A DNA stretch of 64,000 bases from assembly GCA_021325275.1 (NCBI GenBank), contig JAJPHL010000002.1, positions 62,001 through 126,000 of the forward strand. Direction: 5' to 3'. Below the pieces are notes generated by a model, which saw only the letters and a list, made by a program, of their open reading frames with translations, made no database searches and was not told where the DNA came from. Source of the DNA: Terriglobia bacterium (lineage in GTDB: Bacteria; Acidobacteriota; Terriglobia; JAJPHL01). A program made the position numbers and the translations under genes. Shown here in pieces: positions 1-64,000 of this stretch. Every line of letters begins with the position of its first letter. The first letter of the stretch is position 1.

Positions 1-3000
1 CAACAAACGCGCGCCGGTACCGGAATGCACGTGAACCGCGGAGTATTCCTGCACGCGCAGCTTGTCGCGTTTTGCCAATACTTCACTCGGCACCGCGAGA
101 TATCCCACGTCGTGCAGACGCGCCGCCACGCGCATTTGCTGCAACTGCGCTTCGGTCATGCCGAGTGTGCCCGCCAACAACATCGCGTAGCGCGTCACTT
201 GCTCGTGATGCCCGCGCGACCCGTGGATGCGCGCTTCCAGGCGGTCAGCCAATTCACCCAAGCCGATCTCCATGGTGCGCGCGAGATCCTTCGTATTCAC
301 GCCGGGAGCGCTCCATGCTTCCTCCAAGCGCTGAATCCATTTCTCCATTACCTCGGGACCCGTTGGTCCGACGTAATCGGCGGCGCCCGGCGCCGCCGGC
401 GGTCCTTCGTCCTGGTGAATGCGCTGCGCCGCCGCCGTGGTTCCCAAGTCACGCAGCAATTCCGCGAGCACGCCGGCATCCCAATGTTCCGATGAATCGC
501 GCCGGAATTGCTCGGCCACCGCCACGTGATTTCCGCCTTGATGCTTGGCGATATAGAGTCCCGCGTCGGCCACGCGAATGATTTCCTCAGGCGTGTGACC
601 GTGAATCGGATAGGTGGCCAGACCAAAGCTCGCGGTCAGGTGACGCTCCATGAACATGGCATCGGTGGCGATCCACAAACGCAGGCGCTCCGCCAATTTC
701 TGCGCTTGATCGGTGCTGGTTTCCGGCATCAACACCATGAATTCGTCGCCGCCATAGCGCGCGACAACGTTCGACTTGCGGCAACGCTCTTCGAGAATGC
801 GGCCGAGGCGCACGAGAACAAGATCGCCTTCCAGGTGGCCCATGGTGTCGTTCACTTGCTTGAAGCGATCCAGGTCGAGCACCAGGAGCGAGAAGATGCG
901 CTCCGAGCGCATCGCGCGCTTCCACTCGCCGTTGAGCGCTTCCATGAAATAGCGATGCGTCTTCACGCCGGTCAGCCCGTCGGTGATGGCCTGTTCTTTC
1001 GTGATCTGGAACGTGAACGCGTTGTGCAACGCGGTGGCCAGGTGCGCGGCCATCGTGCGGAGCAGCGGCAAGTGCTCGTGACGCAGCAGGCCCGGCTTAA
1101 TGCATTCGATGTCGAGAATGCCCAGCAACTGATCGGCGTAGACAATCGGCAGGCAGGCGATACTGCGCGACTCCGGAAGAACGCCCGTGATTCGCGGCGC
1201 CGGCGCCGTGGGAGCATCGCGCAGCGCGTCCTCCACCAGCACCGCTTCGCCTCCCCGCGCCACGCGGTTCAGCAACGCGATCTCCAGCGACGCTTTTTGA
1301 TTCAGCACGCGCTCCGGCGCCACGCCCGCGGCGGCGCGCCATTCCACCATCTTGGTCTCGTAGTCGAGCAAGCCGATGCCGATGTGGTCGTAGTTGAAAC
1401 TGGAGTGAATCTCGCGGACGATCTGCGACATTACCTCATTCGCGTTCAGCGTAGAGATCGCGATGCGCGTGACGTTATGCAGAAAAGTGAGGTGCCGCAA
1501 CCGCTCTTGCTCGCCGGCAAACAGGCGCGCGTTCTCCAGCGCCACGGCAGCTTGCGCCGCCACGATACGCAACACTTCCAAGTGATCTTCGTCGTAGGCG
1601 TGCTCGCGATCGTAGGTCTGCACGGCCATCACGCCGACCGCGCGGCCGCGAATTACCACCGGTGCGCCAAGCCACGAGTACGCTTGCCGTCCGCTCGACT
1701 GAATCCCATGCTCCGCGCGGTAGTCTTCCATTTGCCGCAGCGTGCGAATCAACAGCGGCTGTCCGGTTTCCAGCAAATGCTCCGTGAGTCCATAGGCGGC
1801 TTGGCGCGAACGATGCGGCAAAAAACGGCCGTCTTCGATTTCCAGCTCGAAGCGGACTTCGTTTTTCGCTTCATCGCGCATCGCCACGTAAAAATTGCTC
1901 GCCTCCATCAGCTTTTCCAGCTCTTCGTGGATCCTCCGCAACAGCGACTCGGTTTCAAGCGTCGAGCTGATCGCGCGCCCTGTTTGATTCAGTAAATGCA
2001 GTTCTTCGGTGCGGCGCGCGGCGCTTTTCATCAACAGAAAATTCTCGAGGCCCATGCCGACCTGCACACCCAGCGATACAAGCAATCGCATTTCCGCGGA
2101 GCTGTATGCTAGCCACGTGCGCGGCGCCAGCAACAGCGTGCCAAACACCCGCTTCGGCGTGCGCAGCGAGACGGCGAGAACCGATTCGGCGCCCGCCGAG
2201 CGGAGAATTTCGCCGATCACCACGCCTGCTCCCAGCGCGTGGTCGCTGCCGTCCCGCGGTCCGGCCGGTCCCAGCATGGTTTGCGCCGAAGTGTCGCCGA
2301 TGTTGGGAATCGCCATCACGCCGCCCATGCGCGCGACGGTGCTGGACAGCGGTTCTTCCAACGCGCGGCGCCGCCATTCTTCCGCGAATCCCGCGGGCCA
2401 TCCACGAAAGACGCGCGTGGAGGGCTCGCGCTCGCTGGGCGTCACCACGATCAAACCGCGATCCACGCCGTAGACGCTGAGCACACGATCAAGCACGCGT
2501 TCCAGCATCCGCGCGATGCCCGCCTCGTCCTGTTGTCCCGCGCCGAGATTCAGCAGCGAGAACGACATCATGTTTTCTTCCACGCGATGCAGCAGTCCCT
2601 CGAACGTGAGGATCAAGATCGCGGCGGCGATCAAGAGCAGATTGAAGAGCGATACCGCCAGAAATCCGCTACGGATACTTTCGAACGCGGTGCGCGAGAG
2701 CGCCGCGGGCGCGATGTTGATGATCGTCCACACGAGCGACACGCCGGCGAGCAGCCGCACGGCGAGCGATCCCCGCAAGCGCCGGCTCTGCCAAAAACTC
2801 ACGCACGCCCAACCGCTGGCGGCGGCGTTGAACCAAAACGGACCCCGCGCTTCACCGAGGCGATCGAGATGCGCGATCGCGTGATACGCGCACCAAAGGG
2901 CGGCGAACGCCGCGGCGCCGCCGAACCATCCCCATCGGCGCGGCTGTCCGGCGTATTCGCGCGCGGCGTAGGCAAGTCCCAAGGCGGCCATCGCGGAACA

Positions 3001-3201
3001 CCAACGCGTGATCGCCCACAGGAGCGGACCACCGCTGTGGTCTAGCATCATCAGGAACGCGAAATGCAGGCTCAGCAGGATCCAAATCGTGAGCCAGGGA
3101 AGAAAAATCGGTTCGCGTTTCAGTTTGTAAAACGCGAAAAGAACGCCCCCAACCGCCAACGACAACAGCAGCGACAAGATGGCGTAGAACTGCTCGGTCA
3201 T
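1..3201 (-). CDS. Membrane multi-GAF GGDEF/HD-GYP c-di-GMP turnover protein (3' end beyond window)
   Basis: The reading frame is open from an ATG at 3201 to the left edge, at least 1067 codons, so the C-terminus is missing. Order of parts: about six hydrophobic segments in residues 5-203, a GAF-like region (about 220-390), a second (about 402-555) and a third (about 567-725), then a GGDEF domain whose signature reads YGGDEF near residue 816. After a linker comes the start of an HD-GYP domain, with H-D at about 1029-1030. GGDEF domains make c-di-GMP and HD-GYP domains hydrolyse it, so the protein may do either under control of ligands or signals sensed by the membrane and GAF parts. The active-site GGDEF looks intact. 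The HD motif is followed by G-Y where canonical HD-GYP proteins usually have G-K; the GYP motif lies outside the window. It starts 80 bases after tRNA-Gln on the same strand. Confidence 0.9.
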   Translation of the reverse strand, partial: MTEQFYAILSLLLSLAVGGVLFAFYKLKREPIFLPWLTIWILLSLHFAFLMMLDHSGGPLLWAITRWCSAMAALGLAYAAREYAGQPRRWGWFGGAAAFAALWCAYHAIAHLDRLGEARGPFWFNAAASGWACVSFWQSRRLRGSLAVRLLAGVSLVWTIINIAPAALSRTAFESIRSGFLAVSLFNLLLIAAAILILTFEGLLHRVEENMMSFSLLNLGAGQQDEAGIARMLERVLDRVLSVYGVDRGLIVVTPSEREPSTRVFRGWPAGFAEEWRRRALEEPLSSTVARMGGVMAIPNIGDTSAQTMLGPAGPRDGSDHALGAGVVIGEILRSAGAESVLAVSLRTPKRVFGTLLLAPRTWLAYSSAEMRLLVSLGVQVGMGLENFLLMKSAARRTEELHLLNQTGRAISSTLETESLLRRIHEELEKLMEASNFYVAMRDEAKNEVRFELEIEDGRFLPHRSRQAAYGLTEHLLETGQPLLIRTLRQMEDYRAEHGIQSSGRQAYSWLGAPVVIRGRAVGVMAVQTYDREHAYDEDHLEVLRIVAAQAAVALENARLFAGEQERLRHLTFLHNVTRIAISTLNANEVMSQIVREIHSSFNYDHIGIGLLDYETKMVEWRAAAGVAPERVLNQKASLEIALLNRVARGGEAVLVEDALRDAPTAPAPRITGVLPESRSIACLPIVYADQLLGILDIECIKPGLLRHEHLPLLRTMAAHLATALHNAFTFQITKEQAITDGLTGVKTHRYFMEALNGEWKRAMRSERIFSLLVLDLDRFKQVNDTMGHLEGDLVLVRLGRILEERCRKSNVVARYGGDEFMVLMPETSTDQAQKLAERLRLWIATDAMFMERHLTASFGLATYPIHGHTPEEIIRVADAGLYIAKHQGGNHVAVAEQFRRDSSEHWDAGVLAELLRDLGTTAAAQRIHQDEGPPAAPGAADYVGPTGPEVMEKWIQRLEEAWSAPGVNTKDLARTMEIGLGELADRLEARIHGSRGHHEQVTRYAMLLAGTLGMTEAQLQQMRVAARLHDVGYLAVPSEVLAKRDKLRVQEYSAVHVHSGTGARLL

Positions 3202-3281
3202 CAGCACCGAATATACAACAGCGTCGCGTGTAAAAGACTGGAATTGTAGGAGCTAGGACGAAGTTACTAGACGGGATAGTT

Positions 3282-3355
3282 TGGCTGGGAGGCAGGGACT
3301 CGAACCCCGATAGGCAGATCCAGAGTCTGCTGTCCTACCATTGGACGACCTCCCA
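3282..3355 (-). tRNA. tRNA-Gln (anticodon CUG)
   Basis: On the minus strand the sequence folds as a full cloverleaf: acceptor TGGGAGG pairs with CCTCCCA, D-stem GTCC/GGAC, anticodon stem GCAGA/TCTGC around the loop CTCTGGA (anticodon CTG), T-arm CGGGG-TTCGAGT-CCCTG, discriminator G and an encoded CCA. The U1-A72 start and G73 match bacterial tRNA-Gln. The mature 3' end is at 3282. A TATCCT/CCTATAG-like -10 lies just upstream at about 3370-3382. Confidence 0.96.
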
Positions 3356-3393
3356 AGCCGGTGAGGTCCCTATAGGATACCACGAGACAAACG

Positions 3394-3425
3394 GCCGCGA
3401 CGGCCCCGAGAGAGGGCGTCGCGGC
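3394..3425 (-). terminator. GC-rich hairpin after the Crp/Fnr gene
   Basis: GCCGCGACGGCCC and GGGCGTCGCGGC pair over 12 bp with one bulged base around a 7-base loop. It lies 20 bases past the stop of the Crp/Fnr gene and before the tRNA promoter. On the minus strand only a short TTT follows, so termination strength is uncertain. Confidence 0.6.
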
Positions 3426-3445
3426 GCGGGAATGTCGTTTTGCTG

Positions 3446-4333
3446 TTACGCGATCTGATAACGCGAGCGCATCGGCGCGGGAGCCGGTACGTTCTTTCGT
3501 ACCGTGGCTGTCGCCACGTGATGGGTCACCGGCGTCGCCGGCACACCCTTCAGGATCTGATCGATCCGGTCGAGATTCCGCACCACCAAGCGGCGGCGCT
3601 GGATGAAGATCAGTCCTTCGCGGCGCAGTTGATTCAGTGTCGACGACGTCGTCTCGCGCGTCGACCCGATCAGGTGCGCGATTTCCTTTTGTGACAGTTG
3701 CACGCGCAACGCCAAGCCTTCGGGACCGGCGATGCCGTAGCGGCGAGCCATGTCGGCCAGCAGCTCCAGCAAACGCTCGCGCACGCCCGCGAACAGCACG
3801 CCTTCCACACGCGCTTCCATCAGGCGCCGGCGTTCGCCGACCAGCCGCAACATGCGCAGCGCGACCGTCGGACGGCGTCCCGCGAGTGCGAGAAACGGCT
3901 CGCGGCGGATCGAGCAGAAGGAAATGTCCTCCAGCGCTTCGGCGGAATTCCGGCGCGAATCCTCACCGGCCAGCGAGAGTTCACCGAAAACTTCGCCCGG
4001 TTCCACCAGATGCAAGATCAATTCCTTGCCGCCGGGAGCCGTGCGCGCTACTTTCACGCGTCCCGAGCGGAGAAAAAACACCTGATCGCTCGAATCGCCG
4101 GGAACGTAGACGAATCCTCCGCGCGAAACGGTGCCTTGATGCGCCAGCCGCTCGAGCTCGAGGAAATCGTTGTCTTGAAATTCGGTGAAGAGAGAGATGC
4201 GACGCAAAAATCCAAGCCGCGAATCGCCCAATGGCGTGCGGTTCAATGCGCCCTGATCGACAAGGCTTTGATTGGCAACGCCGTGATTGGCATTGCCCCT
4301 GTGCCCACCATTTACACCAACCAAGTCTTTCAT
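3446..4333 (-). CDS. Crp/Fnr-family transcriptional regulator
   Basis: This 295-residue protein has an N-terminal extension of about 45 residues, a cyclic-nucleotide-binding fold (about 46-165, with FLRSGRVKV and PGEVFGELSLAG typical of the Crp beta-roll), a long dimer helix and a C-terminal winged helix. The recognition region is about 225-262, LSQKEIAHLIGSTRETTSST, which is a good Crp helix-turn-helix. There are no clustered cysteines for an Fnr-type Fe-S cluster, so a Crp-like effector or redox-independent sensing is more likely; the ligand cannot be told. It starts 9 bases after the preceding small gene, with an AGGA Shine-Dalgarno inside a small hairpin, so the two are probably cotranscribed. 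An approximately 30-residue tail after the helix-turn-helix is rich in Pro, Arg and Val. Confidence 0.9.
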   Translation of the reverse strand: MKDLVGVNGGHRGNANHGVANQSLVDQGALNRTPLGDSRLGFLRRISLFTEFQDNDFLELERLAHQGTVSRGGFVYVPGDSSDQVFFLRSGRVKVARTAPGGKELILHLVEPGEVFGELSLAGEDSRRNSAEALEDISFCSIRREPFLALAGRRPTVALRMLRLVGERRRLMEARVEGVLFAGVRERLLELLADMARRYGIAGPEGLALRVQLSQKEIAHLIGSTRETTSSTLNQLRREGLIFIQRRRLVVRNLDRIDQILKGVPATPVTHHVATATVRKNVPAPAPMRSRYQIA

Positions 4334-4334
4334 T

Positions 4335-4351
4335 GCGGAATCCTATTCCGC
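4335..4351 (-). promoter_or_regulatory. Small perfect hairpin over the Crp/Fnr ribosome-binding site
   Basis: GCGGAAT-CCT-ATTCCGC is a perfect 7-3-7 inverted repeat. On the transcribed strand the loop is the AGG of the only Shine-Dalgarno for the regulator at 4333, and the stem contains the stop codon of the upstream gene. It could couple or limit translation of the regulator. This is inference from position only. Confidence 0.45.
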
Positions 4352-4648
4352 CCGAAAGAACTCCTGGACCGCAATGCCCATGCGGCGTTGAAAACGTTCC
4401 GCCAGCGAGGGCGCCTCCGGAACACCTTCGTCCAGCGCCATCCGCTCCACGCGATACGCCGGGTAGAACACCGTGGACAGCGAACCCGCACCCGCTTCGC
4501 CCATCGCTGCCAGCCGAAGCAACTCCTCAAAGTGATTGAGGTCGATGCCTCGGATTGTGATTCCCGCCGGCGACAACGCCAACAACTCGCCCCAGAATTT
4601 CTCCTTCGGGCTATGTAAACTCAGAACCACTATGCTGTTCAGTATCAT
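4343..4648 (-). CDS. Small conserved-looking protein of unknown function
   Basis: The 101-residue product begins with a hydrophobic strand pattern (ILNSIVVLSLHSPKEKFWGELL) followed by alternating strands and a helix, with no signal peptide and no recognisable motif. It lies between tyrA upstream (34-base gap) and the Crp/Fnr gene downstream (9-base gap), all on the minus strand, so it is probably part of the same transcript. The compact fold, high charge and tight spacing argue for a real gene. An RNA- or ligand-binding beta-barrel is conceivable from the strand pattern but cannot be supported. I do not recognise the family. Confidence 0.65.
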   Translation of the reverse strand: MILNSIVVLSLHSPKEKFWGELLALSPAGITIRGIDLNHFEELLRLAAMGEAGAGSLSTVFYPAYRVERMALDEGVPEAPSLAERFQRRMGIAVQEFFRAE

Positions 4649-4683
4649 AATCCCGGCAGCACCCGAAGGAATCCCCTATCTTG

Positions 4684-5574
4684 TCAATCTTTGTTCCCTG
4701 CCTCACGCTCGGGAGCAGCGCTTTCCAAGGAAGCTCGCATCTGTTGTGCGGAGTGGAACAGTTTTTCAAGGTCGCGGCTTTTCAATCCGTCGCGCACTTC
4801 TTCCAATCGCTCGATCAACGCGCCGAGAGCCTCGGTAATGTTTTCGTGATTGGTGAGACAAATGTCGCGCCACACGCGATAGGAACTTCCGGCCAGTCGC
4901 GTGGTGTCGCGCAAGCCTGTGCCGGCGAGCCGTAAGTCGGCGGCGTCCTCGAGACCATCGCCGAGCGCGGCGGCCAAGGCAGTGGATGTGAGTTGCGGAA
5001 GATGGGAGGTCCACGCGACGATTTCGTCGTGAACGGCCGCATCGAGCACCAGGAGTCGCGCGCCGATCGCGGTGATCGCGTCCTGAAACGCGCGCGCGGC
5101 GGGCGTCGCGAGATCGTCGCGATGCCACGGCGTTAGCGCCCACGTCGCACCGGCGAACAAATCGGGCGTGGCAGCGTCGACGCCGCGTTGCTCCTTGCCG
5201 GCCATCGGGTGCCCGCCGATAAAAAGCGGTCCGCCGGCTTTGAACACCGCCGACGCCCGCTCGCAAATCATTTCCTTGGTACTGCCGGCGTCGGTCACCA
5301 CAGCGCCGGCAGGCGCGGCCGCCTGAACGCGTTCCAGCAGGTCGAAAATCGCGAGAACGGGTGTGGAGATGAAAACAAGATCCGCGCCGGACACCGCGGC
5401 TTCGACGGATTCGCACGCTTCGTCGATCGCGCCCAGTTCGAGCGCGCGCTTGGTGGACCCCGAGTGTCCCGCACCGCCCGTGCCGGCGACGCGAGTAGCC
5501 AATTTGTGTTTCTTGAGCGCGAGTCCAAACGACCCGCCAATGAGTCCCACGCCGATAATGGCGACGCGCTTCAT
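4684..5574 (-). CDS. tyrA: Prephenate dehydrogenase
   Basis: The 296-residue protein opens with an NAD(P)-binding Rossmann motif (IGVGLIGGSFGLAL, residues 6-19), has ISTPV near the end of the nucleotide-binding domain, and carries the family hallmark GGHPMAGKE (about 119-127), whose His binds prephenate. A helical C-terminal dimerisation domain follows. Length fits a monofunctional TyrA without chorismate mutase or ACT domain. It oxidatively decarboxylates prephenate to 4-hydroxyphenylpyruvate in tyrosine synthesis. It lies 32 bases downstream of the DAHP synthase gene on the same strand, so entry and tyrosine branch of the shikimate/aromatic pathway are cotranscribed. An arogenate dehydrogenase activity cannot be excluded. 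Confidence 0.93.
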   Translation of the reverse strand: MKRVAIIGVGLIGGSFGLALKKHKLATRVAGTGGAGHSGSTKRALELGAIDEACESVEAAVSGADLVFISTPVLAIFDLLERVQAAAPAGAVVTDAGSTKEMICERASAVFKAGGPLFIGGHPMAGKEQRGVDAATPDLFAGATWALTPWHRDDLATPAARAFQDAITAIGARLLVLDAAVHDEIVAWTSHLPQLTSTALAAALGDGLEDAADLRLAGTGLRDTTRLAGSSYRVWRDICLTNHENITEALGALIERLEEVRDGLKSRDLEKLFHSAQQMRASLESAAPEREAGNKD

Positions 5575-5606
5575 GGCTTCAAGAACGACAGGCGAGGACG
5601 CATGTC

Positions 5607-6626
5607 CTACTGTACTTCACGTTCCACGGCAACGGCGATCAGCCGCAATTCTTTCATCAGTTTCTGGAACATTGGCAGCGTCAGCGCCTGCGCGCCGTCG
5701 CTGAGCGCTTTTTCCGGCTGGTGATGCACTTCGATCATTAGGCCGTCCGCGCCCGCGGCCAGCGAGGCCCGCGCCATCGGCGCGACCTTATCGCGCAGTC
5801 CCGTGCCGTGCGACGGATCCGCGACAATCGGCAAATGCGAAAGCTTGTGGATCACCGGAATCGCCGAAACGTCGAGCGTGTTGCGCGTGTAATTCTCGAA
5901 CGTGCGAATGCCCCGCTCGCACAGAACCACGTCGCGATTGCCGCCGCTCAAAATATACTCGGCGGAAAGCAGCAGCTCCTCGATGGTCGCGGAAGGTCCA
6001 CGCTTCAAAAGAATCGGGCGTGTTACCTTGCCGAGTTCTTTCAGCAAAATGTAATTCTGCATGTTGCGCGCGCCGACTTGGAACATATCGACGTAGTTCA
6101 GCATCATGGGGATTTCGGTGTGGTCCATGACCTCGGAGACCACTTTCATCCCGTGGCGATCGGCGACTTGCCGCATGATTTTCAGGCCCGCTTCGCCGAG
6201 TCCTTGAAAACTGTACGGTGACGTGCGTGGTTTGAACGCGCCGCCGCGCAGCAACTTCACGCCTTCGGCCGCCAGCGCCGAGGCGATCGCTTCCATCTGA
6301 TCTTCCGATTCCACCGAACACGGTCCCGCCAGCAGCGGAACGTTTTTCCCGCCGATGGGCACGCCGCCCACACTGACGATGGTGTTCTGCGGACTAAACG
6401 TGCGTCCAGCCAATTTGTACGGCGTGGAAATACGGATGACTTCGTGCACGCCGTCAAGCAACTCGAGATCCCGCGGATCGACGCCGGTCTTGTCACCGCC
6501 GACGGCTCCTAACAATGTATGGCGAACGCCTGTGGAACGATGAATATCGAAGCCGAGCGACGTCAGGCGATCGATCACGCCTTGAATCTGCTTCTCGCCC
6601 GCACCCTCTTGCATTACGACGACCAT
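5607..6626 (-). CDS. aroF: 3-deoxy-7-phosphoheptulonate synthase (DAHP synthase, AroF type)
   Basis: The protein has 339 residues. Residues 1-70 form a small ferredoxin-like N-terminal domain typical of the Bacillus/Thermotoga-type DAHP synthases. The catalytic TIM barrel follows, with GPCSVES (about 101-107), LRGGAFKPRTSPYSFQG, the LKRGPSATIEE region, and ADPSHGTG (about 270-277) plus the IEVHHQPEKALSDGAQAL end motif. It condenses phosphoenolpyruvate and erythrose-4-phosphate, the first step of the shikimate pathway. The N-terminal domain suggests feedback control by an aromatic product. It is first in a minus-strand run with tyrA, and a repeat hairpin separates it from ispG. Confidence 0.94.
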   Translation of the reverse strand: MVVVMQEGAGEKQIQGVIDRLTSLGFDIHRSTGVRHTLLGAVGGDKTGVDPRDLELLDGVHEVIRISTPYKLAGRTFSPQNTIVSVGGVPIGGKNVPLLAGPCSVESEDQMEAIASALAAEGVKLLRGGAFKPRTSPYSFQGLGEAGLKIMRQVADRHGMKVVSEVMDHTEIPMMLNYVDMFQVGARNMQNYILLKELGKVTRPILLKRGPSATIEELLLSAEYILSGGNRDVVLCERGIRTFENYTRNTLDVSAIPVIHKLSHLPIVADPSHGTGLRDKVAPMARASLAAGADGLMIEVHHQPEKALSDGAQALTLPMFQKLMKELRLIAVAVEREVQ

Positions 6627-6679
6627 TGAAAGTGTTCCCTTCTATCCCACAGTTCTATTCCGTTCACCGGCTCAAAAAC

Positions 6680-6822
6680 TTTACCACAGAGAACACAGAG
6701 AAACACGGAGCACACTGAGAGTCTCCGCCACGACGCGCATTCCTACAAACCTTTTTTGCTTTTCTTGTCTCTTCTCGTTTTTCTCTGTGCTCTCTGTGTT
6801 CTCAGTGTCCTCTGTGGTTACG
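6680..6822. repeat. Long inverted repeat of CACAGAG words (intergenic, aroF-ispG)
   Basis: Arm 1 (about 6680-6722) reads CCACAGAGAACACAGAGAAA and onward; arm 2 (about 6781-6822) reads TCTGTGTTCTCAGTGTCCTC and ends TGTGGTTA. They are imperfect complements of about 40 bases with a 58-base loop. The outer end of arm 2 merges with the TAA stop of ispG at 6818. The loop contains a run of T and several CTT words. It sits after ispG and before aroF on the minus strand and could act as a terminator. The same word vocabulary recurs elsewhere in the window. Confidence 0.75.
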
Positions 6823-8062
6823 CTTTTTCGGCTGCGGTAGCCTCAGCTTTCGCGTAATGTGAATCAATATACTCATCGAGAATCTCGATGAACTCCGCGA
6901 CAATGCGATCGCCTTTCAGCGTGCGCAGCATCCGGCCGTCGACGAAGACCGGCGCTTTCGGTTCCTCGAACGTGCCGGGCAGGGAGATTCCGATGTTGGC
7001 GTGCTTCGATTCTCCGGGGCCGTTCACCACGCAGCCCATCACCGCGACCTTCATTTCCTCCACACCCTGGTAGCGGTCCTTCCACATCGGCATATTGTCG
7101 CGCAGATACGTTTGGATCTGCTCGGCCATCTCCTGGAAGAACGTGGACGTCGTTCGGCCGCATCCGGGACACGCCGTCACTTGCGGCGTGAAGCTGCGAA
7201 TACCCATCGCCTGCAAGATCTGCTGGCACACGATCACTTCTTCGGTGCGATCGCCATTGGGCGCAGGCGTGAGAGACACGCGGATCGTGTCGCCGATGCC
7301 TTCTTGCAACAAGATCGAGAGTGCCGCCGCCGAAGCGACAATCCCCTTCGCGCCCATGCCTGCTTCAGTGAGTCCCAAGTGCAGCGCGTAGTCGCAACGT
7401 TCGGCGATCATGCGATACACGTCGATCAAGTTTTGTACCACCGAAACTTTCGCGCTGAGGATGATCGATGTCTTCGGCAAGCCGTAATCCTCGGCCAGGC
7501 GCCCGGAGTTCACCGCGCTTTGCACCAGCGCCTCGCGCGTCACAGCGTCGGCGTCCATGGGGTTCGGACTAAGCGCGTTTTCGTCCATCAAGCGCGTGAG
7601 CAGCGTGGAATCAAGCGATCCCCAGTTCACGCCGATGCGCACGGGCTTGGAGTGCTTCGCCGCGACCTCCACCATGGTGCGGAAATTGTCGTCGTGCTTC
7701 TTGCCGATATTCACGTTGTCCGGATTGATGCGGTATTTCCCGAGCGCCTTGGCGCATTCCGGATATTTCGTCAGCAGCAAGTGTCCGTTGTAATGGAAAT
7801 CGCCGATGATTGGCGTGCGGAGCCCCATTTTCTCGAGACCCTCGACGATCGCCGGCACAGCTGCCGCCGCGGCGTCGGTGTTCACGGTCACGCGAACCAG
7901 TTCCGAGCCGGCGCGAGCCAGCGCCGCGCATTGGCGGATGGTGCCGGGGATGTCGGCAGTGTCGGTGTTAGTCATCGATTGCACGACAACGGGATGATTC
8001 CCACCCACGGTTACTGCGCCGATGCGAACCGGCGTGGTGGAGCGTCGTTTGATTTCAGCCAT
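6818..8062 (-). CDS. ispG: 4-hydroxy-3-methylbut-2-en-1-yl diphosphate synthase
   Basis: The 414-residue protein starts [28 protein letters not shown], the classical IspG N-terminus, with a TIM-barrel domain and a C-terminal [4Fe-4S] domain. The cluster cysteines are the two in ACPGCGRTT (about 300) and the one in [10 protein letters not shown] (about 345). It converts 2-C-methyl-D-erythritol 2,4-cyclodiphosphate to HMBPP in the MEP isoprenoid pathway. It overlaps the upstream ABC ATPase gene by 8 bases, so translation is probably coupled, although the functional link is not obvious. Confidence 0.96.
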
Positions 8063-8729
8063 GGATTTTTCCGTCCCTCATCAGCACCGTGCGGTGCGCG
8101 AATTGCGCGGCCTCGGGATTATGCGTGATCATCACGATGGTTTGTCCCAGGCGTTTGTTCAAATCCTCAAGTAATTTTAGAACGGCGTCGGAATTCGCGG
8201 TGTCGAGATTGCCGGTGGGTTCATCGGCCAGCAACACGGCCGGATGATTCACCAACGCGCGCGCGATCGCCACACGTTGCTGCTCACCGCCTGACATTTC
8301 CGCGGGCCGGTGATGCAATCGCCCCTCGATGCCGAGCAAGCGTACGATTTCCGCAAATTGATCCGGCTTGTAACCGTTCTTCGTTCCGGAAATGTCGCGC
8401 GCGATGTCGATGTTGCCTTGTCCCGAGAGCGACGGCAACAAATTGAACTTTTGAAAAACGAATCCGACTTTATTCTTGCGCAGCGCCGTGCGACCGCCGT
8501 CCGTTAGCGACGCGAGATCGAGCCCATCGAGCATGACGCGGCCGGAGCTCGGCGGCGTAAGTCCGCCGATGATGTGAAAGAGCGTCGACTTGCCTGATCC
8601 GGAAGGTCCCATCACCGCGACGAACTCGCCCGGCTCCACCGAGAAATCGACGCCTCGCAACGCGTGCACTTCCACGCGACCCGTGCTGTAGGTCTTGTGC
8701 AGATTCTCGACTTGGATGATGGCGGGCAT
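8055..8729 (-). CDS. ABC transporter ATP-binding protein, LolD/MacB type
   Basis: The 224-residue ATPase has Walker [10 protein letters not shown] (about 41-49), Q-loop [14 protein letters not shown], signature [13 protein letters not shown] (about 144-156), Walker [13 protein letters not shown] and the switch His in MITHNPE. The sequence pattern and the length are those of the LolD/FtsE/MacB family, whose members power mechanotransmission permeases rather than substrate channels. The gene follows its permease gene by 4 bases and overlaps ispG. With the permease and the DUF4292 lipoprotein it forms a three-gene unit. Confidence 0.93.
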
Positions 8730-8733
8730 TTCG

Positions 8734-9825
8734 TTATTCGTAAGCCAACGCCGCGATCGGATCTTGTTTCGCCGCTTTCACCGCCGGGTAGAGCGATCCG
8801 ATCATCGAGCCGATCAGCGCGATCACAGCGGCGATCAAGAACCACCACACGGGAATTTCGAACGTGAGCGTGGGCTTGGCCTTTTGGATCGCGTTCTCGA
8901 GCGCGATGCTCGCACCGAAGCCGATCACCACGCCGATCGCGGTGATTATTGAGACTTCCCGCATGATCAAGTTGGCGATGTAGACGCTCGATCCTCCCAG
9001 CGATTTCAGAATCCCAATTTCGCGCGTGCGTTCGAGGACGGCGGAATACATCGCAAGGAAAATCACTAGGAATCCGACCGAAACCGAGATGCCGATCATC
9101 ACGACCATGAAGGTGTTCACGGGATAGCCTTCCATGGTCGTCATCAGCGACGTAATTTCCTCCATCGAGTGGATGCTATAGCTCGGCAACAGCACGTTGA
9201 AAGCCTCGATGACGGCGGGAATGTTTTTCGGATCGTCGACCTTCACGTAAAACACCGACGCTTTGTTGTCGCTTCCATTCAATTCCTGCATGGTTTTGAG
9301 CGGCGCATAGAGGCGCGAGCCCTTTCCGCTGTCCACCACGCCCACGACTTTGAAAACGCGATTCAACATTTCGGCGCGATCACCGGCGTGTAGATGATTG
9401 TCGCGCGCGTAGAGATCGTCGATCAACAATTCCAGACCGCCTTGCAGATCGCGCCCTTCGGTGAAACGAAATCCGCCCGTGACTTGACGAAAGCGATCAT
9501 CGATACCGCCGATGAAGGTCAAGCCGCTCTTGTTGACCATCAACACCGGCGCGACCGCCGCGACGTGCGCCTCTTTGGCAAGCCGCGGACCGAGCGATTC
9601 GGGCATCGCCGCCGATCCGAATGTTGCAATATAGCTCGCGCCCGGCCCTTTTACCACAATGTCCGCGCCAATCCCCTTGGTGCGCGCCACGTTATCGTTC
9701 ACGAGACCGCGCACCAGTCCCACGGTGCTCAAGATCAGCAAGACTTCCAGCGCCACCGCGATCACGCTCAGCGCCGTGCGCGTCTTGCGGTATCCCAAAT
9801 TGTTCAACACCATTTGGTTGACCAT
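8734..9825 (-). CDS. ABC transporter permease, FtsX/MacB-like
   Basis: The 363-residue protein has one N-terminal membrane segment (about 15-38), a periplasmic MacB_PCD-like domain of about 200 residues, and three C-terminal membrane segments (about 245-270, 290-315, 330-352). It ends with PIAALAYE, typical of the FtsX-like permease family. This architecture belongs to type VII ABC systems (LolCE, MacB, FtsX). It lies between the DUF4292 lipoprotein gene and the LolD-type ATPase gene with gaps of 3-4 bases. Lipoprotein transport or macrolide/peptide export are both possible; the lipoprotein neighbour favours an envelope role. Confidence 0.9.
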   Translation of the reverse strand: MVNQMVLNNLGYRKTRTALSVIAVALEVLLILSTVGLVRGLVNDNVARTKGIGADIVVKGPGASYIATFGSAAMPESLGPRLAKEAHVAAVAPVLMVNKSGLTFIGGIDDRFRQVTGGFRFTEGRDLQGGLELLIDDLYARDNHLHAGDRAEMLNRVFKVVGVVDSGKGSRLYAPLKTMQELNGSDNKASVFYVKVDDPKNIPAVIEAFNVLLPSYSIHSMEEITSLMTTMEGYPVNTFMVVMIGISVSVGFLVIFLAMYSAVLERTREIGILKSLGGSSVYIANLIMREVSIITAIGVVIGFGASIALENAIQKAKPTLTFEIPVWWFLIAAVIALIGSMIGSLYPAVKAAKQDPIAALAYE

Positions 9826-9828
9826 GCG

Positions 9829-10707
9829 CTATTTCACTCCCGCTAGTTTGGCCGGCGTTTTTTCTAGATCCACCACTTCGGTTCCCGCGGGGATCGTGAG
9901 ATTGAATTTGTCGTCGTCGAGATCGCGGTTCAGTTCGATCTTCTGCACCGTCAGCTTGACGCCGTATTCGTCGGCGGGGCGCATGATGGTGATGGTGTGC
10001 GGAAACGAGATGCCGTGCGTGACTTTATAGTTTTCGTAGCGCGCGTCGGAGACGATGTCGCCCTTGGGATCGAAAATGATTTGCCGCGAGAGCAGCAAGG
10101 TCGTGCGATCGAACCACAAGTTGCGCGCCAGCAGGATATTGTTGCCGCGTCCCGCGAGCACGTGCACGATGTAGGTGGCCTTCTCCTCGTCGGTTTGATT
10201 CTCCAACACCGCGCGTTCGTCGGCCGCGATGGGTTTCACCACCAGCGCGTCATAGAGATGCTGCGGGCGGATCATTTCGAGTTTGTTGGCGCTGGGCCGT
10301 TCCATTTCATTTTTTCCCACCACCAATTTGTTTTTGGTGGGGAGATGCACCTTGAACTCCTTGCCGTCGGTGATCATGTCGAAGACGCGGCTGCCGACCA
10401 CCGGCAGTTGCCCGATCAAGCGGAACATGCCCGGCTTGCGGATGAGCACGAAAGCGCGAATTTCCTTGTACTGCTCGATCTCGCCCTTGTTGACCGAGCC
10501 CACGGAGGGCTCCAGGTTCACAGTGGCATTGATGGTGCGCACCTGCTGGTCCCACGCGCGGACCTTGCCCACCAAATCTTCCAGGGAAGCTGTCGCAAGT
10601 TGTCCGGAAGGAGCGCCGCGCCTGGGGATTCGCAACGTTCGGACAATGCAACCGGAAGTCAACGCCACCGTCACCAGCAAGGCTGGGAGGTATCGGCGGA
10701 TCATCAA
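9829..10707 (-). CDS. DUF4292-like outer-membrane lipoprotein (LolA/LolB superfamily fold suspected)
   Basis: The 292-residue protein has a signal peptide ending in a lipobox (VALTSGC, Cys at about residue 20), so it is probably a lipoprotein. The body is rich in beta strands, with LEDLVGKVRAWDQQVRTINA followed by KPGMFRLIGQLPVVGSRVFDMITDGKEFKVHLP. This pattern is typical of DUF4292 and LolA/LolB-like half-barrels that hold acyl chains. It is the first gene of a four-gene minus-strand run: lipoprotein, permease, ATPase, ispG. Together with the type VII ABC transporter it could be part of a lipoprotein or lipid trafficking device. The family assignment is from pattern recognition only. Confidence 0.75.
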   Translation of the reverse strand: MMIRRYLPALLVTVALTSGCIVRTLRIPRRGAPSGQLATASLEDLVGKVRAWDQQVRTINATVNLEPSVGSVNKGEIEQYKEIRAFVLIRKPGMFRLIGQLPVVGSRVFDMITDGKEFKVHLPTKNKLVVGKNEMERPSANKLEMIRPQHLYDALVVKPIAADERAVLENQTDEEKATYIVHVLAGRGNNILLARNLWFDRTTLLLSRQIIFDPKGDIVSDARYENYKVTHGISFPHTITIMRPADEYGVKLTVQKIELNRDLDDDKFNLTIPAGTEVVDLEKTPAKLAGVK

Positions 10708-10731
10708 GTTACAACAATATCATAGGCCCGG

Positions 10732-10820
10732 TTTTTCTCTGCGTCTCTGCGTTCTCTGCGTTGTAGAAAGCGTAGCCCTTTGGCTGGCGGTTTTTTTAAC
10801 GCAGAGAACGCAGAGAAAAA
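10732..10820. repeat. Hairpin repeat of CGCAGAGAA words
   Basis: TTTTTCTCTGCGTCTCTGCG and onward (10732-10762) pairs with AACGCAGAGAACGCAGAGAA and onward (10798-10820), about 23 complementary bases around a 35-base spacer. It lies in the gap between the stop of the 10826 gene and the start of the DUF4292 lipoprotein gene. A T tract flanks it on both strands, so it may terminate transcription. The word set matches the other repeats in this window. Confidence 0.75.
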
Positions 10821-10825
10821 TCGAA

Positions 10826-11278
10826 TCAGGCTAGGAAACGCTCTGCAAATTCCCGCGAATTCATCCGAACCTCCAACCACGACGCGAAAACATCGGGCGT
10901 TTCCATCCACACGCGGAACCATAGCGCGATTTCCTCGCGTTCTTTTCTGACGCCTGGATTCACACGCGGATTTCGCGCGACCAACTCCGCGGACTCGCGG
11001 GCCCGTCGCGCGGCGCGGATGCACGTTGCAGGTTCGGCGGCGCGGCGCGCGTCCAACTGCGCGATCGCTTGGGCGGCGCCGGAAAGCGTGTCGAACGCAA
11101 TGATCTCGCGGAATTCCCGCGGCAATCCGCCAAGAGACGCGTCAACTTCCACGCCACGCTCTTCGAGGACCGCGAGCAAATAGCGATCCGAGACGCGACC
11201 CTTCTCGCCGAGACGCTGGTGCAGCAAGCGGCGGATCGCGGCGGCGTCGGGCGCGGCCACGCGGATGCGGTGATGCAT
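10826..11278 (-). CDS. Unknown soluble protein
   Basis: About 150 residues from the ATG at 11278; a GTG at 11320 overlapping the upstream stop would give 164. There is no clear Shine-Dalgarno, so the start is open. The body is helical and Arg/Ala/Glu-rich, with RIRVAAPDAAAIRRLLHQRLGEKGRVSDRYLLAVLEERGVEVDASLG near the start and a C-terminal helix ending NSREFAERFLA. There is no signal peptide or membrane segment. It is the last gene after the TPR gene, mltG and ruvX, all on the minus strand. I do not recognise the family. Confidence 0.6.
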   Translation of the reverse strand: MHHRIRVAAPDAAAIRRLLHQRLGEKGRVSDRYLLAVLEERGVEVDASLGGLPREFREIIAFDTLSGAAQAIAQLDARRAAEPATCIRAARRARESAELVARNPRVNPGVRKEREEIALWFRVWMETPDVFASWLEVRMNSREFAERFLA

Positions 11279-11306
11279 CTCGATGTACTCGAGGATCAGC
11301 GACTTC

Positions 11307-12689
11307 TTACTTCTTTTCACGGGGCGGCGGGACCGCGCCGTACACAAACGCCGGCGTAATCGTCGAAAGCGGAATCTTGCCCCAATGGAGATCGACCGCC
11401 GGACGACGCGACGGAGCGGGCGCGAGAATCGGTCGCACCGGTTCGTCCGGCGGCGGAGCCGACGCGGGCGGAGGTACGGCGTTTTCTACAGGCGGCGGAC
11501 TCGGCAAACGATTCAGCGCCACAAGATCTCTTAGCGGTGCGCCGAGCGTCAAGCCGCTGAGCGCTGCGGCGGGAACCGTCGCGAGAGTCAATGACGGCGC
11601 CGGCGCGGGCGGAGGAGATTTCGGCGGTGCGGGGTCAGCTTTCTTTGGTTCCGGCCTTTTTTCCGGCGGCGGCAGGCTCTCCGCCACGTTCGTAACCGGT
11701 TTGGTCTCCACCGCGGGCGACTTTTCCACCGCTGCCGATGGCGGCAAGGGCGGAGGATCCATCCACAAAAAATCGCCGGCATCGGCGCCGAGGGTCAATC
11801 CACCGACGGCCAGCGGCGGGATCACAACCAAGTTAGCCGCCGCGGTCTTCACCGGAGGCGGCGCGGCGCCGGGCTTGCCCGACGACACCATGTTCTCCGC
11901 GCGCAGATCGGCGGCCAATGTTTCGTTGTTCGGGAAGACCATCAGCGCGCGAGTCAGCACGCCACGCGACGCGGCCTCATCGCCGCGCGCGCGATAGACC
12001 ATTGCCAGCACGCGCATCGGTCCTAGAGCTTTCCAATTCGTCAGGTCGACCGCGTGCTGCGCGTATTTCAACGCCCGATCGGGATCGGTTTGACGCAAGA
12101 AAACAGCCAGCCCCGAGAGCGCCACCGTGTCGTCGGGATCGCCGGCCAGCGCCACGTTCCAATCGAGCGCCGCTTGATTGATTTGACCGAGCGTCGCGAG
12201 AATATTCCCGCGCAGCGAACGCGCGTCGTTGCGTTTCGGCGCGATTTCCAACGCCTTGGTCACTTCCGCCAGGGCGTCCTGATAGCGATCTTCCTGCAAA
12301 AGCACCGCCCCGAGTTGCATATGCGATTGCTCCGACCGCGGACGCCTCTCCAGCAGGAAGCGCCATTCCGCCTCGGCGCGTTTCCAATCGCGGCGGGCCA
12401 TGTAAAGCTGCCCGCTCAACTCGCGCAGATCGAGATTGTCGGGCTCGTGCGCGATCAGCGGTCCCAGGTGCGCCTCGGCTTCAGCCAAGCGTCCGGTTTG
12501 AATCTCCATGGCCACGATGAACGGAAACGCGCGCGCATTGGTGGGATCATCTTTCACCGCGTCGAGCAACACTTTGTACGCCATCTCGTACTTCTCTTCG
12601 TGCATCAATTCGACGGCGCGATCGATGAGATCCTTTTGCGGCCCGGCTTGCGCTTGCATCAACGCGAAAATGAGAAGAAGAAAATGCAT
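11307..12689 (-). CDS. Secreted TPR protein with proline-rich C-terminal half
   Basis: The 460-residue protein begins with a short signal peptide (MHFLLLIFALMQAQA). Residues 20-275 are tandem TPR-like helical repeats, for example AVLLQEDRYQDALAEVTKAL and ALNPEDTV-type turns. Residues 285-460 are low-complexity Pro/Ala/Glu with runs such as PPPLPPS. A short motif, (A/S)GLTLGA, occurs twice, at about 292 and 385. TPR domains bind partner proteins, and the Pro-rich tail may span the envelope. It sits 3 bases after mltG and may belong to a peptidoglycan-related operon. The exact partner cannot be told. Confidence 0.8.
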   Translation of the reverse strand: MHFLLLIFALMQAQAGPQKDLIDRAVELMHEEKYEMAYKVLLDAVKDDPTNARAFPFIVAMEIQTGRLAEAEAHLGPLIAHEPDNLDLRELSGQLYMARRDWKRAEAEWRFLLERRPRSEQSHMQLGAVLLQEDRYQDALAEVTKALEIAPKRNDARSLRGNILATLGQINQAALDWNVALAGDPDDTVALSGLAVFLRQTDPDRALKYAQHAVDLTNWKALGPMRVLAMVYRARGDEAASRGVLTRALMVFPNNETLAADLRAENMVSSGKPGAAPPPVKTAAANLVVIPPLAVGGLTLGADAGDFLWMDPPPLPPSAAVEKSPAVETKPVTNVAESLPPPEKRPEPKKADPAPPKSPPPAPAPSLTLATVPAAALSGLTLGAPLRDLVALNRLPSPPPVENAVPPPASAPPPDEPVRPILAPAPSRRPAVDLHWGKIPLSTITPAFVYGAVPPPREKK

Positions 12690-12692
12690 GGA

Positions 12693-13736
12693 TTATCCGT
12701 GGGCGTGCTGCGCCACTTTTCGCCGATACGCCTGCACCTGGCGTTCATGTTCGGCGAGCGTGCGCGAAAAAACGTGGCCGCCGTCGGTGTCCGCGACGAA
12801 ATACAAAAAGTCGGTGGCCGCCGGACGATACGCCGCTTCCAGCGCCGCGAGTCCTGGATTCGCCACGGGACCGGGAGGCAATCCGCGATTCACATACGTA
12901 TTATACGGAGATACGCGCTTGAGATCGCTGGCATAAATACGTCCGCGATAACCGTGCTCCCCTTGATATCCAGCAAGGATCGCCGCATAGACCACGGTGG
13001 GATCGCACTGCAGCGGCATTCCCATGGTCAAACGCTTCTGAAAAACTCCGGCGACAAGCGGGCGCTCGCTCGATTTTCCGGTTTCCTTTTCCACCAGCGA
13101 CGCCAGTGTCACCACTTCCAACTCGCGCCCCGGCGGCAGCTTTTCATTCTTGGTGAGCGCCGCGACAACCTGGCGGAATCGCGCGACCATCGCCTGCACC
13201 ATCGCCGCGGCGGTGGCGTGTCGCGTGAAGCGATACGTGTCTGGAAACAAGAACCCTTCCAGATTCGCGGCGTGCGGCGCGATGTCGGAGATCAACGCCG
13301 CGTTGTGCGCCGCGGCCACGAAATCTTTTCGGGAAGCTAATCCCGATTTCTCGACGATGTCGCCGATTTCGAACAGGTTGAGTCCTTCCGGGATCGTCAG
13401 CTCGTGATAGAAAACCTCGCCGCGCTCGAGCTTGCCGTAGGCGCCCGAGAGCGACACGTCGCCATCGAACTGATATTCGCCTGCTTTCAACTTGGGCCGC
13501 GGCCAACGCGAAAAATGCCATGCCAGAAAGGTCCAGCGGCTCCGCACGACGCCCGATTGCTCCAGCGCCAGCGCGATTCCGCGCGCGCCCGAGCCCGGCT
13601 CGATTTCGAGCGTCACCGGATGGTTCAGATGCACCGGTTGTGAGTCGCGCCAGAACTTCGGTCCGGCCCACGCCGCGGCCACCGCGAGAATCAAAGGGAT
13701 GAAGTACGAAAAAATACCGCGCCGCTTGCGACTCAT
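12693..13736 (-). CDS. mltG: Endolytic murein transglycosylase MltG
   Basis: The 347-residue protein has an N-terminal membrane anchor (about 6-25), a LysM-like small domain (about 35-110) and the YceG catalytic domain. The catalytic Glu lies in LASLVEKETGKSSERPLVAGVF, and the C-terminal half has the expected QCDPTVVYA, SPYNTYVNRGLPPGPVANPG and FYFVADTDGGHVF-like motifs. MltG cleaves nascent glycan strands at the inner membrane and ends their growth. It overlaps ruvX by one base at 13736, a common mltG-ruvX arrangement. Confidence 0.95.
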   Translation of the reverse strand: MSRKRRGIFSYFIPLILAVAAAWAGPKFWRDSQPVHLNHPVTLEIEPGSGARGIALALEQSGVVRSRWTFLAWHFSRWPRPKLKAGEYQFDGDVSLSGAYGKLERGEVFYHELTIPEGLNLFEIGDIVEKSGLASRKDFVAAAHNAALISDIAPHAANLEGFLFPDTYRFTRHATAAAMVQAMVARFRQVVAALTKNEKLPPGRELEVVTLASLVEKETGKSSERPLVAGVFQKRLTMGMPLQCDPTVVYAAILAGYQGEHGYRGRIYASDLKRVSPYNTYVNRGLPPGPVANPGLAALEAAYRPAATDFLYFVADTDGGHVFSRTLAEHERQVQAYRRKVAQHAHG

Positions 13737-14164
13737 CAGATGGCCGGCGCCTCCACGCGATCGAGGTAACTTTGCAAGAGAATCACGGCAGAGAGCCGAT
13801 CGACGGCGGCCTTTCGCTTCTCGAGACTCACGCCGCTCGACTTCAGCACGCGCTGCGCTTCAGCCGTGGTGAGTCGCTCGTCCCACAATTCCACTCGCAC
13901 GCCCAGGCGACGCTCCAGTTGCGCGCCGAAAGCCTCGGCCTTTTGCGCTTGTACACCGGCGTGACCACTCATGTTCAGCGGCTCACCGAGTAACACCATT
14001 CCGATTTCGTATTGACGCGCGAGTTTCTGAAGCGCTTCCAGATCGCCGCGCATGTTTTGACGCACGATCGTCTGGAGTCCTTGCGCGGTGATTCCCAAAG
14101 GATCGGAAATCGCCACGCCGATGCGGCGCGCGCCAAGATCGAGGGCCAGGATACGCTTCTTCAC
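13736..14164 (-). CDS. ruvX: Putative pre-16S rRNA nuclease (YqgF/RuvX)
   Basis: About 142 residues from a GTG at 14164. The RNase H-like core starts KKRILALDLGARRIGVAISDPLG, followed by a middle GEPLNMSGHAG loop and the DERLTTAEAQRVL motif, all family hallmarks. RuvX/YqgF trims the 5' end of 16S rRNA. An ATG 30 bases upstream is in frame but lies in the divergent neighbour; the -10 box TATAAT at 14172-14177 is 7 bases from the GTG, which supports that start with a leaderless transcript. Confidence 0.93.
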   Translation of the reverse strand: MKKRILALDLGARRIGVAISDPLGITAQGLQTIVRQNMRGDLEALQKLARQYEIGMVLLGEPLNMSGHAGVQAQKAEAFGAQLERRLGVRVELWDERLTTAEAQRVLKSSGVSLEKRKAAVDRLSAVILLQSYLDRVEAPAI

Positions 14165-14170
14165 TGTCGT

Positions 14171-14177
14171 TATTATA
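14171..14177. promoter_or_regulatory. Symmetric -10 box serving divergent ruvX and DoxX-like genes
   Basis: The heptamer TATTATA reads TATTAT on the plus strand (14171-14176) and TATAAT on the minus strand (14177-14172). It is 8 bases from the plus-strand ATG at 14185 and 7 bases from the minus-strand GTG at 14164. One near-palindromic -10 may drive both genes with start codons at or next to the transcript ends. Neither -35 is obvious. Confidence 0.55.
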
Positions 14178-14184
14178 GGACGAT

Positions 14185-14877
14185 ATGAAATCATCGTCGG
14201 TCGGGCGGATCGTTTTTGGCGCGTCGGCCGTGCTGTTCGGCGTGATCGCGCTGAAGTGGTACGACGAGTACACGTGGCAGGGACTCTCCAGAATCTGGAG
14301 CCTGCCGTTTGGCCGAATCGCCGGCGGAGCCTTGATGGTCTTGCAGATGGCCGGTGGAATCGGCTTGCAGAGCCGGAAAACCGCGCGCGTCGCGGCGTTC
14401 GTGCTGGGTGTGGTCTATGGCGCGTTCTCGCTGGTTTGCGTGCTGAACATTGCGAACGCGCCGAAAGAGTACGGCCGCTATCCGAATTTCTTCGAACAGC
14501 TTTGCCTGCTCAGCGCCGCCATGTCGTTCTACCACGCGGCTGCGGCACGCTCAGGACTCGGCGTCTCGGCCATTTCCTTCGCGGTAACCCAGATCGTCTA
14601 CTTTGCGCCGACGATCCACTCGGTTCCCAAGTGGATTCCACCGAATCAGAGATTCTGGGCGATCCTCACGACCGCGGCATTTGCGCTCGCCGGCCTGGCC
14701 CTTCTGTTCAACCGCCAGGCCAAGCTCGCCGCGCGTCTGATGGCCGCGATGGTCGCGCTGTTTGGCGTGCTAGTTTGGATCCCGCTGCTCGTCGCGCATC
14801 CCGAGGCGCATTCCAACTGGTCCGAATTCGCCTTGACCTTCCTCATCGCCGGCGCATCCTGGACCGTGGCTGACTGA
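14185..14877 (+). CDS. DoxX-like integral membrane protein
   Basis: The 230-residue protein has about seven hydrophobic segments. The first 125 residues resemble the four-helix DoxX-like layout, with FGASAVLFGVIALKW, a conserved FGRIAGGALMVLQMAGGIGL turn and a VLGVVYGAFSLVCVLNI helix. A second half repeats helices up to residue 225. There are no catalytic motifs, so function is unknown. It diverges from ruvX and stands alone before the sigma-factor cassette. Confidence 0.75.
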   Translation: MKSSSVGRIVFGASAVLFGVIALKWYDEYTWQGLSRIWSLPFGRIAGGALMVLQMAGGIGLQSRKTARVAAFVLGVVYGAFSLVCVLNIANAPKEYGRYPNFFEQLCLLSAAMSFYHAAAARSGLGVSAISFAVTQIVYFAPTIHSVPKWIPPNQRFWAILTTAAFALAGLALLFNRQAKLAARLMAAMVALFGVLVWIPLLVAHPEAHSNWSEFALTFLIAGASWTVAD

Positions 14878-14952
14878 AGACCGCAAAAAAATGTTCGGGG
14901 CTGACCGGAAAACCCTGCGTCTCAGTAGTTATCCGCTTCGAAAGGACTACGT

Positions 14953-15573
14953 GTGGGTAACTCAGGCGCTTCCGGCATTTTGGAGGACTGGGGTGGTGCT
15001 GTAGCCCGAGGGCTTCGGCCGCTTACCTCGAGGCCTGATTCAACCGCACGGCGCATGGCGGAAGTGCCTCCAGACGAAGAGGTCACACGGTTATTCAGCG
15101 AACTGCACGCGTCTCTTCGGCGCTACATGATTTTCCTCGGCGCCTCGCCGCAGGATGCCGACGACGGAGTGCAAGAAACCTTTCTGCGACTTCACAAGCA
15201 TCTCCAAACCGGCGCCCAACGAATCAACCTGCAAGCGTGGCTCTTTCACGTGGCCAAGAATCTTGTACGCGACCGGCGCAAAAGCGCCTGGATGCGGTTT
15301 AGATCCGCTCTAGGACCAAGCGACGAATGGCTATCCTTTCTGCGGGAACCAGGGGACACACCAGAGGGTCGCCTCTTAAGAGCGGAGCGTCTCGCGTGGT
15401 TTCACTCGGCCATCGTGCAGCTCACACCGCAACAAGCCGAGTGCCTACGTTTGCGTGCTGCCGGACTCCGCTACCGTGAGATCGCCGAGGTGATGGGGAT
15501 CGGCATCTCCGCCGTGGGCGAATTGGTTCAACGAGCCGTGACTCAACTGAACAAGGATTCCAATGGACACTGA
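14953..15573 (+). CDS. ECF-type RNA polymerase sigma factor
   Basis: The 206-residue product starts at a GTG preceded at good spacing by AAAGGA. The first 35 residues are an unstructured extension. Region 2 runs from about 42 to 110, with DADDGVQETFLRLHKHL and the -10-binding WLFHVAKNLVRDRRK. Region 4 runs from about 150 to 200, with LTPQQAECLRLRAAGLRYREIAEVMGI as helix-turn-helix. It has no extra C-terminal domain. The gene overlaps the anti-sigma gene by 11 bases, so they are co-produced. Target promoters cannot be deduced. Confidence 0.92.
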   Translation: MGNSGASGILEDWGGAVARGLRPLTSRPDSTARRMAEVPPDEEVTRLFSELHASLRRYMIFLGASPQDADDGVQETFLRLHKHLQTGAQRINLQAWLFHVAKNLVRDRRKSAWMRFRSALGPSDEWLSFLREPGDTPEGRLLRAERLAWFHSAIVQLTPQQAECLRLRAAGLRYREIAEVMGIGISAVGELVQRAVTQLNKDSNGH

Positions 15574-16096
15574 AAACCAAGTACGCGGTTCCATGAATTG
15601 TGCGGAGCTGGCCGGCGCGCTGCTACTGGCGTCGGACGGCGAGCTCGATCGCCAAGCGGTGGCGGCCTTGGACGCCCATCTCTCGCAATGTCAAACGTGC
15701 CGCGCGCGGCAGAGTCGCTTCCGCCAGATGGATGACAGCCTTCTTGAATGCCGCGAGATCCTGGAAAGCATCAGTCCGTCCCGGCGGGACGCGCGTGCGC
15801 GACGGAGTGCCTGGCGCGCGTGGCTGCCGCCCGACACACTTGGGAGATGGGCTGCGCTCTCACTCGCCGGTTTGATTGTCGTGGCGATGCTGATCGTTGC
15901 ACCTCGCGATGCTGAGCGGCGTGATGTGGCCAAATCATCAAGGGATCACATCGCGGTGATCCAAGTGGAACTGCCGCTGGCGCCGGTCGGCAATCCGTTC
16001 CTGGACGCCTCGCAATCTGAATCCTCGGTCGCAGTCGATGTTTCGCTTGATTTGAACGGCCGGCCGCAAAGTTGGCGGCTCGCCGATTGGCGCTGA
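15563..16096 (+). CDS. Membrane anti-sigma factor with zinc-finger (zf-HC2)
   Basis: The 177-residue product has an N-terminal zf-HC2 anti-sigma module (H-x3-C-x2-C in AHLSQCQTC at about 39-47, plus Cys near residue 13) and one membrane segment (about 94-112, LSLAGLIVVAMLIV). An exported C-terminal tail of about 65 residues follows. AAGGA lies 5 bases before the ATG. It should hold the ECF sigma factor at the inner membrane until a signal reaches its outer tail. It is encoded immediately after that sigma factor. Confidence 0.88.
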   Translation: MDTENQVRGSMNCAELAGALLLASDGELDRQAVAALDAHLSQCQTCRARQSRFRQMDDSLLECREILESISPSRRDARARRSAWRAWLPPDTLGRWAALSLAGLIVVAMLIVAPRDAERRDVAKSSRDHIAVIQVELPLAPVGNPFLDASQSESSVAVDVSLDLNGRPQSWRLADWR

Positions 16097-16112
16097 TTTG
16101 GGAGCACGAATC

Positions 16113-16934
16113 ATGTTCAAACACACACTCTTTTGGATCATCCTGGCTTTGAGCTGCGCAGCGGCGGCCCAAGGCAATCCTCGCAATGGCGCTCCCGCAA
16201 CGGAGAAGGGCGCGTACGAGCGGCTTGTCACGAGCGCGCCGTTTTCCGCGGAATCCATCACTGAAGTGATTCAAACGGCGAGCGACGGGAGTCACGTCAG
16301 ACGCGCCACAACTGCGGTGGTAGCCCGAGACTCCGAGGGACGCACACGATTCAGTCAGAGCCTGTCCTCATTGTTGCCTGGACCACAGCGAGTCCTGACG
16401 ATCATCCGCGATCCAGTGGCCGGCGTGAGGTACTTGATTGATTCCAAGGAAACGGTGGCTCGCCGTGAACCATTGCCGTCTGCATCGATGACCGCTAAAC
16501 CTGCGCTTCCCTGGACGCCGCAGGAAGCGGCCGCCAAGGTCGCGCGTCAATCTTTGCTGTCGATGTTGTCGGGCCGCGTCAATGCCGCCCTCACCCAAGG
16601 CCTTCGCGTGGACCTAACACCGCTTGGTGATCAAACGATGGAAGGTCTGCTGACAACCGGGGCCCGAGCAACGACGGTGGTTCCGGTGGGGCAAATGGAC
16701 AACGAGAAAGCGCTCACGTTTGTCTCCGAGGCGTGGTACGCGCCGGAGTTGAGCATTATCGTAATGAGCAAGGTGAGCGATCCCATTCTCGGTGAAACCG
16801 ATTTTCAACTGACCAAGTTGAAACGCGCGGAACCTAATCCAAGTTTTTTCGAAATCCCCTCGGGCTACCGCATCGCGGGACCTGGATTTCCAAATCACCA
16901 AGAAGACCTTCGCCAGGAGAACGACGAACGGTGA
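16113..16934 (+). CDS. Secreted protein of unknown function in the ECF cassette
   Basis: A GGGAG sits 8 bases before the ATG at 16113, giving 273 residues; an upstream TTG is less likely. A signal peptide (about 1-22, FWIILALSCAAAAQ) precedes a mature domain rich in beta strands, with ESITEVIQTASDGSHVRRATTAVVARDSEGRTRFSQSL in the first 100 residues and PELSIIVMSKVSDPILGETDFQLTKLKRAEPNPSFFEIPSGYR near the end. The latter resembles the C-terminal segments of acidobacterial proteins that accompany ECF sigma factors, but the function is unknown. Confidence 0.75.
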   Translation: MFKHTLFWIILALSCAAAAQGNPRNGAPATEKGAYERLVTSAPFSAESITEVIQTASDGSHVRRATTAVVARDSEGRTRFSQSLSSLLPGPQRVLTIIRDPVAGVRYLIDSKETVARREPLPSASMTAKPALPWTPQEAAAKVARQSLLSMLSGRVNAALTQGLRVDLTPLGDQTMEGLLTTGARATTVVPVGQMDNEKALTFVSEAWYAPELSIIVMSKVSDPILGETDFQLTKLKRAEPNPSFFEIPSGYRIAGPGFPNHQEDLRQENDER

Positions 16935-16977
16935 TCCGGAAAAATCATCACCGGCTCGTTATCGCTGTGAGAGACTC

Positions 16978-17844
16978 ATGACGACGCTCCAAACGAAGAT
17001 CCTTGTCGCGGCCATGATTGCCGCGCGCGCGGTTGTTCTAAGCGCGCAATCCGGCCAGCCCGCGTTCGATGTGGTATCGATCAAATTGCACCGGCCCGGT
17101 GCTCCGCAGCATGAGCCATCGTTCTCCTCCGGCAATAGGCGATTTACATCGGCGGGCATGCCGCTCAGGTGGGTCATAGCCTTCGCGTACGGCTTCAGCT
17201 ACCAATTCCAACACTTGTCCGGCGGACCCGACTGGATCAAGTCGAACAAAGTGACTTACGACATCGAAGCAAAAGTCGTAAGCGATTCCCTGCCCGAAGA
17301 GAGAGCCGAGTCTGAAAGTCGCGAGCGCGCCCTCCAGATGCTGCAAAACCTTCTTCGCGACCGGTTTCAATTGAAAGTCCATCGAGCAACTGCGGATATG
17401 CCCGTCTACATCGTCGGCGTAGCGAAGGGTGGCCCAAAACTAGAGAAGTCCACCATTGAAGAGCAGAAATGTCCGCAAGACGAGGTTGAGACGTCGGCGA
17501 GCACAACTTGCCACAAGCTGGCGGGCGGCCGTGGACGCGGCGTTCGCGGCGCAGCGATAACCGTTGGCGATCTCTTGCGCTACCTAGAGCCCTGGGTCGA
17601 CCGGCCGTTGATCGACGAAACCGGCATCCATGGCCTCTTCAACATTCAGACTACTGCATGGAGAGATTTGGTCCCCGGCGATCCGGACGATCCGAATCGC
17701 AACCTCACAGCGTCCCGAACCGCGAGCGACGATCAGCCCACACTATTCGAAATGTTCGACAAGCTGGGACTGAGAATCAGCGGCCAAAAGGGTCGCGCCA
17801 GCGTGATCGTCATCGACAGTGTGCAAGAGCCGTCGGAGAACTGA
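16978..17844 (+). CDS. TIGR03435-family secreted soil-associated protein (DUF3738)
   Basis: The 288-residue product has a signal peptide (about 1-22) and the family pattern: FDVVSIKLHRP near the mature start, then a GNRRFTSAGMPLRWVIAFAYG segment, the YDIEAKV strand, a LLRDRFQLKVHRATADMPVYIVGVAKGGPKL block in the middle, and a C-terminal LFEMFDKLGLRISGQKGRASVIVIDSVQEPSEN. TIGR03435 proteins are greatly expanded in Acidobacteriota; their function is not established. It follows the ECF sigma, anti-sigma and secreted protein genes on the same strand and may be part of that regulon. Confidence 0.9.
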   Translation: MTTLQTKILVAAMIAARAVVLSAQSGQPAFDVVSIKLHRPGAPQHEPSFSSGNRRFTSAGMPLRWVIAFAYGFSYQFQHLSGGPDWIKSNKVTYDIEAKVVSDSLPEERAESESRERALQMLQNLLRDRFQLKVHRATADMPVYIVGVAKGGPKLEKSTIEEQKCPQDEVETSASTTCHKLAGGRGRGVRGAAITVGDLLRYLEPWVDRPLIDETGIHGLFNIQTTAWRDLVPGDPDDPNRNLTASRTASDDQPTLFEMFDKLGLRISGQKGRASVIVIDSVQEPSEN

Positions 17845-17854
17845 AAGTTCAACC

Positions 17855-19576
17855 TCAAAACGTGAATGTATTCGCGAACTCGAATCGCACGTTCCGGCCG
17901 ACCCGCCCATTGAACGCTGGTCCGCCCTGGACCGTCAGGTAAATCAGTTCCGAGTTGTTGGCCTCCAACGCGATTTGCCAGAAACGGTTGTACTGATACA
18001 CGAAGCTCGCCGTAAGCGCCTCCTGCGCCTTGCGCGCCGCCGCGCGGATGGCGTCGCGCGAGAAAGCGCTGTCGTATCCGGCCATCAGGTTCAGGGAAAA
18101 TCCCTGCAGACGCGGATTGCGTGGCTGCATCCACGCGGAAAGCGGAAGTTGAAGTTGCAGGAATCCGCCTTGCGAACGCACGGGCCGCTGCGCGGGAATT
18201 GCGCCGGTCGTCGTAAGCGGAGACGGCCCGTCGTAATAAATGTCCTGGGCCAAGCCGCCGAGGTAAAAACGCAAATCGTCGCCGCGATAATACTTGGCAA
18301 GCACGTTTCCGATCGGAGTCACCAGACCCATTTCCGCCGTGTAGCCCTTGCTGGCCGACGTTGTGGCGAACGTCATACCGGCGGTCTGGAAAGGCGGTTG
18401 GAAGTATCGCGTTCGCTCGGCGTACTCGGCGCTGCCTCCGATCCAAGACGCCGCAAGGCGTCGACCCTTGAACGGCTCGAACTCGTACATCATGCGCGTT
18501 TGCGAGCTCGGGCGATCGGCGTCGGCGCCTTCGCGCTGCCCGAAGCCGATTGTCCCTTGTCCCGGCGCAGGGCTGCTGCCGGCGTACGCCGATGTCAAGC
18601 CGTTGACCGCCTCGCCGCCCGACGCCAGAAACAATCCGCCGTCGAGCAAGATGCGCGAGTCCCACGCTCCACCCAAATCGATTCGCGTTCCCACCACCGC
18701 GCCGGGATCACGCTGCTGGATGTTGCCTTGGAAACCGTAGGAAAACGTCGTCTCCACTCCTGTGGGCTGCGTCGTGGACCCGAATAACGTGGGCGCTTGT
18801 CCGAGGCGAATAAAGAAAGGATGGTTGACGCTGTTCAGTTGCACCCACGCTTCACGAATCGAAGCTTCCGAGGAGCGGAGCGAGGCAATGTTTCGATTCG
18901 TGGAAATGGGAAAGCTTCCTTCGAAGTCGAATTCCACTTTGCCGAAAATGTTGAAGATGCCGTTGGGATCGGGCGCCACAAAATCCACGCCGAGGCGCGT
19001 GCTGCGCGCTTTGAATCGGAAATCGGCGGGCGCGGTACCGGTGCCCGTGGTGTTGGCCGATTCCGGACCTGTGGCGACCACACGCGCCAGCGAGGGAAAA
19101 TCGTCGCCGCTATTGTTGTTGGTGTCGTGGATCGCCGAAAGTTTCACCATGGCGTAGGGATTTATGGTGACTCCGGAGATCACGCGCACCGGGAGCGCCG
19201 TGGGCTGCGCGGTGGTATCGATAGGCCAAGGCCGGAACGGCCCGGGAGCGGTCGCGCGCACGGTTGCGGGAATCGCCTGATCGGGGCCATCCAGCCGCGC
19301 TCCAGCTTTTGATTCGCCGGCGCCGCCCGCGAACGCTTGCGCGGGTTCGGGCGGCGGTGCGGCTGTGGGCGCCGCCGGCGTCGCGGGCGCGGCCGGCGTG
19401 AAGGCCGGCGCGAGGACGCGCGCAATTCTCAGTTCGGCCAACGCGGCGCGCAATTCCGCGATATCTCTGGCTTGCGCTTCCACTTGCTTCCGCAACGCGG
19501 CTAACTCGGAATCCGTACTTTGCGCGGACGCCACCGCGCTTAGCAGAAACAAAACCGTCCCCAACTTTTTCAGCAT
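17855..19576 (-). CDS. DcaP-like outer-membrane porin with N-terminal coiled coil
   Basis: Start ATG at 19576 gives 573 residues with signal peptide KKLGTVLFLLSAVASAQ. Residues 20-50 (ELAALRKQVEAQARDIAELRAALAEL) form a coiled coil as in trimeric DcaP-like porins, followed by a Pro/Ala-rich linker (about 58-100) and a large C-terminal beta-barrel of alternating strands ending ...FEFANTFTF with a terminal aromatic. Loops such as FEGSFPISTNRNIASLRSSEASIREAWVQL are typical of the family. The open frame continues upstream, but without a signal peptide. Cargo is unknown; DcaP is linked to dicarboxylate or small-anion uptake. Confidence 0.85.
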   Translation of the reverse strand: MLKKLGTVLFLLSAVASAQSTDSELAALRKQVEAQARDIAELRAALAELRIARVLAPAFTPAAPATPAAPTAAPPPEPAQAFAGGAGESKAGARLDGPDQAIPATVRATAPGPFRPWPIDTTAQPTALPVRVISGVTINPYAMVKLSAIHDTNNNSGDDFPSLARVVATGPESANTTGTGTAPADFRFKARSTRLGVDFVAPDPNGIFNIFGKVEFDFEGSFPISTNRNIASLRSSEASIREAWVQLNSVNHPFFIRLGQAPTLFGSTTQPTGVETTFSYGFQGNIQQRDPGAVVGTRIDLGGAWDSRILLDGGLFLASGGEAVNGLTSAYAGSSPAPGQGTIGFGQREGADADRPSSQTRMMYEFEPFKGRRLAASWIGGSAEYAERTRYFQPPFQTAGMTFATTSASKGYTAEMGLVTPIGNVLAKYYRGDDLRFYLGGLAQDIYYDGPSPLTTTGAIPAQRPVRSQGGFLQLQLPLSAWMQPRNPRLQGFSLNLMAGYDSAFSRDAIRAAARKAQEALTASFVYQYNRFWQIALEANNSELIYLTVQGGPAFNGRVGRNVRFEFANTFTF

Positions 19577-19628
19577 AGATCCCTCCGCATGCAATTCTAG
19601 CGGTTTGGGGTCTGGGTGCGCGGCGACG

Positions 19629-20258
19629 TTAGGGAATCTCGGTATCCGCGTTGGCGGCGCGGATTTCTTCCGGCGACCAGCGACGCGGCGGCTGTGGAGT
19701 GCCGCGCAGGGGAACGCTGGTTCCTTGGCCCGGCAGCAGAATGATTTCGCCGGGCGCTTGAGGATTGGTGGAAACAACGCGCACGCGGGAGTTAGCATCG
19801 TCGCTGAGGTTGGCGATGCGGGTGAGATCGCGGCTGGCATCGACAAAGAGCGTTGTGCCGAGCACGCCGCACAACGCGGTCGCCGTGCGCACTTCAAAGG
19901 GAGATTTTGCCGAACTGGTGACCACGGCGCGGACACGTCCGTAGGCCAACTCCAGCGATCCGGCGCGCGAAGTCGCGGTGGTGACGCGCACGGTCATCAT
20001 GCTGCTAGGTCCTACGTTGAGGATCGAGCCGTCGTTCAGCACCACGCGCACACGTCCCGACGACTGCGTCCGCACGCGGTCGTTTTCCGCCACCATGTCG
20101 TTTTGGTGAAGCTTGGTGGTCGACGTGCCTCGCAAGAGATCCGCGCTGCGCACGACTTTCGTTGCCCGACCGAGGCCTGCCGGGCCGGCGCCGGCCGCTA
20201 CGATCGCCAGCAACAGTAGAGCCATCGGGCCTGCGTGTCTGAATGAAAACAGCCTCAT
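19629..20258 (-). CDS. FecR-domain exported protein
   Basis: About 209 residues from ATG 20258. An in-frame ATG at 20273 overlaps the -10 box TATAAT (20272-20277) and cannot be within the transcript. After a signal peptide (about 8-26) comes a FecR-like fold: DLLRGTSTTKLHQNDMVAENDRVRTQSSGRVRVVLNDGSILNVGPSS and SPFEVRTATALCGVLGTTLFVD. The core FecR domain detects or binds signals in periplasmic complexes; the C-terminal part is short. It diverges from an AI-2E family permease gene. No sigma factor is next to it. Confidence 0.82.
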   Translation of the reverse strand: MRLFSFRHAGPMALLLLAIVAAGAGPAGLGRATKVVRSADLLRGTSTTKLHQNDMVAENDRVRTQSSGRVRVVLNDGSILNVGPSSMMTVRVTTATSRAGSLELAYGRVRAVVTSSAKSPFEVRTATALCGVLGTTLFVDASRDLTRIANLSDDANSRVRVVSTNPQAPGEIILLPGQGTSVPLRGTPQPPRRWSPEEIRAANADTEIP

Positions 20259-20271
20259 GGAATTTGCTGAC

Positions 20272-20277
20272 ATTATA
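20272..20277 (-). promoter_or_regulatory. -10 box of the FecR-domain gene
   Basis: TATAAT on the minus strand, 13 bases before the ATG at 20258; a TSS about 7 bases after it leaves a leader of about 7 nt. It decides between the two candidate ATG codons, because the upstream one lies inside the box. Confidence 0.55.
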
Positions 20278-20345
20278 GTACAGAGCCGGCACCACAGACG
20301 TAGTCGATCACGTCCCGCCGGCTTTTGTGTTATCTTTCGGAGCGA

Positions 20346-21410
20346 ATGCTTTCCACGTCTTCCACCACGCACAGCAACATCAGCCAGCGTGTGATCGCCG
20401 CCGGCATCATTCTCGGCTTTTTGTACATGGCCGGGCCGCTGGTGATGACGATCGTGGTATCGATCTTGCTCGCGTCCACGCTCGATCCCGCCGTGCGGCT
20501 GCTGACGGGCCGCGGCATTCCGCGCGGACTCGCCGCCATGACCATGGTGCTGGCGCTGCTCGGCGTCGGTTATCTCGGCTTCTATTTGTTTTACGCGCAA
20601 GCCGTGAACTTCGCCGCCGATTTGCCGAAGGCCATGGCCACGCTGCGCGAGCACGTGGTGAGAGTCCGGCAGAAAGCCACGGCTTTCGAGCGTCAGACGC
20701 AAAGCGTGCTCTCCCCCAGCGACACCGAAGGTCCCGACCTGCCGCCGGACGAAGCGCGCGCCGCATCGTCGATGGAAGACATGCTCGGTGTAGGCTGGAA
20801 ATCGGTGAGTGAAGTGCTGGTGCTGGCGAGTTTCGTTCCGTTTCTGGTGTACTTCTTTCTCACCTGGAAGTCGCACTTGCGGCGCAACGCGGTCTTTATC
20901 GCCAGCGGCGAGAATCGGGTGGTGGCCGAGCGCACCATCGACGGAATCACGCGCATGATTCACGGATTCGTGGTGGGCAACGTCATCATCGGCGTCATTC
21001 TCTCGGTGGCCAGTGGAATCTTTTTTTATTTGATGGGCCTGCCGTATTACGTGTTCCTGGGACCGATCAGCGGATTCCTCAGCTTGGTTCCGTACTTCGG
21101 CGTAGTCTTGGCGCTGCTGCCGCCGTTCATCGTCGGACTAGTGCAATACAGCTCCAACCTCGGGCAACTGGTGGTGCTGGGATCGGGCGTGGTGATTCTG
21201 CATTTGGTGGCGCTCAACGTTTTGTACCCGAAAGTGGTGGGCAGCCGCGTGCATTTGAATCCGGTGGTTGTGACGCTGTCCATCATGTTTTGGGGATGGC
21301 TGTGGGGCGGCATGGGATTGATCCTGGCCGTGCCGATCACCGCGGCGATGAAAGCGATCTGCGACAACATCGCGCCACTGAGGCCGTATGGGAGATTCCT
21401 GGGTGACTAG
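20346..21410 (+). CDS. AI-2E family transporter (PerM/YdiK-like permease)
   Basis: The ATG at 20346 has GGAG 5 bases upstream, giving 354 residues. About eight membrane segments are visible: two at the start (20-55), one at 60-85, a soluble domain (about 90-150), then about 155-175, 210-235, 240-290, and 295-330. The pattern GLPYYVFLGPISGFLSLVPYFGVVLALLPPFIVGL and the end motif WGGMGLILAVPITAAMKAICDNI are typical of the family. Members export autoinducer-2 or other small molecules, or act in sodium/proton exchange; which one applies is unknown. Confidence 0.88.
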   Translation: MLSTSSTTHSNISQRVIAAGIILGFLYMAGPLVMTIVVSILLASTLDPAVRLLTGRGIPRGLAAMTMVLALLGVGYLGFYLFYAQAVNFAADLPKAMATLREHVVRVRQKATAFERQTQSVLSPSDTEGPDLPPDEARAASSMEDMLGVGWKSVSEVLVLASFVPFLVYFFLTWKSHLRRNAVFIASGENRVVAERTIDGITRMIHGFVVGNVIIGVILSVASGIFFYLMGLPYYVFLGPISGFLSLVPYFGVVLALLPPFIVGLVQYSSNLGQLVVLGSGVVILHLVALNVLYPKVVGSRVHLNPVVVTLSIMFWGWLWGGMGLILAVPITAAMKAICDNIAPLRPYGRFLGD

Positions 21411-21413
21411 GAT

Positions 21414-21667
21414 TCTTCACCACAAAGACACATTTTCACCACAAAGACACAAAGGACACAAAGAAGCGCATAACACAGAGCCCACAGAGATCCCAGAGCA
21501 CACAGAGAAAAGCAAGAACGGAAAAGCAGGAACGAGTTGATTGGCGGCGACTCCGCCAATCGCGATGGTTTCGATTGCTTTGTTTTCTTTGTGCCTTGTG
21601 GTGAAATTCTCGTTCTCCTCTGTGCGCTCTGCGTTCTCAGTGGCCCCTGTGTCACAATTCTCTGTGG
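21414..21667. repeat. Compound repeat in the 5' region of the DUF421 gene
   Basis: Five blocks are seen: A (21417-21465) CACCACAAAGACAC words; B (21470-21510) CACAGAG words; a perfect short hairpin C GATTGGCGG-CGACT-CCGCCAATC (21539-21561); A' (21578-21606) complementary to A (CTTTGTGCCTTGTGGTGAAA); and B' (21610-21667) complementary to B. A pairs with A' and B with B' in crossed order. The block ends a few bases before the GGAGG of the DUF421 gene. No other gene is visible in 21411-21681. Confidence 0.7.
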
Positions 21668-21681
21668 TACGGAGGACGCCC

Positions 21682-22254
21682 ATGTGGAATAACCTCGTTC
21701 ACCTCGATCTCTCGATCGTCGAAAAAGTGGTGCGCACGGCCGTGGTCTACTTTTTTCTGGTCGGCGGACTTCGTCTCGCGGGCAAGCGCGAGTTGGCGCA
21801 ACTGAATCCCTTTGACCTGGTCGTACTGCTGACGCTGTCGAACGCCTTGCAAAACGCGATCATCGGCAACGACAATTCGCTCCTAGGGGGAATCGTCGGG
21901 GCCACCACGCTCTTGGCGCTGAACCACATTGTGGTTCGCTTCCTCTACGATCACAAGAAACTCGAACGTTTGGTGGGAGGCGACGCCGACGTGCTGATCG
22001 CCAATGGCAAGATCCAACACGCCCGCTTGAAGACCGAGTTGATCTCGATCGCCGCCCTGGAAGCGGCGGCGCATCGCCAGGGATTTGCGTCGCTCAAGGA
22101 CGTGGATCGCGCGATCCTCGAGACCGGCGGCACGATTTCGTTTTTCGCGCACAAGCCCGAGCCCGACGTGGCGCGTCACAACGAGCTGCTGGCGCGGCTC
22201 GACGCGCTGGCCGAAGAAATCGGCCGCATCAAGGCGGCTATCGGCGCACGCTGA
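21682..22254 (+). CDS. DUF421 membrane protein (YetF family)
   Basis: ATG 21682 is preceded by GGAGG at 21671; an upstream in-frame ATG lies within repeat DNA and is rejected. The 190-residue product has three hydrophobic helices (about 15-35, 45-60, 62-85) and the DUF421 signature GKRELAQLNPFDLVVLLTLSNALQNAIIG. A soluble C-terminal domain (about 90-150) has LERLVGGDADVLIANGKI and LETGGTISFF. Members occur in spore-forming and other bacteria with unknown biochemical role. Its start lies directly after a compound inverted repeat. Confidence 0.86.
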   Translation: MWNNLVHLDLSIVEKVVRTAVVYFFLVGGLRLAGKRELAQLNPFDLVVLLTLSNALQNAIIGNDNSLLGGIVGATTLLALNHIVVRFLYDHKKLERLVGGDADVLIANGKIQHARLKTELISIAALEAAAHRQGFASLKDVDRAILETGGTISFFAHKPEPDVARHNELLARLDALAEEIGRIKAAIGAR

Positions 22255-23797
22255 GATCCTCGAGACGGCCGACCTTCGGATTGAGATAAAAAGTCAGCGC
22301 CAGGATCTCGCCGTATGAGTACGTGTTCTGGAGCTTGGCCACAAGCGGCAGCGGCAGGAACGTGAAATCGTGCCGCAAAAAGACCGCCACTTGAATGTCG
22401 GCTTTCTCGAAAGTGGCTTGGTACTTGGGCTGAAGACGGGGAGCGATTTCCCAAAAGATCGGGAGACCGCGTGGAGGCTTGATTCCGTACGCCGCGTACG
22501 CCCAGTCGATGCGCGGACCGATAAAAACTCGCGCATCGCTGTTGCGGCAGTGGCAGATACTCATGATCGATTCGAATCCATCGATGGTCATGTGCAGGTT
22601 TGGGCCGCCGATGACACCCGAGAAAAACTCGGGACCGTCCTCGACGGGCTTAATGCCATCCTGGAAAAATGCGCCGGGCATCGCCTCCATAATCGCCAGC
22701 CGCTGTTGCGCGATATTGATTCCGTTGCCGGACACCGCGAGAATCGCCGTCACGGCCATGGCGACCGCGGCGGTATGCGAGCGCGCTCGCGGCGCGGACC
22801 ACGCGATGGTGAGCAGCACGGCCAATCCCACGAAGGCCAACGGGAGCTCCGACATGTTGAACGTGTTATTCGTCGCCGTGGCGATGAACGCGGTTATCGC
22901 GGAAGCGGCCGCCATCAGAATGACGCTTCGCTGCTCCCGTTCGCGGTGAAGGCGAAAGTGAGTCGCCAACCAGATCTTGAGGGCGATGAGGATCGGCACT
23001 ATCATCAGTGTGGTTTGTCGAACTTCCCACGCCTGGTTCCCGTAAAGGAAGGCTTTCATCGTGGCCCACCCGATTCGTCCGCTGAACACGGCGTAGTTTT
23101 CGAGCAAATCCCGAGGCGTCGCGCCCATCAACAGCAATCCACCGAGCGCCGCCGCGGCCATCGCGACAAACGCGAGCGTCACGCGAAGCCGTCCTCTTGC
23201 GTTCGGCGGATCGTACATGAAACACAGCCACACCAAGCCGATCAGCGGCAATGCGACGTTTACTTTGCTGAGCAGAAGAATCGCACCGGTGGCAACGACC
23301 AAGATTTCAGACGCTCGCGACGGCCTTCGTTGCCAACCGAGAGCCGCCGTGAAAAAGAGCACGGCGTGAATCTCGGTGATGTTGTTGTACCACCAGAAAC
23401 TGAACAGTAGCGTGGTGACCGCGGGCGTTGAGGCGGCCAGCAGCAAGCTCCACGGACGCGAAAAGACGCGGCGCGCGAGCGCGTACTGGAGAACGAGCGC
23501 GATGGCAGCATGACACGCGGCGATCCTCACGAGCGACGCCCACGAGACGCCGAACCAATCGAACGCCCACTTCGCACCCAGCAGAAACAGCGGCGGGCAC
23601 GCCGTGATGATGTCGCGATACGGCTGGTATCCCAAGTGCATTTGCCACGCCGCGGAAACGAGCACGCCGCCATCCATGCCGTCGAACTGAATCATTCCCA
23701 GATGGCAGATCCAGAAATAAAATCCCCCCGCCATGGCCAGCGCCGAGCCACACGAGAGCAGTTCGCGAGATGTTTCGGATTGGAAGGGACGCGACAT
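22238..23797 (-). CDS. Polytopic membrane protein, glycosyltransferase-C-like
   Basis: The 519-residue protein shows about ten hydrophobic helices through residue 380 and a C-terminal soluble region. The first loop reads MIQFDGMDGGVLVSAAWQMHLGYQPYRDI, with acidic residues and a Tyr-rich site where GT-C fold enzymes such as the ArnT/PMT type have their catalytic Asp. YRDI is typical for dolichyl-phosphate-sugar-using enzymes. The C-terminal domain contains CHCRNSDARVFIGPRIDWAY. It probably transfers a lipid-linked sugar, though no assignable substrate is visible. It converges on the DUF421 gene with 17 bases of overlap. Confidence 0.7.
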   Translation of the reverse strand: MSRPFQSETSRELLSCGSALAMAGGFYFWICHLGMIQFDGMDGGVLVSAAWQMHLGYQPYRDIITACPPLFLLGAKWAFDWFGVSWASLVRIAACHAAIALVLQYALARRVFSRPWSLLLAASTPAVTTLLFSFWWYNNITEIHAVLFFTAALGWQRRPSRASEILVVATGAILLLSKVNVALPLIGLVWLCFMYDPPNARGRLRVTLAFVAMAAAALGGLLLMGATPRDLLENYAVFSGRIGWATMKAFLYGNQAWEVRQTTLMIVPILIALKIWLATHFRLHREREQRSVILMAAASAITAFIATATNNTFNMSELPLAFVGLAVLLTIAWSAPRARSHTAAVAMAVTAILAVSGNGINIAQQRLAIMEAMPGAFFQDGIKPVEDGPEFFSGVIGGPNLHMTIDGFESIMSICHCRNSDARVFIGPRIDWAYAAYGIKPPRGLPIFWEIAPRLQPKYQATFEKADIQVAVFLRHDFTFLPLPLVAKLQNTYSYGEILALTFYLNPKVGRLEDLSVRR

Positions 23798-23827
23798 GCA
23801 GCGGCCACAATACTAACAAACAACAAT

Positions 23828-23850
23828 CAGCCACAGACGAATACAGATGG
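23828..23850. repeat. Single-arm fragment of a CAGATGAAC-type repeat
   Basis: CAGCCACAGACGAATACAGA and onward resembles one arm of the widely seen ACAGATGAACACAGATG word type; no complementary arm is present. It lies just upstream of ileS and may be a decayed copy. Confidence 0.4.
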
Positions 23851-23875
23851 AACTCGGGCCTCGGAACTTTGCTGT

Positions 23876-23884
23876 TGATATACT
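23876..23884 (+). promoter_or_regulatory. Extended -10 promoter of ileS
   Basis: TGA-TATACT (TG at 23876-23877, hexamer 23879-23884) ends 9 bases before the ATG at 23894, so the leader would be about 2-3 nt. There is no Shine-Dalgarno between the box and the start. Confidence 0.55.
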
Positions 23885-23893
23885 GAAACATTC

Positions 23894-26800
23894 ATGTTCG
23901 AACGCGTAGACCCCGCACTGGACATCGTCAACCTGGAGCACGACGTTCTCGCTTTCTGGGAACGCACGCGCGCTTTCGAAAAACTCCGCGAGCTTCGCCG
24001 CGGCCAACCGGCGTGGTCGTTCCTCGACGGTCCGATTACCGCGAACAATCCCATGGGCGTGCACCACGCCTGGGGACGCACTTACAAAGACGTCTACAAC
24101 CGCTACTTCGCCATGACCGGCCACGAGCTCCGTTATCAAAACGGCTTCGATTGCCAAGGTCTGTGGGTGGAAGTGGAAGTAGAGAAGGAATTCAAGTTCA
24201 AGTCGAAGCGCGAGATCGAAGAATTCGGCTTGGAGAAGTTCATCAACGCCTGCAAAGATCGCGTGCGGAAGTACGCCGCCGTGCAAACCAAGCAGTCGAT
24301 TCGCCTCGGCATGTGGATGGATTGGGACAACTCCTACTTCACCATGTCCGACGAGAACAATTACGCGATCTGGGGCTTTCTGAAAAAGTGCCACTCGCGC
24401 GGACTGCTCTACAAAGGCCAGGACGCCATGCCGTGGTGCCCGCGCTGCGGCACCGGCATCAGCGAACAGGAACGCAAAGAAGGATACAAGCGCGTCGACG
24501 ACACCGCGATCTTCGCGCGATTCCCTCTTCACGGACGTGATCGCGAATTTCTCCTCGTGTGGACGACCACGCCGTGGACGCTGCCCGCCAACGTCGCGGC
24601 GGCGGTGAATCCCGAGCTGAAATACGCGCGCGCGCGGCAGCACGGCGACATTTATTACCTCAGCGTCGATTGTTTGCACGTGCTGAAGGAAAAAGGCGCG
24701 TACGAAGTGCTCGGCGACGTGACCGGGCAAGAAATGGTCGGCTGGACCTACGATGGTCCCTTTGATGAATTGCCGGTGGGCGAAACAGCCAAGCCGGGCC
24801 ATCGCGTGATCCCGTGGAAAGATGTCGCCGCCACCGACGGAACCGGCATCGTACACATCGCGCCCGGCTGCGGTAAGGAAGACTTCGAGCTTGGCAAGGA
24901 ATTTCAATTGCCGCTGCTCGCGCCGATCAACGAAGAAGGTGTCTATTACCCGGGCTACGGATTTCTCGAGGGGAAAAAAGCCCAGGAAGTCGCTGGACTC
25001 GTGCAGGATTCGCTGAAGGAACGCGGCTTTTACTACAAGCGCGAAACGTACACGCACGACTATCCGCATTGCTGGCGCTGCTCGACGGCGCTGTTGTTCC
25101 GCGCCGTGAGCGAATGGTACATCGACATGAAGTGGCGCGACGACATTGCGGCCAACGTGGAGCGCGTCACCTGGATTCCAGAGTGGGGCAAGGATCAGGA
25201 AAACGACTGGCTGAAGAACATGGGCGATTGGATGATCTCCAAGAAACGTTATTGGGGATTGGCCCTGCCGATTTTCGCGTGCCAGTGCGGCCACTTCGAC
25301 GTGATCGGCAGCAAGGAAGAGTTGCGCGAGCGCGCCGTGGAAGGATGGGCTGAGTTCGACGGACACTCGCCGCATCGTCCGTGGGTCGACGCCGTGAAAA
25401 TCCTTTGTTCGAAGTGCGGGCAAAAAGTTTCGCGCATCACCGATGTCGGCAATCCGTGGCTCGACGCGGGAATCGTGGCGTACTCGACGATCCCGGCGGA
25501 TCAGCGCTCGCGGTGGCTGCCGGCCGATCTCGTGCTCGAGTCGTTCCCCGGACAATTCCGCAACTGGTTTTACGCCTTGCTCGCCATGTCCACGATGATG
25601 AACAAGGACGAAGCGCCGTTCAAGACGCTCGTCGGCTACGCCCTTGTGAAGGACGAAAAAGGCGAGGAGATGCACAAGTCCAAAGGCAACGCGATTTGGT
25701 TCGACGATGCCGCGGACTCCATGGGCGCCGACGTGATGCGCTGGATTTACTGCAAGCAAACGCTTACGTCGAACTTGCTGTTTGGTCCCAACGTGGCGGA
25801 TCAAACCAAGCGCAAGTTTTTCCGCACGCTGTGGAACGTGTATTCGTTCTTCGTGCAGTACGCCAACGCCGATGGATTCGACGCGAAAGCACCCGCCGTA
25901 CCGTTCGCTGAGCGTCCGGACATCGATCGCTGGCTGTTAAGCAAGTTGAACGCGCTGGTGGCCGACGGCGCACACGTGGCGGATTTCGATATTGCGCGCG
26001 TGGCCCGCGCCGCCGAGGATTTCGTGGAGGATCTTTCGAACTGGTACGTGCGGCGCAATCGCCGGCGCTTCTGGCGCGCGCGATCCGCGGACGATCGCGA
26101 TAAGTTGGGGGCGTATCAAACGCTCTACGAAACGCTCGTAACGCTCACGAAACTTCTCGCGCCGATGATTCCGTTCACCTGCGAGGCGATCTATCAAAAC
26201 CTAGCCGGCAACGGCAGCGTCCATCACTGTGATTACCCGAAACCATCGCGCGAATCCGACGCTACCGTGATGACCGACATGGATGTCGCGCTGCGCGTGG
26301 TGAAATTGGCGCTGAGTCTGCGCGAGTCGCGCAAGATTCGCGTGCGCCAGCCGCTCGCCAAGCTTTCCGTTGCCCCGCGCAGCGCGGGTGAACGCGCCGC
26401 CGTACAGCGCTACGAGTCCGTGATTTTGGACGAACTCAACATCAAGAAGTTGGAGATCGCTTCCGAGGCCGCCGCGCTGGTGGATTACAAGATTCGCGAA
26501 AATCGCAAGTCGCTGGGACCGCGCTTCGGCAAACAGTTAGGACAAATCGGCAAAGCCCTGGCGGCCATGGACCCGGCCGCCGTCGCGCGCACGGTGCAAG
26601 CCGGGGGCAACGTGGTGCTTTCGGTGGACGGCCAAACCGTGACGCTCGAAGCAGCGGATATTTTCGTGGAGCAGCAAACGCGTCCCGGCATGGCCGCGGC
26701 GGAAGACAACGGATTGGTCGCGGCGCTCGATTTGGAAGTCACGCCGGAGTTGAAGCGTGAGGGACTCGCCCGCGACACCGTACGCAACTTACAAGAGGAA

Positions 26801-27010
26801 CGGAAGAACGCGGGACTCGATATCAGCGACCGCATCGCGATTACGTATCAGACGAATTCCGCGGTGCTGGAAGAAGTTTTCCAAACGTTCGGCGCATACA
26901 TCGCCGGAGAAACGCTCGCCGTGCGCTTGGAACCAGGAGATGCAACAGGCGGTGCGGAGATTTCGCTCGACGAGGGCGCGGTTCGCGTGAAAATCGAAAA
27001 AGCGTCTTAG
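23894..27010 (+). CDS. ileS: Isoleucyl-tRNA synthetase, type 2, with swapped HxGH motif (GVHH)
   Basis: The 1038-residue class I synthetase has a long connective editing domain and zinc-like clusters (CPRCG about 190, CWRCS about 390, CSKCG about 510). The catalytic signature at residues 55-58 is G-V-H-H, where class I enzymes have H-x-G-H; the first and third positions are exchanged. The KMSKS position at about 592-596 reads E-M-H-K-S, followed by KGN. The tRNA-binding helical domain begins near 690 and the last 180 residues match IleRS. Length and layout fit the type 2 (eukaryote-like) bacterial IleRS. The swapped motif has been described for a small set of type 2 enzymes and linked to very high mupirocin resistance. 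No T-box is visible upstream. Confidence 0.94.
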   Translation: MFERVDPALDIVNLEHDVLAFWERTRAFEKLRELRRGQPAWSFLDGPITANNPMGVHHAWGRTYKDVYNRYFAMTGHELRYQNGFDCQGLWVEVEVEKEFKFKSKREIEEFGLEKFINACKDRVRKYAAVQTKQSIRLGMWMDWDNSYFTMSDENNYAIWGFLKKCHSRGLLYKGQDAMPWCPRCGTGISEQERKEGYKRVDDTAIFARFPLHGRDREFLLVWTTTPWTLPANVAAAVNPELKYARARQHGDIYYLSVDCLHVLKEKGAYEVLGDVTGQEMVGWTYDGPFDELPVGETAKPGHRVIPWKDVAATDGTGIVHIAPGCGKEDFELGKEFQLPLLAPINEEGVYYPGYGFLEGKKAQEVAGLVQDSLKERGFYYKRETYTHDYPHCWRCSTALLFRAVSEWYIDMKWRDDIAANVERVTWIPEWGKDQENDWLKNMGDWMISKKRYWGLALPIFACQCGHFDVIGSKEELRERAVEGWAEFDGHSPHRPWVDAVKILCSKCGQKVSRITDVGNPWLDAGIVAYSTIPADQRSRWLPADLVLESFPGQFRNWFYALLAMSTMMNKDEAPFKTLVGYALVKDEKGEEMHKSKGNAIWFDDAADSMGADVMRWIYCKQTLTSNLLFGPNVADQTKRKFFRTLWNVYSFFVQYANADGFDAKAPAVPFAERPDIDRWLLSKLNALVADGAHVADFDIARVARAAEDFVEDLSNWYVRRNRRRFWRARSADDRDKLGAYQTLYETLVTLTKLLAPMIPFTCEAIYQNLAGNGSVHHCDYPKPSRESDATVMTDMDVALRVVKLALSLRESRKIRVRQPLAKLSVAPRSAGERAAVQRYESVILDELNIKKLEIASEAAALVDYKIRENRKSLGPRFGKQLGQIGKALAAMDPAAVARTVQAGGNVVLSVDGQTVTLEAADIFVEQQTRPGMAAAEDNGLVAALDLEVTPELKREGLARDTVRNLQEERKNAGLDISDRIAITYQTNSAVLEEVFQTFGAYIAGETLAVRLEPGDATGGAEISLDEGAVRVKIEKAS

Positions 27011-27022
27011 GCGGCGCATCCT

Positions 27023-27724
27023 ATGTTGGACATCGTGCTTCCGGTCCATAACGAAGCCGCAAGCATCGAAGCAACCATCCGCGAAATCTACGACACGATT
27101 TCTCCGAGCGTCCCCGTCCGGTTTGTGATCTGCGAAGATGGAAGCGCCGACAATACCAAAGAAGTGTTGACGCGCGTTTCCGAAAGCGTCCCCATGCGCT
27201 TGGACATGAGCGACCAGCGCAAGGGTTACTCGCGCGCGGTGATCGACGCCTTCCGCTTGGTGGAAGCGCCCTACGCGCTGGCGCTTGACTCCGACGGCCA
27301 GTGCGATCCGCGCGACTTCGCGGCGTTTTGGCCGCTGCGCGAACAGTACGACATCGTGATGGGCTGGCGCGTGCACCGCGCCGATCCGCTCGCGCGCAAG
27401 CTGATGTCGCGAGCGTTCGGGCTCGTGCACTGGACGCTATTCCGAACGCCGCTGCATGACCCCAGCTGTCCATATCTCTTGATCAACAAGCGCGTGCTCG
27501 ATCGCTTGATCCCAGAACTGGGAACCCTCAAGCAAGGATTTTGGTGGGAGTTTGTCGCGCGCGCGCAAGCGCACGGCTTCACGTTCCACGAGTTGCCGGT
27601 CGAACACCGGACGCGCGCCGCGGGAGTCACGCGCGTGTATACGGTCACGAAAATCCCGGGCATCGCCGTGCGGCACCTTTGGGGATTGGTCGAAATCTGG
27701 CGGCAGACGCGGAAATCTTCCTAG
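27023..27724 (+). CDS. Family 2 glycosyltransferase, DPM1-like
   Basis: The 233-residue protein has the GT-A core VLPVHNEAASIEATIREIYD, with acidic EDGSADNT and the DSDGQ (DxD-like, about 89-93) metal-binding site. The layout is that of dolichol-phosphate mannosyltransferase-like GT2 enzymes without the membrane tail. It presumably makes a polyprenyl-phosphate sugar. It starts 12 bases after ileS and is convergent with the cyclotransferase gene, overlapping its stop. Confidence 0.88.
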   Translation: MLDIVLPVHNEAASIEATIREIYDTISPSVPVRFVICEDGSADNTKEVLTRVSESVPMRLDMSDQRKGYSRAVIDAFRLVEAPYALALDSDGQCDPRDFAAFWPLREQYDIVMGWRVHRADPLARKLMSRAFGLVHWTLFRTPLHDPSCPYLLINKRVLDRLIPELGTLKQGFWWEFVARAQAHGFTFHELPVEHRTRAAGVTRVYTVTKIPGIAVRHLWGLVEIWRQTRKSS

Positions 27725-28470
27725 TGTCCCGCAGTTAACTGAATCTCAAAAAGTTTCGGCCACCATTTTCCCGTGACGAACAAACGCTTGCCCGCCGCGT
27801 CATAGGCGATCCCGTTGAGCACGTCGATGTGACCGGCTTGCTCTTGCGGCGTGAGTAGTCCGCTCAGGTCGATCCATCCGATCACGCGGCCGTCGCGCGG
27901 GGAAATGCGCACCATGCGATCGGTTTTCCAAACGTTCGAGTAAATCTCGCCGTTTACCCACTCGAGTTCGTTCAGTTGATCGACGCGACTCGCGCCGTCC
28001 CGCACTTCGATCTTTCGCGTCACGGCGAACGTCGCGGGATCACGGAAATAGAGTGTCGACGTGCCGTCGCTCATGATCAAGCTCTTGCCGTCGGTGGTCA
28101 GTCCCCAGCCTTCGGTGTCGTAAGTGAAGCGATTCAGCACGTCGAACGTTTTCAGGTCGTAAACCATCGCCAGTTTGTTCTGCCAAGTGAGCTCGTAGAG
28201 TTTTCCGCCGAGGATGGCAATGCCTTCGCCGAAAAAATCGGGCGGCAGCGAGCGATTCTGCACCACCTTGCCCGTTTCCAGCTCCACTTTGCGAATACTC
28301 GAGCGACCTAGCTCCCCCGTGCCTTCGTACAGGAATCCCTCGTAATAGACCAAGCCCTGCGTGAAGGCCTTACGATCGTGCGGATACGCGTGAATCACTT
28401 TGTACGACTGTACGGGCGCCGCGGCGATCGCAACAACCAGTAACAGGGCCGACGCAAGGGCGCGTTTCAT
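27721..28470 (-). CDS. Glutaminyl-peptide cyclotransferase
   Basis: ATG 28470 gives 249 residues with a signal peptide (ALASALLLVVAIAAAPVQS). The body is a five-bladed propeller as in the plant/bacterial glutamine cyclotransferase family: HDRKAFTQGLVYYEGFLYEGTG, EGIAILGGKLYELTWQN, EGWGLTTDGKSLIMSDGTS, LNELEWVNGEIYSNVW and HIDVLNGIAYDAAGKRLFVTGKWWPKLFEI. It converts N-terminal Gln to pyroglutamate on exported proteins or peptides. It is transcribed alone and divergently from the protease gene. Confidence 0.93.
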   Translation of the reverse strand: MKRALASALLLVVAIAAAPVQSYKVIHAYPHDRKAFTQGLVYYEGFLYEGTGELGRSSIRKVELETGKVVQNRSLPPDFFGEGIAILGGKLYELTWQNKLAMVYDLKTFDVLNRFTYDTEGWGLTTDGKSLIMSDGTSTLYFRDPATFAVTRKIEVRDGASRVDQLNELEWVNGEIYSNVWKTDRMVRISPRDGRVIGWIDLSGLLTPQEQAGHIDVLNGIAYDAAGKRLFVTGKWWPKLFEIQLTAGH

Positions 28471-28548
28471 GCAAACCACATTACCCCGGAATTATTCCTG
28501 CTTCAAGTTAGGGAGTTTTCCACGATCCGGCAAAGCGTGCGCCTACGA

Positions 28549-28554
28549 TACAAT
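28549..28554 (+). promoter_or_regulatory. -10 box of the protease gene
   Basis: TACAAT ends 7 bases before the GTG at 28562. No Shine-Dalgarno at usable spacing occurs, so a leaderless transcript is likely. The -35 is poor. Confidence 0.5.
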
Positions 28555-28561
28555 TGGGATT

Positions 28562-30214
28562 GTGGCAGTTTCAGGCGAACGGATTCTAGCGGCCGGCGCG
28601 GATGCCGCGGCGCAACTCTTGCGCAACGCGGGACTCGAAGTGGAAGAATGCTCCACGGCGCAGGCACTTGAGCGCGCCCCGGGCGTGGCGCTCGTGATCA
28701 CCGGGGGCGGGGAAGCATTTTCCTTACTGCCGGCATTGAAGGCGCTGAAACCCGCGCCGCGCGTGATCGTGCTGACCGCCGACGCCGCCCTAAAAATCCG
28801 CGCCCTCGACGAATCGGCCGACGACGCAGTGGAGGAATCCGCCGACCCCAGCGAATTTCTGGCGCGCGTGCGCGTGCAACTGCGCGCGCACCGTCATTCG
28901 GCGGAACTGGAAACGCAAACGCGAATTGCCGAAGAAGGTTTTGAAGTCGCACAGACGGCGTTTCGCGCGCTCGCGGTGACGGAACAAATGACCGAGGACG
29001 CCGCGTCGGTGCGCCGCTTGCTGAAACGCAGCGCGTACGCGATTTTGGCCGTCGCGGCCGCCGCGGCGCTGGTTATGGCCGTCCTCTCGCGCAGCGAACA
29101 GAGCCAACAGCGGACCTATCGCTCGATTGTCGACATGGAACGCCGCCTCGCACCGAAAACGCTGGTGCGCTTGGTTCCCACCGATCCCATCGCCGCGCAC
29201 CGCCAGGAAGTGGCCGATCAGTCTGAAGTGTTGAAGCAGAAAATCGCCGACGGCGCGGCGTCTGGCGCCGAGCCCGGCGACGTGGCCGCCCTGCGCAAGC
29301 AACTCGAAGAGACCGAACGCCATTTGCAGCGCGTGGAGGGCGAAGGACGCGCCGCGCGCGGAATCATCGCGACGTATTCTCCCAGCGTGTGCATGATCCA
29401 TGTAGTGGTGGGGTTTCGCGATCGCCAAACGGGGCGCCGTCTGCGGATCGATCCTTCCTCGATTGCCTCCGGTGCGGAAGCCCGCGACAAAGATGTGGCA
29501 GCGCGCATGAAGGAGCAGCGCTTTACGCTCGAGGGTCCCGGCCCCGAAGTTCACATGGATTTCTTCGGCACGGGATTTCTGGCCGGCGGCGGCCGAATTC
29601 TGACCAACCATCACGTTGCTGAGCCGTGGTGGGAAAACGACGAAATGCTCTCCACGCAAAAGGACAATCTGGAGCCGATCGTCGTGGAAATGGCGGCGTA
29701 TTTCCCAAACGATCCGCGGACGTATCGGGTGAAGGCCGCGCGGATTTCGCAGGCGGTCGATCTGGCGTTGCTGCAAGTCTCCGCGGCGGCTGGCAGCTCC
29801 GAGATGGCGACGCTCGCGGCACGGCCGGTGCCCGACCTCGACGGCAGCGAAGCGGGAGCCGAGAGCGGCGCGCCCGTTACGCTGATGGGCTATCCCACGG
29901 GGCTCGACGCGATTTTGGCGCGCACCAGCGACGCCACGGCCGACGCAATCCTGGACTCGAAGAACTCGTCGCACGACCTAATGGCAGAGTTGGCCCGGCG
30001 CCGGCTGATTCGGCCGATCTCGACGCAGGGCCACATCGGCGACGTCCTGAAGGACAAGATTGTCTACGACGCGGCGACCGGCGCGGGCGGATCGGGCGGT
30101 CCGCTCTTCAACAGCCAGGGAAAAGTGATCGGCGTGAATTTCGCAATCCTTGAAGGCTTCGGTGGATCGAACTTCGGCATTCCGATCCGCTATGCCGAGG
30201 CGCTGTTAAAGTAG
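28562..30214 (+). CDS. Pseudo-receiver/transmembrane/trypsin-like serine protease
   Basis: GTG 28562 gives 550 residues. Residues 1-110 look like a CheY-type receiver (RILAAGADAAAQLLRNAGL... VALVITGGGEAF ... RVIVLTADAALKIRAL) but the acidic cluster and phospho-Asp are missing (GGG at that site). A membrane segment lies at about 162-182 (AILAVAAAAALVMAVL), then a helical periplasmic region with coiled-coil-like heptads, then a trypsin/DegP-like domain: TGFLAGGGRILTNHHV (His), VDLALLQV (Asp), AGGSGGPLFNSQGKVIGVNF (Ser). No PDZ follows. It may be a membrane protease whose cytoplasmic domain binds a partner or is regulated without phosphorylation. Substrate is unknown. Confidence 0.82.
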   Translation: MAVSGERILAAGADAAAQLLRNAGLEVEECSTAQALERAPGVALVITGGGEAFSLLPALKALKPAPRVIVLTADAALKIRALDESADDAVEESADPSEFLARVRVQLRAHRHSAELETQTRIAEEGFEVAQTAFRALAVTEQMTEDAASVRRLLKRSAYAILAVAAAAALVMAVLSRSEQSQQRTYRSIVDMERRLAPKTLVRLVPTDPIAAHRQEVADQSEVLKQKIADGAASGAEPGDVAALRKQLEETERHLQRVEGEGRAARGIIATYSPSVCMIHVVVGFRDRQTGRRLRIDPSSIASGAEARDKDVAARMKEQRFTLEGPGPEVHMDFFGTGFLAGGGRILTNHHVAEPWWENDEMLSTQKDNLEPIVVEMAAYFPNDPRTYRVKAARISQAVDLALLQVSAAAGSSEMATLAARPVPDLDGSEAGAESGAPVTLMGYPTGLDAILARTSDATADAILDSKNSSHDLMAELARRRLIRPISTQGHIGDVLKDKIVYDAATGAGGSGGPLFNSQGKVIGVNFAILEGFGGSNFGIPIRYAEALLK

Positions 30215-30225
30215 CCGGTACGTCG

Positions 30226-30840
30226 TTATCGCTTGCCGCGTTTGCCGTTCGGATCAAAGAGAAACTCCAGATAGCGCCGCAAATGCTCCACACATCTCGC
30301 GATCACTTCGGGATCGGCGTTAGCCTTGGCGACGACTAACGCACCTTGAAACACCGCTTGCATGTGCAGAGCGAGCGTGTGGGCGAACCACGGAGCATCG
30401 ACGCCTCGTTCTTTCATCGCGGCGGCGATATCGGCTTCGACCATCGCGGTATGTTCCTCCATGGCTTTGGCGCAAGCTTGGCGGATCGCCGCGTGACTCT
30501 CGAACACCTCGCCAGCGACCATACCGATCGGTTCGCTGACGTCCGTGAGCGCCCCAGCAAGCTGTTGCTGGCGGAAATCCAGATAGGCAAACAGTCTGTC
30601 GATTGGTGTACCGACCGATCGGTATGTAGCGGACTCATAGAGCTTAGCCGTAGCTGATGCCGAGTGTTCTATGGCTGCGATGGCTAAATCGTCCTTGGTC
30701 TTGAAGTGATGGAAAAAACTACCCTTGGTAACGCCTGCGGCGGTGCAAATATCTTCGACCGAACTGGCGGCATACCCTTTGGTACGGATCGACTTAAGGG
30801 CGGCGTCCAGTAGCTTCGTACGGGACTCGGTGGCGCGCAT
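30226..30840 (-). CDS. TetR-family transcriptional regulator
   Basis: 204 residues from ATG 30840. The N-terminal helix-turn-helix runs from about 5 to 55 (TKLLDAALKSIRTKGYAASSVEDICTAAGVTKGSFFHHFKTKDDL). The ligand-binding helical part follows, with no recognised ligand. An operator-like palindrome overlaps its promoter, so autorepression is likely. No obvious target gene is adjacent; the genes on both sides run toward it or start far away. The in-frame TTG at 30855 lies in the promoter and is not a start. Confidence 0.9.
   Translation of the reverse strand: MRATESRTKLLDAALKSIRTKGYAASSVEDICTAAGVTKGSFFHHFKTKDDLAIAAIEHSASATAKLYESATYRSVGTPIDRLFAYLDFRQQQLAGALTDVSEPIGMVAGEVFESHAAIRQACAKAMEEHTAMVEADIAAAMKERGVDAPWFAHTLALHMQAVFQGALVVAKANADPEVIARCVEHLRRYLEFLFDPNGKRGKR
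30609..30624. promoter_or_regulatory. Operator-like palindrome inside the TetR gene
   Basis: TACCGACCGATCGGTA, halves matching at 7 of 8, resembles the operator overlapping this gene's promoter (30850-30865, 11 of 16 identical). A third short site ACCGATCGGT lies at 30523-30532. These may be secondary binding sites or codon coincidence. Confidence 0.35.
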
Positions 30841-30845
30841 GCAAA

Positions 30846-30874
30846 ACAATACCAACTGGTCGGTCTATTGTCAA
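30846..30874 (-). promoter_or_regulatory. Sigma-70 promoter and overlapping operator of the TetR gene
   Basis: On the minus strand TTGACA (30874-30869) is separated by exactly 17 bases from TATTGT (30851-30846). The spacer holds TAGACC...GGT, an imperfect palindrome that looks like an operator. The ATG at 30840 is 5 bases after the -10, so the mRNA would begin at the start codon. Confidence 0.7.
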
Positions 30875-30882
30875 GTCCGCCC

Positions 30883-31839
30883 CTACTCTGCGAAGTACAA
30901 GCGCCAGAATAGATCCTTGCCGCGATCATCTCGCTTAATCGCCTCCTCAGCTTCGCGAAGCGTGGGGATCACTGCGCTGAGATCGAACGGGAACGCATCC
31001 CGCATGGCTGACCACTGGCGCATCGCCCGGCCCACGCCGCGACACCAAGGGCCGGCTTGACCCCGCAGGATCGTTCGCGTGGCCCATAGAGCCTGCACCC
31101 ACGCGACGCGCGGCCACATTTCGCCGCTGGCGTATCGCGCCGCCAGCAGGAGCTGATGCGCCGTCATCCATTCGACCACTTTCGCCGGCATCCCATCACC
31201 CGACCCGCCGGAGCTCGCACCGCCCTCATGCCACGCCACGGCCATCGGTTCATACCAAGCGCGAAATCCGGCCAGCCGCGCCCGGAGGCAAAACTCGGCA
31301 TCTTCGAGATAGGCGAAGAAGCGGTCTTCCAGAACGCCGATCCGGCGAAACACATCCGCGGAAATCAGCGCGGCCGCAAAACACACTCCGAAGATCTCGC
31401 GGGGAACATCATAGGGAGCGCCGTCCGGCGCACCGTGACCCAGCCGCACTGCCGCAAGTCCCAGCGATAAAGCGTCGCCCGCTCCGTCGAGAAGCGCCGG
31501 CCGCCGCATCTGCAATGTGCGCCCGGTGCGCAGGTCGCCCTGCTCGCAGGCGCCCAGCAGCATTTGCAGCCACGCCGGATGCAGCACAACGTCGTTATTG
31601 AGAATCGCGATCCAATCGGCGCCCGCCGCCGCGGCGATCCCGCGATTCACGGCCGCCGCGAAACCATGATTGGCGCCCAAACGAATTTGGGCTAGCGTCT
31701 CGGAGCCGTCGGTCGATCCGTTGTCGACGACAATCACTTGATCGAACGGACGAATCTGTTCGCGCAGCGATTCCAGGCAGCGTTCGAGCCTTCCCGCGCC
31801 GTTCCAGTTGGGAATCACGGCGGCCACAACCGCCTTCAT
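30883..31839 (-). CDS. Family 2 glycosyltransferase
   Basis: ATG 31839 overlaps the stop of the upstream gene as ATGA, giving 318 residues. It has AVIPNWNGAGRLERCLESLREQ at the N-terminus, VDNGSTDGS and NNDVVLHP as the metal and nucleotide site, and GVLEDRFFAYLEDAEFCLRARLAG typical of rhamnosyl- or galactofuranosyl-type GT2 enzymes. It is the last gene of the minus-strand polysaccharide cluster. Donor and acceptor cannot be told. Confidence 0.9.
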   Translation of the reverse strand: MKAVVAAVIPNWNGAGRLERCLESLREQIRPFDQVIVVDNGSTDGSETLAQIRLGANHGFAAAVNRGIAAAAGADWIAILNNDVVLHPAWLQMLLGACEQGDLRTGRTLQMRRPALLDGAGDALSLGLAAVRLGHGAPDGAPYDVPREIFGVCFAAALISADVFRRIGVLEDRFFAYLEDAEFCLRARLAGFRAWYEPMAVAWHEGGASSGGSGDGMPAKVVEWMTAHQLLLAARYASGEMWPRVAWVQALWATRTILRGQAGPWCRGVGRAMRQWSAMRDAFPFDLSAVIPTLREAEEAIKRDDRGKDLFWRLYFAE

Positions 31840-32510
31840 CGCGCGAACCTCTTTTTGAACAGAAACGCCATGTTGCGCACGCCGTCGCGCCACGGTTCGA
31901 GTTTTTTCTCGCCCAAACGCGTCGAGTAGTTGATGATGATCTCGCGAAAACGGATGTCGCGGTTTCGGAGCGCCTCAATCTTGATTTCCTCGCTGAACGC
32001 CATGCCGTCGCTTTCCAATTTCATCAGCGGCAAAATGCGCCGCGCGAAGACCCACATGCCCGATTGCGAGTCTTTCACCCAGCGCAGAAACAAAATCGAC
32101 AGCACCAGCGACAACGCCCAGTTGCCGAAGCGATGTTTCCAGCTCATCGCCGCGCTGGTCTGCACGGGAAAGCGCGAGGCGTTCAGGAAATCGGCCTGCA
32201 GATGCTCGAACGCTTCGAGGAGATAGGAAATCCCGTCGACCGGATATGAATGATCGCCGTCGAGCGTGACGATCACGTCGCCCGTGGCGTGCTGGAATCC
32301 GCGCTTGTACGCGCGGCCGTAGCCGCGGACGTCTTCGCGGATCACTTCCGCGCCGAAACCGCGCGCCACGTCCGCCGTGCGGTCGGTGGACCCGTTGTCG
32401 ACCACGATAATCTGGTCGACGAACTTCGGCATGCGTTCGAGCACGCGCGCGATTCCCTCCTGCTCGTCGAGGCAAGGGATGATGACGGTAACGGAGTGGT
32501 TTTTGTACAC
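31836..32510 (-). CDS. Family 2 glycosyltransferase (polyprenyl-phosphate sugar synthase-like)
   Basis: The 224-residue protein has VTVIIPCLDEQEGIARVLERMPKFVDQIIVVDNGSTDRT, GYGRAYKRGFQHATGDVIVTLDGDHSYP (DxD), and no C-terminal membrane helices beyond one hydrophobic stretch (WALSLVLSILFL about 132-143). The layout is that of DPM1-like synthases that load undecaprenyl phosphate with a sugar. It lies 3 bases after the bifunctional glycosyltransferase gene. Confidence 0.88.
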   Translation of the reverse strand: MYKNHSVTVIIPCLDEQEGIARVLERMPKFVDQIIVVDNGSTDRTADVARGFGAEVIREDVRGYGRAYKRGFQHATGDVIVTLDGDHSYPVDGISYLLEAFEHLQADFLNASRFPVQTSAAMSWKHRFGNWALSLVLSILFLRWVKDSQSGMWVFARRILPLMKLESDGMAFSEEIKIEALRNRDIRFREIIINYSTRLGEKKLEPWRDGVRNMAFLFKKRFAR

Positions 32511-32513
32511 GGC

Positions 32514-34895
32514 CTATTGTGCCGGACGCGCGCGTTCCAGCGCCGCGCGGTATGACGCTTCCAAATTCTCGATCACGATACTCCAATCCCAACTCTTTTC
32601 GGCAGCGGCGCGGGCGGTTCGCGCGATTTCCATCGCGCGCACAGGATCATTGAACAACCCCGCGGCCGCGGCGGCGAACCCCGCGCCGTCGCGCGCCAGC
32701 AGCAACTCGCGGCCGTCCGTGCAATCCAAACCCTCCGCGCCCAGCGGCGTCGCGATCACCGGAATGCCCGCCGCAAACGCCTCCAGGATCTTTACCCGCA
32801 CGCCCGATCCCGCGAAGATGGGACATAGAAACACCGAGTAGCGCTCAAGAGGTTCCCGAATCTCCGCCACGCGACCAAGAAATCGCACGCCTTCGCTCGA
32901 AGCCAGCGCTTCCACTTCCGGAGTCGATTCAGCGCCGGCCACCACGAGTTCCGCGCCGGGGCACGCCTTACGCAGTTGCGGCAACATGCGTTGCACAAGG
33001 AATCGCAGCGCCTCGACGTTCGGCGCATGCTGAAAGTTTCCGATGAACAACGCCGTGCGGGCTTCACGACCCTCGAAAACCGGTTGGTGACCCGCGACGT
33101 TGACGGCTGCGCGGCACTCGGAACGCACGCGTGGCGATCCGCCGTTGCGACCGAGCACGCTTTCCAGCAGCCGCCCGTCGTATTTCGAGCAGGCATGGAC
33201 TTCGTCCATGCGGCGCAACATCCGCGGCTCATATTGCAAGGCACGCAACCACTCCACGAACGCCTCGCAGAACTCGCCGGCGCGGCGCGCGCGCAGCATC
33301 CGCCGCCGCGTCGCTTGAAAATATACGTCGTGCTCGAACAGCACGGTGGGCGTGTGCGCGAGCCCGCCGCCGTATTGTCCCAGTTGCGTGTACTCGATCT
33401 GCAAGATGTCGGCGTCGGAGCGAAACAACGCGCGCTGCACTCGCCGGCGGAAATCATCGCTCGAAAAACAACGAACCGCGTACGGCGTGAGTCCCAAGAA
33501 ATCGCCGCGGGGGCGATGCGGGCGATGCACGCACTCCACCGTGGCCGCATATTTTTCGAGATGCCGGTTCGTCTCCACTTCCTCCTCGCGATCGACGAAC
33601 GCCAGCACATGCACGCGGTGGCGCTGCGAGAGCGCCTTCACTGCTTGATACATGAAAACGCCGCCGCCGTGCGTCGGCGGATAGAGAGAGTACGGTGAGA
33701 CGAAGAGAATATCAAGCGGACCCGCGCCGGCAGGCCGCGCCGGCAAAAAGCGATCGCGATAAAAGCCCGCCTGGCTGCGATTCATCGCCTCCACGTCACC
33801 GATTGTTGCCAGCGATCGCGCTTGCCAGCGCGCGGCCAACGCAACGCCCCAGCGCCGCAACGCGCCCGCGTATCCCGCCAGCGTCGCGCGGGTCGGCGAT
33901 TCCCCGGCGAGCAGCGAGACAATGGGGCCGAACCACAGAAACAGGAAATGCTCGGCCAGCAGCCGCCAGGAGTGAATGTTCTTCCACACCATCAACACGT
34001 GATTGCGCTTCAGCACGGCGTCGATCTCAGCCGGGGAAAAGCGTTTGCCGATCGTCCCGCGATGCTCGTGATAGACGACGGCCGCCGGCTGATAGAGCAC
34101 TTGCCATCCGCGCTTCCACGCGGCGTAAGAAAGATCGGTGTCCTCAATGTAGAACGGATGAAAGAGCGAGTGAAATCCGCCCAGTTCCAAAAACATTTCG
34201 CGATCGTACGCCGACGATCCGCCGCCCGCGTAAAACGCGGGATAAACGCCGGGTGTTTCCTCGATCAAGTGGCCGACACGAAACAATCCTCCTTGGAACG
34301 AGCCTTCCGTGAGTCCCGTTTCCTCGCGGCGTTTGTTGGGATCCGAGAAAAAAATCTGCGCGCTTACGGCGAAGACGCCGGGTGATCCCCGAAAGCCTTC
34401 CAGTAGTCGCTGAAACGTGTCGGGCATCACACGCATATCGTTGTTCAACACCACCACGATGTCGTTTCGCGCCGCGGCGACGCCCGCATTGTTCCCGCCG
34501 CCAAAGCCGAGATTCTTTTCGAGCGCCAGCAAGCGCACCGTCGGGAAGGCGCGGTGAACGTATTCGGCGGTTCCGTCTTCGCTGGCGTTGTCGACGACGA
34601 TCACTTCGTTGTCGGGATGGAAGCGCGCTGCCACGACCACCGACGGCAAGTATTTTTCGAGGAGATCGCGTCCGTTCCACGTGGGAATCACGACGCTGAC
34701 AGCGTTTTCGCGGCGGGTCTTTTTCGGCGGAAGCATCGCGCGCCTGCCGAACAAAACCCACGCGAGATCGGCAACCAGAAAGCTGATCGCGTTCACAAGC
34801 AGCACGAACGGCATCAGCAGCAATGCCAAGAAGACGAGGAGCGCACGGAGAACAATCACGGAGTTGCTCCCAACTTTCGGCCGGTGCGATGCCAC
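32514..34895 (-). CDS. Bifunctional glycosyltransferase: GT2 and GT4-like domains
   Basis: The 793-residue protein starts with two adjoining membrane segments (about 13-55), then a GT2 domain (about 68-320: VVIPTWNGRDLLEKYLPSVV, VDNASEDGT, LNNDMRV, FYIEDTDLSYAAWKRGW), a linker, and a GT-B domain (about 395-785) with DILFVSPYSLYPPTHGGG at its start and ending in the FLCPIFAGSGVRVKILEAFAAGIPVIATPLGAEGL nucleotide-sugar loop of GT4. It can add two residues in one pass. It overlaps the upstream methyltransferase gene by 40 bases. Confidence 0.9.
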   Translation of the reverse strand: MASHRPKVGSNSVIVLRALLVFLALLLMPFVLLVNAISFLVADLAWVLFGRRAMLPPKKTRRENAVSVVIPTWNGRDLLEKYLPSVVVAARFHPDNEVIVVDNASEDGTAEYVHRAFPTVRLLALEKNLGFGGGNNAGVAAARNDIVVVLNNDMRVMPDTFQRLLEGFRGSPGVFAVSAQIFFSDPNKRREETGLTEGSFQGGLFRVGHLIEETPGVYPAFYAGGGSSAYDREMFLELGGFHSLFHPFYIEDTDLSYAAWKRGWQVLYQPAAVVYHEHRGTIGKRFSPAEIDAVLKRNHVLMVWKNIHSWRLLAEHFLFLWFGPIVSLLAGESPTRATLAGYAGALRRWGVALAARWQARSLATIGDVEAMNRSQAGFYRDRFLPARPAGAGPLDILFVSPYSLYPPTHGGGVFMYQAVKALSQRHRVHVLAFVDREEEVETNRHLEKYAATVECVHRPHRPRGDFLGLTPYAVRCFSSDDFRRRVQRALFRSDADILQIEYTQLGQYGGGLAHTPTVLFEHDVYFQATRRRMLRARRAGEFCEAFVEWLRALQYEPRMLRRMDEVHACSKYDGRLLESVLGRNGGSPRVRSECRAAVNVAGHQPVFEGREARTALFIGNFQHAPNVEALRFLVQRMLPQLRKACPGAELVVAGAESTPEVEALASSEGVRFLGRVAEIREPLERYSVFLCPIFAGSGVRVKILEAFAAGIPVIATPLGAEGLDCTDGRELLLARDGAGFAAAAAGLFNDPVRAMEIARTARAAAEKSWDWSIVIENLEASYRAALERARPAQ

Positions 34896-36211
34896 AAACT
34901 CGCGCGGATGGCAGCCAGTTCATCCGATTGCGCGCGGAGCCGCGCATCCAGTTGCGCAATGTGTTCGTTCAACTGCGCGGCCCAGTCGGCTCGCGATTGC
35001 AATTCGCGCTCAAGATCCGCCACCTGTTCGGCGCGGATCGTTTCGCGCCGTTCACACTCATGTTCGAGCGCGGCGACTTGTTCGAGTCGAGCCGTCTCGC
35101 GCCTCTGCATCTCTTCTCCCAGCCCTTCGATTTCGGCGTGCGCCGCAGCCAAGCGATCGCGCGCCGCGGCAATCTCGCCGTTGAGTTTCTCCGCCCACGC
35201 CGCGCGCTCCGCGAGCGTGGCTTCCAGCTTTTCGACTTCGCCTTGACGCTCCTCAATGCGCTCCTGCGATTCTCGCTGCAACGCCGCAATGTACTCGCCT
35301 TTTTCTTGCAACTCTGCGTTCAAGCGATCGGCCCACGCGCGGCGTTCGTCCAGTTGCGCTTGCAGATTGCGGATCGCTTCGCCTTTCTCGCGCAGTTCCG
35401 CTTCCAACTTCTCCGCCCACTCGCGGCGTTCGGCGAGTTCACGCCGCGTAGTCTCCTGAAACTCGGCGAGATCTTTTTCCAGCTTGTGAATGTGCTGCTC
35501 GCGCTCGCGCAAAACGTTGCCGCTTTCCGGCAGATATATGAAGGCGGCGGCGAGGATCGGCTGCGCCGAGCAGACCGCCAGGAAAAAGTGGGCCTGGTTT
35601 TTTCCGGGGCTCTCGCGTGGCGAGAACGCGGCGTGTCCACTGAGAGCTTCGAGCGGCGCGAAGGTAATCGCGGGAACGTGGTTCTGTTCCAGAATCTGAC
35701 AGTGCGCGAAGAATTTTCCAAGGAGATCGCGGAACTCGTCTTCGTCGTACTCGCAGGTATGAAAAGGATTGTGAAAACCGCGCTCTTCCGTGTAGAAACG
35801 GCGATTGGGCGTGGATACCAGCAGCACGCCGCCAGGACGCAACACGCGGCGCGCTTCCTTCAGAAATCCCGCAGGATCGCTGAGATGTTCGATGACTTCA
35901 AACGCCGTAATGATATCGAACGACGCGTCGACGGCGCGCAGCGCGCAAACGTCGCCTTGTTCGAGTTTCAAAGAGGAGTAATGCGCCTCGGCCCACGCGA
36001 TCGCTTCGGCCGATGCGTCGATGCCCGTGACATCGGCGCCGGCCTCCGAGAGCATCGCCGCGCCGTAGCCCGTGCCGCAACCGGCGTCGAGGACGCGCGC
36101 GCCCCTGATCCCGCGCAAAAAGTGCCGAGCGAACACGTAGCGCGACACGTGTTCCTGCCACAGGTCGGCGTCCACCTGTCCGGGAACGACGCGCTCGCCG
36201 GTGAATTCCAT
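34856..36211 (-). CDS. SAM methyltransferase fused to a long coiled coil
   Basis: In this 451-residue protein residues 1-215 form a class I methyltransferase: RVLDAGCGTGYGAAML (40-54), GADVTGIDASAEAIAWAE, FDIITAFEVIEHLSDPAGFLKEA, RVLRPGGVLLVSTPN. Residues 234-437 are unbroken heptads rich in Glu, Arg, Ala, Leu, about 200 residues (near 30 nm if one helix). The end reads ASLWHRTGRKLG, like the short tail that closes similar coiled coils in polysaccharide loci. In O-antigen systems a methyltransferase with a coiled coil (WbdD) ends the chain and sets its length. It lies between the Wzt-like gene and glycosyltransferases. No kinase domain is present. Confidence 0.88.
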   Translation of the reverse strand: MEFTGERVVPGQVDADLWQEHVSRYVFARHFLRGIRGARVLDAGCGTGYGAAMLSEAGADVTGIDASAEAIAWAEAHYSSLKLEQGDVCALRAVDASFDIITAFEVIEHLSDPAGFLKEARRVLRPGGVLLVSTPNRRFYTEERGFHNPFHTCEYDEDEFRDLLGKFFAHCQILEQNHVPAITFAPLEALSGHAAFSPRESPGKNQAHFFLAVCSAQPILAAAFIYLPESGNVLREREQHIHKLEKDLAEFQETTRRELAERREWAEKLEAELREKGEAIRNLQAQLDERRAWADRLNAELQEKGEYIAALQRESQERIEERQGEVEKLEATLAERAAWAEKLNGEIAAARDRLAAAHAEIEGLGEEMQRRETARLEQVAALEHECERRETIRAEQVADLERELQSRADWAAQLNEHIAQLDARLRAQSDELAAIRASLWHRTGRKLGATP

Positions 36212-36214
36212 TCG

Positions 36215-37558
36215 TTATCCCATTTGCACGCGGACTTCGCACGGCATGCGGAAATAGCCGTACATCTCGACGCGCTTCTGCATTTGCAGCGTCAGCGCAT
36301 TGTCGATCCAGTCGCACATTTCGTAGGCTTCGAGCGTACCGGAGGCCACGGCCGGCGAAAATGAAAAGTGCCCCGGATAGAGCACCGGCAGGCGCAGCCG
36401 GAAGTCGACGGTCGCGGTTTGTCCGGCGCGCATCGCGGGAAACGCGGCGTTTTCCAGCGCGGTGTTGGTGCCCGAAAAATCCACGCCCAGGTGATTGCGC
36501 AACATGAAGCCAACCATCGGTTGCGCGATCGATTCCTCGGCGCGCATTGTGATGCGCACAATAATTTCTTCGCCCGGTGGCAACACGGCCAACTTTTCGC
36601 CGGCCGCATCGAATGCTGCGATTCCCAAGATCTTGGCGCGACCCGTCCCGTAGCGATAGTCGACGTTGGGAATTGTCGTGACCGCCGCGATCTTTACCTC
36701 GGTAGGTTGCGCCGCCGCGGCTGCAGGCCCAGCCTTTTCTTCGGTGGGAGCTTCCACGACCTCCGGCGCTTGGTGATGATGCCGCAAGTAATCGACATCC
36801 TTGTTCACCATGAACGCCTGGTAGCGCTTGATCACGTAATCCGGATCGCCGCACTCCGCGATCTCGCCGTTGGCCAGCCACAACGCTTTTTTCGCCAGGC
36901 TCTTCACGTCGGCGGTTGAGTGCGTCACGTAGAGAATGGTCACGCCCGCCCGCTGCATTTCGTGAATCTTGCGCATGCAGCGCTGGCGGAAATAAATGTC
37001 GCCGACGGCCAGCGCCTCATCCACCAGCAGAATCTCCGGCGACACGTTAATCGCCACCGCGAACGCCAGGCGCATCATCATGCCGCTGGAGTACGTTTTC
37101 ACGGGGCGCGAGATGAAATCGCCGATTTCCGCGAAGTCGAGAATCTCCTGGTAGCGGCTTTCCACTTCCGCGCGCGTCAGTCCCAAGATCGACGCGTTGA
37201 GAAAAACGTTGTCGCGTCCCGAAAACTCGGGATTGAATCCGCTCCCCAGTTCGAGCAGCGCCGAGACGCGGCCCGAGCGCTCCAGCGTGCCCGAGGACGG
37301 CTGCAAAATTCCGGCGATCAATTGCAGCAGCGTGCTTTTTCCCGCGCCGTTTTCGCCGACGATGCCGAAAATGGTCCCGCGCTCCACTTCGAAGGTGACG
37401 TTCTTCAGGGCTTGAAACTCATCTTGCGCGGGCCGCTTGCCCCAGCGGAAAAGATCGCGCAAGCGCTGGCGCGGCGAGGCGTAAATGGGATAGGACTTCG
37501 ACAAGTCGACGCAGCGGATCGCCGGGGCGTGAGGCGTTGCGTGAGCGGCGGGGTTCAT
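36215..37558 (-). CDS. Polysaccharide ABC exporter ATP-binding protein, Wzt-like with C-terminal domain
   Basis: ATG 37558 gives 447 residues; it overlaps the permease stop by 4 bases. ATPase residues 13-250 carry Walker A GENGAGKST (68-76), YSSGMMMRLAFAVA signature and ILLVDEALAVGD Walker B. A linker rich in Ala/Pro/Glu (about 262-285) leads to a beta-sandwich of about 150 residues (to 447), as in Wzt proteins that recognise the modified end of a finished glycan. The partner is the adjacent Wzm-like permease. An upstream open frame is not coding. Confidence 0.92.
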   Translation of the reverse strand: MNPAAHATPHAPAIRCVDLSKSYPIYASPRQRLRDLFRWGKRPAQDEFQALKNVTFEVERGTIFGIVGENGAGKSTLLQLIAGILQPSSGTLERSGRVSALLELGSGFNPEFSGRDNVFLNASILGLTRAEVESRYQEILDFAEIGDFISRPVKTYSSGMMMRLAFAVAINVSPEILLVDEALAVGDIYFRQRCMRKIHEMQRAGVTILYVTHSTADVKSLAKKALWLANGEIAECGDPDYVIKRYQAFMVNKDVDYLRHHHQAPEVVEAPTEEKAGPAAAAAQPTEVKIAAVTTIPNVDYRYGTGRAKILGIAAFDAAGEKLAVLPPGEEIIVRITMRAEESIAQPMVGFMLRNHLGVDFSGTNTALENAAFPAMRAGQTATVDFRLRLPVLYPGHFSFSPAVASGTLEAYEMCDWIDNALTLQMQKRVEMYGYFRMPCEVRVQMG

Positions 37559-38355
37559 AGCACGTCTCCGAAAGCGCGCTTGGTGCGCCGGAAAAACAAT
37601 CCGCCGGCGATGAACGTGACGCCGGAAATTCCCGCCAGCAGCGCGAGGTCGCCCGTGGCGGGAAAGTTTCCGTTGAGAATCGCGTGACGATACGCGCTCA
37701 CGACTTGCGCCAGCGGATTCAAGCGGGCCACTTGCTGCATCCACAACGCAGGCAGCTTGTCGCGCTCGAAGAAAATCGGGGTCAGCCAGAACCACGCCGT
37801 CATGATCACAGCCAGAGCTTGTGATGTGTCGCGCAGAAACACTTGCAATCCCGCGACGAGCCAACTGATCCCCACGGTGAACAACGCCAGAAGAGCGAGA
37901 TAAACCGGCACGGCCGCGATCGCCGGTTCCACACGTCCCGTAGCCGCGGCCGCCACGATCACCAACACCAGCAGCGCGAGAAAATGCTGCAAACAGTTCG
38001 AGAAAAAAATCGAGATCGGCAAAACTTCCGACGGGAAAAGCGTTTTCGTCACCAGATTCGAGCTTTCCACAACCGAGTTGGCCGATCGCTGCACGGAGTC
38101 CTGAAACAGCAGCCAGGGAAGAAAGCCGGCGAAGATGAAAAGCGCGAAACTGTGGGTGCCGGAATCGGGAGGAGCTTTTTGATTGAAGACGCGGCCGAAG
38201 ACGAACCAGTAACTGGCGAGCATCACCGCGGGATGAACGAATCCCCAGAGCCAGCCCATGGAGCTGCCGACGTAGCGCTGCTGAAAATCGCGCAGCACCA
38301 AGTTGCCGATGAGCGCCCGGCGGCTCAGCAGATTTCGCAAGGGGACGAGAGACAT
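37555..38355 (-). CDS. Polysaccharide ABC exporter permease, Wzm-like
   Basis: The 266-residue protein has six membrane segments (about 33-53, 68-85, 110-145, 147-175, 180-200, 235-255). RDFQQRYVGSSMGWLWGFVHPAVMLASYWFVFGRVF at the start is the ABC-2 permease signature of the polysaccharide-export type. It pairs with the following Wzt-like ATPase to move an undecaprenol-linked polysaccharide across the inner membrane. It is the first gene of the cluster. Confidence 0.93.
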   Translation of the reverse strand: MSLVPLRNLLSRRALIGNLVLRDFQQRYVGSSMGWLWGFVHPAVMLASYWFVFGRVFNQKAPPDSGTHSFALFIFAGFLPWLLFQDSVQRSANSVVESSNLVTKTLFPSEVLPISIFFSNCLQHFLALLVLVIVAAAATGRVEPAIAAVPVYLALLALFTVGISWLVAGLQVFLRDTSQALAVIMTAWFWLTPIFFERDKLPALWMQQVARLNPLAQVVSAYRHAILNGNFPATGDLALLAGISGVTFIAGGLFFRRTKRAFGDVL

Positions 38356-38368
38356 GGAATGGTTCTCT

Positions 38369-38377
38369 CACATCATA
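38369..38377 (-). promoter_or_regulatory. Extended -10 promoter of the polysaccharide cluster
   Basis: On the minus strand TGG-TATGAT (hexamer 38377-38372) lies upstream of the permease ATG at 38355; GAGAGA close to the start is the Shine-Dalgarno. The repeat hairpin 38391-38472 lies upstream of it and insulates it from the desaturase gene. Confidence 0.45.
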
Positions 38378-38390
38378 CCAGGGGAAAATC

Positions 38391-38472
38391 AACCACAAAG
38401 ACACAAAGGACACAAAGAAACCCAGGAGTTGAATGCCCTGGGTTTCTTCGTGTCCTTTGTGTCTTTGTGGTT
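38391..38472. repeat. Near-perfect 36-bp hairpin of CACAAAG words
   Basis: AACCACAAAGACACAAAGGA and onward to CCCAGG (38391-38426) pairs with 38437-38472 at 35 of 36 positions around a 10-base loop. It begins 9 bases past the desaturase stop codon. It is a strong terminator-like structure without a T tract and belongs to the dispersed repeat family. Confidence 0.85.
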
Positions 38473-38480
38473 AAAAGAGT

Positions 38481-39362
38481 TTACGCGGCTCTCTCGAGCG
38501 GCACCCGTGCCTCGGCATGCGCGTTCATATCTTCGCGGAACACCTTCATGTCCTTCACGATCCCCACCAAGCTCAGCAGTTTCAGGATCATCCAGGTTAT
38601 GTCGTATTCCCACCACTTGTACCCCTGACGGGCCGACGACATGCAGTAGTGATGATTGTTGTGCCAGCCTTCGCCCATCGTGACAATCGCCAGGAACCAG
38701 TTGTTGCGGCTCTGGTCGGTGGTCTCCCAGCGGCGCGTGCCGATCAGGTGCGAGAACGAGTTGATGGTGAACGTGCCGTGCCACAACAAAACGGTGGAGA
38801 GGAAATATCCCCACAGGAGCAGCGGCCATCCGCCGATCAGGAACATGCCCACGGCGTACACGACGGTGGGCAGTACGTGGTACTTTTGCAGCCAGCGCAG
38901 TTCGGGATACTTGTAGAAGTCGGCGATCAGGCGCGGATCGTACTGGTCGTAGTCGTCGCAAAGAATCCAGCCGACGTGGGAGTGATAAATCGTGGTCCAC
39001 CACGGCGAGTGGATGTCTTCCTCTTGATCCGAGTAGCGATGATGATGGCGATGGTTCGCCGCCCACCACAAAATGCCCTTCTGCGCCGAAGTCTCCGCCA
39101 GGAAACCCATGCAGAACGCCCAGAAACGGTTCAGCTTGTAAGCGCGATGACTAAAGTAGCGATGATATCCGCCGGTCACGGCGAACATGCGCAGCGCGTA
39201 GGAGCCGAGCATCCACCAGACTAGGCCGGTGCGATAGGGCGTAAAGATGGCGCCGACGAGGGCCATGAGGTGAACACCAAAAAACAGAGGCGACGTACCG
39301 GAGAAATAGGCCTTCCACGCGGGGCGCTTCGAGCGTTCGGGAATTACGATCTGTGTGGTCAC
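38481..39362 (-). CDS. Fatty acid desaturase (acyl-CoA/acyl-lipid type)
   Basis: The 293-residue protein starts at GTG 39362 and has about four membrane segments. The three His boxes are HRYFSH (67-72), HRHHH (104-108) and HNNHH (about 240-244), which bind the diiron centre. The order and spacing are those of delta-9 acyl-CoA desaturases (stearoyl-CoA desaturase type). It introduces a cis double bond into acyl chains to set membrane fluidity. A -10 box TAGTAT at 39369-39374 sits 6 bases before the GTG, suggesting a leaderless transcript. Confidence 0.95.
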   Translation of the reverse strand: MTTQIVIPERSKRPAWKAYFSGTSPLFFGVHLMALVGAIFTPYRTGLVWWMLGSYALRMFAVTGGYHRYFSHRAYKLNRFWAFCMGFLAETSAQKGILWWAANHRHHHRYSDQEEDIHSPWWTTIYHSHVGWILCDDYDQYDPRLIADFYKYPELRWLQKYHVLPTVVYAVGMFLIGGWPLLLWGYFLSTVLLWHGTFTINSFSHLIGTRRWETTDQSRNNWFLAIVTMGEGWHNNHHYCMSSARQGYKWWEYDITWMILKLLSLVGIVKDMKVFREDMNAHAEARVPLERAA

Positions 39363-39368
39363 AAACCG

Positions 39369-39374
39369 ATACTA
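39369..39374 (-). promoter_or_regulatory. -10 box of the desaturase gene
   Basis: TAGTAT on the minus strand, 6 bases before the GTG start; TTCAAG lies 16 bases further up as a weak -35. No Shine-Dalgarno is present. Confidence 0.5.
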
Positions 39375-39483
39375 GCAATAGTCCCGGTTACTTGAATGTA
39401 ATAGTTGTGTAATCTGATGATTCTGAGCAAGATCTAATACTGTGTGCCACTTCCGGCGGGTCCGGCGTCTATATCAGGCGAGC

Positions 39484-40755
39484 ATGTTTCCATGCTGGGT
39501 GATCGCGACCACACTTCTCACGGCAGCCGCCGTGGCGCAGGACGTTTCAGTCACCGTCACGACGTCGAAGCCGGCGTATCTGGCAGGCGAGCCGGTATGG
39601 GTCGTCGTAGAAGCGAAAAACGTCGGCGCAGACCCGATTGGTTATTCCGACTGCGACGGCCACGCGCAACTCACGGTGAACCACGACGCACGGCCAAGCG
39701 TGAATCTGCGTGGCTGCTTCTCGGGCACTGCTGGTTCCGGCTTGGGGTGCGGCATCGATCATCCGCCGTTGTTCGGGCCGGGAAAGAGCGTTTCGTTTCG
39801 ATATCTACTGAAGGGCTACGATCTGCCGCCCGGCGATTACACGTTGCATGCCGTGGGACGCGCGGGCGTGCGCTGGAAATACTATCCGGGACCGATCGGT
39901 CCGCCGCAACCCGGCACTCCGCCGCCGCCCCCTCCCCCGCTGCCGAAGCACCAGGACGGCGATCCTGTGGTGGGCGCCGAGTTCGACGTGCAGATTCCGC
40001 TGACGGTCGCCGCGGCGACCGAAGAGGAATTGCGCCACGCCTACGAGCCGTACTTTGCGGCGGCCGATAGCAGGAACACCGACGTCAACGCCATGCGCCA
40101 AGCGCGCGAGACCATCGCCGAACTTGCGGTGCCGCAATTCGAGCGGGTGATCGCCGATTTCGCGACCGGCGAAAAGGCCACGCCACCGACTGCCGTCGAG
40201 GGTCTGCGCAAAATCCACACGCCGGAAAGCCGCCGCGACTTGATCGCGCTGTTCCATCAATCCGGCGACTTGCAGTTGCGCATCCAAATCGCGAACGCGC
40301 TCGCCGAGCAGGCGACCAGCGAAGAACTCACGTTTCTGGCGGGGTTGTTACCTGGCTACGGCGAGCCAATGGACGACAACATCCGCCATTGGGCCGCGCT
40401 CGGCTTAGGATTGATCGGCGGCGATTCCGCCGCGCAGGCTTTGAGCGCCGCGCCCGCGGGCGGCGCAAATTATCGCGAAGCTGTGGCGATCGCGCTAGGC
40501 AACACCAAGTCGGCGTCCGCGGTGCTGCCGTTGATCAGGATGTTCGGCGAAGGTGACCCTGTCCGCAACTCGGTGTGCGGCGCGCTCGTCGAACTGACGC
40601 ACTATCGCTTTTGCGATGGCAGCGACGATCCCGCGCACCCGGGCGTCACGCAAGCGAAGTGGGCGCGTTGGTGGTTCGCGAATGCGTCAAATATCGAGAT
40701 TCACGGCAAGGACGCGTGCCCCGTTTGGAACGCAACGCTGCCACAAGTTCCCTAG
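39484..40755 (+). CDS. Secreted protein with HEAT-like repeats
   Basis: ATG 39484 gives 423 residues. A signal peptide (about 1-18) is followed by a beta-sandwich (VSVTVTTSKPAYLAGEPVWVVVEAKNVG through TLHAVGRAGVRWKYY), a Pro-rich linker near 145-165 (PPPPPPPLP), then about five HEAT/PBS-like helical repeats in residues 195-395 (TPESRRDLIALFHQSGDLQLRIQIANALAEQ, HWAALGLGLIGGDSAAQAL, YREAVAIALGNTKSASAVLPLIRMF). It probably binds partners outside the inner membrane. The neighbouring genes suggest no pathway. Confidence 0.8.
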   Translation: MFPCWVIATTLLTAAAVAQDVSVTVTTSKPAYLAGEPVWVVVEAKNVGADPIGYSDCDGHAQLTVNHDARPSVNLRGCFSGTAGSGLGCGIDHPPLFGPGKSVSFRYLLKGYDLPPGDYTLHAVGRAGVRWKYYPGPIGPPQPGTPPPPPPPLPKHQDGDPVVGAEFDVQIPLTVAAATEEELRHAYEPYFAAADSRNTDVNAMRQARETIAELAVPQFERVIADFATGEKATPPTAVEGLRKIHTPESRRDLIALFHQSGDLQLRIQIANALAEQATSEELTFLAGLLPGYGEPMDDNIRHWAALGLGLIGGDSAAQALSAAPAGGANYREAVAIALGNTKSASAVLPLIRMFGEGDPVRNSVCGALVELTHYRFCDGSDDPAHPGVTQAKWARWWFANASNIEIHGKDACPVWNATLPQVP

Positions 40756-42354
40756 TTAGTTCGGCGCGGCACACGAAAAACTCGACGCATCGTTGGTATC
40801 GCCGGATCCGTTGTACTTCGCGATTTTCGGATACGGACATAACGGACGCGTCATGGTCTTCGCCGCGTCGTTGACAGGATGTCCCGTGCCGATAATTTTT
40901 TCCGGCGCGACGCCTTTTTCCACCCAGCGCTCGAGCGCCATCACAATGTCGTGATCGGCGTCGGCCACGGGCGCCATGCCGCCATTGCCGAACGAATTGG
41001 GTCCCAGCCCGCCGGCGCAGTGGCCCATGCCGGGGACCATGAACAAGCGGTAGAAATCGGGCACCGCGACGTTCTTGGTGTTGCGCGGATCGGGAACCTT
41101 GCTCATGAAGGCGAGAACTTTGTCGTAAAACTCCTCCGAGGACAGGGGCGAGATCGCGCCATCGCCCCAGCCGTGATACTGAATCAATTTTCCGCCGTGA
41201 TCGCGGAACGAACGCAAGTCGGGATTCGAGGAATTCAGCGCCGAGCCGCCCTTCAAATCGCTGTAGGCCACGTCGTCGTCGAAGTTCAACTTGCGAAAAT
41301 CCCACTGCGGATCTTCGTACACGGCTTGTCCGAAATACGTGTTGCCGAACATGAATTGCGCGACGCGCTCCGGCGGATTGCCGACGATCCACACGGTCCA
41401 CGACCCCGGAACATTTTGCGTGCCGGCGGGCGGCCATCCGGCGGAAATTTGCTTGCCGGTGCGCGGATTCTTCGGTCCACCATGGATCGCGCGCAGCGTT
41501 TCCACTTGCGCCGCCGTCAGGCAATCGGGGCCATCCGCGCCCTTGCACGTGAGCACCGCGGGATCGAACTTGCACGCGCGGGGATTTTCGATCAATCCAT
41601 CTTTCACGCCGTCCGCGGCGTCGCAGGCGTCGAGGTTCGCTTTCTGGATCGCGGGAAGTTTTTCCACGGGAATCGCGCTGGCCGGCGTTTTCAAGATCGC
41701 TTGCTCGTTCCATACCGCCGACGCCAAAAGATGCGACCAATCGCTGGCGGGCGCGCCGGCGATGATGCCTTCAAAATCCTCGGGGAAGCGTTCGGCTTCC
41801 TGCAACGCTTCGCGTCCGCCGTCGGAGCATCCGAAGAAATAATTGTGCGCGGCGTCGCGGCCATAGAAGGCGTGCAGGATCGCTTTCGCCTGGACGCTAG
41901 TTTGGTGAACGGCGCGCCATCCGAAGTCGATGAGTTTTTCCGGATGACCGATCGCCCAACTGGCGCCCGGCGTCGCCGAAGATGAGTGACCGTCGTCGGT
42001 GCCGGCTGTCGCGTATCCACGCTGCGTGGCGGCGGCGAGCGACGGCGCGGGAATCGCGCCGGCCCATCCGCCGTTGCCCACTTGCTGATAGCGTCCGTTC
42101 CACGCCGCGCCCACCGGCATCCACACTTCAAAGCCAATGTCTGAATCCGATGTTGGATGCGCGACTGCCTTCACCACGCAGCGCTCGGGCGCCTGCGTGG
42201 GTCGCGCGCCTCCGCCGACGGGTCCCGCGGGAACCACCTGCGCGGAGTTGATCGTGACGTGCGGCAGTTTCAGGTCGGCGAGTTTTTCGCACGGCGTTTG
42301 CGCGAACGTAAACGTGGCGAACGCGAGAGTGGCAAGTGTGAAGCGTCGGAACAT
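40756..42354 (-). CDS. Tannase/feruloyl esterase-family secreted hydrolase
   Basis: ATG 42354 has GGGGGA 5 bases upstream, giving 532 residues with a signal peptide (about 1-18). The alpha/beta-hydrolase nucleophile is the Ser in FGCSDGGREALQEAERFPEDFEGIIAGAPA (about 180-209), a tannase-family hallmark. Others are GGWAGAIPAPSLAAATQRGYATAGTDDGH and the C-terminal HCAGGLGPNSF with the catalytic His. It should cleave esters of plant phenolics or related polymers. It lies head-to-tail with a HEAT-repeat gene with no spacing. Confidence 0.9.
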   Translation of the reverse strand: MFRRFTLATLAFATFTFAQTPCEKLADLKLPHVTINSAQVVPAGPVGGGARPTQAPERCVVKAVAHPTSDSDIGFEVWMPVGAAWNGRYQQVGNGGWAGAIPAPSLAAATQRGYATAGTDDGHSSSATPGASWAIGHPEKLIDFGWRAVHQTSVQAKAILHAFYGRDAAHNYFFGCSDGGREALQEAERFPEDFEGIIAGAPASDWSHLLASAVWNEQAILKTPASAIPVEKLPAIQKANLDACDAADGVKDGLIENPRACKFDPAVLTCKGADGPDCLTAAQVETLRAIHGGPKNPRTGKQISAGWPPAGTQNVPGSWTVWIVGNPPERVAQFMFGNTYFGQAVYEDPQWDFRKLNFDDDVAYSDLKGGSALNSSNPDLRSFRDHGGKLIQYHGWGDGAISPLSSEEFYDKVLAFMSKVPDPRNTKNVAVPDFYRLFMVPGMGHCAGGLGPNSFGNGGMAPVADADHDIVMALERWVEKGVAPEKIIGTGHPVNDAAKTMTRPLCPYPKIAKYNGSGDTNDASSFSCAAPN

Positions 42355-42387
42355 AGCGGTCCCCCAAGTGGTCAAAGAATCCTAGCT

Positions 42388-42395
42388 ACTATAAC
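42388..42395. promoter_or_regulatory. Symmetric -10 between esterase and toxin-antitoxin genes
   Basis: ACTATAAC reads TATAAC on the plus strand (42390-42395) and TATAGT on the minus strand (42393-42388). The plus start is 22 bases beyond a predicted TSS near 42402; the minus ATG at 42354 has a leader of about 27 nt with a good Shine-Dalgarno. Both directions may use it. Confidence 0.45.
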
Positions 42396-42423
42396 GCGAG
42401 TGCAAGTGTGGCAAAATAGTGTT

Positions 42424-42672
42424 ATGACGCTCAGCGCGATCAAAGACGAGATCGGCAAGCTTTCCGATCGGGAACGGACCGAGTTGACGGCCTGGCTCGA
42501 TGCACAGGATCGCGAGCCTGGACCGATCAGCGACGCCGAATTCGCGCGCCGCCTGGCGCAGGCACCCGAGGAAGACGCCGACGACGAAACTGTCGCGCGC
42601 GTTCTGGCCGCGGAGTCGGAAAAAGGCCAGGACATTTCGTTCGACGAGATGAAACGCCAACTGCGTCTATGA
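42424..42672 (+). CDS. Antitoxin of a RelE-type toxin-antitoxin pair
   Basis: The 82-residue product is acidic and helical (LSAIKDEIGKLSDRERTELTAWLDAQ), as in antitoxins that pair with RelE/ParE-type toxins. It overlaps the toxin gene by ATGA at 42669. No Shine-Dalgarno precedes the ATG. The DNA-binding part is not obvious; the palindrome-like -10 at 42388-42395 could be the binding site. Confidence 0.8.
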   Translation: MTLSAIKDEIGKLSDRERTELTAWLDAQDREPGPISDAEFARRLAQAPEEDADDETVARVLAAESEKGQDISFDEMKRQLRL

Positions 42673-42920
42673 GCCGCGAGGTCGTTTTCCGGCCCGCCGC
42701 ACTCCGAACTCTCGAAGCACTCGACTCAATCGATGCCCGCCGAATCTCCGAGGCCCTTAACAAATTCGCAGATACGGGCCATGGCAATATCAAAGCCCTT
42801 AAAGGACCGCTGAAGGGCCGCTACCGCTTGAGGATCGGCAAATGGCGCGTGATTTTTACGCCGATTGATCCACAAACGTTGCTGGTCACCGATATCGACA
42901 ATCGGGGCGAAGCATATTAA
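42669..42920 (+). CDS. RelE/ParE-family toxin
   Basis: The 83-residue product has VVFRPAALRTLEALDSIDARRISEALNKFADTGHGNIKALKGPLKGRYRLRIGKWRVIFT, the fold of RelE/ParE. The Arg in YRLRIGKWRVIF is the usual catalytic or binding residue. Cleavage of ribosomal mRNA or gyrase poisoning are the two family outcomes; the sequence favours the RelE side. It is encoded directly after its antitoxin and its stop overlaps that of the amidase gene. Confidence 0.87.
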   Translation: MSREVVFRPAALRTLEALDSIDARRISEALNKFADTGHGNIKALKGPLKGRYRLRIGKWRVIFTPIDPQTLLVTDIDNRGEAY

Positions 42921-44416
42921 CCATGTAATGCGGGGCGCTTCTTTCCAACGCTTGTGGCTTGCTCGAACGCGTGCGCCAGTTGCAGGACGCTCCATTCGGA
43001 TTGATGCGGGCCTACGATCTGCAATCCCACGGCTAGATTCTCGGACGTGAATCCGGCGGGCACGGAGATCGCCGGCAATCCGGTGATGGAAATGTAGTAG
43101 CACGACTTCATCCAGTCGATGTACGTCTCCATCGATTGGCCGTTGATCGATTTCACGTACGGTTCATTGATATCGAACGGCGGAACCTGCGTGGTGGGTA
43201 GCACGAAGTACGCGTATTTTTCGAAAAACACGCGCAGGCGATTGAAGAGCGCGGTGTGTTGCGTTTCGGCACGGCTCAAATCCGCGGCCGTGAGCCGCAG
43301 CCCACGCTCCACTTCCCAAATCACGGTGTCTTTCACCAAATCGCGATGCAATTTCACAAGGTTCGTGTACGACGCCGCGTACGACCAGCCGCGTAGCGTC
43401 TTGAAAGCGTCGTCTGCACCTGAGAAATCAGGTTCCGCTTCTTTCACAATGCACCCCAGTTGCTCGAATGTTTTCCGCTGCGCGTTCACCACGTCGCGAA
43501 CGCGCGGATCGAAGGGCACGCCGCCGAGATCTTTCCAGAACGCCACTCGCACACCTTTAAAATCACGTTGCAGCGGCGCGGCAAACTTCGCGCCCGGCTC
43601 CGCGATCGCAATCGGCGACCGCGCGTCGGGACCGGCGATCACGCTCAGGAAAAACGCGAGGTCGGCCACCGTGCGAGCCATCGGTCCATCGACACTCAGC
43701 GTCGACCACGCCAGGCCCGTCGCGTGTTTCGGCACGCGTCCCGGCGCGGTGCGCATCCCCACCACATTGCAGAACGCCGCGGGATTGCGCAAAGATCCGC
43801 CCATGTCGCTGCCCTCGCCCAGCGCGATCATGCCGCTGGCGAGAGCCACCGCGCAACCGCCAGAAGACCCGCCGCACGTCTTCGACAAATCGTAAGGATT
43901 ATGCGTGGCGCCGAAAACTTCGTTGAACGTTTGCGAGCCCGCGCCGAACTCCGGCGTATTCGTCTTGCCGAGCGTGACAGCGCCCGCATTGCGGATGCGT
44001 TCGACGACCAGCGAATCCGCCGAGGGCACGTTGTCTTTGTAGATTCGCGATCCGTAAGTGGTCCGGATGCCGCGCGTATCGTTGAGATCCTTGTGGGCGA
44101 CGGGCAATCCGTGCAGCGCGCCCAGCGATTTGCCGGCGGCCATCGCGTCATCGGCGCGACTCGCTTGTTCACGCGCAATCTCAGGCACGAGCGTGACGAT
44201 CGCATTCACACGCGGATTCACGTGATCGATGCGCTTCAAGTGCGCGTCGAGCAATTCGCGCGCGGAAATCTTCTTGGAGTGCAGTAGCCGCGATTGCTCG
44301 AGCGCGGAAAAATCGCAGGGATCACTTGACGCTGACTGCGTCGGCGTGCGCTGCGACGCCGCGGGCAACGGCACCGCCGCCGCGCCGATCACTTTGGCCG
44401 CTTCGCGTCGAGTCAT
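42917..44416 (-). CDS. Amidase (amidase signature family) with Tat-like signal
   Basis: The 499-residue protein starts TRREAAKVIGAAAVPLPAAS, a twin-arginine-type signal, so it is probably exported folded. The catalytic triad is Lys in PVAHKDLND (about 110), Ser in CGGSSGG (about 188) and the Ser of MGGSLRNPAAFCNVVGM (about 210). It hydrolyses an amide; the substrate is not clear. A -10 TATAGT at 44423-44428 is 6 bases before its ATG, suggesting a leaderless transcript. Confidence 0.93.
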   Translation of the reverse strand: MTRREAAKVIGAAAVPLPAASQRTPTQSASSDPCDFSALEQSRLLHSKKISARELLDAHLKRIDHVNPRVNAIVTLVPEIAREQASRADDAMAAGKSLGALHGLPVAHKDLNDTRGIRTTYGSRIYKDNVPSADSLVVERIRNAGAVTLGKTNTPEFGAGSQTFNEVFGATHNPYDLSKTCGGSSGGCAVALASGMIALGEGSDMGGSLRNPAAFCNVVGMRTAPGRVPKHATGLAWSTLSVDGPMARTVADLAFFLSVIAGPDARSPIAIAEPGAKFAAPLQRDFKGVRVAFWKDLGGVPFDPRVRDVVNAQRKTFEQLGCIVKEAEPDFSGADDAFKTLRGWSYAASYTNLVKLHRDLVKDTVIWEVERGLRLTAADLSRAETQHTALFNRLRVFFEKYAYFVLPTTQVPPFDINEPYVKSINGQSMETYIDWMKSCYYISITGLPAISVPAGFTSENLAVGLQIVGPHQSEWSVLQLAHAFEQATSVGKKRPALHG

Positions 44417-44422
44417 GAGCCA

Positions 44423-44428
44423 ACTATA
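44423..44428 (-). promoter_or_regulatory. -10 box of the amidase gene
   Basis: TATAGT on the minus strand, 6 bases before the ATG at 44416. The palindrome at 44456-44470 lies about 30 bases upstream. Confidence 0.5.
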
Positions 44429-44455
44429 CCGCAGGAAAGAAGCGCTTGTCCCCGC

Positions 44456-44470
44456 ATATGCATTGCATAT
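44456..44470. promoter_or_regulatory. Perfect palindrome ATATGCA-T-TGCATAT
   Basis: A 15-base perfect palindrome lies between the divergent amidase and the RHH antitoxin-like gene, about 20 bases upstream of a TATAGA box (44476-44481) on the plus strand. It fits an operator for a dimeric RHH repressor such as the neighbouring protein. Confidence 0.5.
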
Positions 44471-44544
44471 ACAGTTATAGATGTGCGATTCGATTTGGAT
44501 GCCGGACAGCGCGAGGATTATTTCTTGCGTCGCATCGAGGGACT

Positions 44545-44877
44545 ATGAAAACAATACCCAAGAAATCAAAGACAACGGAAATGCCGGCCTTCAAGAATAT
44601 GAGCGCGGAAGCTGATTGGTGGGCCAGCGCCGCCGGCCGCGACCACGTCCGCCGGAAGTCCGCCGAAGGGAGAGCGGATGGCCGCACGATGAAAGGATCG
44701 AGCTTGGCCAGCGCGCTGAACAAAAGCAAAGGCCGAAGCGTGCAAATCGCCCTGCGTCTTTCCGCAACGGATCTTGAGCAGGCTCGCCGGATCGCCGATC
44801 GCAAGGGAATCGGTTATCAGACCCTTGTGAAAATCCTGGTGCACGAAGGCTTGGCGCGCGAGGCGCGCCGCTCATAA
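44545..44877 (+). CDS. CopG/RHH-family antitoxin-like protein
   Basis: 110 residues; GAGGGA precedes the ATG at 5-base spacing. The N-terminal half has SAEADWWASAAGRDHVRRKSAEG, the C-terminal half ends in VQIALRLSATDLEQARRIADRKGIGYQTLVKILVHEGLAREARRS, an RHH motif as in BrnA-type antitoxins. No BrnT-type toxin gene is present; only a 21-codon frame (44483-44548) overlaps the start. It is probably an orphan antitoxin or a self-regulated repressor. Confidence 0.75.
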   Translation: MKTIPKKSKTTEMPAFKNMSAEADWWASAAGRDHVRRKSAEGRADGRTMKGSSLASALNKSKGRSVQIALRLSATDLEQARRIADRKGIGYQTLVKILVHEGLAREARRS

Positions 44878-44892
44878 GGCCGGACGCCGGCC

Positions 44893-46050
44893 TTAGTTAA
44901 ACCAAACCTTCGGCACAACCGACATGCCCGGGCGCAAGCGATGATCCGGATCCTGACCCGGCTTCAGACGCAAACGCACCGGCACGCGCTGGACCACTTT
45001 CACGTAGTTCCCCGACGTGTTTTCCGGCGGCAAGATGGAGAACCGCGCGCCCGTCGCAGGAGAAATGCTCTCGATGTAGCCTTCGTACTCCTGATCGAAG
45101 GCGTCCACGCGAATCGTGGCACGTTGATTCAATTTCATGCGCCGCACTTGCGTCTCTTTGAAATTCGCGGTGATCCAAATGTCTTCTTTCGGCACCACCG
45201 ACATCAGTTGCTGGCCGGGCTGCAATTGCATTCCCACTTCCACCGCCTTGCGTCCCACTTGACCCGACACCGGCGCGGTTAATTTCGTGTATTGCAGATT
45301 CAATTTCGCTTGCTCAAGCGCCGCTTCCGCCGCTTTCACCGCCGCTTCGTGCGACTCCACGCCGGCGCGCTGCACCGCCACTTGCTCCGGCGCGTTGCGC
45401 TGCGCTTGCTCCAGCCGGCTGCGCGCTTGCTCCAGCACGGCGCGTTTCTGGTCGGTCAGTTTCTGCGCCGCACCCGCCGTGGCGCGCGCGCTTTCCACCG
45501 CGGCGGCCGACGTTCGCGCCGCCGCCACGCGGCCATCGTAATCCTCGCGCGATACTTCTTCCTTGGCAACCAGTTGACGATACCGCTCGAGATCCGCTTG
45601 CGCGCGTGTGTTCGCCGCTTCGGCTTGCGCCAGATTCGCCACGCTCGATTCGTGATCGCGCTGCGCCCACGCGACTTCCGCTTCGGCACGCGTCACTTCC
45701 GATTGGCTCGTATCGATTGTCGTGCGCGTGGTGGTGCTCGCGATCGGTACGCTCGGCGAGGCGGTGTGCAGTTGCGCTTGCGCTTCGGCGAGCGCGGCTT
45801 CGGCTTGCTTGACGGCTACTTCAAAGTCGCGCGGATCCAGCTCCACCACAATGTCGCCTTGTTGCACCGGCGAGTTTTCAAAGACATGCACCGCGGAAAC
45901 CGTGCCCGCCACGCGCGCGCCGACCACGGTCATCGGCCCATCCACCTGCGCGTCGTCGGTGGATTCAAACGTGTCGAGATAGCGCCACAGGAAGAATCCG
46001 CCAATGGCCAGCACAGCCACAAAAACAATCGCAATGATGGCGTTCCGCAT
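44893..46050 (-). CDS. HlyD-family periplasmic adaptor (EmrA-like)
   Basis: The 385-residue protein has an N-terminal membrane anchor (about 3-26), a lipoyl-like barrel half (GARVAGTVSAVHVFENSPVQQGDIVVELDPRDF), a long helical hairpin (about 80-220), then the second lipoyl half (LQYTKLTAPVSGQVGRKAVEVGMQLQPGQQLMSVV) and a beta domain to the end. It bridges the DHA2 transporter and the TolC-like channel. Its start overlaps the stop of the outer-membrane gene as TAATG. Confidence 0.95.
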   Translation of the reverse strand: MRNAIIAIVFVAVLAIGGFFLWRYLDTFESTDDAQVDGPMTVVGARVAGTVSAVHVFENSPVQQGDIVVELDPRDFEVAVKQAEAALAEAQAQLHTASPSVPIASTTTRTTIDTSQSEVTRAEAEVAWAQRDHESSVANLAQAEAANTRAQADLERYRQLVAKEEVSREDYDGRVAAARTSAAAVESARATAGAAQKLTDQKRAVLEQARSRLEQAQRNAPEQVAVQRAGVESHEAAVKAAEAALEQAKLNLQYTKLTAPVSGQVGRKAVEVGMQLQPGQQLMSVVPKEDIWITANFKETQVRRMKLNQRATIRVDAFDQEYEGYIESISPATGARFSILPPENTSGNYVKVVQRVPVRLRLKPGQDPDHRLRPGMSVVPKVWFN

Positions 46051-47462
46051 TATCGTTTCCCTTTCAAGTATTCGATGATGGTTTGCCCGGCGTCGCCGCG
46101 CGCGCGCGCCACCATCGACTTCGCGGTATTGAAGGAATAAAGACTCGCGATGTACGCTTCCTCGGCGGCGGCCACGGCTTGCTGGGCCTCGACTACTTCC
46201 AAATTGTTCGTCACGCCGCTCGAGAAGCGGTCGCGCGACTGCTCCAGTTGCTTGCGCGCCAATTCGGCATTGCCTCGTGCCACCTCAACGAGTCGCGCGG
46301 CGGTTTGCGCGTCGATGAGCGCCGAGCGAACGTCCGCGTCGATGCGCGCCCGCAGCGCGGCCAGTTCCGACTTGCGGTGATCGAGATCGGCGTCCGCGTC
46401 CGCAACATCGGCCTGAACGCGTCCGCCTTGATACACGGGGATGTTCACCGTTCCAGCGACGCCGAATGTCCCGTGCACTTCATCGACGCGCGGTCCCAGC
46501 ACGCCGTAGTTGGCGTCGAGCGAAATCGTCGGCAGCCGCCCGGCCGCCGCCGATTGCTTGCGCAACTCCGCCGCGCGCACTTCCGCTTGCTTCGACAAAT
46601 AATCGGGACGCTGCGCGAGCGCGCGTTCCAAGACGCTTTCCACCGTGACTCCGCCAGGCAGCGGATCGTCCGGCATTTTGTCCGCTAACCGAAACGCTTG
46701 TCCCGGAGGCAGACCGATGGCGCGCGCCAGATTGAGTTTCTGTTTTTCGAAGTCGCCTTCGCTCGAAATCAAATGCTGCTGCTGGCGCTTCCATTCCACT
46801 TCGGCGCGAATCACGTCGATCGCCGGCACCGTTCCCGCCGCTCTGCGATCGGCGGCCTGGCGATAGAGCGTTTCGGAAACCGCTTCTTGCGCGCGCGCCG
46901 AATCAATCCGCGACGCTCCAGCGAGCGCCTGCAAATAAAGTCCCGTGGAGACGAGCACAACGTCGCTGCGCGCGTCTTGCAGATTGAATTGCGCGGCCTT
47001 GGCGTCTTCGGCGCCCGCTTTGTACTTGCGCCAATTCTTGATGTCCAGCAGCGGCGCCGACAGCGCCGCGCGCGCGTCGAACACCGTGAAGGGTCCCAGA
47101 ATCGGCGGCACGCCGGGAAAGCTCGAAAATCCGAATGCCGCGAGACTCGTTTGCTGCTCCGTCACTGACGGACGGATGTTGAGCGTCGGCAAAAGATCGG
47201 CCAGCGTTTGCAGGCGTTGCGCGCGCGTTTGCCGAATGTCGAGATCGCTCGAAACGATCGCGAGATTGTACTTGAGCGCGCGCTCGATCGCGTCGAGCAG
47301 CGTCAGCGGCAGAACGTCGGCGGTCGCTTGGCCTTGTGGCACGGCGTTCCGCAAATCGAGCGAAGTACGCACCTCGCCTTTCGAAGAACCGTCCGACGAT
47401 TGCGCTGTGCAAAGCCCCACGGCCAGGGAAAAGAGAAAAACGGCTTTAAGAAAATATTTCAA
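46050..47462 (-). CDS. TolC-family outer-membrane efflux protein
   Basis: A TTG start overlapping the upstream stop as TTGA gives 470 residues with signal peptide (LKAVFLFSLAVGLCTAQ). Two repeats of the outer membrane factor family are visible: LLDAIERALKYNLAIVSSDLDIRQTRAQRLQTLADLLPTLN at the start and SALIDAQTAARLVEVARGNAELARKQLEQSRDRFSSGVTNNLEVVEAQQAVAAAEEAYIASLYSFNTAKSMVARARG at the end. It forms the exit duct. The open frame upstream of the TTG is not coding. Confidence 0.92.
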   Translation of the reverse strand: MKYFLKAVFLFSLAVGLCTAQSSDGSSKGEVRTSLDLRNAVPQGQATADVLPLTLLDAIERALKYNLAIVSSDLDIRQTRAQRLQTLADLLPTLNIRPSVTEQQTSLAAFGFSSFPGVPPILGPFTVFDARAALSAPLLDIKNWRKYKAGAEDAKAAQFNLQDARSDVVLVSTGLYLQALAGASRIDSARAQEAVSETLYRQAADRRAAGTVPAIDVIRAEVEWKRQQQHLISSEGDFEKQKLNLARAIGLPPGQAFRLADKMPDDPLPGGVTVESVLERALAQRPDYLSKQAEVRAAELRKQSAAAGRLPTISLDANYGVLGPRVDEVHGTFGVAGTVNIPVYQGGRVQADVADADADLDHRKSELAALRARIDADVRSALIDAQTAARLVEVARGNAELARKQLEQSRDRFSSGVTNNLEVVEAQQAVAAAEEAYIASLYSFNTAKSMVARARGDAGQTIIEYLKGKR

Positions 47463-49042
47463 TGAAGCGATACCTCCTCCGCCGCCGCGCCGGCGTCCGG
47501 TTTTCGCATGATCAGGATCAACGGAACCAGCGCGACAAACATCGCCGTCAGTAACAGGAACACATCGATAAATGCGAGCATCGCGGCCTGCCGCTCGACC
47601 AATCCAAACGCCATCGCCAATGCCTGGCGCGTCGCGCGACCGGGTCCCGAGCCGAGGCCGAGCCACAGCGATTGCATGTTGCGCAACAGTCCCATCGCCG
47701 CGGGACTATACGGCGTGAAATGCTCGCCCAACCGATTCACGTACGCTTGCTGATAACGTGAATTCAGCGTGGTGACCATGGCAATGCCCACGCTGCCGCC
47801 GATATTGCGCGTGAGATTGAACAAGCTTGTCGCATTGCCCATGCCCTCTTTGCTCACCGGACTCATGGTGATCGTCGTGAGGGGCACGAAAAGCAAACCG
47901 AGCGACATCCCTTGGATCAACTGGGGCCAGAAGAAGTCCCAGTAGCCCGCGTCGAGGCTCAAGCGTGAGAAACGAAACATCGTGAAGGCGCACAGAAGGA
48001 TCCCGGCGGCGAGAAATTTGCGCGGATCCGCCTTGCGCATCGTCATACCCACAAGCGGCATCGCAATCATCGAGCCGATGCCGCGCGGCGCCATCGCGAT
48101 TCCCGCCTGCAACGCGGGATATCCCAACAGCAACTGCAACCACAAGGGAAGGAGCACCAGGCTGCCGTACAATCCGAATCCCACTACTGTCATCAAAAAC
48201 GCGCCGGTCGCATAGGTCCGATATTTGAAGACGTGCAAATCGACCACCGGATGCTCGGCGCGAAATTCGCGAATCAAGAACGCCACGAATCCGCCGACGG
48301 TGAGTACCAAGCACCAGCGAATGAAATTCGACCCGAGCCAGTCTTCCTGCTGTCCTTTGTCGTGCATCAATTGCAGCGCGCCGACCCACACGGCGAGCAT
48401 GCCGATGCCCCAGTAATCGATGCCGGTTTTTTCGTGACGGCGCAAATACGGCGGGTCGAAGATGAACGCTTTGGTCATCAGGATCGACGCGATGCCGACG
48501 GGAATGTTGATGTAGAAGACCCAACGCCAACTGTAACTATCGGTGAGCCATCCGCCGAGCACGGGACCGAGCACGGGCGCCACGACGATGCCGAGCCCCC
48601 AAAAGCCCATCGCGCGGCCGCGTTCCTCGGGCGGGAACGCTTCGAGCAGCACGGCCTGCGACAACGGCTGCAAACATCCGCCGCTCGCGCCTTGCAAAAT
48701 CCGAAAGAACACCAGCATTCCGAGCGACGGCGCGAGTCCACAAAGAAACGACGATGCCGTGAACCCCACCACCGACGCCATCAACAGGTTTTTTCGTCCA
48801 AAGCGGCGCGACAACCATCCCGTGATCGGCAGAACGATCGCGTTGGCGACGAGATACGACGTGAGCGCCCACGTGGCTTCGTCGGCGGTGGCGGAAAGAT
48901 CGCCGGCGATATGCGGCAGCGACACGTTCACCACCGTCGTGTCGAGCACTTCCATGAACGTGGCGGCCATCACCGCCGTGGCGATGAGCCAGGGATTGAT
49001 GTGCGGGACTTCTTGGTTCGACCTGGTTGGTGTGTCAGCCAC
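47459..49042 (-). CDS. DHA2-family (EmrB/QacA) drug efflux transporter
   Basis: GTG 49042 preceded by AAGGG at 7 bases gives 527 residues; the ATG at 49072 has no good ribosome site. Fourteen membrane segments. MFS signatures: LDTTVVNVSLPHIAGDL in TM1, GWLSRRFGRKNLLM, and the motif C region GLGIVVAPVLGPVLGGWL. It drives export of hydrophobic compounds with protons. It overlaps the TetR gene upstream by 8 bases and the outer-membrane gene downstream. Confidence 0.95.
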   Translation of the reverse strand: MADTPTRSNQEVPHINPWLIATAVMAATFMEVLDTTVVNVSLPHIAGDLSATADEATWALTSYLVANAIVLPITGWLSRRFGRKNLLMASVVGFTASSFLCGLAPSLGMLVFFRILQGASGGCLQPLSQAVLLEAFPPEERGRAMGFWGLGIVVAPVLGPVLGGWLTDSYSWRWVFYINIPVGIASILMTKAFIFDPPYLRRHEKTGIDYWGIGMLAVWVGALQLMHDKGQQEDWLGSNFIRWCLVLTVGGFVAFLIREFRAEHPVVDLHVFKYRTYATGAFLMTVVGFGLYGSLVLLPLWLQLLLGYPALQAGIAMAPRGIGSMIAMPLVGMTMRKADPRKFLAAGILLCAFTMFRFSRLSLDAGYWDFFWPQLIQGMSLGLLFVPLTTITMSPVSKEGMGNATSLFNLTRNIGGSVGIAMVTTLNSRYQQAYVNRLGEHFTPYSPAAMGLLRNMQSLWLGLGSGPGRATRQALAMAFGLVERQAAMLAFIDVFLLLTAMFVALVPLILIMRKPDAGAAAEEVSLH

Positions 49043-49667
49043 GGTGCGACCCTTTCCGTGGCGCCAAGCCATCCCACAGCACGTCCATGATGAACGCGAG
49101 ATCCTCGCGCGGCGTGCTCTTCACATAACCCATGATGCGCCGCTCGATCACGCAACGCGTCAAGTCGACGATCGCCATAGTGGTGCGTTCGGCCGGCAGA
49201 CGATGAATTTCGCGGCGCGCCATCCCTTGCTCGAGGATCGCTTGCAGTTGCTTCATCGAATCGCGCTTCACGGCTTGGAACTCGCGGCTGCCCGTCGCCG
49301 GGCTGACAATGAGATTCGTGAACTCCGAGAAAAAGATGCGCCAAAAATCCGCGTTGCGGTCGGAATGCTCCAGGCGCGCGGCCACGTACCCGGCGATTTT
49401 CTCGCGCGCCGTGCGCGCCAGAGTGATCCGCGTGCTGGCTTCCTGCTGCAGCGCGCGAATGTCGGCCATCAGCGCCGTCAGGTAAATCTCTTCCTTGGAT
49501 TTGAAGTAGAGGTAGAGCGTTCCTTTTGCGATGCGGGCATGCGCGGCGATGTCGTCGACGGTGGAGGAGCGGTAGCCGCGCTTGGCAAAGACTTTCTTGG
49601 CGGCTTCGACGATTTCCGAGCGCCGGAATTCCGCCACGACGTCTTTTTTGGTGACGGCCCGAACCAT
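49035..49667 (-). CDS. TetR-family repressor of the efflux operon
   Basis: The 210-residue protein has a helix-turn-helix at about 15-60 (RSEIVEAAKKVFAKRGYRSSTVDDIAAHARIAKGTLYLYFKSKEEIY) and a helical effector domain (to 210). It is the first gene of the operon with the three pump genes, and an operator-like inverted repeat overlaps its promoter. Relief by pumped compounds is expected by analogy with AcrR or QacR. Its transcript would begin at the ATG. Confidence 0.93.
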   Translation of the reverse strand: MVRAVTKKDVVAEFRRSEIVEAAKKVFAKRGYRSSTVDDIAAHARIAKGTLYLYFKSKEEIYLTALMADIRALQQEASTRITLARTAREKIAGYVAARLEHSDRNADFWRIFFSEFTNLIVSPATGSREFQAVKRDSMKQLQAILEQGMARREIHRLPAERTTMAIVDLTRCVIERRIMGYVKSTPREDLAFIMDVLWDGLAPRKGSHRG

Positions 49668-49692
49668 CCAGTCATTATACTATACTGGCTGG
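49664..49692 (-). promoter_or_regulatory. Operator and -10 of the efflux operon
   Basis: CCATCCAGT (49664-49672) and ACTGGCTGG (49684-49692) form an 8-of-9 inverted repeat around the -10 TATAAT (minus strand, 49679-49674). The start codon at 49667 lies in one arm, 6 bases from the -10. Confidence 0.6.
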
Positions 49693-49724
49693 TCATTTCA
49701 TGGTGTACAGAATAAATTCGGATT

Positions 49725-49755
49725 CCTATCCTGTGTATCCTGTACGTCCTGTTCG
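49725..49755. repeat. Single-arm repeat of ATCCTGT words
   Basis: CCTATCCTGTGTATCCTGTA and onward: three copies of TCCTGT at about 10-base period, without a complementary arm. It lies in the gap between the TetR gene and the end of the permease-family gene. A similar word type is common in many genomes; here it is a fourth or fifth class beside the hairpins. Confidence 0.4.
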
Positions 49756-49771
49756 ATTGAATTACTGAGGA

Positions 49772-50842
49772 CTACTTCTGTGTTCCCGGAATCGTGTCTC
49801 GGTATTTGTCCCAGTTCTTGACGATGTCCGCGACAACCGTGTTACCCACGCGCCACGCCGCCTCCAACGACGGCAGATACGCGACATACTTGGCGATCTT
49901 CGTGCCCGCCAGGCTTTCGGCGGCGGTCACGCCCGGCGGCGGCTGATCGTAGTTGCTGGCGGTGCGCAGAATCAGCACACGATTCAGGTCGACGCGGCCC
50001 GCCTTCGCGAGCCAAGTGAGCGCCTGCATCGTGCCCGTGTCTTCCATCGCACAAGTCACGAAATTCCCGCGACCGTCGGTGTGATACTTCACCCAATCGT
50101 TGGCCCATTCGTCCATCAAGCGGCCGTGCCAAAACGTGCTGGCCGATAACGTGTCGCCGAGCAGAACGAACGGCGGCCGGCTCGCGTTCGGCATTCCTTT
50201 GTAACGCTCGCGTTCGGTGCGCATGTCGGGCGAATCCGGGAGCGCGACGTTCTTGGTGAGCGCGAACGCCCAATCGACCAGTTGGGGATTCAAGTGATAC
50301 ACGATCCCCTCGCCGGTTTCTTGCCGCGGTTGCTCGTATGGCACGGAACTGCGTAACGGCACGTAGCCCGTTTTCCAATCGGCGGGCTTTTCGCGGGCGT
50401 CGATTTCATGCGCGAGATCGCCGTCGACCACCCACGTGGCCCACGCGGCCGATCCCAGCGACGCATCGGCGGGATCGACGCCGGCGATTCCCGCGACCAA
50501 CCAATACGTATCGTGAAAATCGAAACGTTGATCGAGCCCCACGGCCATCACGCTCGCCGCCGCGCGGGCTGTGCCGACACCCGTCACCATTCCCAACACG
50601 CCGTCGCGATTCATGCGCAGATCGTGATACGCCTCGGCCAGCGGAAAAATCCGGTCGAGGTGATTGCGCTCCACCCAGTATTGAAATTCGCCGGGAACGT
50701 CGCCGGTGTCGGCGCCGCGTTCGAACATAGTGACGACCACCACCTTCACAGGGATTCTCGGAGCAGGCGGCGGTGGCGGACTTCCTCCGGGCTGCGCGTG
50801 CAGCAGCACCGTGCACAACGCGGTAAGAAAAAATCGCTTCAT
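49772..50842 (-). CDS. Purine nucleoside permease family protein (NUP)
   Basis: ATG 50842 overlaps the aldolase stop as ATGA, giving 356 residues with a signal peptide (about 1-17) and a Pro-rich segment (PPPPPAP about 23-29). Family marks: PVKVVVVTMFERGADTGDVPGEFQYWVERNHLD at the mature start, YHDLRMNRDGVLGMVTGVGTARAAASVMAVGL and VAGIAGVDPADASLGSAAWATWVVDGDLAHEID. NUP proteins move nucleosides in yeasts, and the fold looks like nucleoside phosphorylases, so an enzymatic role is possible. The open frame upstream is not coding. Confidence 0.85.
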   Translation of the reverse strand: MKRFFLTALCTVLLHAQPGGSPPPPPAPRIPVKVVVVTMFERGADTGDVPGEFQYWVERNHLDRIFPLAEAYHDLRMNRDGVLGMVTGVGTARAAASVMAVGLDQRFDFHDTYWLVAGIAGVDPADASLGSAAWATWVVDGDLAHEIDAREKPADWKTGYVPLRSSVPYEQPRQETGEGIVYHLNPQLVDWAFALTKNVALPDSPDMRTERERYKGMPNASRPPFVLLGDTLSASTFWHGRLMDEWANDWVKYHTDGRGNFVTCAMEDTGTMQALTWLAKAGRVDLNRVLILRTASNYDQPPPGVTAAESLAGTKIAKYVAYLPSLEAAWRVGNTVVADIVKNWDKYRDTIPGTQK

Positions 50843-51630
50843 GGAAATTGTTTCCGCAGATTTTCGGCGGCGGTCCGCAGCAACAGCGTGTCTACGCCCA
50901 CCGCGACAAACGTGCACCCGATCTCGAAATAGCGCTTGGCCAGACGCTCGTCGACCGCCAAGCTTCCCACCGGCTTGCCCGCGGCGTGCGCGCGCTTGAT
51001 CGCGCCTTCGATCAACGGTTGCGCTTCGGCCGACGGCGCTTTCCCGAGCAATCCAAACGAGGCCGTGAGATCCGACGGTCCAATGAAAATCGCGTCGACG
51101 CCGTCGACGGCGGCGATCGCTTCGAGATTCTCCAGACCGAGTCGCGTTTCCACCTGCACCACAAGACAAACTTCGCGATTCGCTTCGTGCAAGTAATTTT
51201 CTACGCGGCCCCAACGTGTCGCGCGCGCCGTGGCCCCACCGATGCCGCGAAATCCCGTGGGCCATCCTTGTGCCGCATCCGCCGGCGTGGGATAGCGCAT
51301 CGCGCGCGCGAGCATCGTGGCTTGTTCCACCGTTTCCACCATCGGCACGAGCAACGTTTGCACGCCAATGTCGAGAAATTGTTTGATGTACGCAGCGTCG
51401 CCGATCGGCGGACGCACGATCGCCTGCGTGGGATACGGCGCAATCGCTTGCAATTGCGCGAGGACCTCGCGCAACGTGTTCGGCGAATGCTCGCCGTCGA
51501 ACATCATCCAATCGAATCCGGCGCCGGCACAAATCTCCGCCGACACAACATCGGAAAGCCCCGACCACAGACCGATTTGCATGCGGCGTGCTTCGATCGC
51601 CGCTTTAAATGCATTCTTAGGAATTTCCAT
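50839..51630 (-). CDS. HpcH/HpaI-family aldolase
   Basis: ATG 51630 gives 263 residues. A TIM barrel with GAGFDWMMFDGEHSPN near the start, FRGIGGATARATRWG (with an Arg pair for carboxylate binding), VVQVETRLGLENLEAIAAVDGVDAIFIGPSDLTASFG (metal-binding Glu and Asp). It cleaves or forms 2-oxo-3-deoxy or 4-hydroxy-2-oxo acids by retro-aldol chemistry. It overlaps the NUP gene. Substrate unclear. Confidence 0.92.
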   Translation of the reverse strand: MEIPKNAFKAAIEARRMQIGLWSGLSDVVSAEICAGAGFDWMMFDGEHSPNTLREVLAQLQAIAPYPTQAIVRPPIGDAAYIKQFLDIGVQTLLVPMVETVEQATMLARAMRYPTPADAAQGWPTGFRGIGGATARATRWGRVENYLHEANREVCLVVQVETRLGLENLEAIAAVDGVDAIFIGPSDLTASFGLLGKAPSAEAQPLIEGAIKRAHAAGKPVGSLAVDERLAKRYFEIGCTFVAVGVDTLLLRTAAENLRKQFP

Positions 51631-51701
51631 AGCGAGCGCCGCGCGGCCCGACAGACGAGTCGCGGACATATGAAGTATAATCCGTTCTAGAAAACCACGC
51701 C

Positions 51702-52118
51702 GTGGAAGACACTCTTTACAAGACGCTCGGCGTAAGCGAATCGGCCACGGCCGCCGAGATCAAAGCGGCGTACCGCCAGTTAGCCAAGGAATACCATCCC
51801 GACGAAATCCCCGAGGAGTTCCGCGACCGGCCGCTCGGAAAGTTGGCGGAAGAAGCGTTTCGCGCCATCGATCAAGCGTACAAGACGTTGTCCGACACGC
51901 AGCGCCGCTCGGAATACGACGAACTACTTCGCCGCCAGCGGCGTCCTCCCATGCCGGAAATTCTGCCTGTAAGGGGATGGCAGCCGCCCATCTCGATTTC
52001 CCGCACCGCCGCGCGCCGGCGTCGTGGACATTGGGCGCGCATGGCCGTAGGAATTGCCGGATTGTTCTGCTTACTGGCGGGATTAATTCTACTGATCGCG
52101 AGTATCGAAAGCCGATAA
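51702..52118 (+). CDS. Membrane-anchored J-domain protein
   Basis: GTG 51702 gives 138 residues. J domain residues 3-70: LYKTLGVSESATAAEIKAAYRQLAKEYHPDEI with the HPD at 32-34, then AFRAIDQAYKTLSDTQRRSEYDELL. An Arg-rich linker (residues 101-108) leads to one C-terminal membrane helix (about 113-134), so the J domain stays in the cytoplasm at the membrane. It may recruit DnaK to a membrane client. There is no Gly/Phe or zinc domain. A TATAAT at 51676-51681 is 20 bases upstream. Confidence 0.92.
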   Translation: MEDTLYKTLGVSESATAAEIKAAYRQLAKEYHPDEIPEEFRDRPLGKLAEEAFRAIDQAYKTLSDTQRRSEYDELLRRQRRPPMPEILPVRGWQPPISISRTAARRRRGHWARMAVGIAGLFCLLAGLILLIASIESR

Positions 52119-52123
52119 AAGCG

Positions 52124-52200
52124 AAGTGCTGAGTCCTGAGTGCTGAGTAAAGCCAGGATTCTGTATTTTCTCAGCACTCAGGACTCAGCACTCAGCACTT
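52124..52200. repeat. Hairpin repeat of GCTGAGT words
   Basis: AAGTGCTGAGTCCTGAGTGC and onward (52124-52147) pairs with 52170-52200; the 22 bases GTGCTGAGTCCTGAGTGCTG and AG occur in both arms. The right arm holds one more 7-base unit. The loop is 22 bases. It lies between the convergent J-protein and response-regulator genes and may terminate both. Confidence 0.8.
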
Positions 52201-52204
52201 GTTT

Positions 52205-53539
52205 CTATAGCTCGATTGTTTGACCCTCTTGCGCCGCGTCGACCTCAAGGGTCCAGCGATTCTCTCGCGCTCGCGCGCGTAAATCCGCGACCACGCCATC
52301 CATGAAGGCGTCGTCGTGCAGCGGGTCGTGGTGGAAAATGGAAAGCTGCTTCACGCCCGCTTCGGCCGCGGAGTTGAGCGCGTCATCGAATGTCGAGTGT
52401 CCCCAACCTCTTTTGGCTTTGTATTCTTCTTCGTTGTATTGCGCTTCGCGAATCCACAAGTCCGCGCCTTTCGCAAACTCCGTGACCTTGTGCTCTTCTT
52501 TTTCGCCGGCGGCGCCGGGCTTGGTGCGGTGAAACGGCTCGTGATCGCTTGTGTAGATCACCGATTTTCCGCCCGCCTCGATGCGAAATCCCACGGCGAT
52601 TCCTGGATGATTCAAGTAGTGGTAGCGAATCGTGACCGGACCGATTTGTACCGGCTTGCGCAGCTCAATGAATCGCAGCCGCGCCTGCATATCGGTGAGC
52701 ACCACGGGAAAATAGTCCGCTTCCATCTGCCCGCGGAAGACGCGCTCCAGCGGTTTTCCCGCCCCGCGCATCGAGTAAATCATGAACGTGTTGCCTTTCA
52801 CGTACGCCGGCGTAAAAAACGGAAATCCCTGAATGTGGTCCCAATGCGTGTGACCCACGAAGATGTGCACGCGCATCGGCCGCGTGCCAAATTCCTCGAG
52901 CAGCGCGTTGCCAAGTTCGCGCAGACCCGTTCCGGCATCGAGCACCAGAATGTGCTCGCCGAAACGCACTTCGGTGCACGAGGTGTTTCCGCCATAGCGC
53001 ACGGTGCCGGTACCTGGAGTAGCGATCGATCCGCGCGTTCCCCAGAATTTCACGCGCAAGCGCGCACCCACCGCCGTGGATCGCGTGGCCGTCATGTTAA
53101 ACAGCATTTGGTCGCGCGTGAACGCGCCGGTTTTCAGGGAAGACGGCGAAACGTCCACCACCACGCTCGGCAGCGCCGCGCCGGTGAGCTCGGCCACCAA
53201 CTGAAGAAGCGTCTCGGGCGCGTACGGCTTGGACAGGAAGCGGTCGGCGCCCGCGTTTTCCGCTTGCTTCACGTCGGTGGGATAGCTCTTCATCGAGCAC
53301 ACGATCACGCGCGTGCCGCTCAATGACGCGTTGGCGCGAATCGCTTCCACCACTCCGTAGCCGTGAATGCCGGGCGTGAGCTCCTCGGTGATCACCACGT
53401 CCGGTACCGTGGACGCCGCCATGCTGATTCCTGCTTCGCCGTCGGTGGCGAGCAATACATCATGACCGGCATCGCGCAAGCAGGACTCCGCGAACTGTCG
53501 GCTCGCCTCATCGTCGTCGATGATCAGAATGCGGCTCAT
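52205..53539 (-). CDS. Response regulator receiver fused to a metallo-beta-lactamase-fold hydrolase
   Basis: In this 444-residue protein residues 1-122 form a CheY-like receiver (ILIIDDDEASR, IRANASLSGTRVIVCSMKSYP, FLSKPY). The acidic pair and Lys are present but the phosphorylatable Asp is Glu at residue 52 (ITEELTPGIHG). Residues 165-440 form a metallo-hydrolase of the PhnP/RNase Z-like type: RVKFWGTRGSIATPG, VLDAGTGLRELG, FVGHTHWDHIQGFPFF (HxHxDH), VIYTSDHEP, IFHHDPLHDD. It probably hydrolyses a phosphodiester; a receiver locked by Glu may hold it in one state. Confidence 0.9.
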   Translation of the reverse strand: MSRILIIDDDEASRQFAESCLRDAGHDVLLATDGEAGISMAASTVPDVVITEELTPGIHGYGVVEAIRANASLSGTRVIVCSMKSYPTDVKQAENAGADRFLSKPYAPETLLQLVAELTGAALPSVVVDVSPSSLKTGAFTRDQMLFNMTATRSTAVGARLRVKFWGTRGSIATPGTGTVRYGGNTSCTEVRFGEHILVLDAGTGLRELGNALLEEFGTRPMRVHIFVGHTHWDHIQGFPFFTPAYVKGNTFMIYSMRGAGKPLERVFRGQMEADYFPVVLTDMQARLRFIELRKPVQIGPVTIRYHYLNHPGIAVGFRIEAGGKSVIYTSDHEPFHRTKPGAAGEKEEHKVTEFAKGADLWIREAQYNEEEYKAKRGWGHSTFDDALNSAAEAGVKQLSIFHHDPLHDDAFMDGVVADLRARARENRWTLEVDAAQEGQTIEL

Positions 53540-53626
53540 AGCTTGTCTTCAGATTATCCCAAAAGGGATTTGTGGCGGCTTGGCGTTCTTCCTCCTTGCA
53601 AGGAAAATCCCATGAGGAGCAAAACT

Positions 53627-54625
53627 ATGTCCCCCACTTCCCGCGTTTTTCGCCAGATCGTGCTGGCCTTGGCCGTCGTCGCTCTTTTGGCCGCGACGCA
53701 ACACGCCGCCGCCGATTCCATCTTGTTGGTCGCCGGCGTCGACGGCAACGGCAACATTGGCGCCTTCAATCCCTCGACGGGCGCTTCCGAAGGCATTTTT
53801 TCCAACACCTTTGCCAGAGGAATCGCCACGGCGAGCAACGGCAACGTTTTGACCGCGTCCAACAATGTGATCGGCCAGATCAATCCCAACGGCACGACAC
53901 TGAGCCCCTTTTTTACGTATAGCAACGCGAACGACATCGTGCTGAAACTCGCCGTCGATACAGCCGGCGACGTTTACGCGTTGACGCAACTCGACAGCGG
54001 GACGGAGGTGGACAAATTTTCCCCGACGGGAACGTTTCTTGGCACCTTAATTCCGGCGACGAACTATGATTTCGACATTCAGGTCGCCGCCAACGGCGAT
54101 GTGATCGCCGACAATTACAACGACATCATCACCTACAACAGCAGCGGCCAACAGATCGGACGAACCTTTTTTCCAGGCGGTGGATCCTTCGACCTGACGA
54201 TTTTGGGCAACAACGTGTTTGCCAGTATCGGCGGTACCGAGTATGGCAATGGCCAGCTTGCCGGAGCCGTCTACGAATGCACGGGTTGCGTGAACGGCAC
54301 GGGAACGATGTCGCTGGTCGGCCAGGATCCGAACCACGGCAACCTTCAAGAGCTGATCCCGGGCCCTGGCGGCGAGATTCTCGTCGCCGACCGCGATCGC
54401 AACGTGGTGGACGCCTTCGACTCGAACGGGAATTATATCGGCGTGTTTGCTACGACGTACAATTTCCAGACGGGCCAGGGAACCTTCGGACCCTACTCGA
54501 TGACCTACATCGGCGGCGGGCCCGCCGAGAGTGGTGGTCCCACGACGCCCGAGCCGATGACGCTCGCAACATTCGGCGTGGGACTGCTGGCTGTGGCGCG
54601 CAGATTGCGCAAACGCGCGGCGTAG
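53627..54625 (+). CDS. PEP-CTERM exported protein with propeller-like repeats
   Basis: GAGGAG lies 7 bases before the ATG at 53627 (332 residues); an ATG at 53612 is the alternative. Signal peptide about 1-30. The body has NHL/propeller-like repeats (GFSTGASEGIFSN-type strands, VDTAGDVYALTQLDS, ILVADRDRNVVDAFDSNGNYIG). The C-terminus is TPEPMTLATFGVGLLAVARRLRKRAA-like: PEP motif, hydrophobic helix, Arg-rich tail, so it is sorted by an exosortase. No exosortase is in the window. The function is unknown. Confidence 0.85.
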   Translation: MSPTSRVFRQIVLALAVVALLAATQHAAADSILLVAGVDGNGNIGAFNPSTGASEGIFSNTFARGIATASNGNVLTASNNVIGQINPNGTTLSPFFTYSNANDIVLKLAVDTAGDVYALTQLDSGTEVDKFSPTGTFLGTLIPATNYDFDIQVAANGDVIADNYNDIITYNSSGQQIGRTFFPGGGSFDLTILGNNVFASIGGTEYGNGQLAGAVYECTGCVNGTGTMSLVGQDPNHGNLQELIPGPGGEILVADRDRNVVDAFDSNGNYIGVFATTYNFQTGQGTFGPYSMTYIGGGPAESGGPTTPEPMTLATFGVGLLAVARRLRKRAA

Positions 54626-54626
54626 C

Positions 54627-55979
54627 TTACTTGCTTGCTCGCGGGCGCGTCTTCAGCACAATGGGCGTGCCCGCGAAATCGAATTGCCGGCGGATTTGAT
54701 TCTTGAGGAATCGCTCGAAGCCGAAATGCAGCGGTCCCTTGCGATTCGTGAAAACCACAAACGTCGGCGGATGCGTTTGCGCCTGCGTGAGGTACAAGAC
54801 TTTCGCTTTCTTGCCGAACGGCTGCGACGCGCGGCCGAAATCGAGCGTCTCGAAGAATTTGTTCAGCTCGCGCGTGGGGATGCGCCGGGCGCACGACTTC
54901 CCGACTTCGGCGATCGTCTTCACAAGTTTCTCGACGTTGGTTCCTTCCTTCGCGGAAAGATAAATGATCGGCGCCCAGTCGAGAAACTTGAACGTGTCGC
55001 GAACTTGCGCCTCCAACTCGCCCTTCTTGTGCAGGCGATCCGAAACCGCGTCCCATTTGTTCAGCGCGATGATCAATCCTTTGCCTTCTTCGTGCGCGTA
55101 TCCGGCGATGTGCGCGTCGAGTGCGGAAATGCCGGCCGAGACGCCTTCCTCGGCATCGATCATCAACACCGCGACGTCGCACAAACGAATGTGGCGCTGC
55201 GCCATCACCACGCTGAGCTTTTCGGCCATCTCGCGGGTCTTGCCGCGGCGGCGGATTCCCGCCGTGTCCACGAAGCGGAAACGCACACCGTCACGTGTAG
55301 CGAGGAAATCGACGGCGTCGCGCGTGGTGCCGGGAATCGGCGTGACGATCGAGCGATCTTCGCCGGCCAGCGCGTTCAGCAGCGTGGACTTTCCCACGTT
55401 CGGTTTGCCGATGATGGCCACGCGAATCTCCGGCTCGATCGCGGCATCGGCATCGCCTACAGGAAAATCCGCCGTGACGTCGTCGAGCAGGTTGTCGACG
55501 CCGTGTCCGCTTTCCGCGGAAACAAATTGGATTCGCCCGATGCCGAGATTATGCCAGTCGTGCATTTTTTCCGCGGCGCTTGGAGAATCCGCTTTGTTCA
55601 CGGCGAGAATCAGCGGTTTTCCCGTGCGTTGCAACATGGACGCGAGTTCGCGGTCGGTGCCGGTGATTTCCGAGCGGCCATCGGTGACAAACACCACTTG
55701 CGACGCTTCGTCGAGCGCGTGACGCGCCTGCGCGAAGATGTGCGACGGAATCGTATCTTCCTCCTCGCCGGGCAGCAATCCGCCCGTGTCGACCAGACGA
55801 AACTGGCGGCCGCGCCACTCCGCCACGCCGTAGTTGCGATCGCGCGTGATACCCGGCTCGTCGCCGACAATCGCTTTGCGCGTTCCGGTGAGGCGATTGA
55901 AGAGCGTCGATTTACCGACGTTCGGACGGCCGACAATGGCCACGAGAGGGACCGTGGCGGGAACTGTATCTGAATTCAT
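54627..55979 (-). CDS. der: Ribosome-assembly GTPase Der (EngA)
   Basis: The 450-residue protein has two tandem GTPase domains: GRPNVGKST, DEPGITRDR, VDTGG, NKAD (residues 15-170) and GKPNVGKST, PGTTRDA, DTAGI, NKWD (about 185-365), then a C-terminal KH-like domain (about 365-450). It acts on 50S ribosome assembly. A TACAAT -10 lies 11 bases before the ATG, and it diverges from dinG. Confidence 0.96.
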   Translation of the reverse strand: MNSDTVPATVPLVAIVGRPNVGKSTLFNRLTGTRKAIVGDEPGITRDRNYGVAEWRGRQFRLVDTGGLLPGEEEDTIPSHIFAQARHALDEASQVVFVTDGRSEITGTDRELASMLQRTGKPLILAVNKADSPSAAEKMHDWHNLGIGRIQFVSAESGHGVDNLLDDVTADFPVGDADAAIEPEIRVAIIGKPNVGKSTLLNALAGEDRSIVTPIPGTTRDAVDFLATRDGVRFRFVDTAGIRRRGKTREMAEKLSVVMAQRHIRLCDVAVLMIDAEEGVSAGISALDAHIAGYAHEEGKGLIIALNKWDAVSDRLHKKGELEAQVRDTFKFLDWAPIIYLSAKEGTNVEKLVKTIAEVGKSCARRIPTRELNKFFETLDFGRASQPFGKKAKVLYLTQAQTHPPTFVVFTNRKGPLHFGFERFLKNQIRRQFDFAGTPIVLKTRPRASK

Positions 55980-55990
55980 TGGGAACTTTC

Positions 55991-56042
55991 ATTGTATCCC
56001 CGATTCGGATCGCGGGTCCTTGCATCGCCACGGTGATATTCT
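55991..56042. promoter_or_regulatory. Divergent short-leader promoters of der and dinG
   Basis: On the minus strand TACAAT (55996-55991) is 11 bases from the der ATG. On the plus strand TGA-TATTCT (hexamer 56037-56042) is 10 bases from the dinG GTG at 56053. Both leave leaders of only about 3-5 nt without Shine-Dalgarno. Confidence 0.45.
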
Positions 56043-56052
56043 AAGTTCACTC

Positions 56053-58062
56053 GTGACCGCTGCACCCCAACAAGACCTTTCCATGCGCGCGTTCTTCGGC
56101 CCGGGCGGCGTGTTGTCCCGGTCGCACGCGCATTACGAATTTCGCACGTCGCAGCTTGAGATGGCGCAGGCCGTCGAGGCGGCGTTTCGCGAAAAACGTC
56201 ACGTGATGGTGGAAGCCGGCACGGGCACGGGAAAGACTCTCGCGTATTTGCTCCCCGCGCTGTTGAGCGGTCGCCGCACCGTTGTCTCCACCGGAACGAA
56301 AAACTTGCAGGAACAGCTTTTTCGAAAAGACGTTCCGTTTCTCCTTGAGACACTCGCCGGGCGCGGCATTCGCGACCTGAAAGTTTGCTACATGAAGGGT
56401 CGCGCAAACTATCTTTGCCGCCAAAAACTCTACGACTTGCAACTGGCGCCGCACTTGCCGATGGAACTCGATCCGCACGCGGCGCTCTTGCAGAAGATTC
56501 GGGCGTGGGACGAATCCACCGAGATGGGCGACCGCGCGGAACTCGCATTTCTTCCTGAAGGCACGCAGAACGACGCGCTATGGCGCGGCATCGACGCACG
56601 CCGCGAAACTTGCACCGGTCAAGAGTGCCCGCAATTCGATCGCTGCTTTATCACCGCCATGCATCGCCGCGCCGTGGAATCCGACCTGATCATTGTGAAT
56701 CACCACCTTCTCTTCGCCGACCTCGCATTGAAACGCACGGGCAATCGCGGCGTGTCGCTCTTGCCGTCATACTCGGCGGTGATTTTCGACGAAGCGCACG
56801 AAGTGGAGGAAGTGGCGGGACAATACTTCGGAACGTCGGTCAGCAACTATCGCGTCGACGATTTGGCCAACGATTGCGAGGCGCTCTTTGGCAAAGGCTC
56901 GGGATCGCCGGAGCTGCACGCGGCCGTCCGGCGCTTGGAACACAACGCCGAAGTATTTTTCGGCCTGCTCGCGGGACCGGAAGGCCGCGTCGGCTTCACG
57001 GAGCGCGAGGAATTTCGCAGCGAGCACGGTGCAAGTTGCGCGAACATGCTGTCGTCGCTTGAAGGATTGCATTCGGCGCTCGCGTCGTTGCCGCCGGCGC
57101 CGCCCGAGTCTCGCTCGGCGGTTCGCGAAGAAACTCGGCGTTGTATCGAACGCGCATTGGAACTGCGCGCCGAACTGGAATTCCTCCTCGAAAACAACAC
57201 GAGCAGTTTTGTCTTCTGGATCGAGCGCCGCGGTCGCGGCGTCTTCCTGCAAGCCACGCCCGTCGACGTCTCCACTCTCCTTGAAGAGCATCTTTTCGCC
57301 GACACCGACACCGTGGTGATGACCTCGGCGACACTTTCGGTCGGCGGCTCCATGGATTTTGTGCGCCGCCGCCTGGGACTGCGCTATGCGCGCGACTACG
57401 TGCTGGAATCGCCGTTCGATTACGGCTCGCAAGCGATTCTGTACTTGCCGCACGACTTGCCCGATCCACGTCATTCGCGCTTCAGCGATCGCGCATCCGA
57501 TGAAGTGGTCCGCTTGCTCGAAGCGACTGGCGGCCGCGCCTTCGTGCTCTTCACTAGTTACGCGCAAATGGATTTGGTGTACGCGCAAGTCGCGGGCAGG
57601 GTAAAATTTCCCTTGTTGGTGCAGGGGACGGCTCCGAAGACGGCGCTGCTCGACGCGTTTCGTTCGCGGCCCGGCGCAGTGCTGTTCGCTACGTCGAGTT
57701 TTTGGCAAGGCGTGGACGTTCCCGGCGAGCAATTGAGTTGCGTGATCGTCGACCGCTTGCCGTTCGCCGTGCCCACCGACCCCATCGTGATGGCGCGATC
57801 ACGGCGCATCGACGAAGACGGTGGCAACGCGTTTCTGGACTACCAGATTCCCGGCGCGGTGCTGGCGTTGAAGCAAGGTTTCGGCCGGCTGATTCGCGCG
57901 CGCACCGATCGCGGCGTGCTGGCGCTGCTCGATCCGCGGATTCGCACCAAGCCTTACGGCGGATTGTTTCTGGAGAGCCTGCCGGGCTATCGCGTCACGT
58001 CCGATTTGTTGGAAGTGGAACGTTTCATGAGGAAGGAAGCGAATGTTCGAAGTCACCGTTGA
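56053..58062 (+). CDS. dinG: ATP-dependent DNA helicase, DinG/XPD family
   Basis: GTG 56053 gives 669 residues; an upstream in-frame ATG lies inside der. Walker A AGTGTGKT (55-62), an Fe-S-type Cys set (YLCRQ, ETCTGQEC, DRCF at about 120-200), VIFDEAHEVEEVAG (DEAH) and C-terminal helicase motifs FATSSFWQGVDVPG and LKQGFGRLIRARTDRG. It unwinds DNA or R-loops. Its end overlaps queD by 20 bases, so translation is coupled. Confidence 0.92.
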   Translation: MTAAPQQDLSMRAFFGPGGVLSRSHAHYEFRTSQLEMAQAVEAAFREKRHVMVEAGTGTGKTLAYLLPALLSGRRTVVSTGTKNLQEQLFRKDVPFLLETLAGRGIRDLKVCYMKGRANYLCRQKLYDLQLAPHLPMELDPHAALLQKIRAWDESTEMGDRAELAFLPEGTQNDALWRGIDARRETCTGQECPQFDRCFITAMHRRAVESDLIIVNHHLLFADLALKRTGNRGVSLLPSYSAVIFDEAHEVEEVAGQYFGTSVSNYRVDDLANDCEALFGKGSGSPELHAAVRRLEHNAEVFFGLLAGPEGRVGFTEREEFRSEHGASCANMLSSLEGLHSALASLPPAPPESRSAVREETRRCIERALELRAELEFLLENNTSSFVFWIERRGRGVFLQATPVDVSTLLEEHLFADTDTVVMTSATLSVGGSMDFVRRRLGLRYARDYVLESPFDYGSQAILYLPHDLPDPRHSRFSDRASDEVVRLLEATGGRAFVLFTSYAQMDLVYAQVAGRVKFPLLVQGTAPKTALLDAFRSRPGAVLFATSSFWQGVDVPGEQLSCVIVDRLPFAVPTDPIVMARSRRIDEDGGNAFLDYQIPGAVLALKQGFGRLIRARTDRGVLALLDPRIRTKPYGGLFLESLPGYRVTSDLLEVERFMRKEANVRSHR

Positions 58063-58426
58063 GGAAACTTTCGCCGCCGGACACGCCTTGCGCGGCTACA
58101 AAGGCAAGTGCGAGAACCCGCACGGCCACAATTACAAGGTCCGCGTGACGCTGCGCGGATCGCAACTCGATTCCATCGGGCTGCTCTACGATTTCAAGGA
58201 TGTGAAGCAAGTGATCGCCGCGACCGTCGATCGCCTGGACCATCAATTTATCAACGACATTCCGCCGTTCGACAAAGTAAATCCTTCGGCCGAGAATCTC
58301 GCGAAGTATTTCTTCGACGAAAGTGTCCGATTGCTCGCGGAAAAGGCGCCGTCCAATGGCGCCATCGTCAAAGCCGTTACGATTTGGGAGACCGATACAA
58401 CAACGGCGACGTATTGGCCGGAATAA
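58043..58426 (+). CDS. queD: 6-carboxy-5,6,7,8-tetrahydropterin synthase
   Basis: The 127-residue protein has the zinc ligands H14, H27 and H29 in AGHALRGYKGKCENPHGHNY and the catalytic C23. DHQFINDIPPFDKVNPSAENLAKYFF and the C-terminal VTIWETDTTTATYW complete the family. It converts dihydroneopterin triphosphate to CPH4 in queuosine synthesis. Its ATG lies inside dinG. Confidence 0.95.
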   Translation: MFEVTVEETFAAGHALRGYKGKCENPHGHNYKVRVTLRGSQLDSIGLLYDFKDVKQVIAATVDRLDHQFINDIPPFDKVNPSAENLAKYFFDESVRLLAEKAPSNGAIVKAVTIWETDTTTATYWPE

Positions 58427-58434
58427 CACAAAAT

Positions 58435-58520
58435 GCAACCGCCGATGGACGCAGATGAACGCCGATAAGAACTTGGGCGCTTGCTTTTATCGGCGTTCAT
58501 CTGCGTTCATCGGCGGTTGC
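58435..58520. repeat. 34-bp hairpin of GATGAACGC words between queD and queE
   Basis: GCAACCGCCGATGGACGCAG and onward (58435-58468) pairs with 58487-58520 at 33 of 34 positions, the odd one a G-U, around an 18-base loop. The right arm ends 8 bases before the queE ATG at 58529, where the ribosome site would lie. A T run follows the right arm, so it can also act as a terminator. Confidence 0.85.
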
Positions 58521-58528
58521 TTTTTCTT

Positions 58529-59170
58529 ATGCAAGTAACTGAGATCTTCTTTTCGATCCAAGGCGAATCCACCTTCACGGGACGCCCTTGCATTTTTGTG
58601 CGCCTGACGGCGTGCAATCTGCGCTGCGTGTGGTGCGATAGCGAGTACACGTTTACGGGCGGCGTAAGAATGTCGCTGGAGGAAGTGCTCGCGAAGGTCG
58701 ACGCCTATCCGTGCAAGCTGGTCGAGATCACCGGCGGCGAGCCGATGCTTCAGGAAAAAGAAGTGCTTGCGTTGTGCGAGGCATTGCTTGCGCGCGGATG
58801 TGAAGTATTGATCGAAACCAGCGGCGAGCGCGATTTGTCGCGCCTGCCGGCGGCGGTGATCAAGGTGATGGACGTAAAGTGTCCTGGGTCGGGCGAGGGT
58901 GGTAGTTTCCGCATGTCGAATCTCGGAACGCTGACGCCGCGCGACGAAGTAAAGTTCGTGCTTTCCGATCGCGACGACTACGATTTTGCGCTGGGGTTCC
59001 TGCGCGAGCATTCCATGCGCGAAAAAGTTCATGCCGTAAATTTCTCGCCGGTGTTCGGAAAGCTGAATCCGCGCGATCTCGCGGAATGGATGCTCGCCGA
59101 CGGAATCGACGCGCGCCTGGGAATGCAGATTCACAAATTCATCTGGGATCCCAACGCGAGGGGCGTATGA
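58529..59170 (+). CDS. queE: 7-carboxy-7-deazaguanine synthase (radical SAM)
   Basis: ATG 58529 gives 213 residues; no good Shine-Dalgarno is present. The radical SAM cluster motif is CNLRCVWCD (C-x3-C-x2-C). [10 protein letters not shown] binds SAM. It converts CPH4 to CDG. It lies between queD and queC; queC overlaps as ATGA. Confidence 0.95.
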
Positions 59171-59832
59171 GCGTGGCGGTCGTTTTGGTCTCAGGCGGCA
59201 TGGATAGCTGCGTAACCGCGGCGACGGCGGCACGCGACGGCCACGAACTCGCGCTGCTGCATTCGAGCTACGGCCAGCGCACGGAGGCGCGCGAGCGCCG
59301 CGCCTTCGAGGAAATTGCGCGTCATTACAACGCGCGTCAATTGTGGCTGGATCAGCGGTATCTCGGCCGCATCGGCGGATCGAGCTTGACCGACGCGTCG
59401 ATCCCGGTGAGCGAAGCGGACCTTACGTCGACTACGATTCCTACGAGTTACGTGCCGTTCCGCAATGCGCATTTTCTCTCGGCGGCGGTGTCATGGGCCG
59501 AGGTGATCGGCGCGCATCGGATTTACATCGGCGCGGTTTTCGCGGACAGCTCGGGATATCCCGATTGCCGGCCGGAATATTACGCGGCGTTCAATGAACT
59601 GGTGCGGCGCGGCACGAAGCCCCAGACGCAGATCGAAATTGTCGCGCCGCTGATCGGCATGCATAAAGATGAAATCATCCGCCGCGGAATCGAGTTGGGC
59701 GCGCCGCTGGAATTGACGTGGAGTTGTTATCGCTCCAGCGACCGCGCGTGCGGCACCTGCGATAGCTGCGCGTTGCGTTTGCGCGCGTTCGAGCAAGCAG
59801 GCGTGAAGGATCCAATTCCCTACGCAGTGTAG
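59167..59832 (+). CDS. queC: 7-cyano-7-deazaguanine synthase
   Basis: The 221-residue protein opens with the ATP-pyrophosphatase loop [16 protein letters not shown] (SGGxDS) and has a zinc site [15 protein letters not shown] near the C-terminus. It makes preQ0 from CDG with ammonia and ATP. It follows queE, so CPH4 to preQ0 is complete here; queF and folE are not in the window. Confidence 0.95.
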
Positions 59833-59845
59833 AATACTGACTTCG

Positions 59846-61144
59846 ATGCATTTTACTTGCCTAGGTTGCAACGCGACATTTCCGCTGACCGAAAATATCC
59901 ACACCTGCCCCCGCTGCGGTGGACTTCTCGATGCCTGCTACGACTTCGGTGAGGCAAGCTCGTGGAAGAGTGTTTGGCTCGAACGCCGCAAGTCGCAAGC
60001 CGCGGCCGATCGCTCGGGCGTTTTTCGGTTTCGCGAGATTCTACCGTTCCTCAGTGATTTGTCGCTGATCGCGTCGCTCGGCGAAGGCAATACGCCCGTG
60101 CTCGATGCGCCCGCCGCGGCAAGATATGCCGGGATCGATCGCGTGCGCTTCAAGCATCAAGGATTCAATCCTACAGGTTCATTCAAGGACAACGGCATGG
60201 TCTCGGCGGTCGCGCGCGCGCGACAACTTGGCATGCGGCTCGTAGCATGCGTCTCCACGGGCAACACGTCAGCGTCGATGGCCGCGTACGCCGCAGCCGC
60301 GGGATTGCGTCCAGTGGTTTTCGTGCCGCGCGGCGAAATCGCCATGGGGAAATTGGCGCAGGCGCTCGAGTACGGCGCGACGACGCTGCAAGTGGAAGGC
60401 AATTTCGACGTGATCCTGAAGCTGGTCTTCTCGCTCGCGCCGTCGCTGGGAATGTATCTGCTGAATTCCGTCAATCCGTTTCGTCTCGAGGGCCAGAAGA
60501 CGATCATGGTGGAGTTGATGGAGCAGTTGGCGTGGCGCGTGCCCGATTGGATTGTGCTGCCGGGCGGAAACCTGGGCAACGTCTCGGCATTCGGCAAAGG
60601 CCTGCGCGAAATGCGCGACCTCGGCCTGATCGCGCGACTGCCACGCCTCGCGGTGATTCAAGCAGAAGGCGCCGCGCCGCTGTACCACATGCTTCGCGAC
60701 GCGGCCACCGCACTCACGCCCGTCGATCATCCGCAAACGCTCGCGACCGCCATCAAGATTGGTGCGCCGGTATCGTGGCCCAAAGCTGTGCGCGAATTGC
60801 GCGCGTCGAACGGAGTGTGCGAAGTCGCCACGGAACAGGAAATCGCCGACGCCAAGGCGACAATCGGTCGTTGCGGTATCGGTTGTGAGCCGGCGTCAGC
60901 CGCGACACTCGCGGGAATCCGCAAACTCGCCGCGGCCGGAACGATTCGCGCTGATGATGACGTGGTCGCCGTGCTTACAGGTCACGTACTCAAAGATCCC
61001 GAGTACATTTTGAAGTATCACAGCGGAAGCCTAGAGGCGAACGGCGTGCGCCTAACGTCGAAATACGCGAATCAGCCAAAGCCACTGCCCGCCGATCCGG
61101 AAGCGTTGCGCAAAGCGCTCGAAGCGACTGCGGCTACCGGTTAA
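59846..61144 (+). CDS. thrC: Threonine synthase
   Basis: The 432-residue protein has an N-terminal zinc-ribbon-like Cys set (FTCLGCNATF, TCPRCGG), FKHQGFNPTGSFKDNGM with the PLP-binding Lys at 114, STGNTSASMAAYAAAAG phosphate loop and VLPGGNLGNVSAFGKGL. It makes threonine from O-phosphohomoserine. It follows queC by 13 bases, perhaps by readthrough. Confidence 0.94.
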   Translation: MHFTCLGCNATFPLTENIHTCPRCGGLLDACYDFGEASSWKSVWLERRKSQAAADRSGVFRFREILPFLSDLSLIASLGEGNTPVLDAPAAARYAGIDRVRFKHQGFNPTGSFKDNGMVSAVARARQLGMRLVACVSTGNTSASMAAYAAAAGLRPVVFVPRGEIAMGKLAQALEYGATTLQVEGNFDVILKLVFSLAPSLGMYLLNSVNPFRLEGQKTIMVELMEQLAWRVPDWIVLPGGNLGNVSAFGKGLREMRDLGLIARLPRLAVIQAEGAAPLYHMLRDAATALTPVDHPQTLATAIKIGAPVSWPKAVRELRASNGVCEVATEQEIADAKATIGRCGIGCEPASAATLAGIRKLAAAGTIRADDDVVAVLTGHVLKDPEYILKYHSGSLEANGVRLTSKYANQPKPLPADPEALRKALEATAATG

Positions 61145-61151
61145 TCGCGCG

Positions 61152-62000
61152 TTATTTTCGCGGCTTCCAATTCTGCGCGAGCAACTCGGCTGACGCGATT
61201 TCGCTCGCCGACATCTTGGCGGCGATTTGCTCGCGCAAGTATCGCGCTTGCGCCTCTTGCCCACGCCCCTGGATCGCCAAGCTGAACCACAAGTGCGCTT
61301 GCACGAAATCCACGGGCACGCCGGCGCCTTCCACATAAGCTTTTCCCAAATACAGTTGGCCGATTTCGTCGTTCTGCTCAGCGGCTTTGCGAAACCATGA
61401 CGCCGCTACGGCATCGTCTTTGACGACGCCTTGTCCTTGCGAGTACATCAGGCCGAGGTAGGCTTCCGAACGAGCATCATCCTGCGCCGCAGCTCTCTGG
61501 AAAAAGACCAAGGCCTGGTCGAAATCCCGCGCAACGCCGATGCCCCAGTAAAACACTTTACCAACGCTCGCTTGATCGAAGGGCTTATCGCTTGTCGAGG
61601 CTGCCGCCATCCAAGCAGAATCATTTGGTTCGCGTCGCGCGTTGACGCCACTGAGCAGACGAAAAGTGATTTCCACCTGCACGTAAACGCGCACGGGCTC
61701 ACCATCTTTCTTGCCGGGCTTGAATCTCCATTGTTGCAACGCCGCCAATGCGGCCTCGTCCAGCCCCATGCCGACAGGCTTCACGATGGAGGGTTCCTGT
61801 ATCAACCCGTCGGCGCCCACGATTGCTTTCAGCAATACGGTACCTTCAAAATTGGCCTCGCGCGCTAATTCTGAGAATTCGGGCTCAACGCGATAAATCG
61901 GCACCGGCGGTGTTATGCCGCGACCCACGTGGTAGACGTCCGACTGTTGTTGTTGCGTGAATACGAGCAAGCAGAAAAACTGCAAGGCGGGAAGAAACAT
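61152..62000 (-). CDS. Secreted TonB-C-terminal/Sel1-repeat fusion protein
   Basis: ATG 62000 gives 282 residues; the upstream open frame is antisense to a neighbour. Signal peptide about 1-15. Residues 30-115 are a TonB C-terminal-like domain (PEFSELAREANFEGTVLLKAIVGADGLIQEPSIVKPVG and AALAALQQWRFKPGKKDGEPV). Residues 130-255 hold three to four Sel1-type repeats (KVFYWGIGVARDFDQALVFFQRAAAQ, AYLGLMYSQGQGVVKDDAVAASWFRKAAEQ). It has no TonB membrane box. It probably binds partners in the envelope. Confidence 0.82.
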   Translation of the reverse strand: MFLPALQFFCLLVFTQQQQSDVYHVGRGITPPVPIYRVEPEFSELAREANFEGTVLLKAIVGADGLIQEPSIVKPVGMGLDEAALAALQQWRFKPGKKDGEPVRVYVQVEITFRLLSGVNARREPNDSAWMAAASTSDKPFDQASVGKVFYWGIGVARDFDQALVFFQRAAAQDDARSEAYLGLMYSQGQGVVKDDAVAASWFRKAAEQNDEIGQLYLGKAYVEGAGVPVDFVQAHLWFSLAIQGRGQEAQARYLREQIAAKMSASEIASAELLAQNWKPRK

Positions 62001-62050
62001 GCAAACCTCCGGTCGGCCTACCTGCGAGCTTAGCACGGCCGGAGGGCTTC

Positions 62051-63331
62051 CTACGCCTTGATTAGGTTCAGATACTTCTTCGGTTCCGCGGTGAATCCCG
62101 GGAAAATCTGCACCAGCGCATCGTTCTTCTGATGCTTCACGAGGACTTCGCTCAGCACGGTGCGGAAATCCGTGGTCAGCGCGAGATCGCGGCCTTCGTT
62201 CAGTTGCTCGGGCGCAAGTCCCGGCCAGCGGCCGTACACTTTGCCGCCTTGCACGCCGCCGCCCATCACAAACATGCAGTTCGCGTGTCCGTGATCCGTT
62301 CCGCGATTGCCGTTTTCGCGCGCGGTGCGTCCGAATTCCGACATCGTCACGACCACGATGTCTTCCATGCGATCGCCCATGTCCTTCTGGAACGCCGCTA
62401 AACTTTGCGCCATCTCGCGCAACAAATTCGCTAGTTGTCCCTGCGTGTTGCCTTGATTCACGTGCGTGTCCCAGCCGCCGGCGTCGGCGAAAGCCACTTC
62501 GAGTCCCACGTCCGCTTTGATCAATTGCGCGATCTGCTGCAGCGCGCGACCGAAGCGCGTGCCCTGGCCGTTGCCCTGGTTCGGATACTCCGCGCCATTC
62601 TCCGGCTGATATTTCGTGGGATCGGCTTGCTTCAGCAATCCGATCGCGTCGAACGTTTCGCGTCCCGACTCGCCGAGTTGCTTGTCGACGGTCTGCGCGT
62701 AGATCGCTTCGAAGCCGCCCGCGGCTGACGGCGCGCCTTGCACGTTGAACGACCGCAGATCGGGCACCGCGACCGCCGGCGCCTTTCCTTGCAGAGTGCG
62801 CGGCAAGCTTTGACCGAGCGCCACGGCGCGAAACGCGGATTCGTTGCCATCGTGCAGTTGGAAGAGGGCGCGATTCAGCCAACCGTCGCGCGTGCTCTTC
62901 ACGCCGGGCGTGCCGGACTCCATGTAATCCTGCGCGTCGAAGTGCGAACGCGTGGTATCGGGCGATCCCGCGGCGTGCACGATAGCCATTTGCTTTTGCT
63001 GGAACAGCGGCAGCACAGACTCCATCGCCGGATGCAATCCAAAAAACCCGTCGAGATCGAGCGCTGCATTCGCGGCGTCACCCAAGCCCGCCGCCGACGG
63101 CGCGGGAATCGCCAACGATGGACGCAGCGAGTAATAATTCGCGTCGCCGTACGGCACAACGATATTCAGTCCGTCGGCCGCGCCCCGCTGGAAGAGCACG
63201 ACGAGAATTTTCCGTTTTCCGCTCGTCGAGGGAGACGCGGCCACCGCGCGCGTGAGAAAAGCGGGTAGCGCGCTGAAGCCCATCAGGGCCAGTCCGCCGT
63301 TTTTAAGTAAGGCACGCCGTGAAAAATTCAT
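62051..63331 (-). CDS. DUF1501 protein with Tat signal
   Basis: The 426-residue protein starts NFSRRALLKNGGLALMGFSALP, a twin-arginine signal. The body has KILVVLFQRGAADGLNIVVPYGD, DTHVNQGNTQGQLANLL and VVVTMSEFGRTARENGNRGTDHGHANCMFVMGG, the DUF1501 alkaline-phosphatase-like fold with metal-binding Asp and His. In planctomycetes and Acidobacteriota it occurs with a DUF1800 partner, as here. Function is unknown. Confidence 0.9.
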   Translation of the reverse strand: MNFSRRALLKNGGLALMGFSALPAFLTRAVAASPSTSGKRKILVVLFQRGAADGLNIVVPYGDANYYSLRPSLAIPAPSAAGLGDAANAALDLDGFFGLHPAMESVLPLFQQKQMAIVHAAGSPDTTRSHFDAQDYMESGTPGVKSTRDGWLNRALFQLHDGNESAFRAVALGQSLPRTLQGKAPAVAVPDLRSFNVQGAPSAAGGFEAIYAQTVDKQLGESGRETFDAIGLLKQADPTKYQPENGAEYPNQGNGQGTRFGRALQQIAQLIKADVGLEVAFADAGGWDTHVNQGNTQGQLANLLREMAQSLAAFQKDMGDRMEDIVVVTMSEFGRTARENGNRGTDHGHANCMFVMGGGVQGGKVYGRWPGLAPEQLNEGRDLALTTDFRTVLSEVLVKHQKNDALVQIFPGFTAEPKKYLNLIKA

Positions 63332-63356
63332 GACTTCTCCTATTTGTCGCTCCTGT

Positions 63357-64000
63357 TTACCGACGCTGAAATTCGGGCGATCCCAAAACCAATCCCGCCA
63401 CGTTCACGGGCTGATTCGCTTCCTGCGACGCCGCGAGTTGTTTCTCGATCCCCTTGCGAGTCTCCGCGGAAAGCTGTCCGTTCAGAAAAACTTTCACGGC
63501 GCTCGAAAGTTGACCCGGATCGCCGAGCACCGTATTCAAATCCACTTTGATGCCGCGCAAACGATTCGAGGTGAGCGCCAGCGCGAAATTCATGCGATTC
63601 AACAGAGCGCCCGTGTTGACCCAAGCGTCGGCGGTATCGGAATATCCCGTCGGCGGCTGGCAGCGATAGAGCGGCTCGCCGATGCGATCGGTCCATTGCA
63701 CGAGCGGCAGCGGCAGTTCCATCTGCGCGTCGGTGGCGCGAGCGGCGCTCGCGACCAGTTCAAACGGCTTCTTGATCTTCGCGCGATAGGTGTCCTTCGA
63801 CCAAAACTCCGGCGACCAGATCATGGTGCGCATCACTTGGCGAAGATCGCCGTCGGTCTTCAAGAACGTGTCGGCCATGCGCTCGACCAGGGCCGGGGGC
63901 GGGTTATCAGTGACAAAACGTTGCGCGAGTTTCTTCGAGATGAAATGCGCGGTCGATGGATGGCGCGCCAGCATGTCGAGCACTTCTTCGCCGTCGCGCT
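63357..64000 (-). CDS. DUF1800 protein (5' part beyond window)
   Basis: The open frame runs off the right edge, so only the last 214 residues are present. RDGEEVLDMLARHPSTAHFISKKLAQRFVTDNPPPALVERMADTF and LRQVMRTMIWSPEFW are typical of DUF1800; the C-terminus has VNVAGLVLGSPEFQRR. It lies 25 bases upstream of the DUF1501 gene and is probably cotranscribed. The N-terminal half is not visible. Confidence 0.9.
   Translation of the reverse strand, partial: RDGEEVLDMLARHPSTAHFISKKLAQRFVTDNPPPALVERMADTFLKTDGDLRQVMRTMIWSPEFWSKDTYRAKIKKPFELVASAARATDAQMELPLPLVQWTDRIGEPLYRCQPPTGYSDTADAWVNTGALLNRMNFALALTSNRLRGIKVDLNTVLGDPGQLSSAVKVFLNGQLSAETRKGIEKQLAASQEANQPVNVAGLVLGSPEFQRR

Follow-up and report, generated by a model that had tools for sequence, protein, structure and literature searches.

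A 64,000-nucleotide stretch of DNA from a Terriglobia bacterium (the window; contig JAJPHL010000002.1, positions 62,001 to 126,000) encodes, in order, the transporter subunits Wzm and Wzt, a methyltransferase followed by a long coiled coil (MT-coil), a GT2-GT4 fusion glycosyltransferase and two GT2 glycosyltransferases (Table 1). An earlier note, made from the letters of this DNA, had given the same order, and we find every part where it was placed. The reading frames of Wzt and Wzm overlap by ATGA, and the true start of the GT2-GT4 fusion probably lies at 34859-34895. Orthologues of the first GT2 lie 3' of GT2-GT4 in relatives. Wzm is not a constant neighbour of the cluster, as its orthologues in genomes of family f3 (45-53% identity) lie elsewhere, unlinked from it. 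The source genome also encodes LpxC, and lipid A is therefore made.

Table 1. Genes and protein features of the MT-coil cluster, in positions of the window.
Feature	Position	Strand	Basis
Wzm, ABC-2 permease, 266 aa	37555..38355	-	PF01061 3.2e-17
Wzt, ATPase and C-terminal cap-binding domain, 447 aa	36215..37558	-	PF00005 (ABC_tran) 5e-24; PF14524 (Wzt_C) 1.9e-28
Wzt cap-binding domain (CBD), residues 301-438	36245..36658	-	matches A. aeolicus CBD 8dky/6o14, about 1e-7
MT-coil, methyltransferase and coiled coil, 451 aa	34856..36211	-	Methyltransf_11 PF08241 3e-25, residues 41-131
MT-coil class I SAM methyltransferase domain, residues 1-226	35534..36211	-	PF08241 3e-25
MT-coil coiled coil, residues 233-437	34901..35515	-	AF2 helices, COILS-type segments, family length quantisation
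MT-coil basic C-terminal tail, SLWHRTGRKLGATP	34859..34900	-	conserved; family consensus SRWxRLGRxLGLGP
GT2-GT4 fusion glycosyltransferase, hydrophobic N-terminus	32514..34895	-	PF00535 4e-23; PF13692 2.3e-24
GT2, AglJ / dolichyl-phosphate hexosyltransferase-like	31836..32510	-	PF00535 2.9e-24; TIGR04182 1.2e-34, under the TIGR04182 cut-off
GT2	30883..31893	-	PF00535 1.3e-20

MT-coil begins with the motif FTGERVVPG and a methyltransferase domain of generic class I fold, whose invariant columns across 36 relatives include G5 E6 R7, G46, G48, Y49, G50 and E108 H109, among others. The coil starts at residue 233, right after this domain; Pfam detects no kinase family in the protein and there is no space for one, in line with the earlier reading that the kinase is missing. 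At the other end, the C-terminal tail carries a mean net charge of +3.8, versus -1.4 in windows of the coil, and its amphipathicity is not clearly higher than that of the coil (0.31 versus 0.27), making it basic without being clearly an amphipathic membrane helix. Among orthologues whose coil is 137 residues long, both ends of the protein are better conserved than the coil between them (mean identity 65%, 40% and 65%, the last for the tail). We propose the tail as a candidate docking end for the membrane or the polymerase.

An AlphaFold (AF2) monomer model places helices at residues 233-329, 344-437 and 439-447 (mean pLDDT 83), so that the C-terminal 200 residues are predicted to be helical rather than disordered. 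Taken as a straight rod, the 205 residues of the coil measure 30.4 nm at 0.1485 nm per residue, which agrees with the roughly 200 residues and 30 nm first claimed for it. The further claim that these residues form unbroken heptads is not exact, as the register shifts and residues 330-343 form a low-confidence join. The coil is built of 28-residue 'ERxxWAxxLxxEL' units, with tryptophans spaced by 28, 46 and 71 residues. A COILS-type score, used only as a rough guide, marks residues 243-291, 308-374 and 411-439. Since this stretch is rich in E, A, L and R and its shuffled versions likewise reach high scores (142 residues flagged in MT-coil; mean 74 and maximum 158 in shuffles), we reject this composition-driven score as decisive proof of a coil, and look instead to the comparative evidence from 112 relatives.

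In these relatives we measured coil length between HMM anchors at the two conserved ends, which replaced a regular-expression measure that gave a few false anchors. Length ranges from 59 to 230 residues and is quantised, its period of 3.52 residues matching half a heptad of a left-handed coiled coil (Rayleigh p=3.5e-17 with genus-unique lengths, p=8e-8 on distinct lengths); control segments lack this period. This quantisation is the new result of our analysis. Sister species differ by, for example, 7, 11, 14 or 84 residues, and among the 20 sister pairs of unequal length the difference modulo 7 is 0, 3 or 4 in 18 (p=1.6e-5). Lengths in strictly whole heptads can be rejected, as the period is 3.5 and a period of 7 is weak. 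Because such quantisation is expected only from a continuous coiled coil, it supports the coil reading over disorder and provides the decisive evidence for it: by sequence comparison and modelling, the coil evolves as one continuous heptad coil whose ends stay fixed. Its length is labile, with at least 69 changes on the 112-tip tree, and in some relatives (L187, L196, L197, L240) it has been enlarged by tandem 84-bp (28-residue) duplications; the source protein's own coil sequence contains no tandem DNA repeats. One length, 137 residues, recurs in 21 loci from 9 genera despite a mean coil identity of only 40% between genera.

The coil is closely linked to Wzt proteins that carry the C-terminal domain (Wzt+C). 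Relatives were gathered by genome searches at the order, class and phylum levels; a single-sequence scan of the GTDB contig collection returned only distant methyltransferases. Wzt+C lies near 111 of 136 coil-bearing copies versus 1 of 24 coil-less copies (Fisher p=1.7e-13), and the lone exception, L247, seems to have a broken reading frame. Conversely, of five methyltransferases beside a Wzt without the domain, four are coil-less. At the genome level, Wzt_C is carried by 139/141 genomes with the methyltransferase versus 77/258 without it. The association with Wzt C-terminal domains, whose lack would have counted against the original interpretation, is thus strong, and the coil tracks the cap-binding domain across at least 10 families. 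In 70 of 121 loci, Wzt+C lies directly upstream and GT2-GT4 directly downstream of MT-coil, closely packed on the same strand, while in families f93 and f96 MT-coil genes have no Wzt+C within about 6 kb. Some relatives encode MT-coil fused to GT2 or GT2-GT4 modules (L068, L070, L074-L076, L200-L205). These fusions do not serve as a Rosetta stone for the MT-coil and GT2-GT4 pair: the fused GT2 is not a GT2-GT4 orthologue, some loci possess both, and the fused GT2 modules, which give weaker matches, are not orthologues of the GT2 of the source locus.

The extra domain noticed at the Wzt C-terminus is present as a clear Wzt_C match, and the best solved relative of the protein is Aquifex aeolicus Wzt (8dku, 3.4e-82), whose CBD binds 3-O-methyl-mannose (PMC9445017). 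The methyl pocket of that domain (L300, T346, A348 and W362, with N313) corresponds to M, S, A, W and N in the source Wzt, so that N313, A348 and W362 are common to both proteins, while the His350 contact is lost to alanine. Pocket residues are the same or conservatively replaced in most of 98 relatives (N313 in 85, S/T346 in 98, A348 in 86, W362 in 88), and by sequence the pocket is largely conserved. The W362, N313 and A348 equivalents are also present in a paralogous Wzt of the source genome (L005), and may therefore mark the domain fold rather than the cap recognised here.

We class MT-coil as a kinase-less representative of the coiled-coil terminators of ABC-transporter-dependent pathways, a known group that includes WbdD, WbbB and the O4 and O7 enzymes. 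It has an N-terminal catalytic domain, which would add the cap, an extended coil, and linkage to a Wzt with a cap-binding domain. It shares the methyltransferase, long coil and Wzt domain with WbdD of E. coli O9a and K. pneumoniae O3, and in both proteins the C-terminal region is proposed to dock at the membrane and polymerase. WbdD of O9a/O3, however, has a kinase between methyltransferase and coil, works with the polymerase WbdA rather than a GT2-GT4 fusion and GT2s, and has a coil of about 20 nm versus about 25-31 nm here. No close sequence relation between the two methyltransferases is apparent among the matches listed: WbdD structures are absent from the 60 best PDB sequence matches and 50 best fold matches listed for MT-coil. 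The missing kinase is not odd, because WbdD of E. coli O8 is methyltransferase-only (PMC3482155). Like MT-coil, WbdD of E. coli O8 and K. pneumoniae O5 combines a coil with a Wzt cap-binding domain, and adds a methyl cap without phosphate, as MT-coil would (PMC3482155, PMC11231755); MT-coil thus resembles O8 WbdD in logic, and differs in its polymerase and probably in its methyltransferase lineage. K. pneumoniae O7 ORF6 and O12 WbbB are terminator-coil-glycosyltransferase fusions with the terminator at the coil end far from the polymerase (PMC11231755). They have the module order of the fused relatives of MT-coil, whereas the source protein is unfused; in O7 ORF6 the methyltransferase and coil are separated by a kinase and a carbohydrate-binding module, an arrangement that MT-coil lacks, and O12 WbbB caps with Kdo rather than the proposed methyl group.

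These data support the earlier WbdD-like interpretation, and we consider it likely that MT-coil terminates the chains of a surface glycan that depends on an ABC transporter, with its coil acting as a ruler. We propose that the enzyme probably caps the growing chain, most likely an LPS O antigen, with a methyl group that would halt elongation, and that the Wzt C-terminal domain would then recognise this cap for export through Wzm. The coil may form a parallel rod, keeping the methyltransferase some 25-31 nm away from the C-terminal tail, itself proposed to sit at the membrane beside GT2-GT4 and the two GT2s; only chains that extend as far as the cap site would then be terminated. In WbdD, coil insertions raise and truncations lower the modal chain length (PMC5082667). 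The frequent changes in coil length count against such a role, since such lability would be unnecessary for a strict ruler under strong selection.

That lability, over a span of 59 to 230 residues, would suit a coil that is a mere scaffold for oligomerisation and glycosyltransferase recruitment on the same capping methyltransferase, with chain length set by enzyme stoichiometry or kinetics; in E. coli O9a, how fully the polymerase site is occupied is also important (PMC11231755). Oligomerisation alone would keep the register, and quantisation therefore cannot separate scaffold from ruler. We nonetheless judge a scaffold unlikely, given the recurrence of length 137 in divergent coils and the effect of WbdD length changes on modal chain length. 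The methyltransferase might instead modify internal sugars or a reducing-end adaptor without capping, its linkage to Wzt+C reflecting only gene neighbourhood. Its generic fold and the MT-coil genes far from any Wzt+C fit this idea, which appears improbable because the coil tracks the cap-binding domain, coil-less relatives adjoin Wzt without it, and the methyl pocket is largely conserved. Coils this long and repeat-expanded are unusual for signalling linkers, making it very improbable that the coil serves to pass a conformational stop signal between capping domain and polymerase, in which case, as for the linkers of phytochromes or histidine kinases, any length would do that preserves the register. 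Quantised coiled-coil linkers are nonetheless known in sensor-effector proteins (PMC9587094), and for WbdD its authors considered that a stop signal might be transmitted (PMC3482155).

Half-heptad quantisation offers a simple, sequence-only test for a rigid coiled coil in variable helical linkers. Support for the ruler model has so far come from a small number of enterobacterial systems and from engineered mutants of WbdD. The model is directly testable on the natural series described here, in which 112 orthologous proteins with fixed ends offer candidate rulers of about 13 to 39 nm. Should glycan length track coil length throughout this series, the model would be confirmed in nature; otherwise it would be limited to WbdD. 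More tentatively, glycan length in this bacterial class might be a trait that evolves in steps. The ruler coil would grow or shrink through tandem duplication, by 28 residues (84 bp) or one heptad at a time and never out of register; related species, and possibly strains, would then carry different rulers within this range and glycans of matching length.

The window's MT-coil protein (a methyltransferase with a C-terminal coiled coil) lies in a minus-strand cluster running Wzm, Wzt, MT-coil, GT2-GT4, GT2, GT2. On the same strand a TetR regulator gene comes after the cluster and a fatty acid desaturase gene lies ahead of it, both of them only possible members.

Features in the window and in three other loci
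Feature	Position	Strand	Remarks
Fatty acid desaturase	38481-39362	minus	ahead of cluster
Wzm	38355-37555	minus	PF01061 3.2e-17
Wzt	37558-36215	minus	PF00005 5e-24; Wzt_C PF14524 1.9e-28; ATG overlaps Wzm stop
MT-coil, 451 aa, class I methyltransferase	36211-34856	minus	PF08241 3e-25, residues 41-131
GT2-GT4 fusion	34895-32514	minus	
GT2 (first)	32510-31836	minus	
GT2 (second)	31893-30883	minus	
TetR-type regulator	30226-30855	minus	after cluster
L081 (G291:C34), Wzt-methyltransferase	4666-6402	minus	apparent fusion; match at residues 387-480
L005 (G000:C50:82000-101900), second cluster	7481-11404		Wzm, Wzt with C domain, methyltransferase
L138, methyltransferase, 491 aa	4510-5985		ahead of MT-coil gene

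The earlier note saw here a possible WbdD-like ruler lacking the kinase domain, and indeed a family search matched no kinase in MT-coil and the coil begins immediately past the methyltransferase; kinase-less O8 WbdD is a precedent (PMC3482155). AlphaFold2, given a 36-sequence alignment, predicts helices at residues 233-329, 344-437 and 439-447 (mean pLDDT 83), which argues against a disordered tail, and a straight rod of the 205 helical residues would be 30.4 nm long. "Unbroken" heptads is slightly too strong a description, since the model joins the helices weakly at 330-343. A COILS-type score, serving as a guide only, flags residues 243-291, 308-374 and 411-439 (142 residues), although same-composition shuffles are flagged too (mean 74, maximum 158).

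Coil length proves to be quantised. Measured in 112 relatives between two conserved anchors, NVLRERExHIxxLE at the start and SRWxRLGRxLGLGP at the tail, it ranges from 59 to 230 residues, with a mode of 137 (21 loci, 9 genera) and a value of 180 in the window, and it is labile, with at least 69 changes on a tree of 112 tips. When periods between 2 and 15 residues are scanned, the strongest is 3.52. In Rayleigh tests at 3.5, the 83 genus-unique lengths reach R=0.68 (p=3.5e-17) and the 42 distinct lengths R=0.62 (p=8e-8). Lengths of 0, 3 or 4 modulo 7 make up 104/112, a set picked after seeing the data, which leaves the Rayleigh test unaffected. On a methyltransferase-only tree, 18 of 20 sister pairs with unequal coils differ by 0, 3 or 4 modulo 7 (binomial p=1.6e-5); in control segments of the loci (methyltransferase length, Wzt linker, GT2-GT4 span, GT C-terminus) the period is absent. 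In a left-handed coiled coil the a/d stripe repeats every 3.5 residues (PMC5082667), and therefore indels would survive only when the stripe stays continuous. Among coils of length 137, the start anchor and the tail each average 65% identity between genera, the methyltransferase 57% and the coil 40%.

Tandem DNA repeats are detectable in 12 of 112 coil genes, many of them from draft assemblies in which repeats are possibly mis-assembled; periods are mostly 21, 42, 54 or 84 bp (7, 14, 18 or 28 residues), with two further matches at 12 and 18 bp. Repeats of the main periods fall within the coil in L187, L196, L197, L240, L244, L165, L159 and L146, and the near-perfect ones (L240, 84 bp, 100%; L187, 84 bp, 96%; L159, 54 bp x3.1, 100%; L146, 21 bp x3, 100%) suggest that length changed recently and in register. 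The sister loci L193 and L196 differ by exactly 84 residues. A scan of the window's MT-coil gene found no such repeat; its coil still has tryptophans at a spacing of 28.

As the earlier note anticipated, the coil goes together with the Wzt C-terminal domain: a Wzt with this domain is present in 111/136 loci with coil-bearing methyltransferases versus 1/24 coil-less ones (Fisher p=1.7e-13; counts not phylogenetically independent). The one coil-less exception, L247, looks frame-broken. Five methyltransferases adjoin a Wzt without the domain, four of them coil-less and one (L081) with a short coil. The joint state spans ten families, and the coil-less state occurs in several others. Wzt_C is found in 139/141 methyltransferase-positive class genomes versus 77/258 of the remainder.

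In genus g267 of family f96 (L172, L186, L209-L211, L237, L238, L241, L242) the coil is lost, at most about 41 residues following the anchor motif, and no Wzt with C domain lies nearby; the sister genera g289, g303 and g317 retain the coil. The apparent Wzt-methyltransferase fusion in L081 lacks the Wzt C-terminal domain and adjoins an FTGER-type methyltransferase, the one with the short coil. L005, in the window's own genome, has a predicted coil N-terminal to its methyltransferase, the reverse architecture, and the L138 methyltransferase in the table resembles that of L005.

The methyltransferase occurs at E<=1e-24 in 27 of 396 phylum genomes and at E<=1e-28 in 141/399 class genomes, mostly as one copy; the window's genome is the sole member of its family in the collection. 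About 160 loci were inspected. Wzt with C domain directly upstream and GT2-GT4 directly downstream of MT-coil, on the same strand, characterise 70/121 annotated loci across all families, an order near-universal in family f3, where more GT2s often follow. Outside f3 the modules are variously fused, as MT-coil-GT2-GT4 (L074-L076), MT-coil-GT4 (L068, L070) or MT-coil-GT2 (L200, L201, L203-L205), and L198 has separate GT2 and GT4 genes, a variety like that of K. pneumoniae O-antigen terminators (PMC11231755). In L116, L150 and other f3 loci Wzt has no adjoining Wzm; a Wzm orthologue, 45-53% identical to that of the window, is encoded at another site in the genome. A ParB/ParA-like gene, judged by sequence, precedes Wzt in L116.

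The closest solved Wzt, from Aquifex aeolicus, binds 3-O-methyl-mannose in its cap-binding domain, where L300, T346, A348 and W362 form the methyl pocket and the ring oxygen is contacted by N313 (PMC9445017). At these positions the window Wzt carries M, S, A, W and N, and it has Ala in place of His350. Of 98 orthologues, 85 keep the N, all 98 have S or T, 86 keep the A and 88 the W. These residues support a methyl cap, short of proof because the paralogous Wzt of L005 also retains several of them.

MT-coil is best read as a putative methyl-capping chain terminator whose coil would form a rigid spacer from the capping site to a membrane-side polymerase; ruler function, oligomeric state, tail docking and cap chemistry are presumed, and Wzm/Wzt would export capped chains only. 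Chain length in WbdD is set by an arrangement of this sort and shifts when the coil is truncated or lengthened by insertions (PMC5082667). LpxC is found in the window's genome, and the organism therefore makes lipid A; Wzy_C/ligase-type proteins are also found and are not diagnostic. Our literature search found no paper on such terminators in this bacterial group, nor on quantised ruler length; chain-termination chemistry and Wzt-linked binding modules are the subject of a survey (Mann, Kimber, Whitfield 2019, as cited in PMC11231755), and quantised coiled-coil linkers are already known in signalling proteins (PMC9587094). Coil-bearing chain terminators are a kind already known; what is unusual here is that candidate rulers occur in nature as a series graded in steps.
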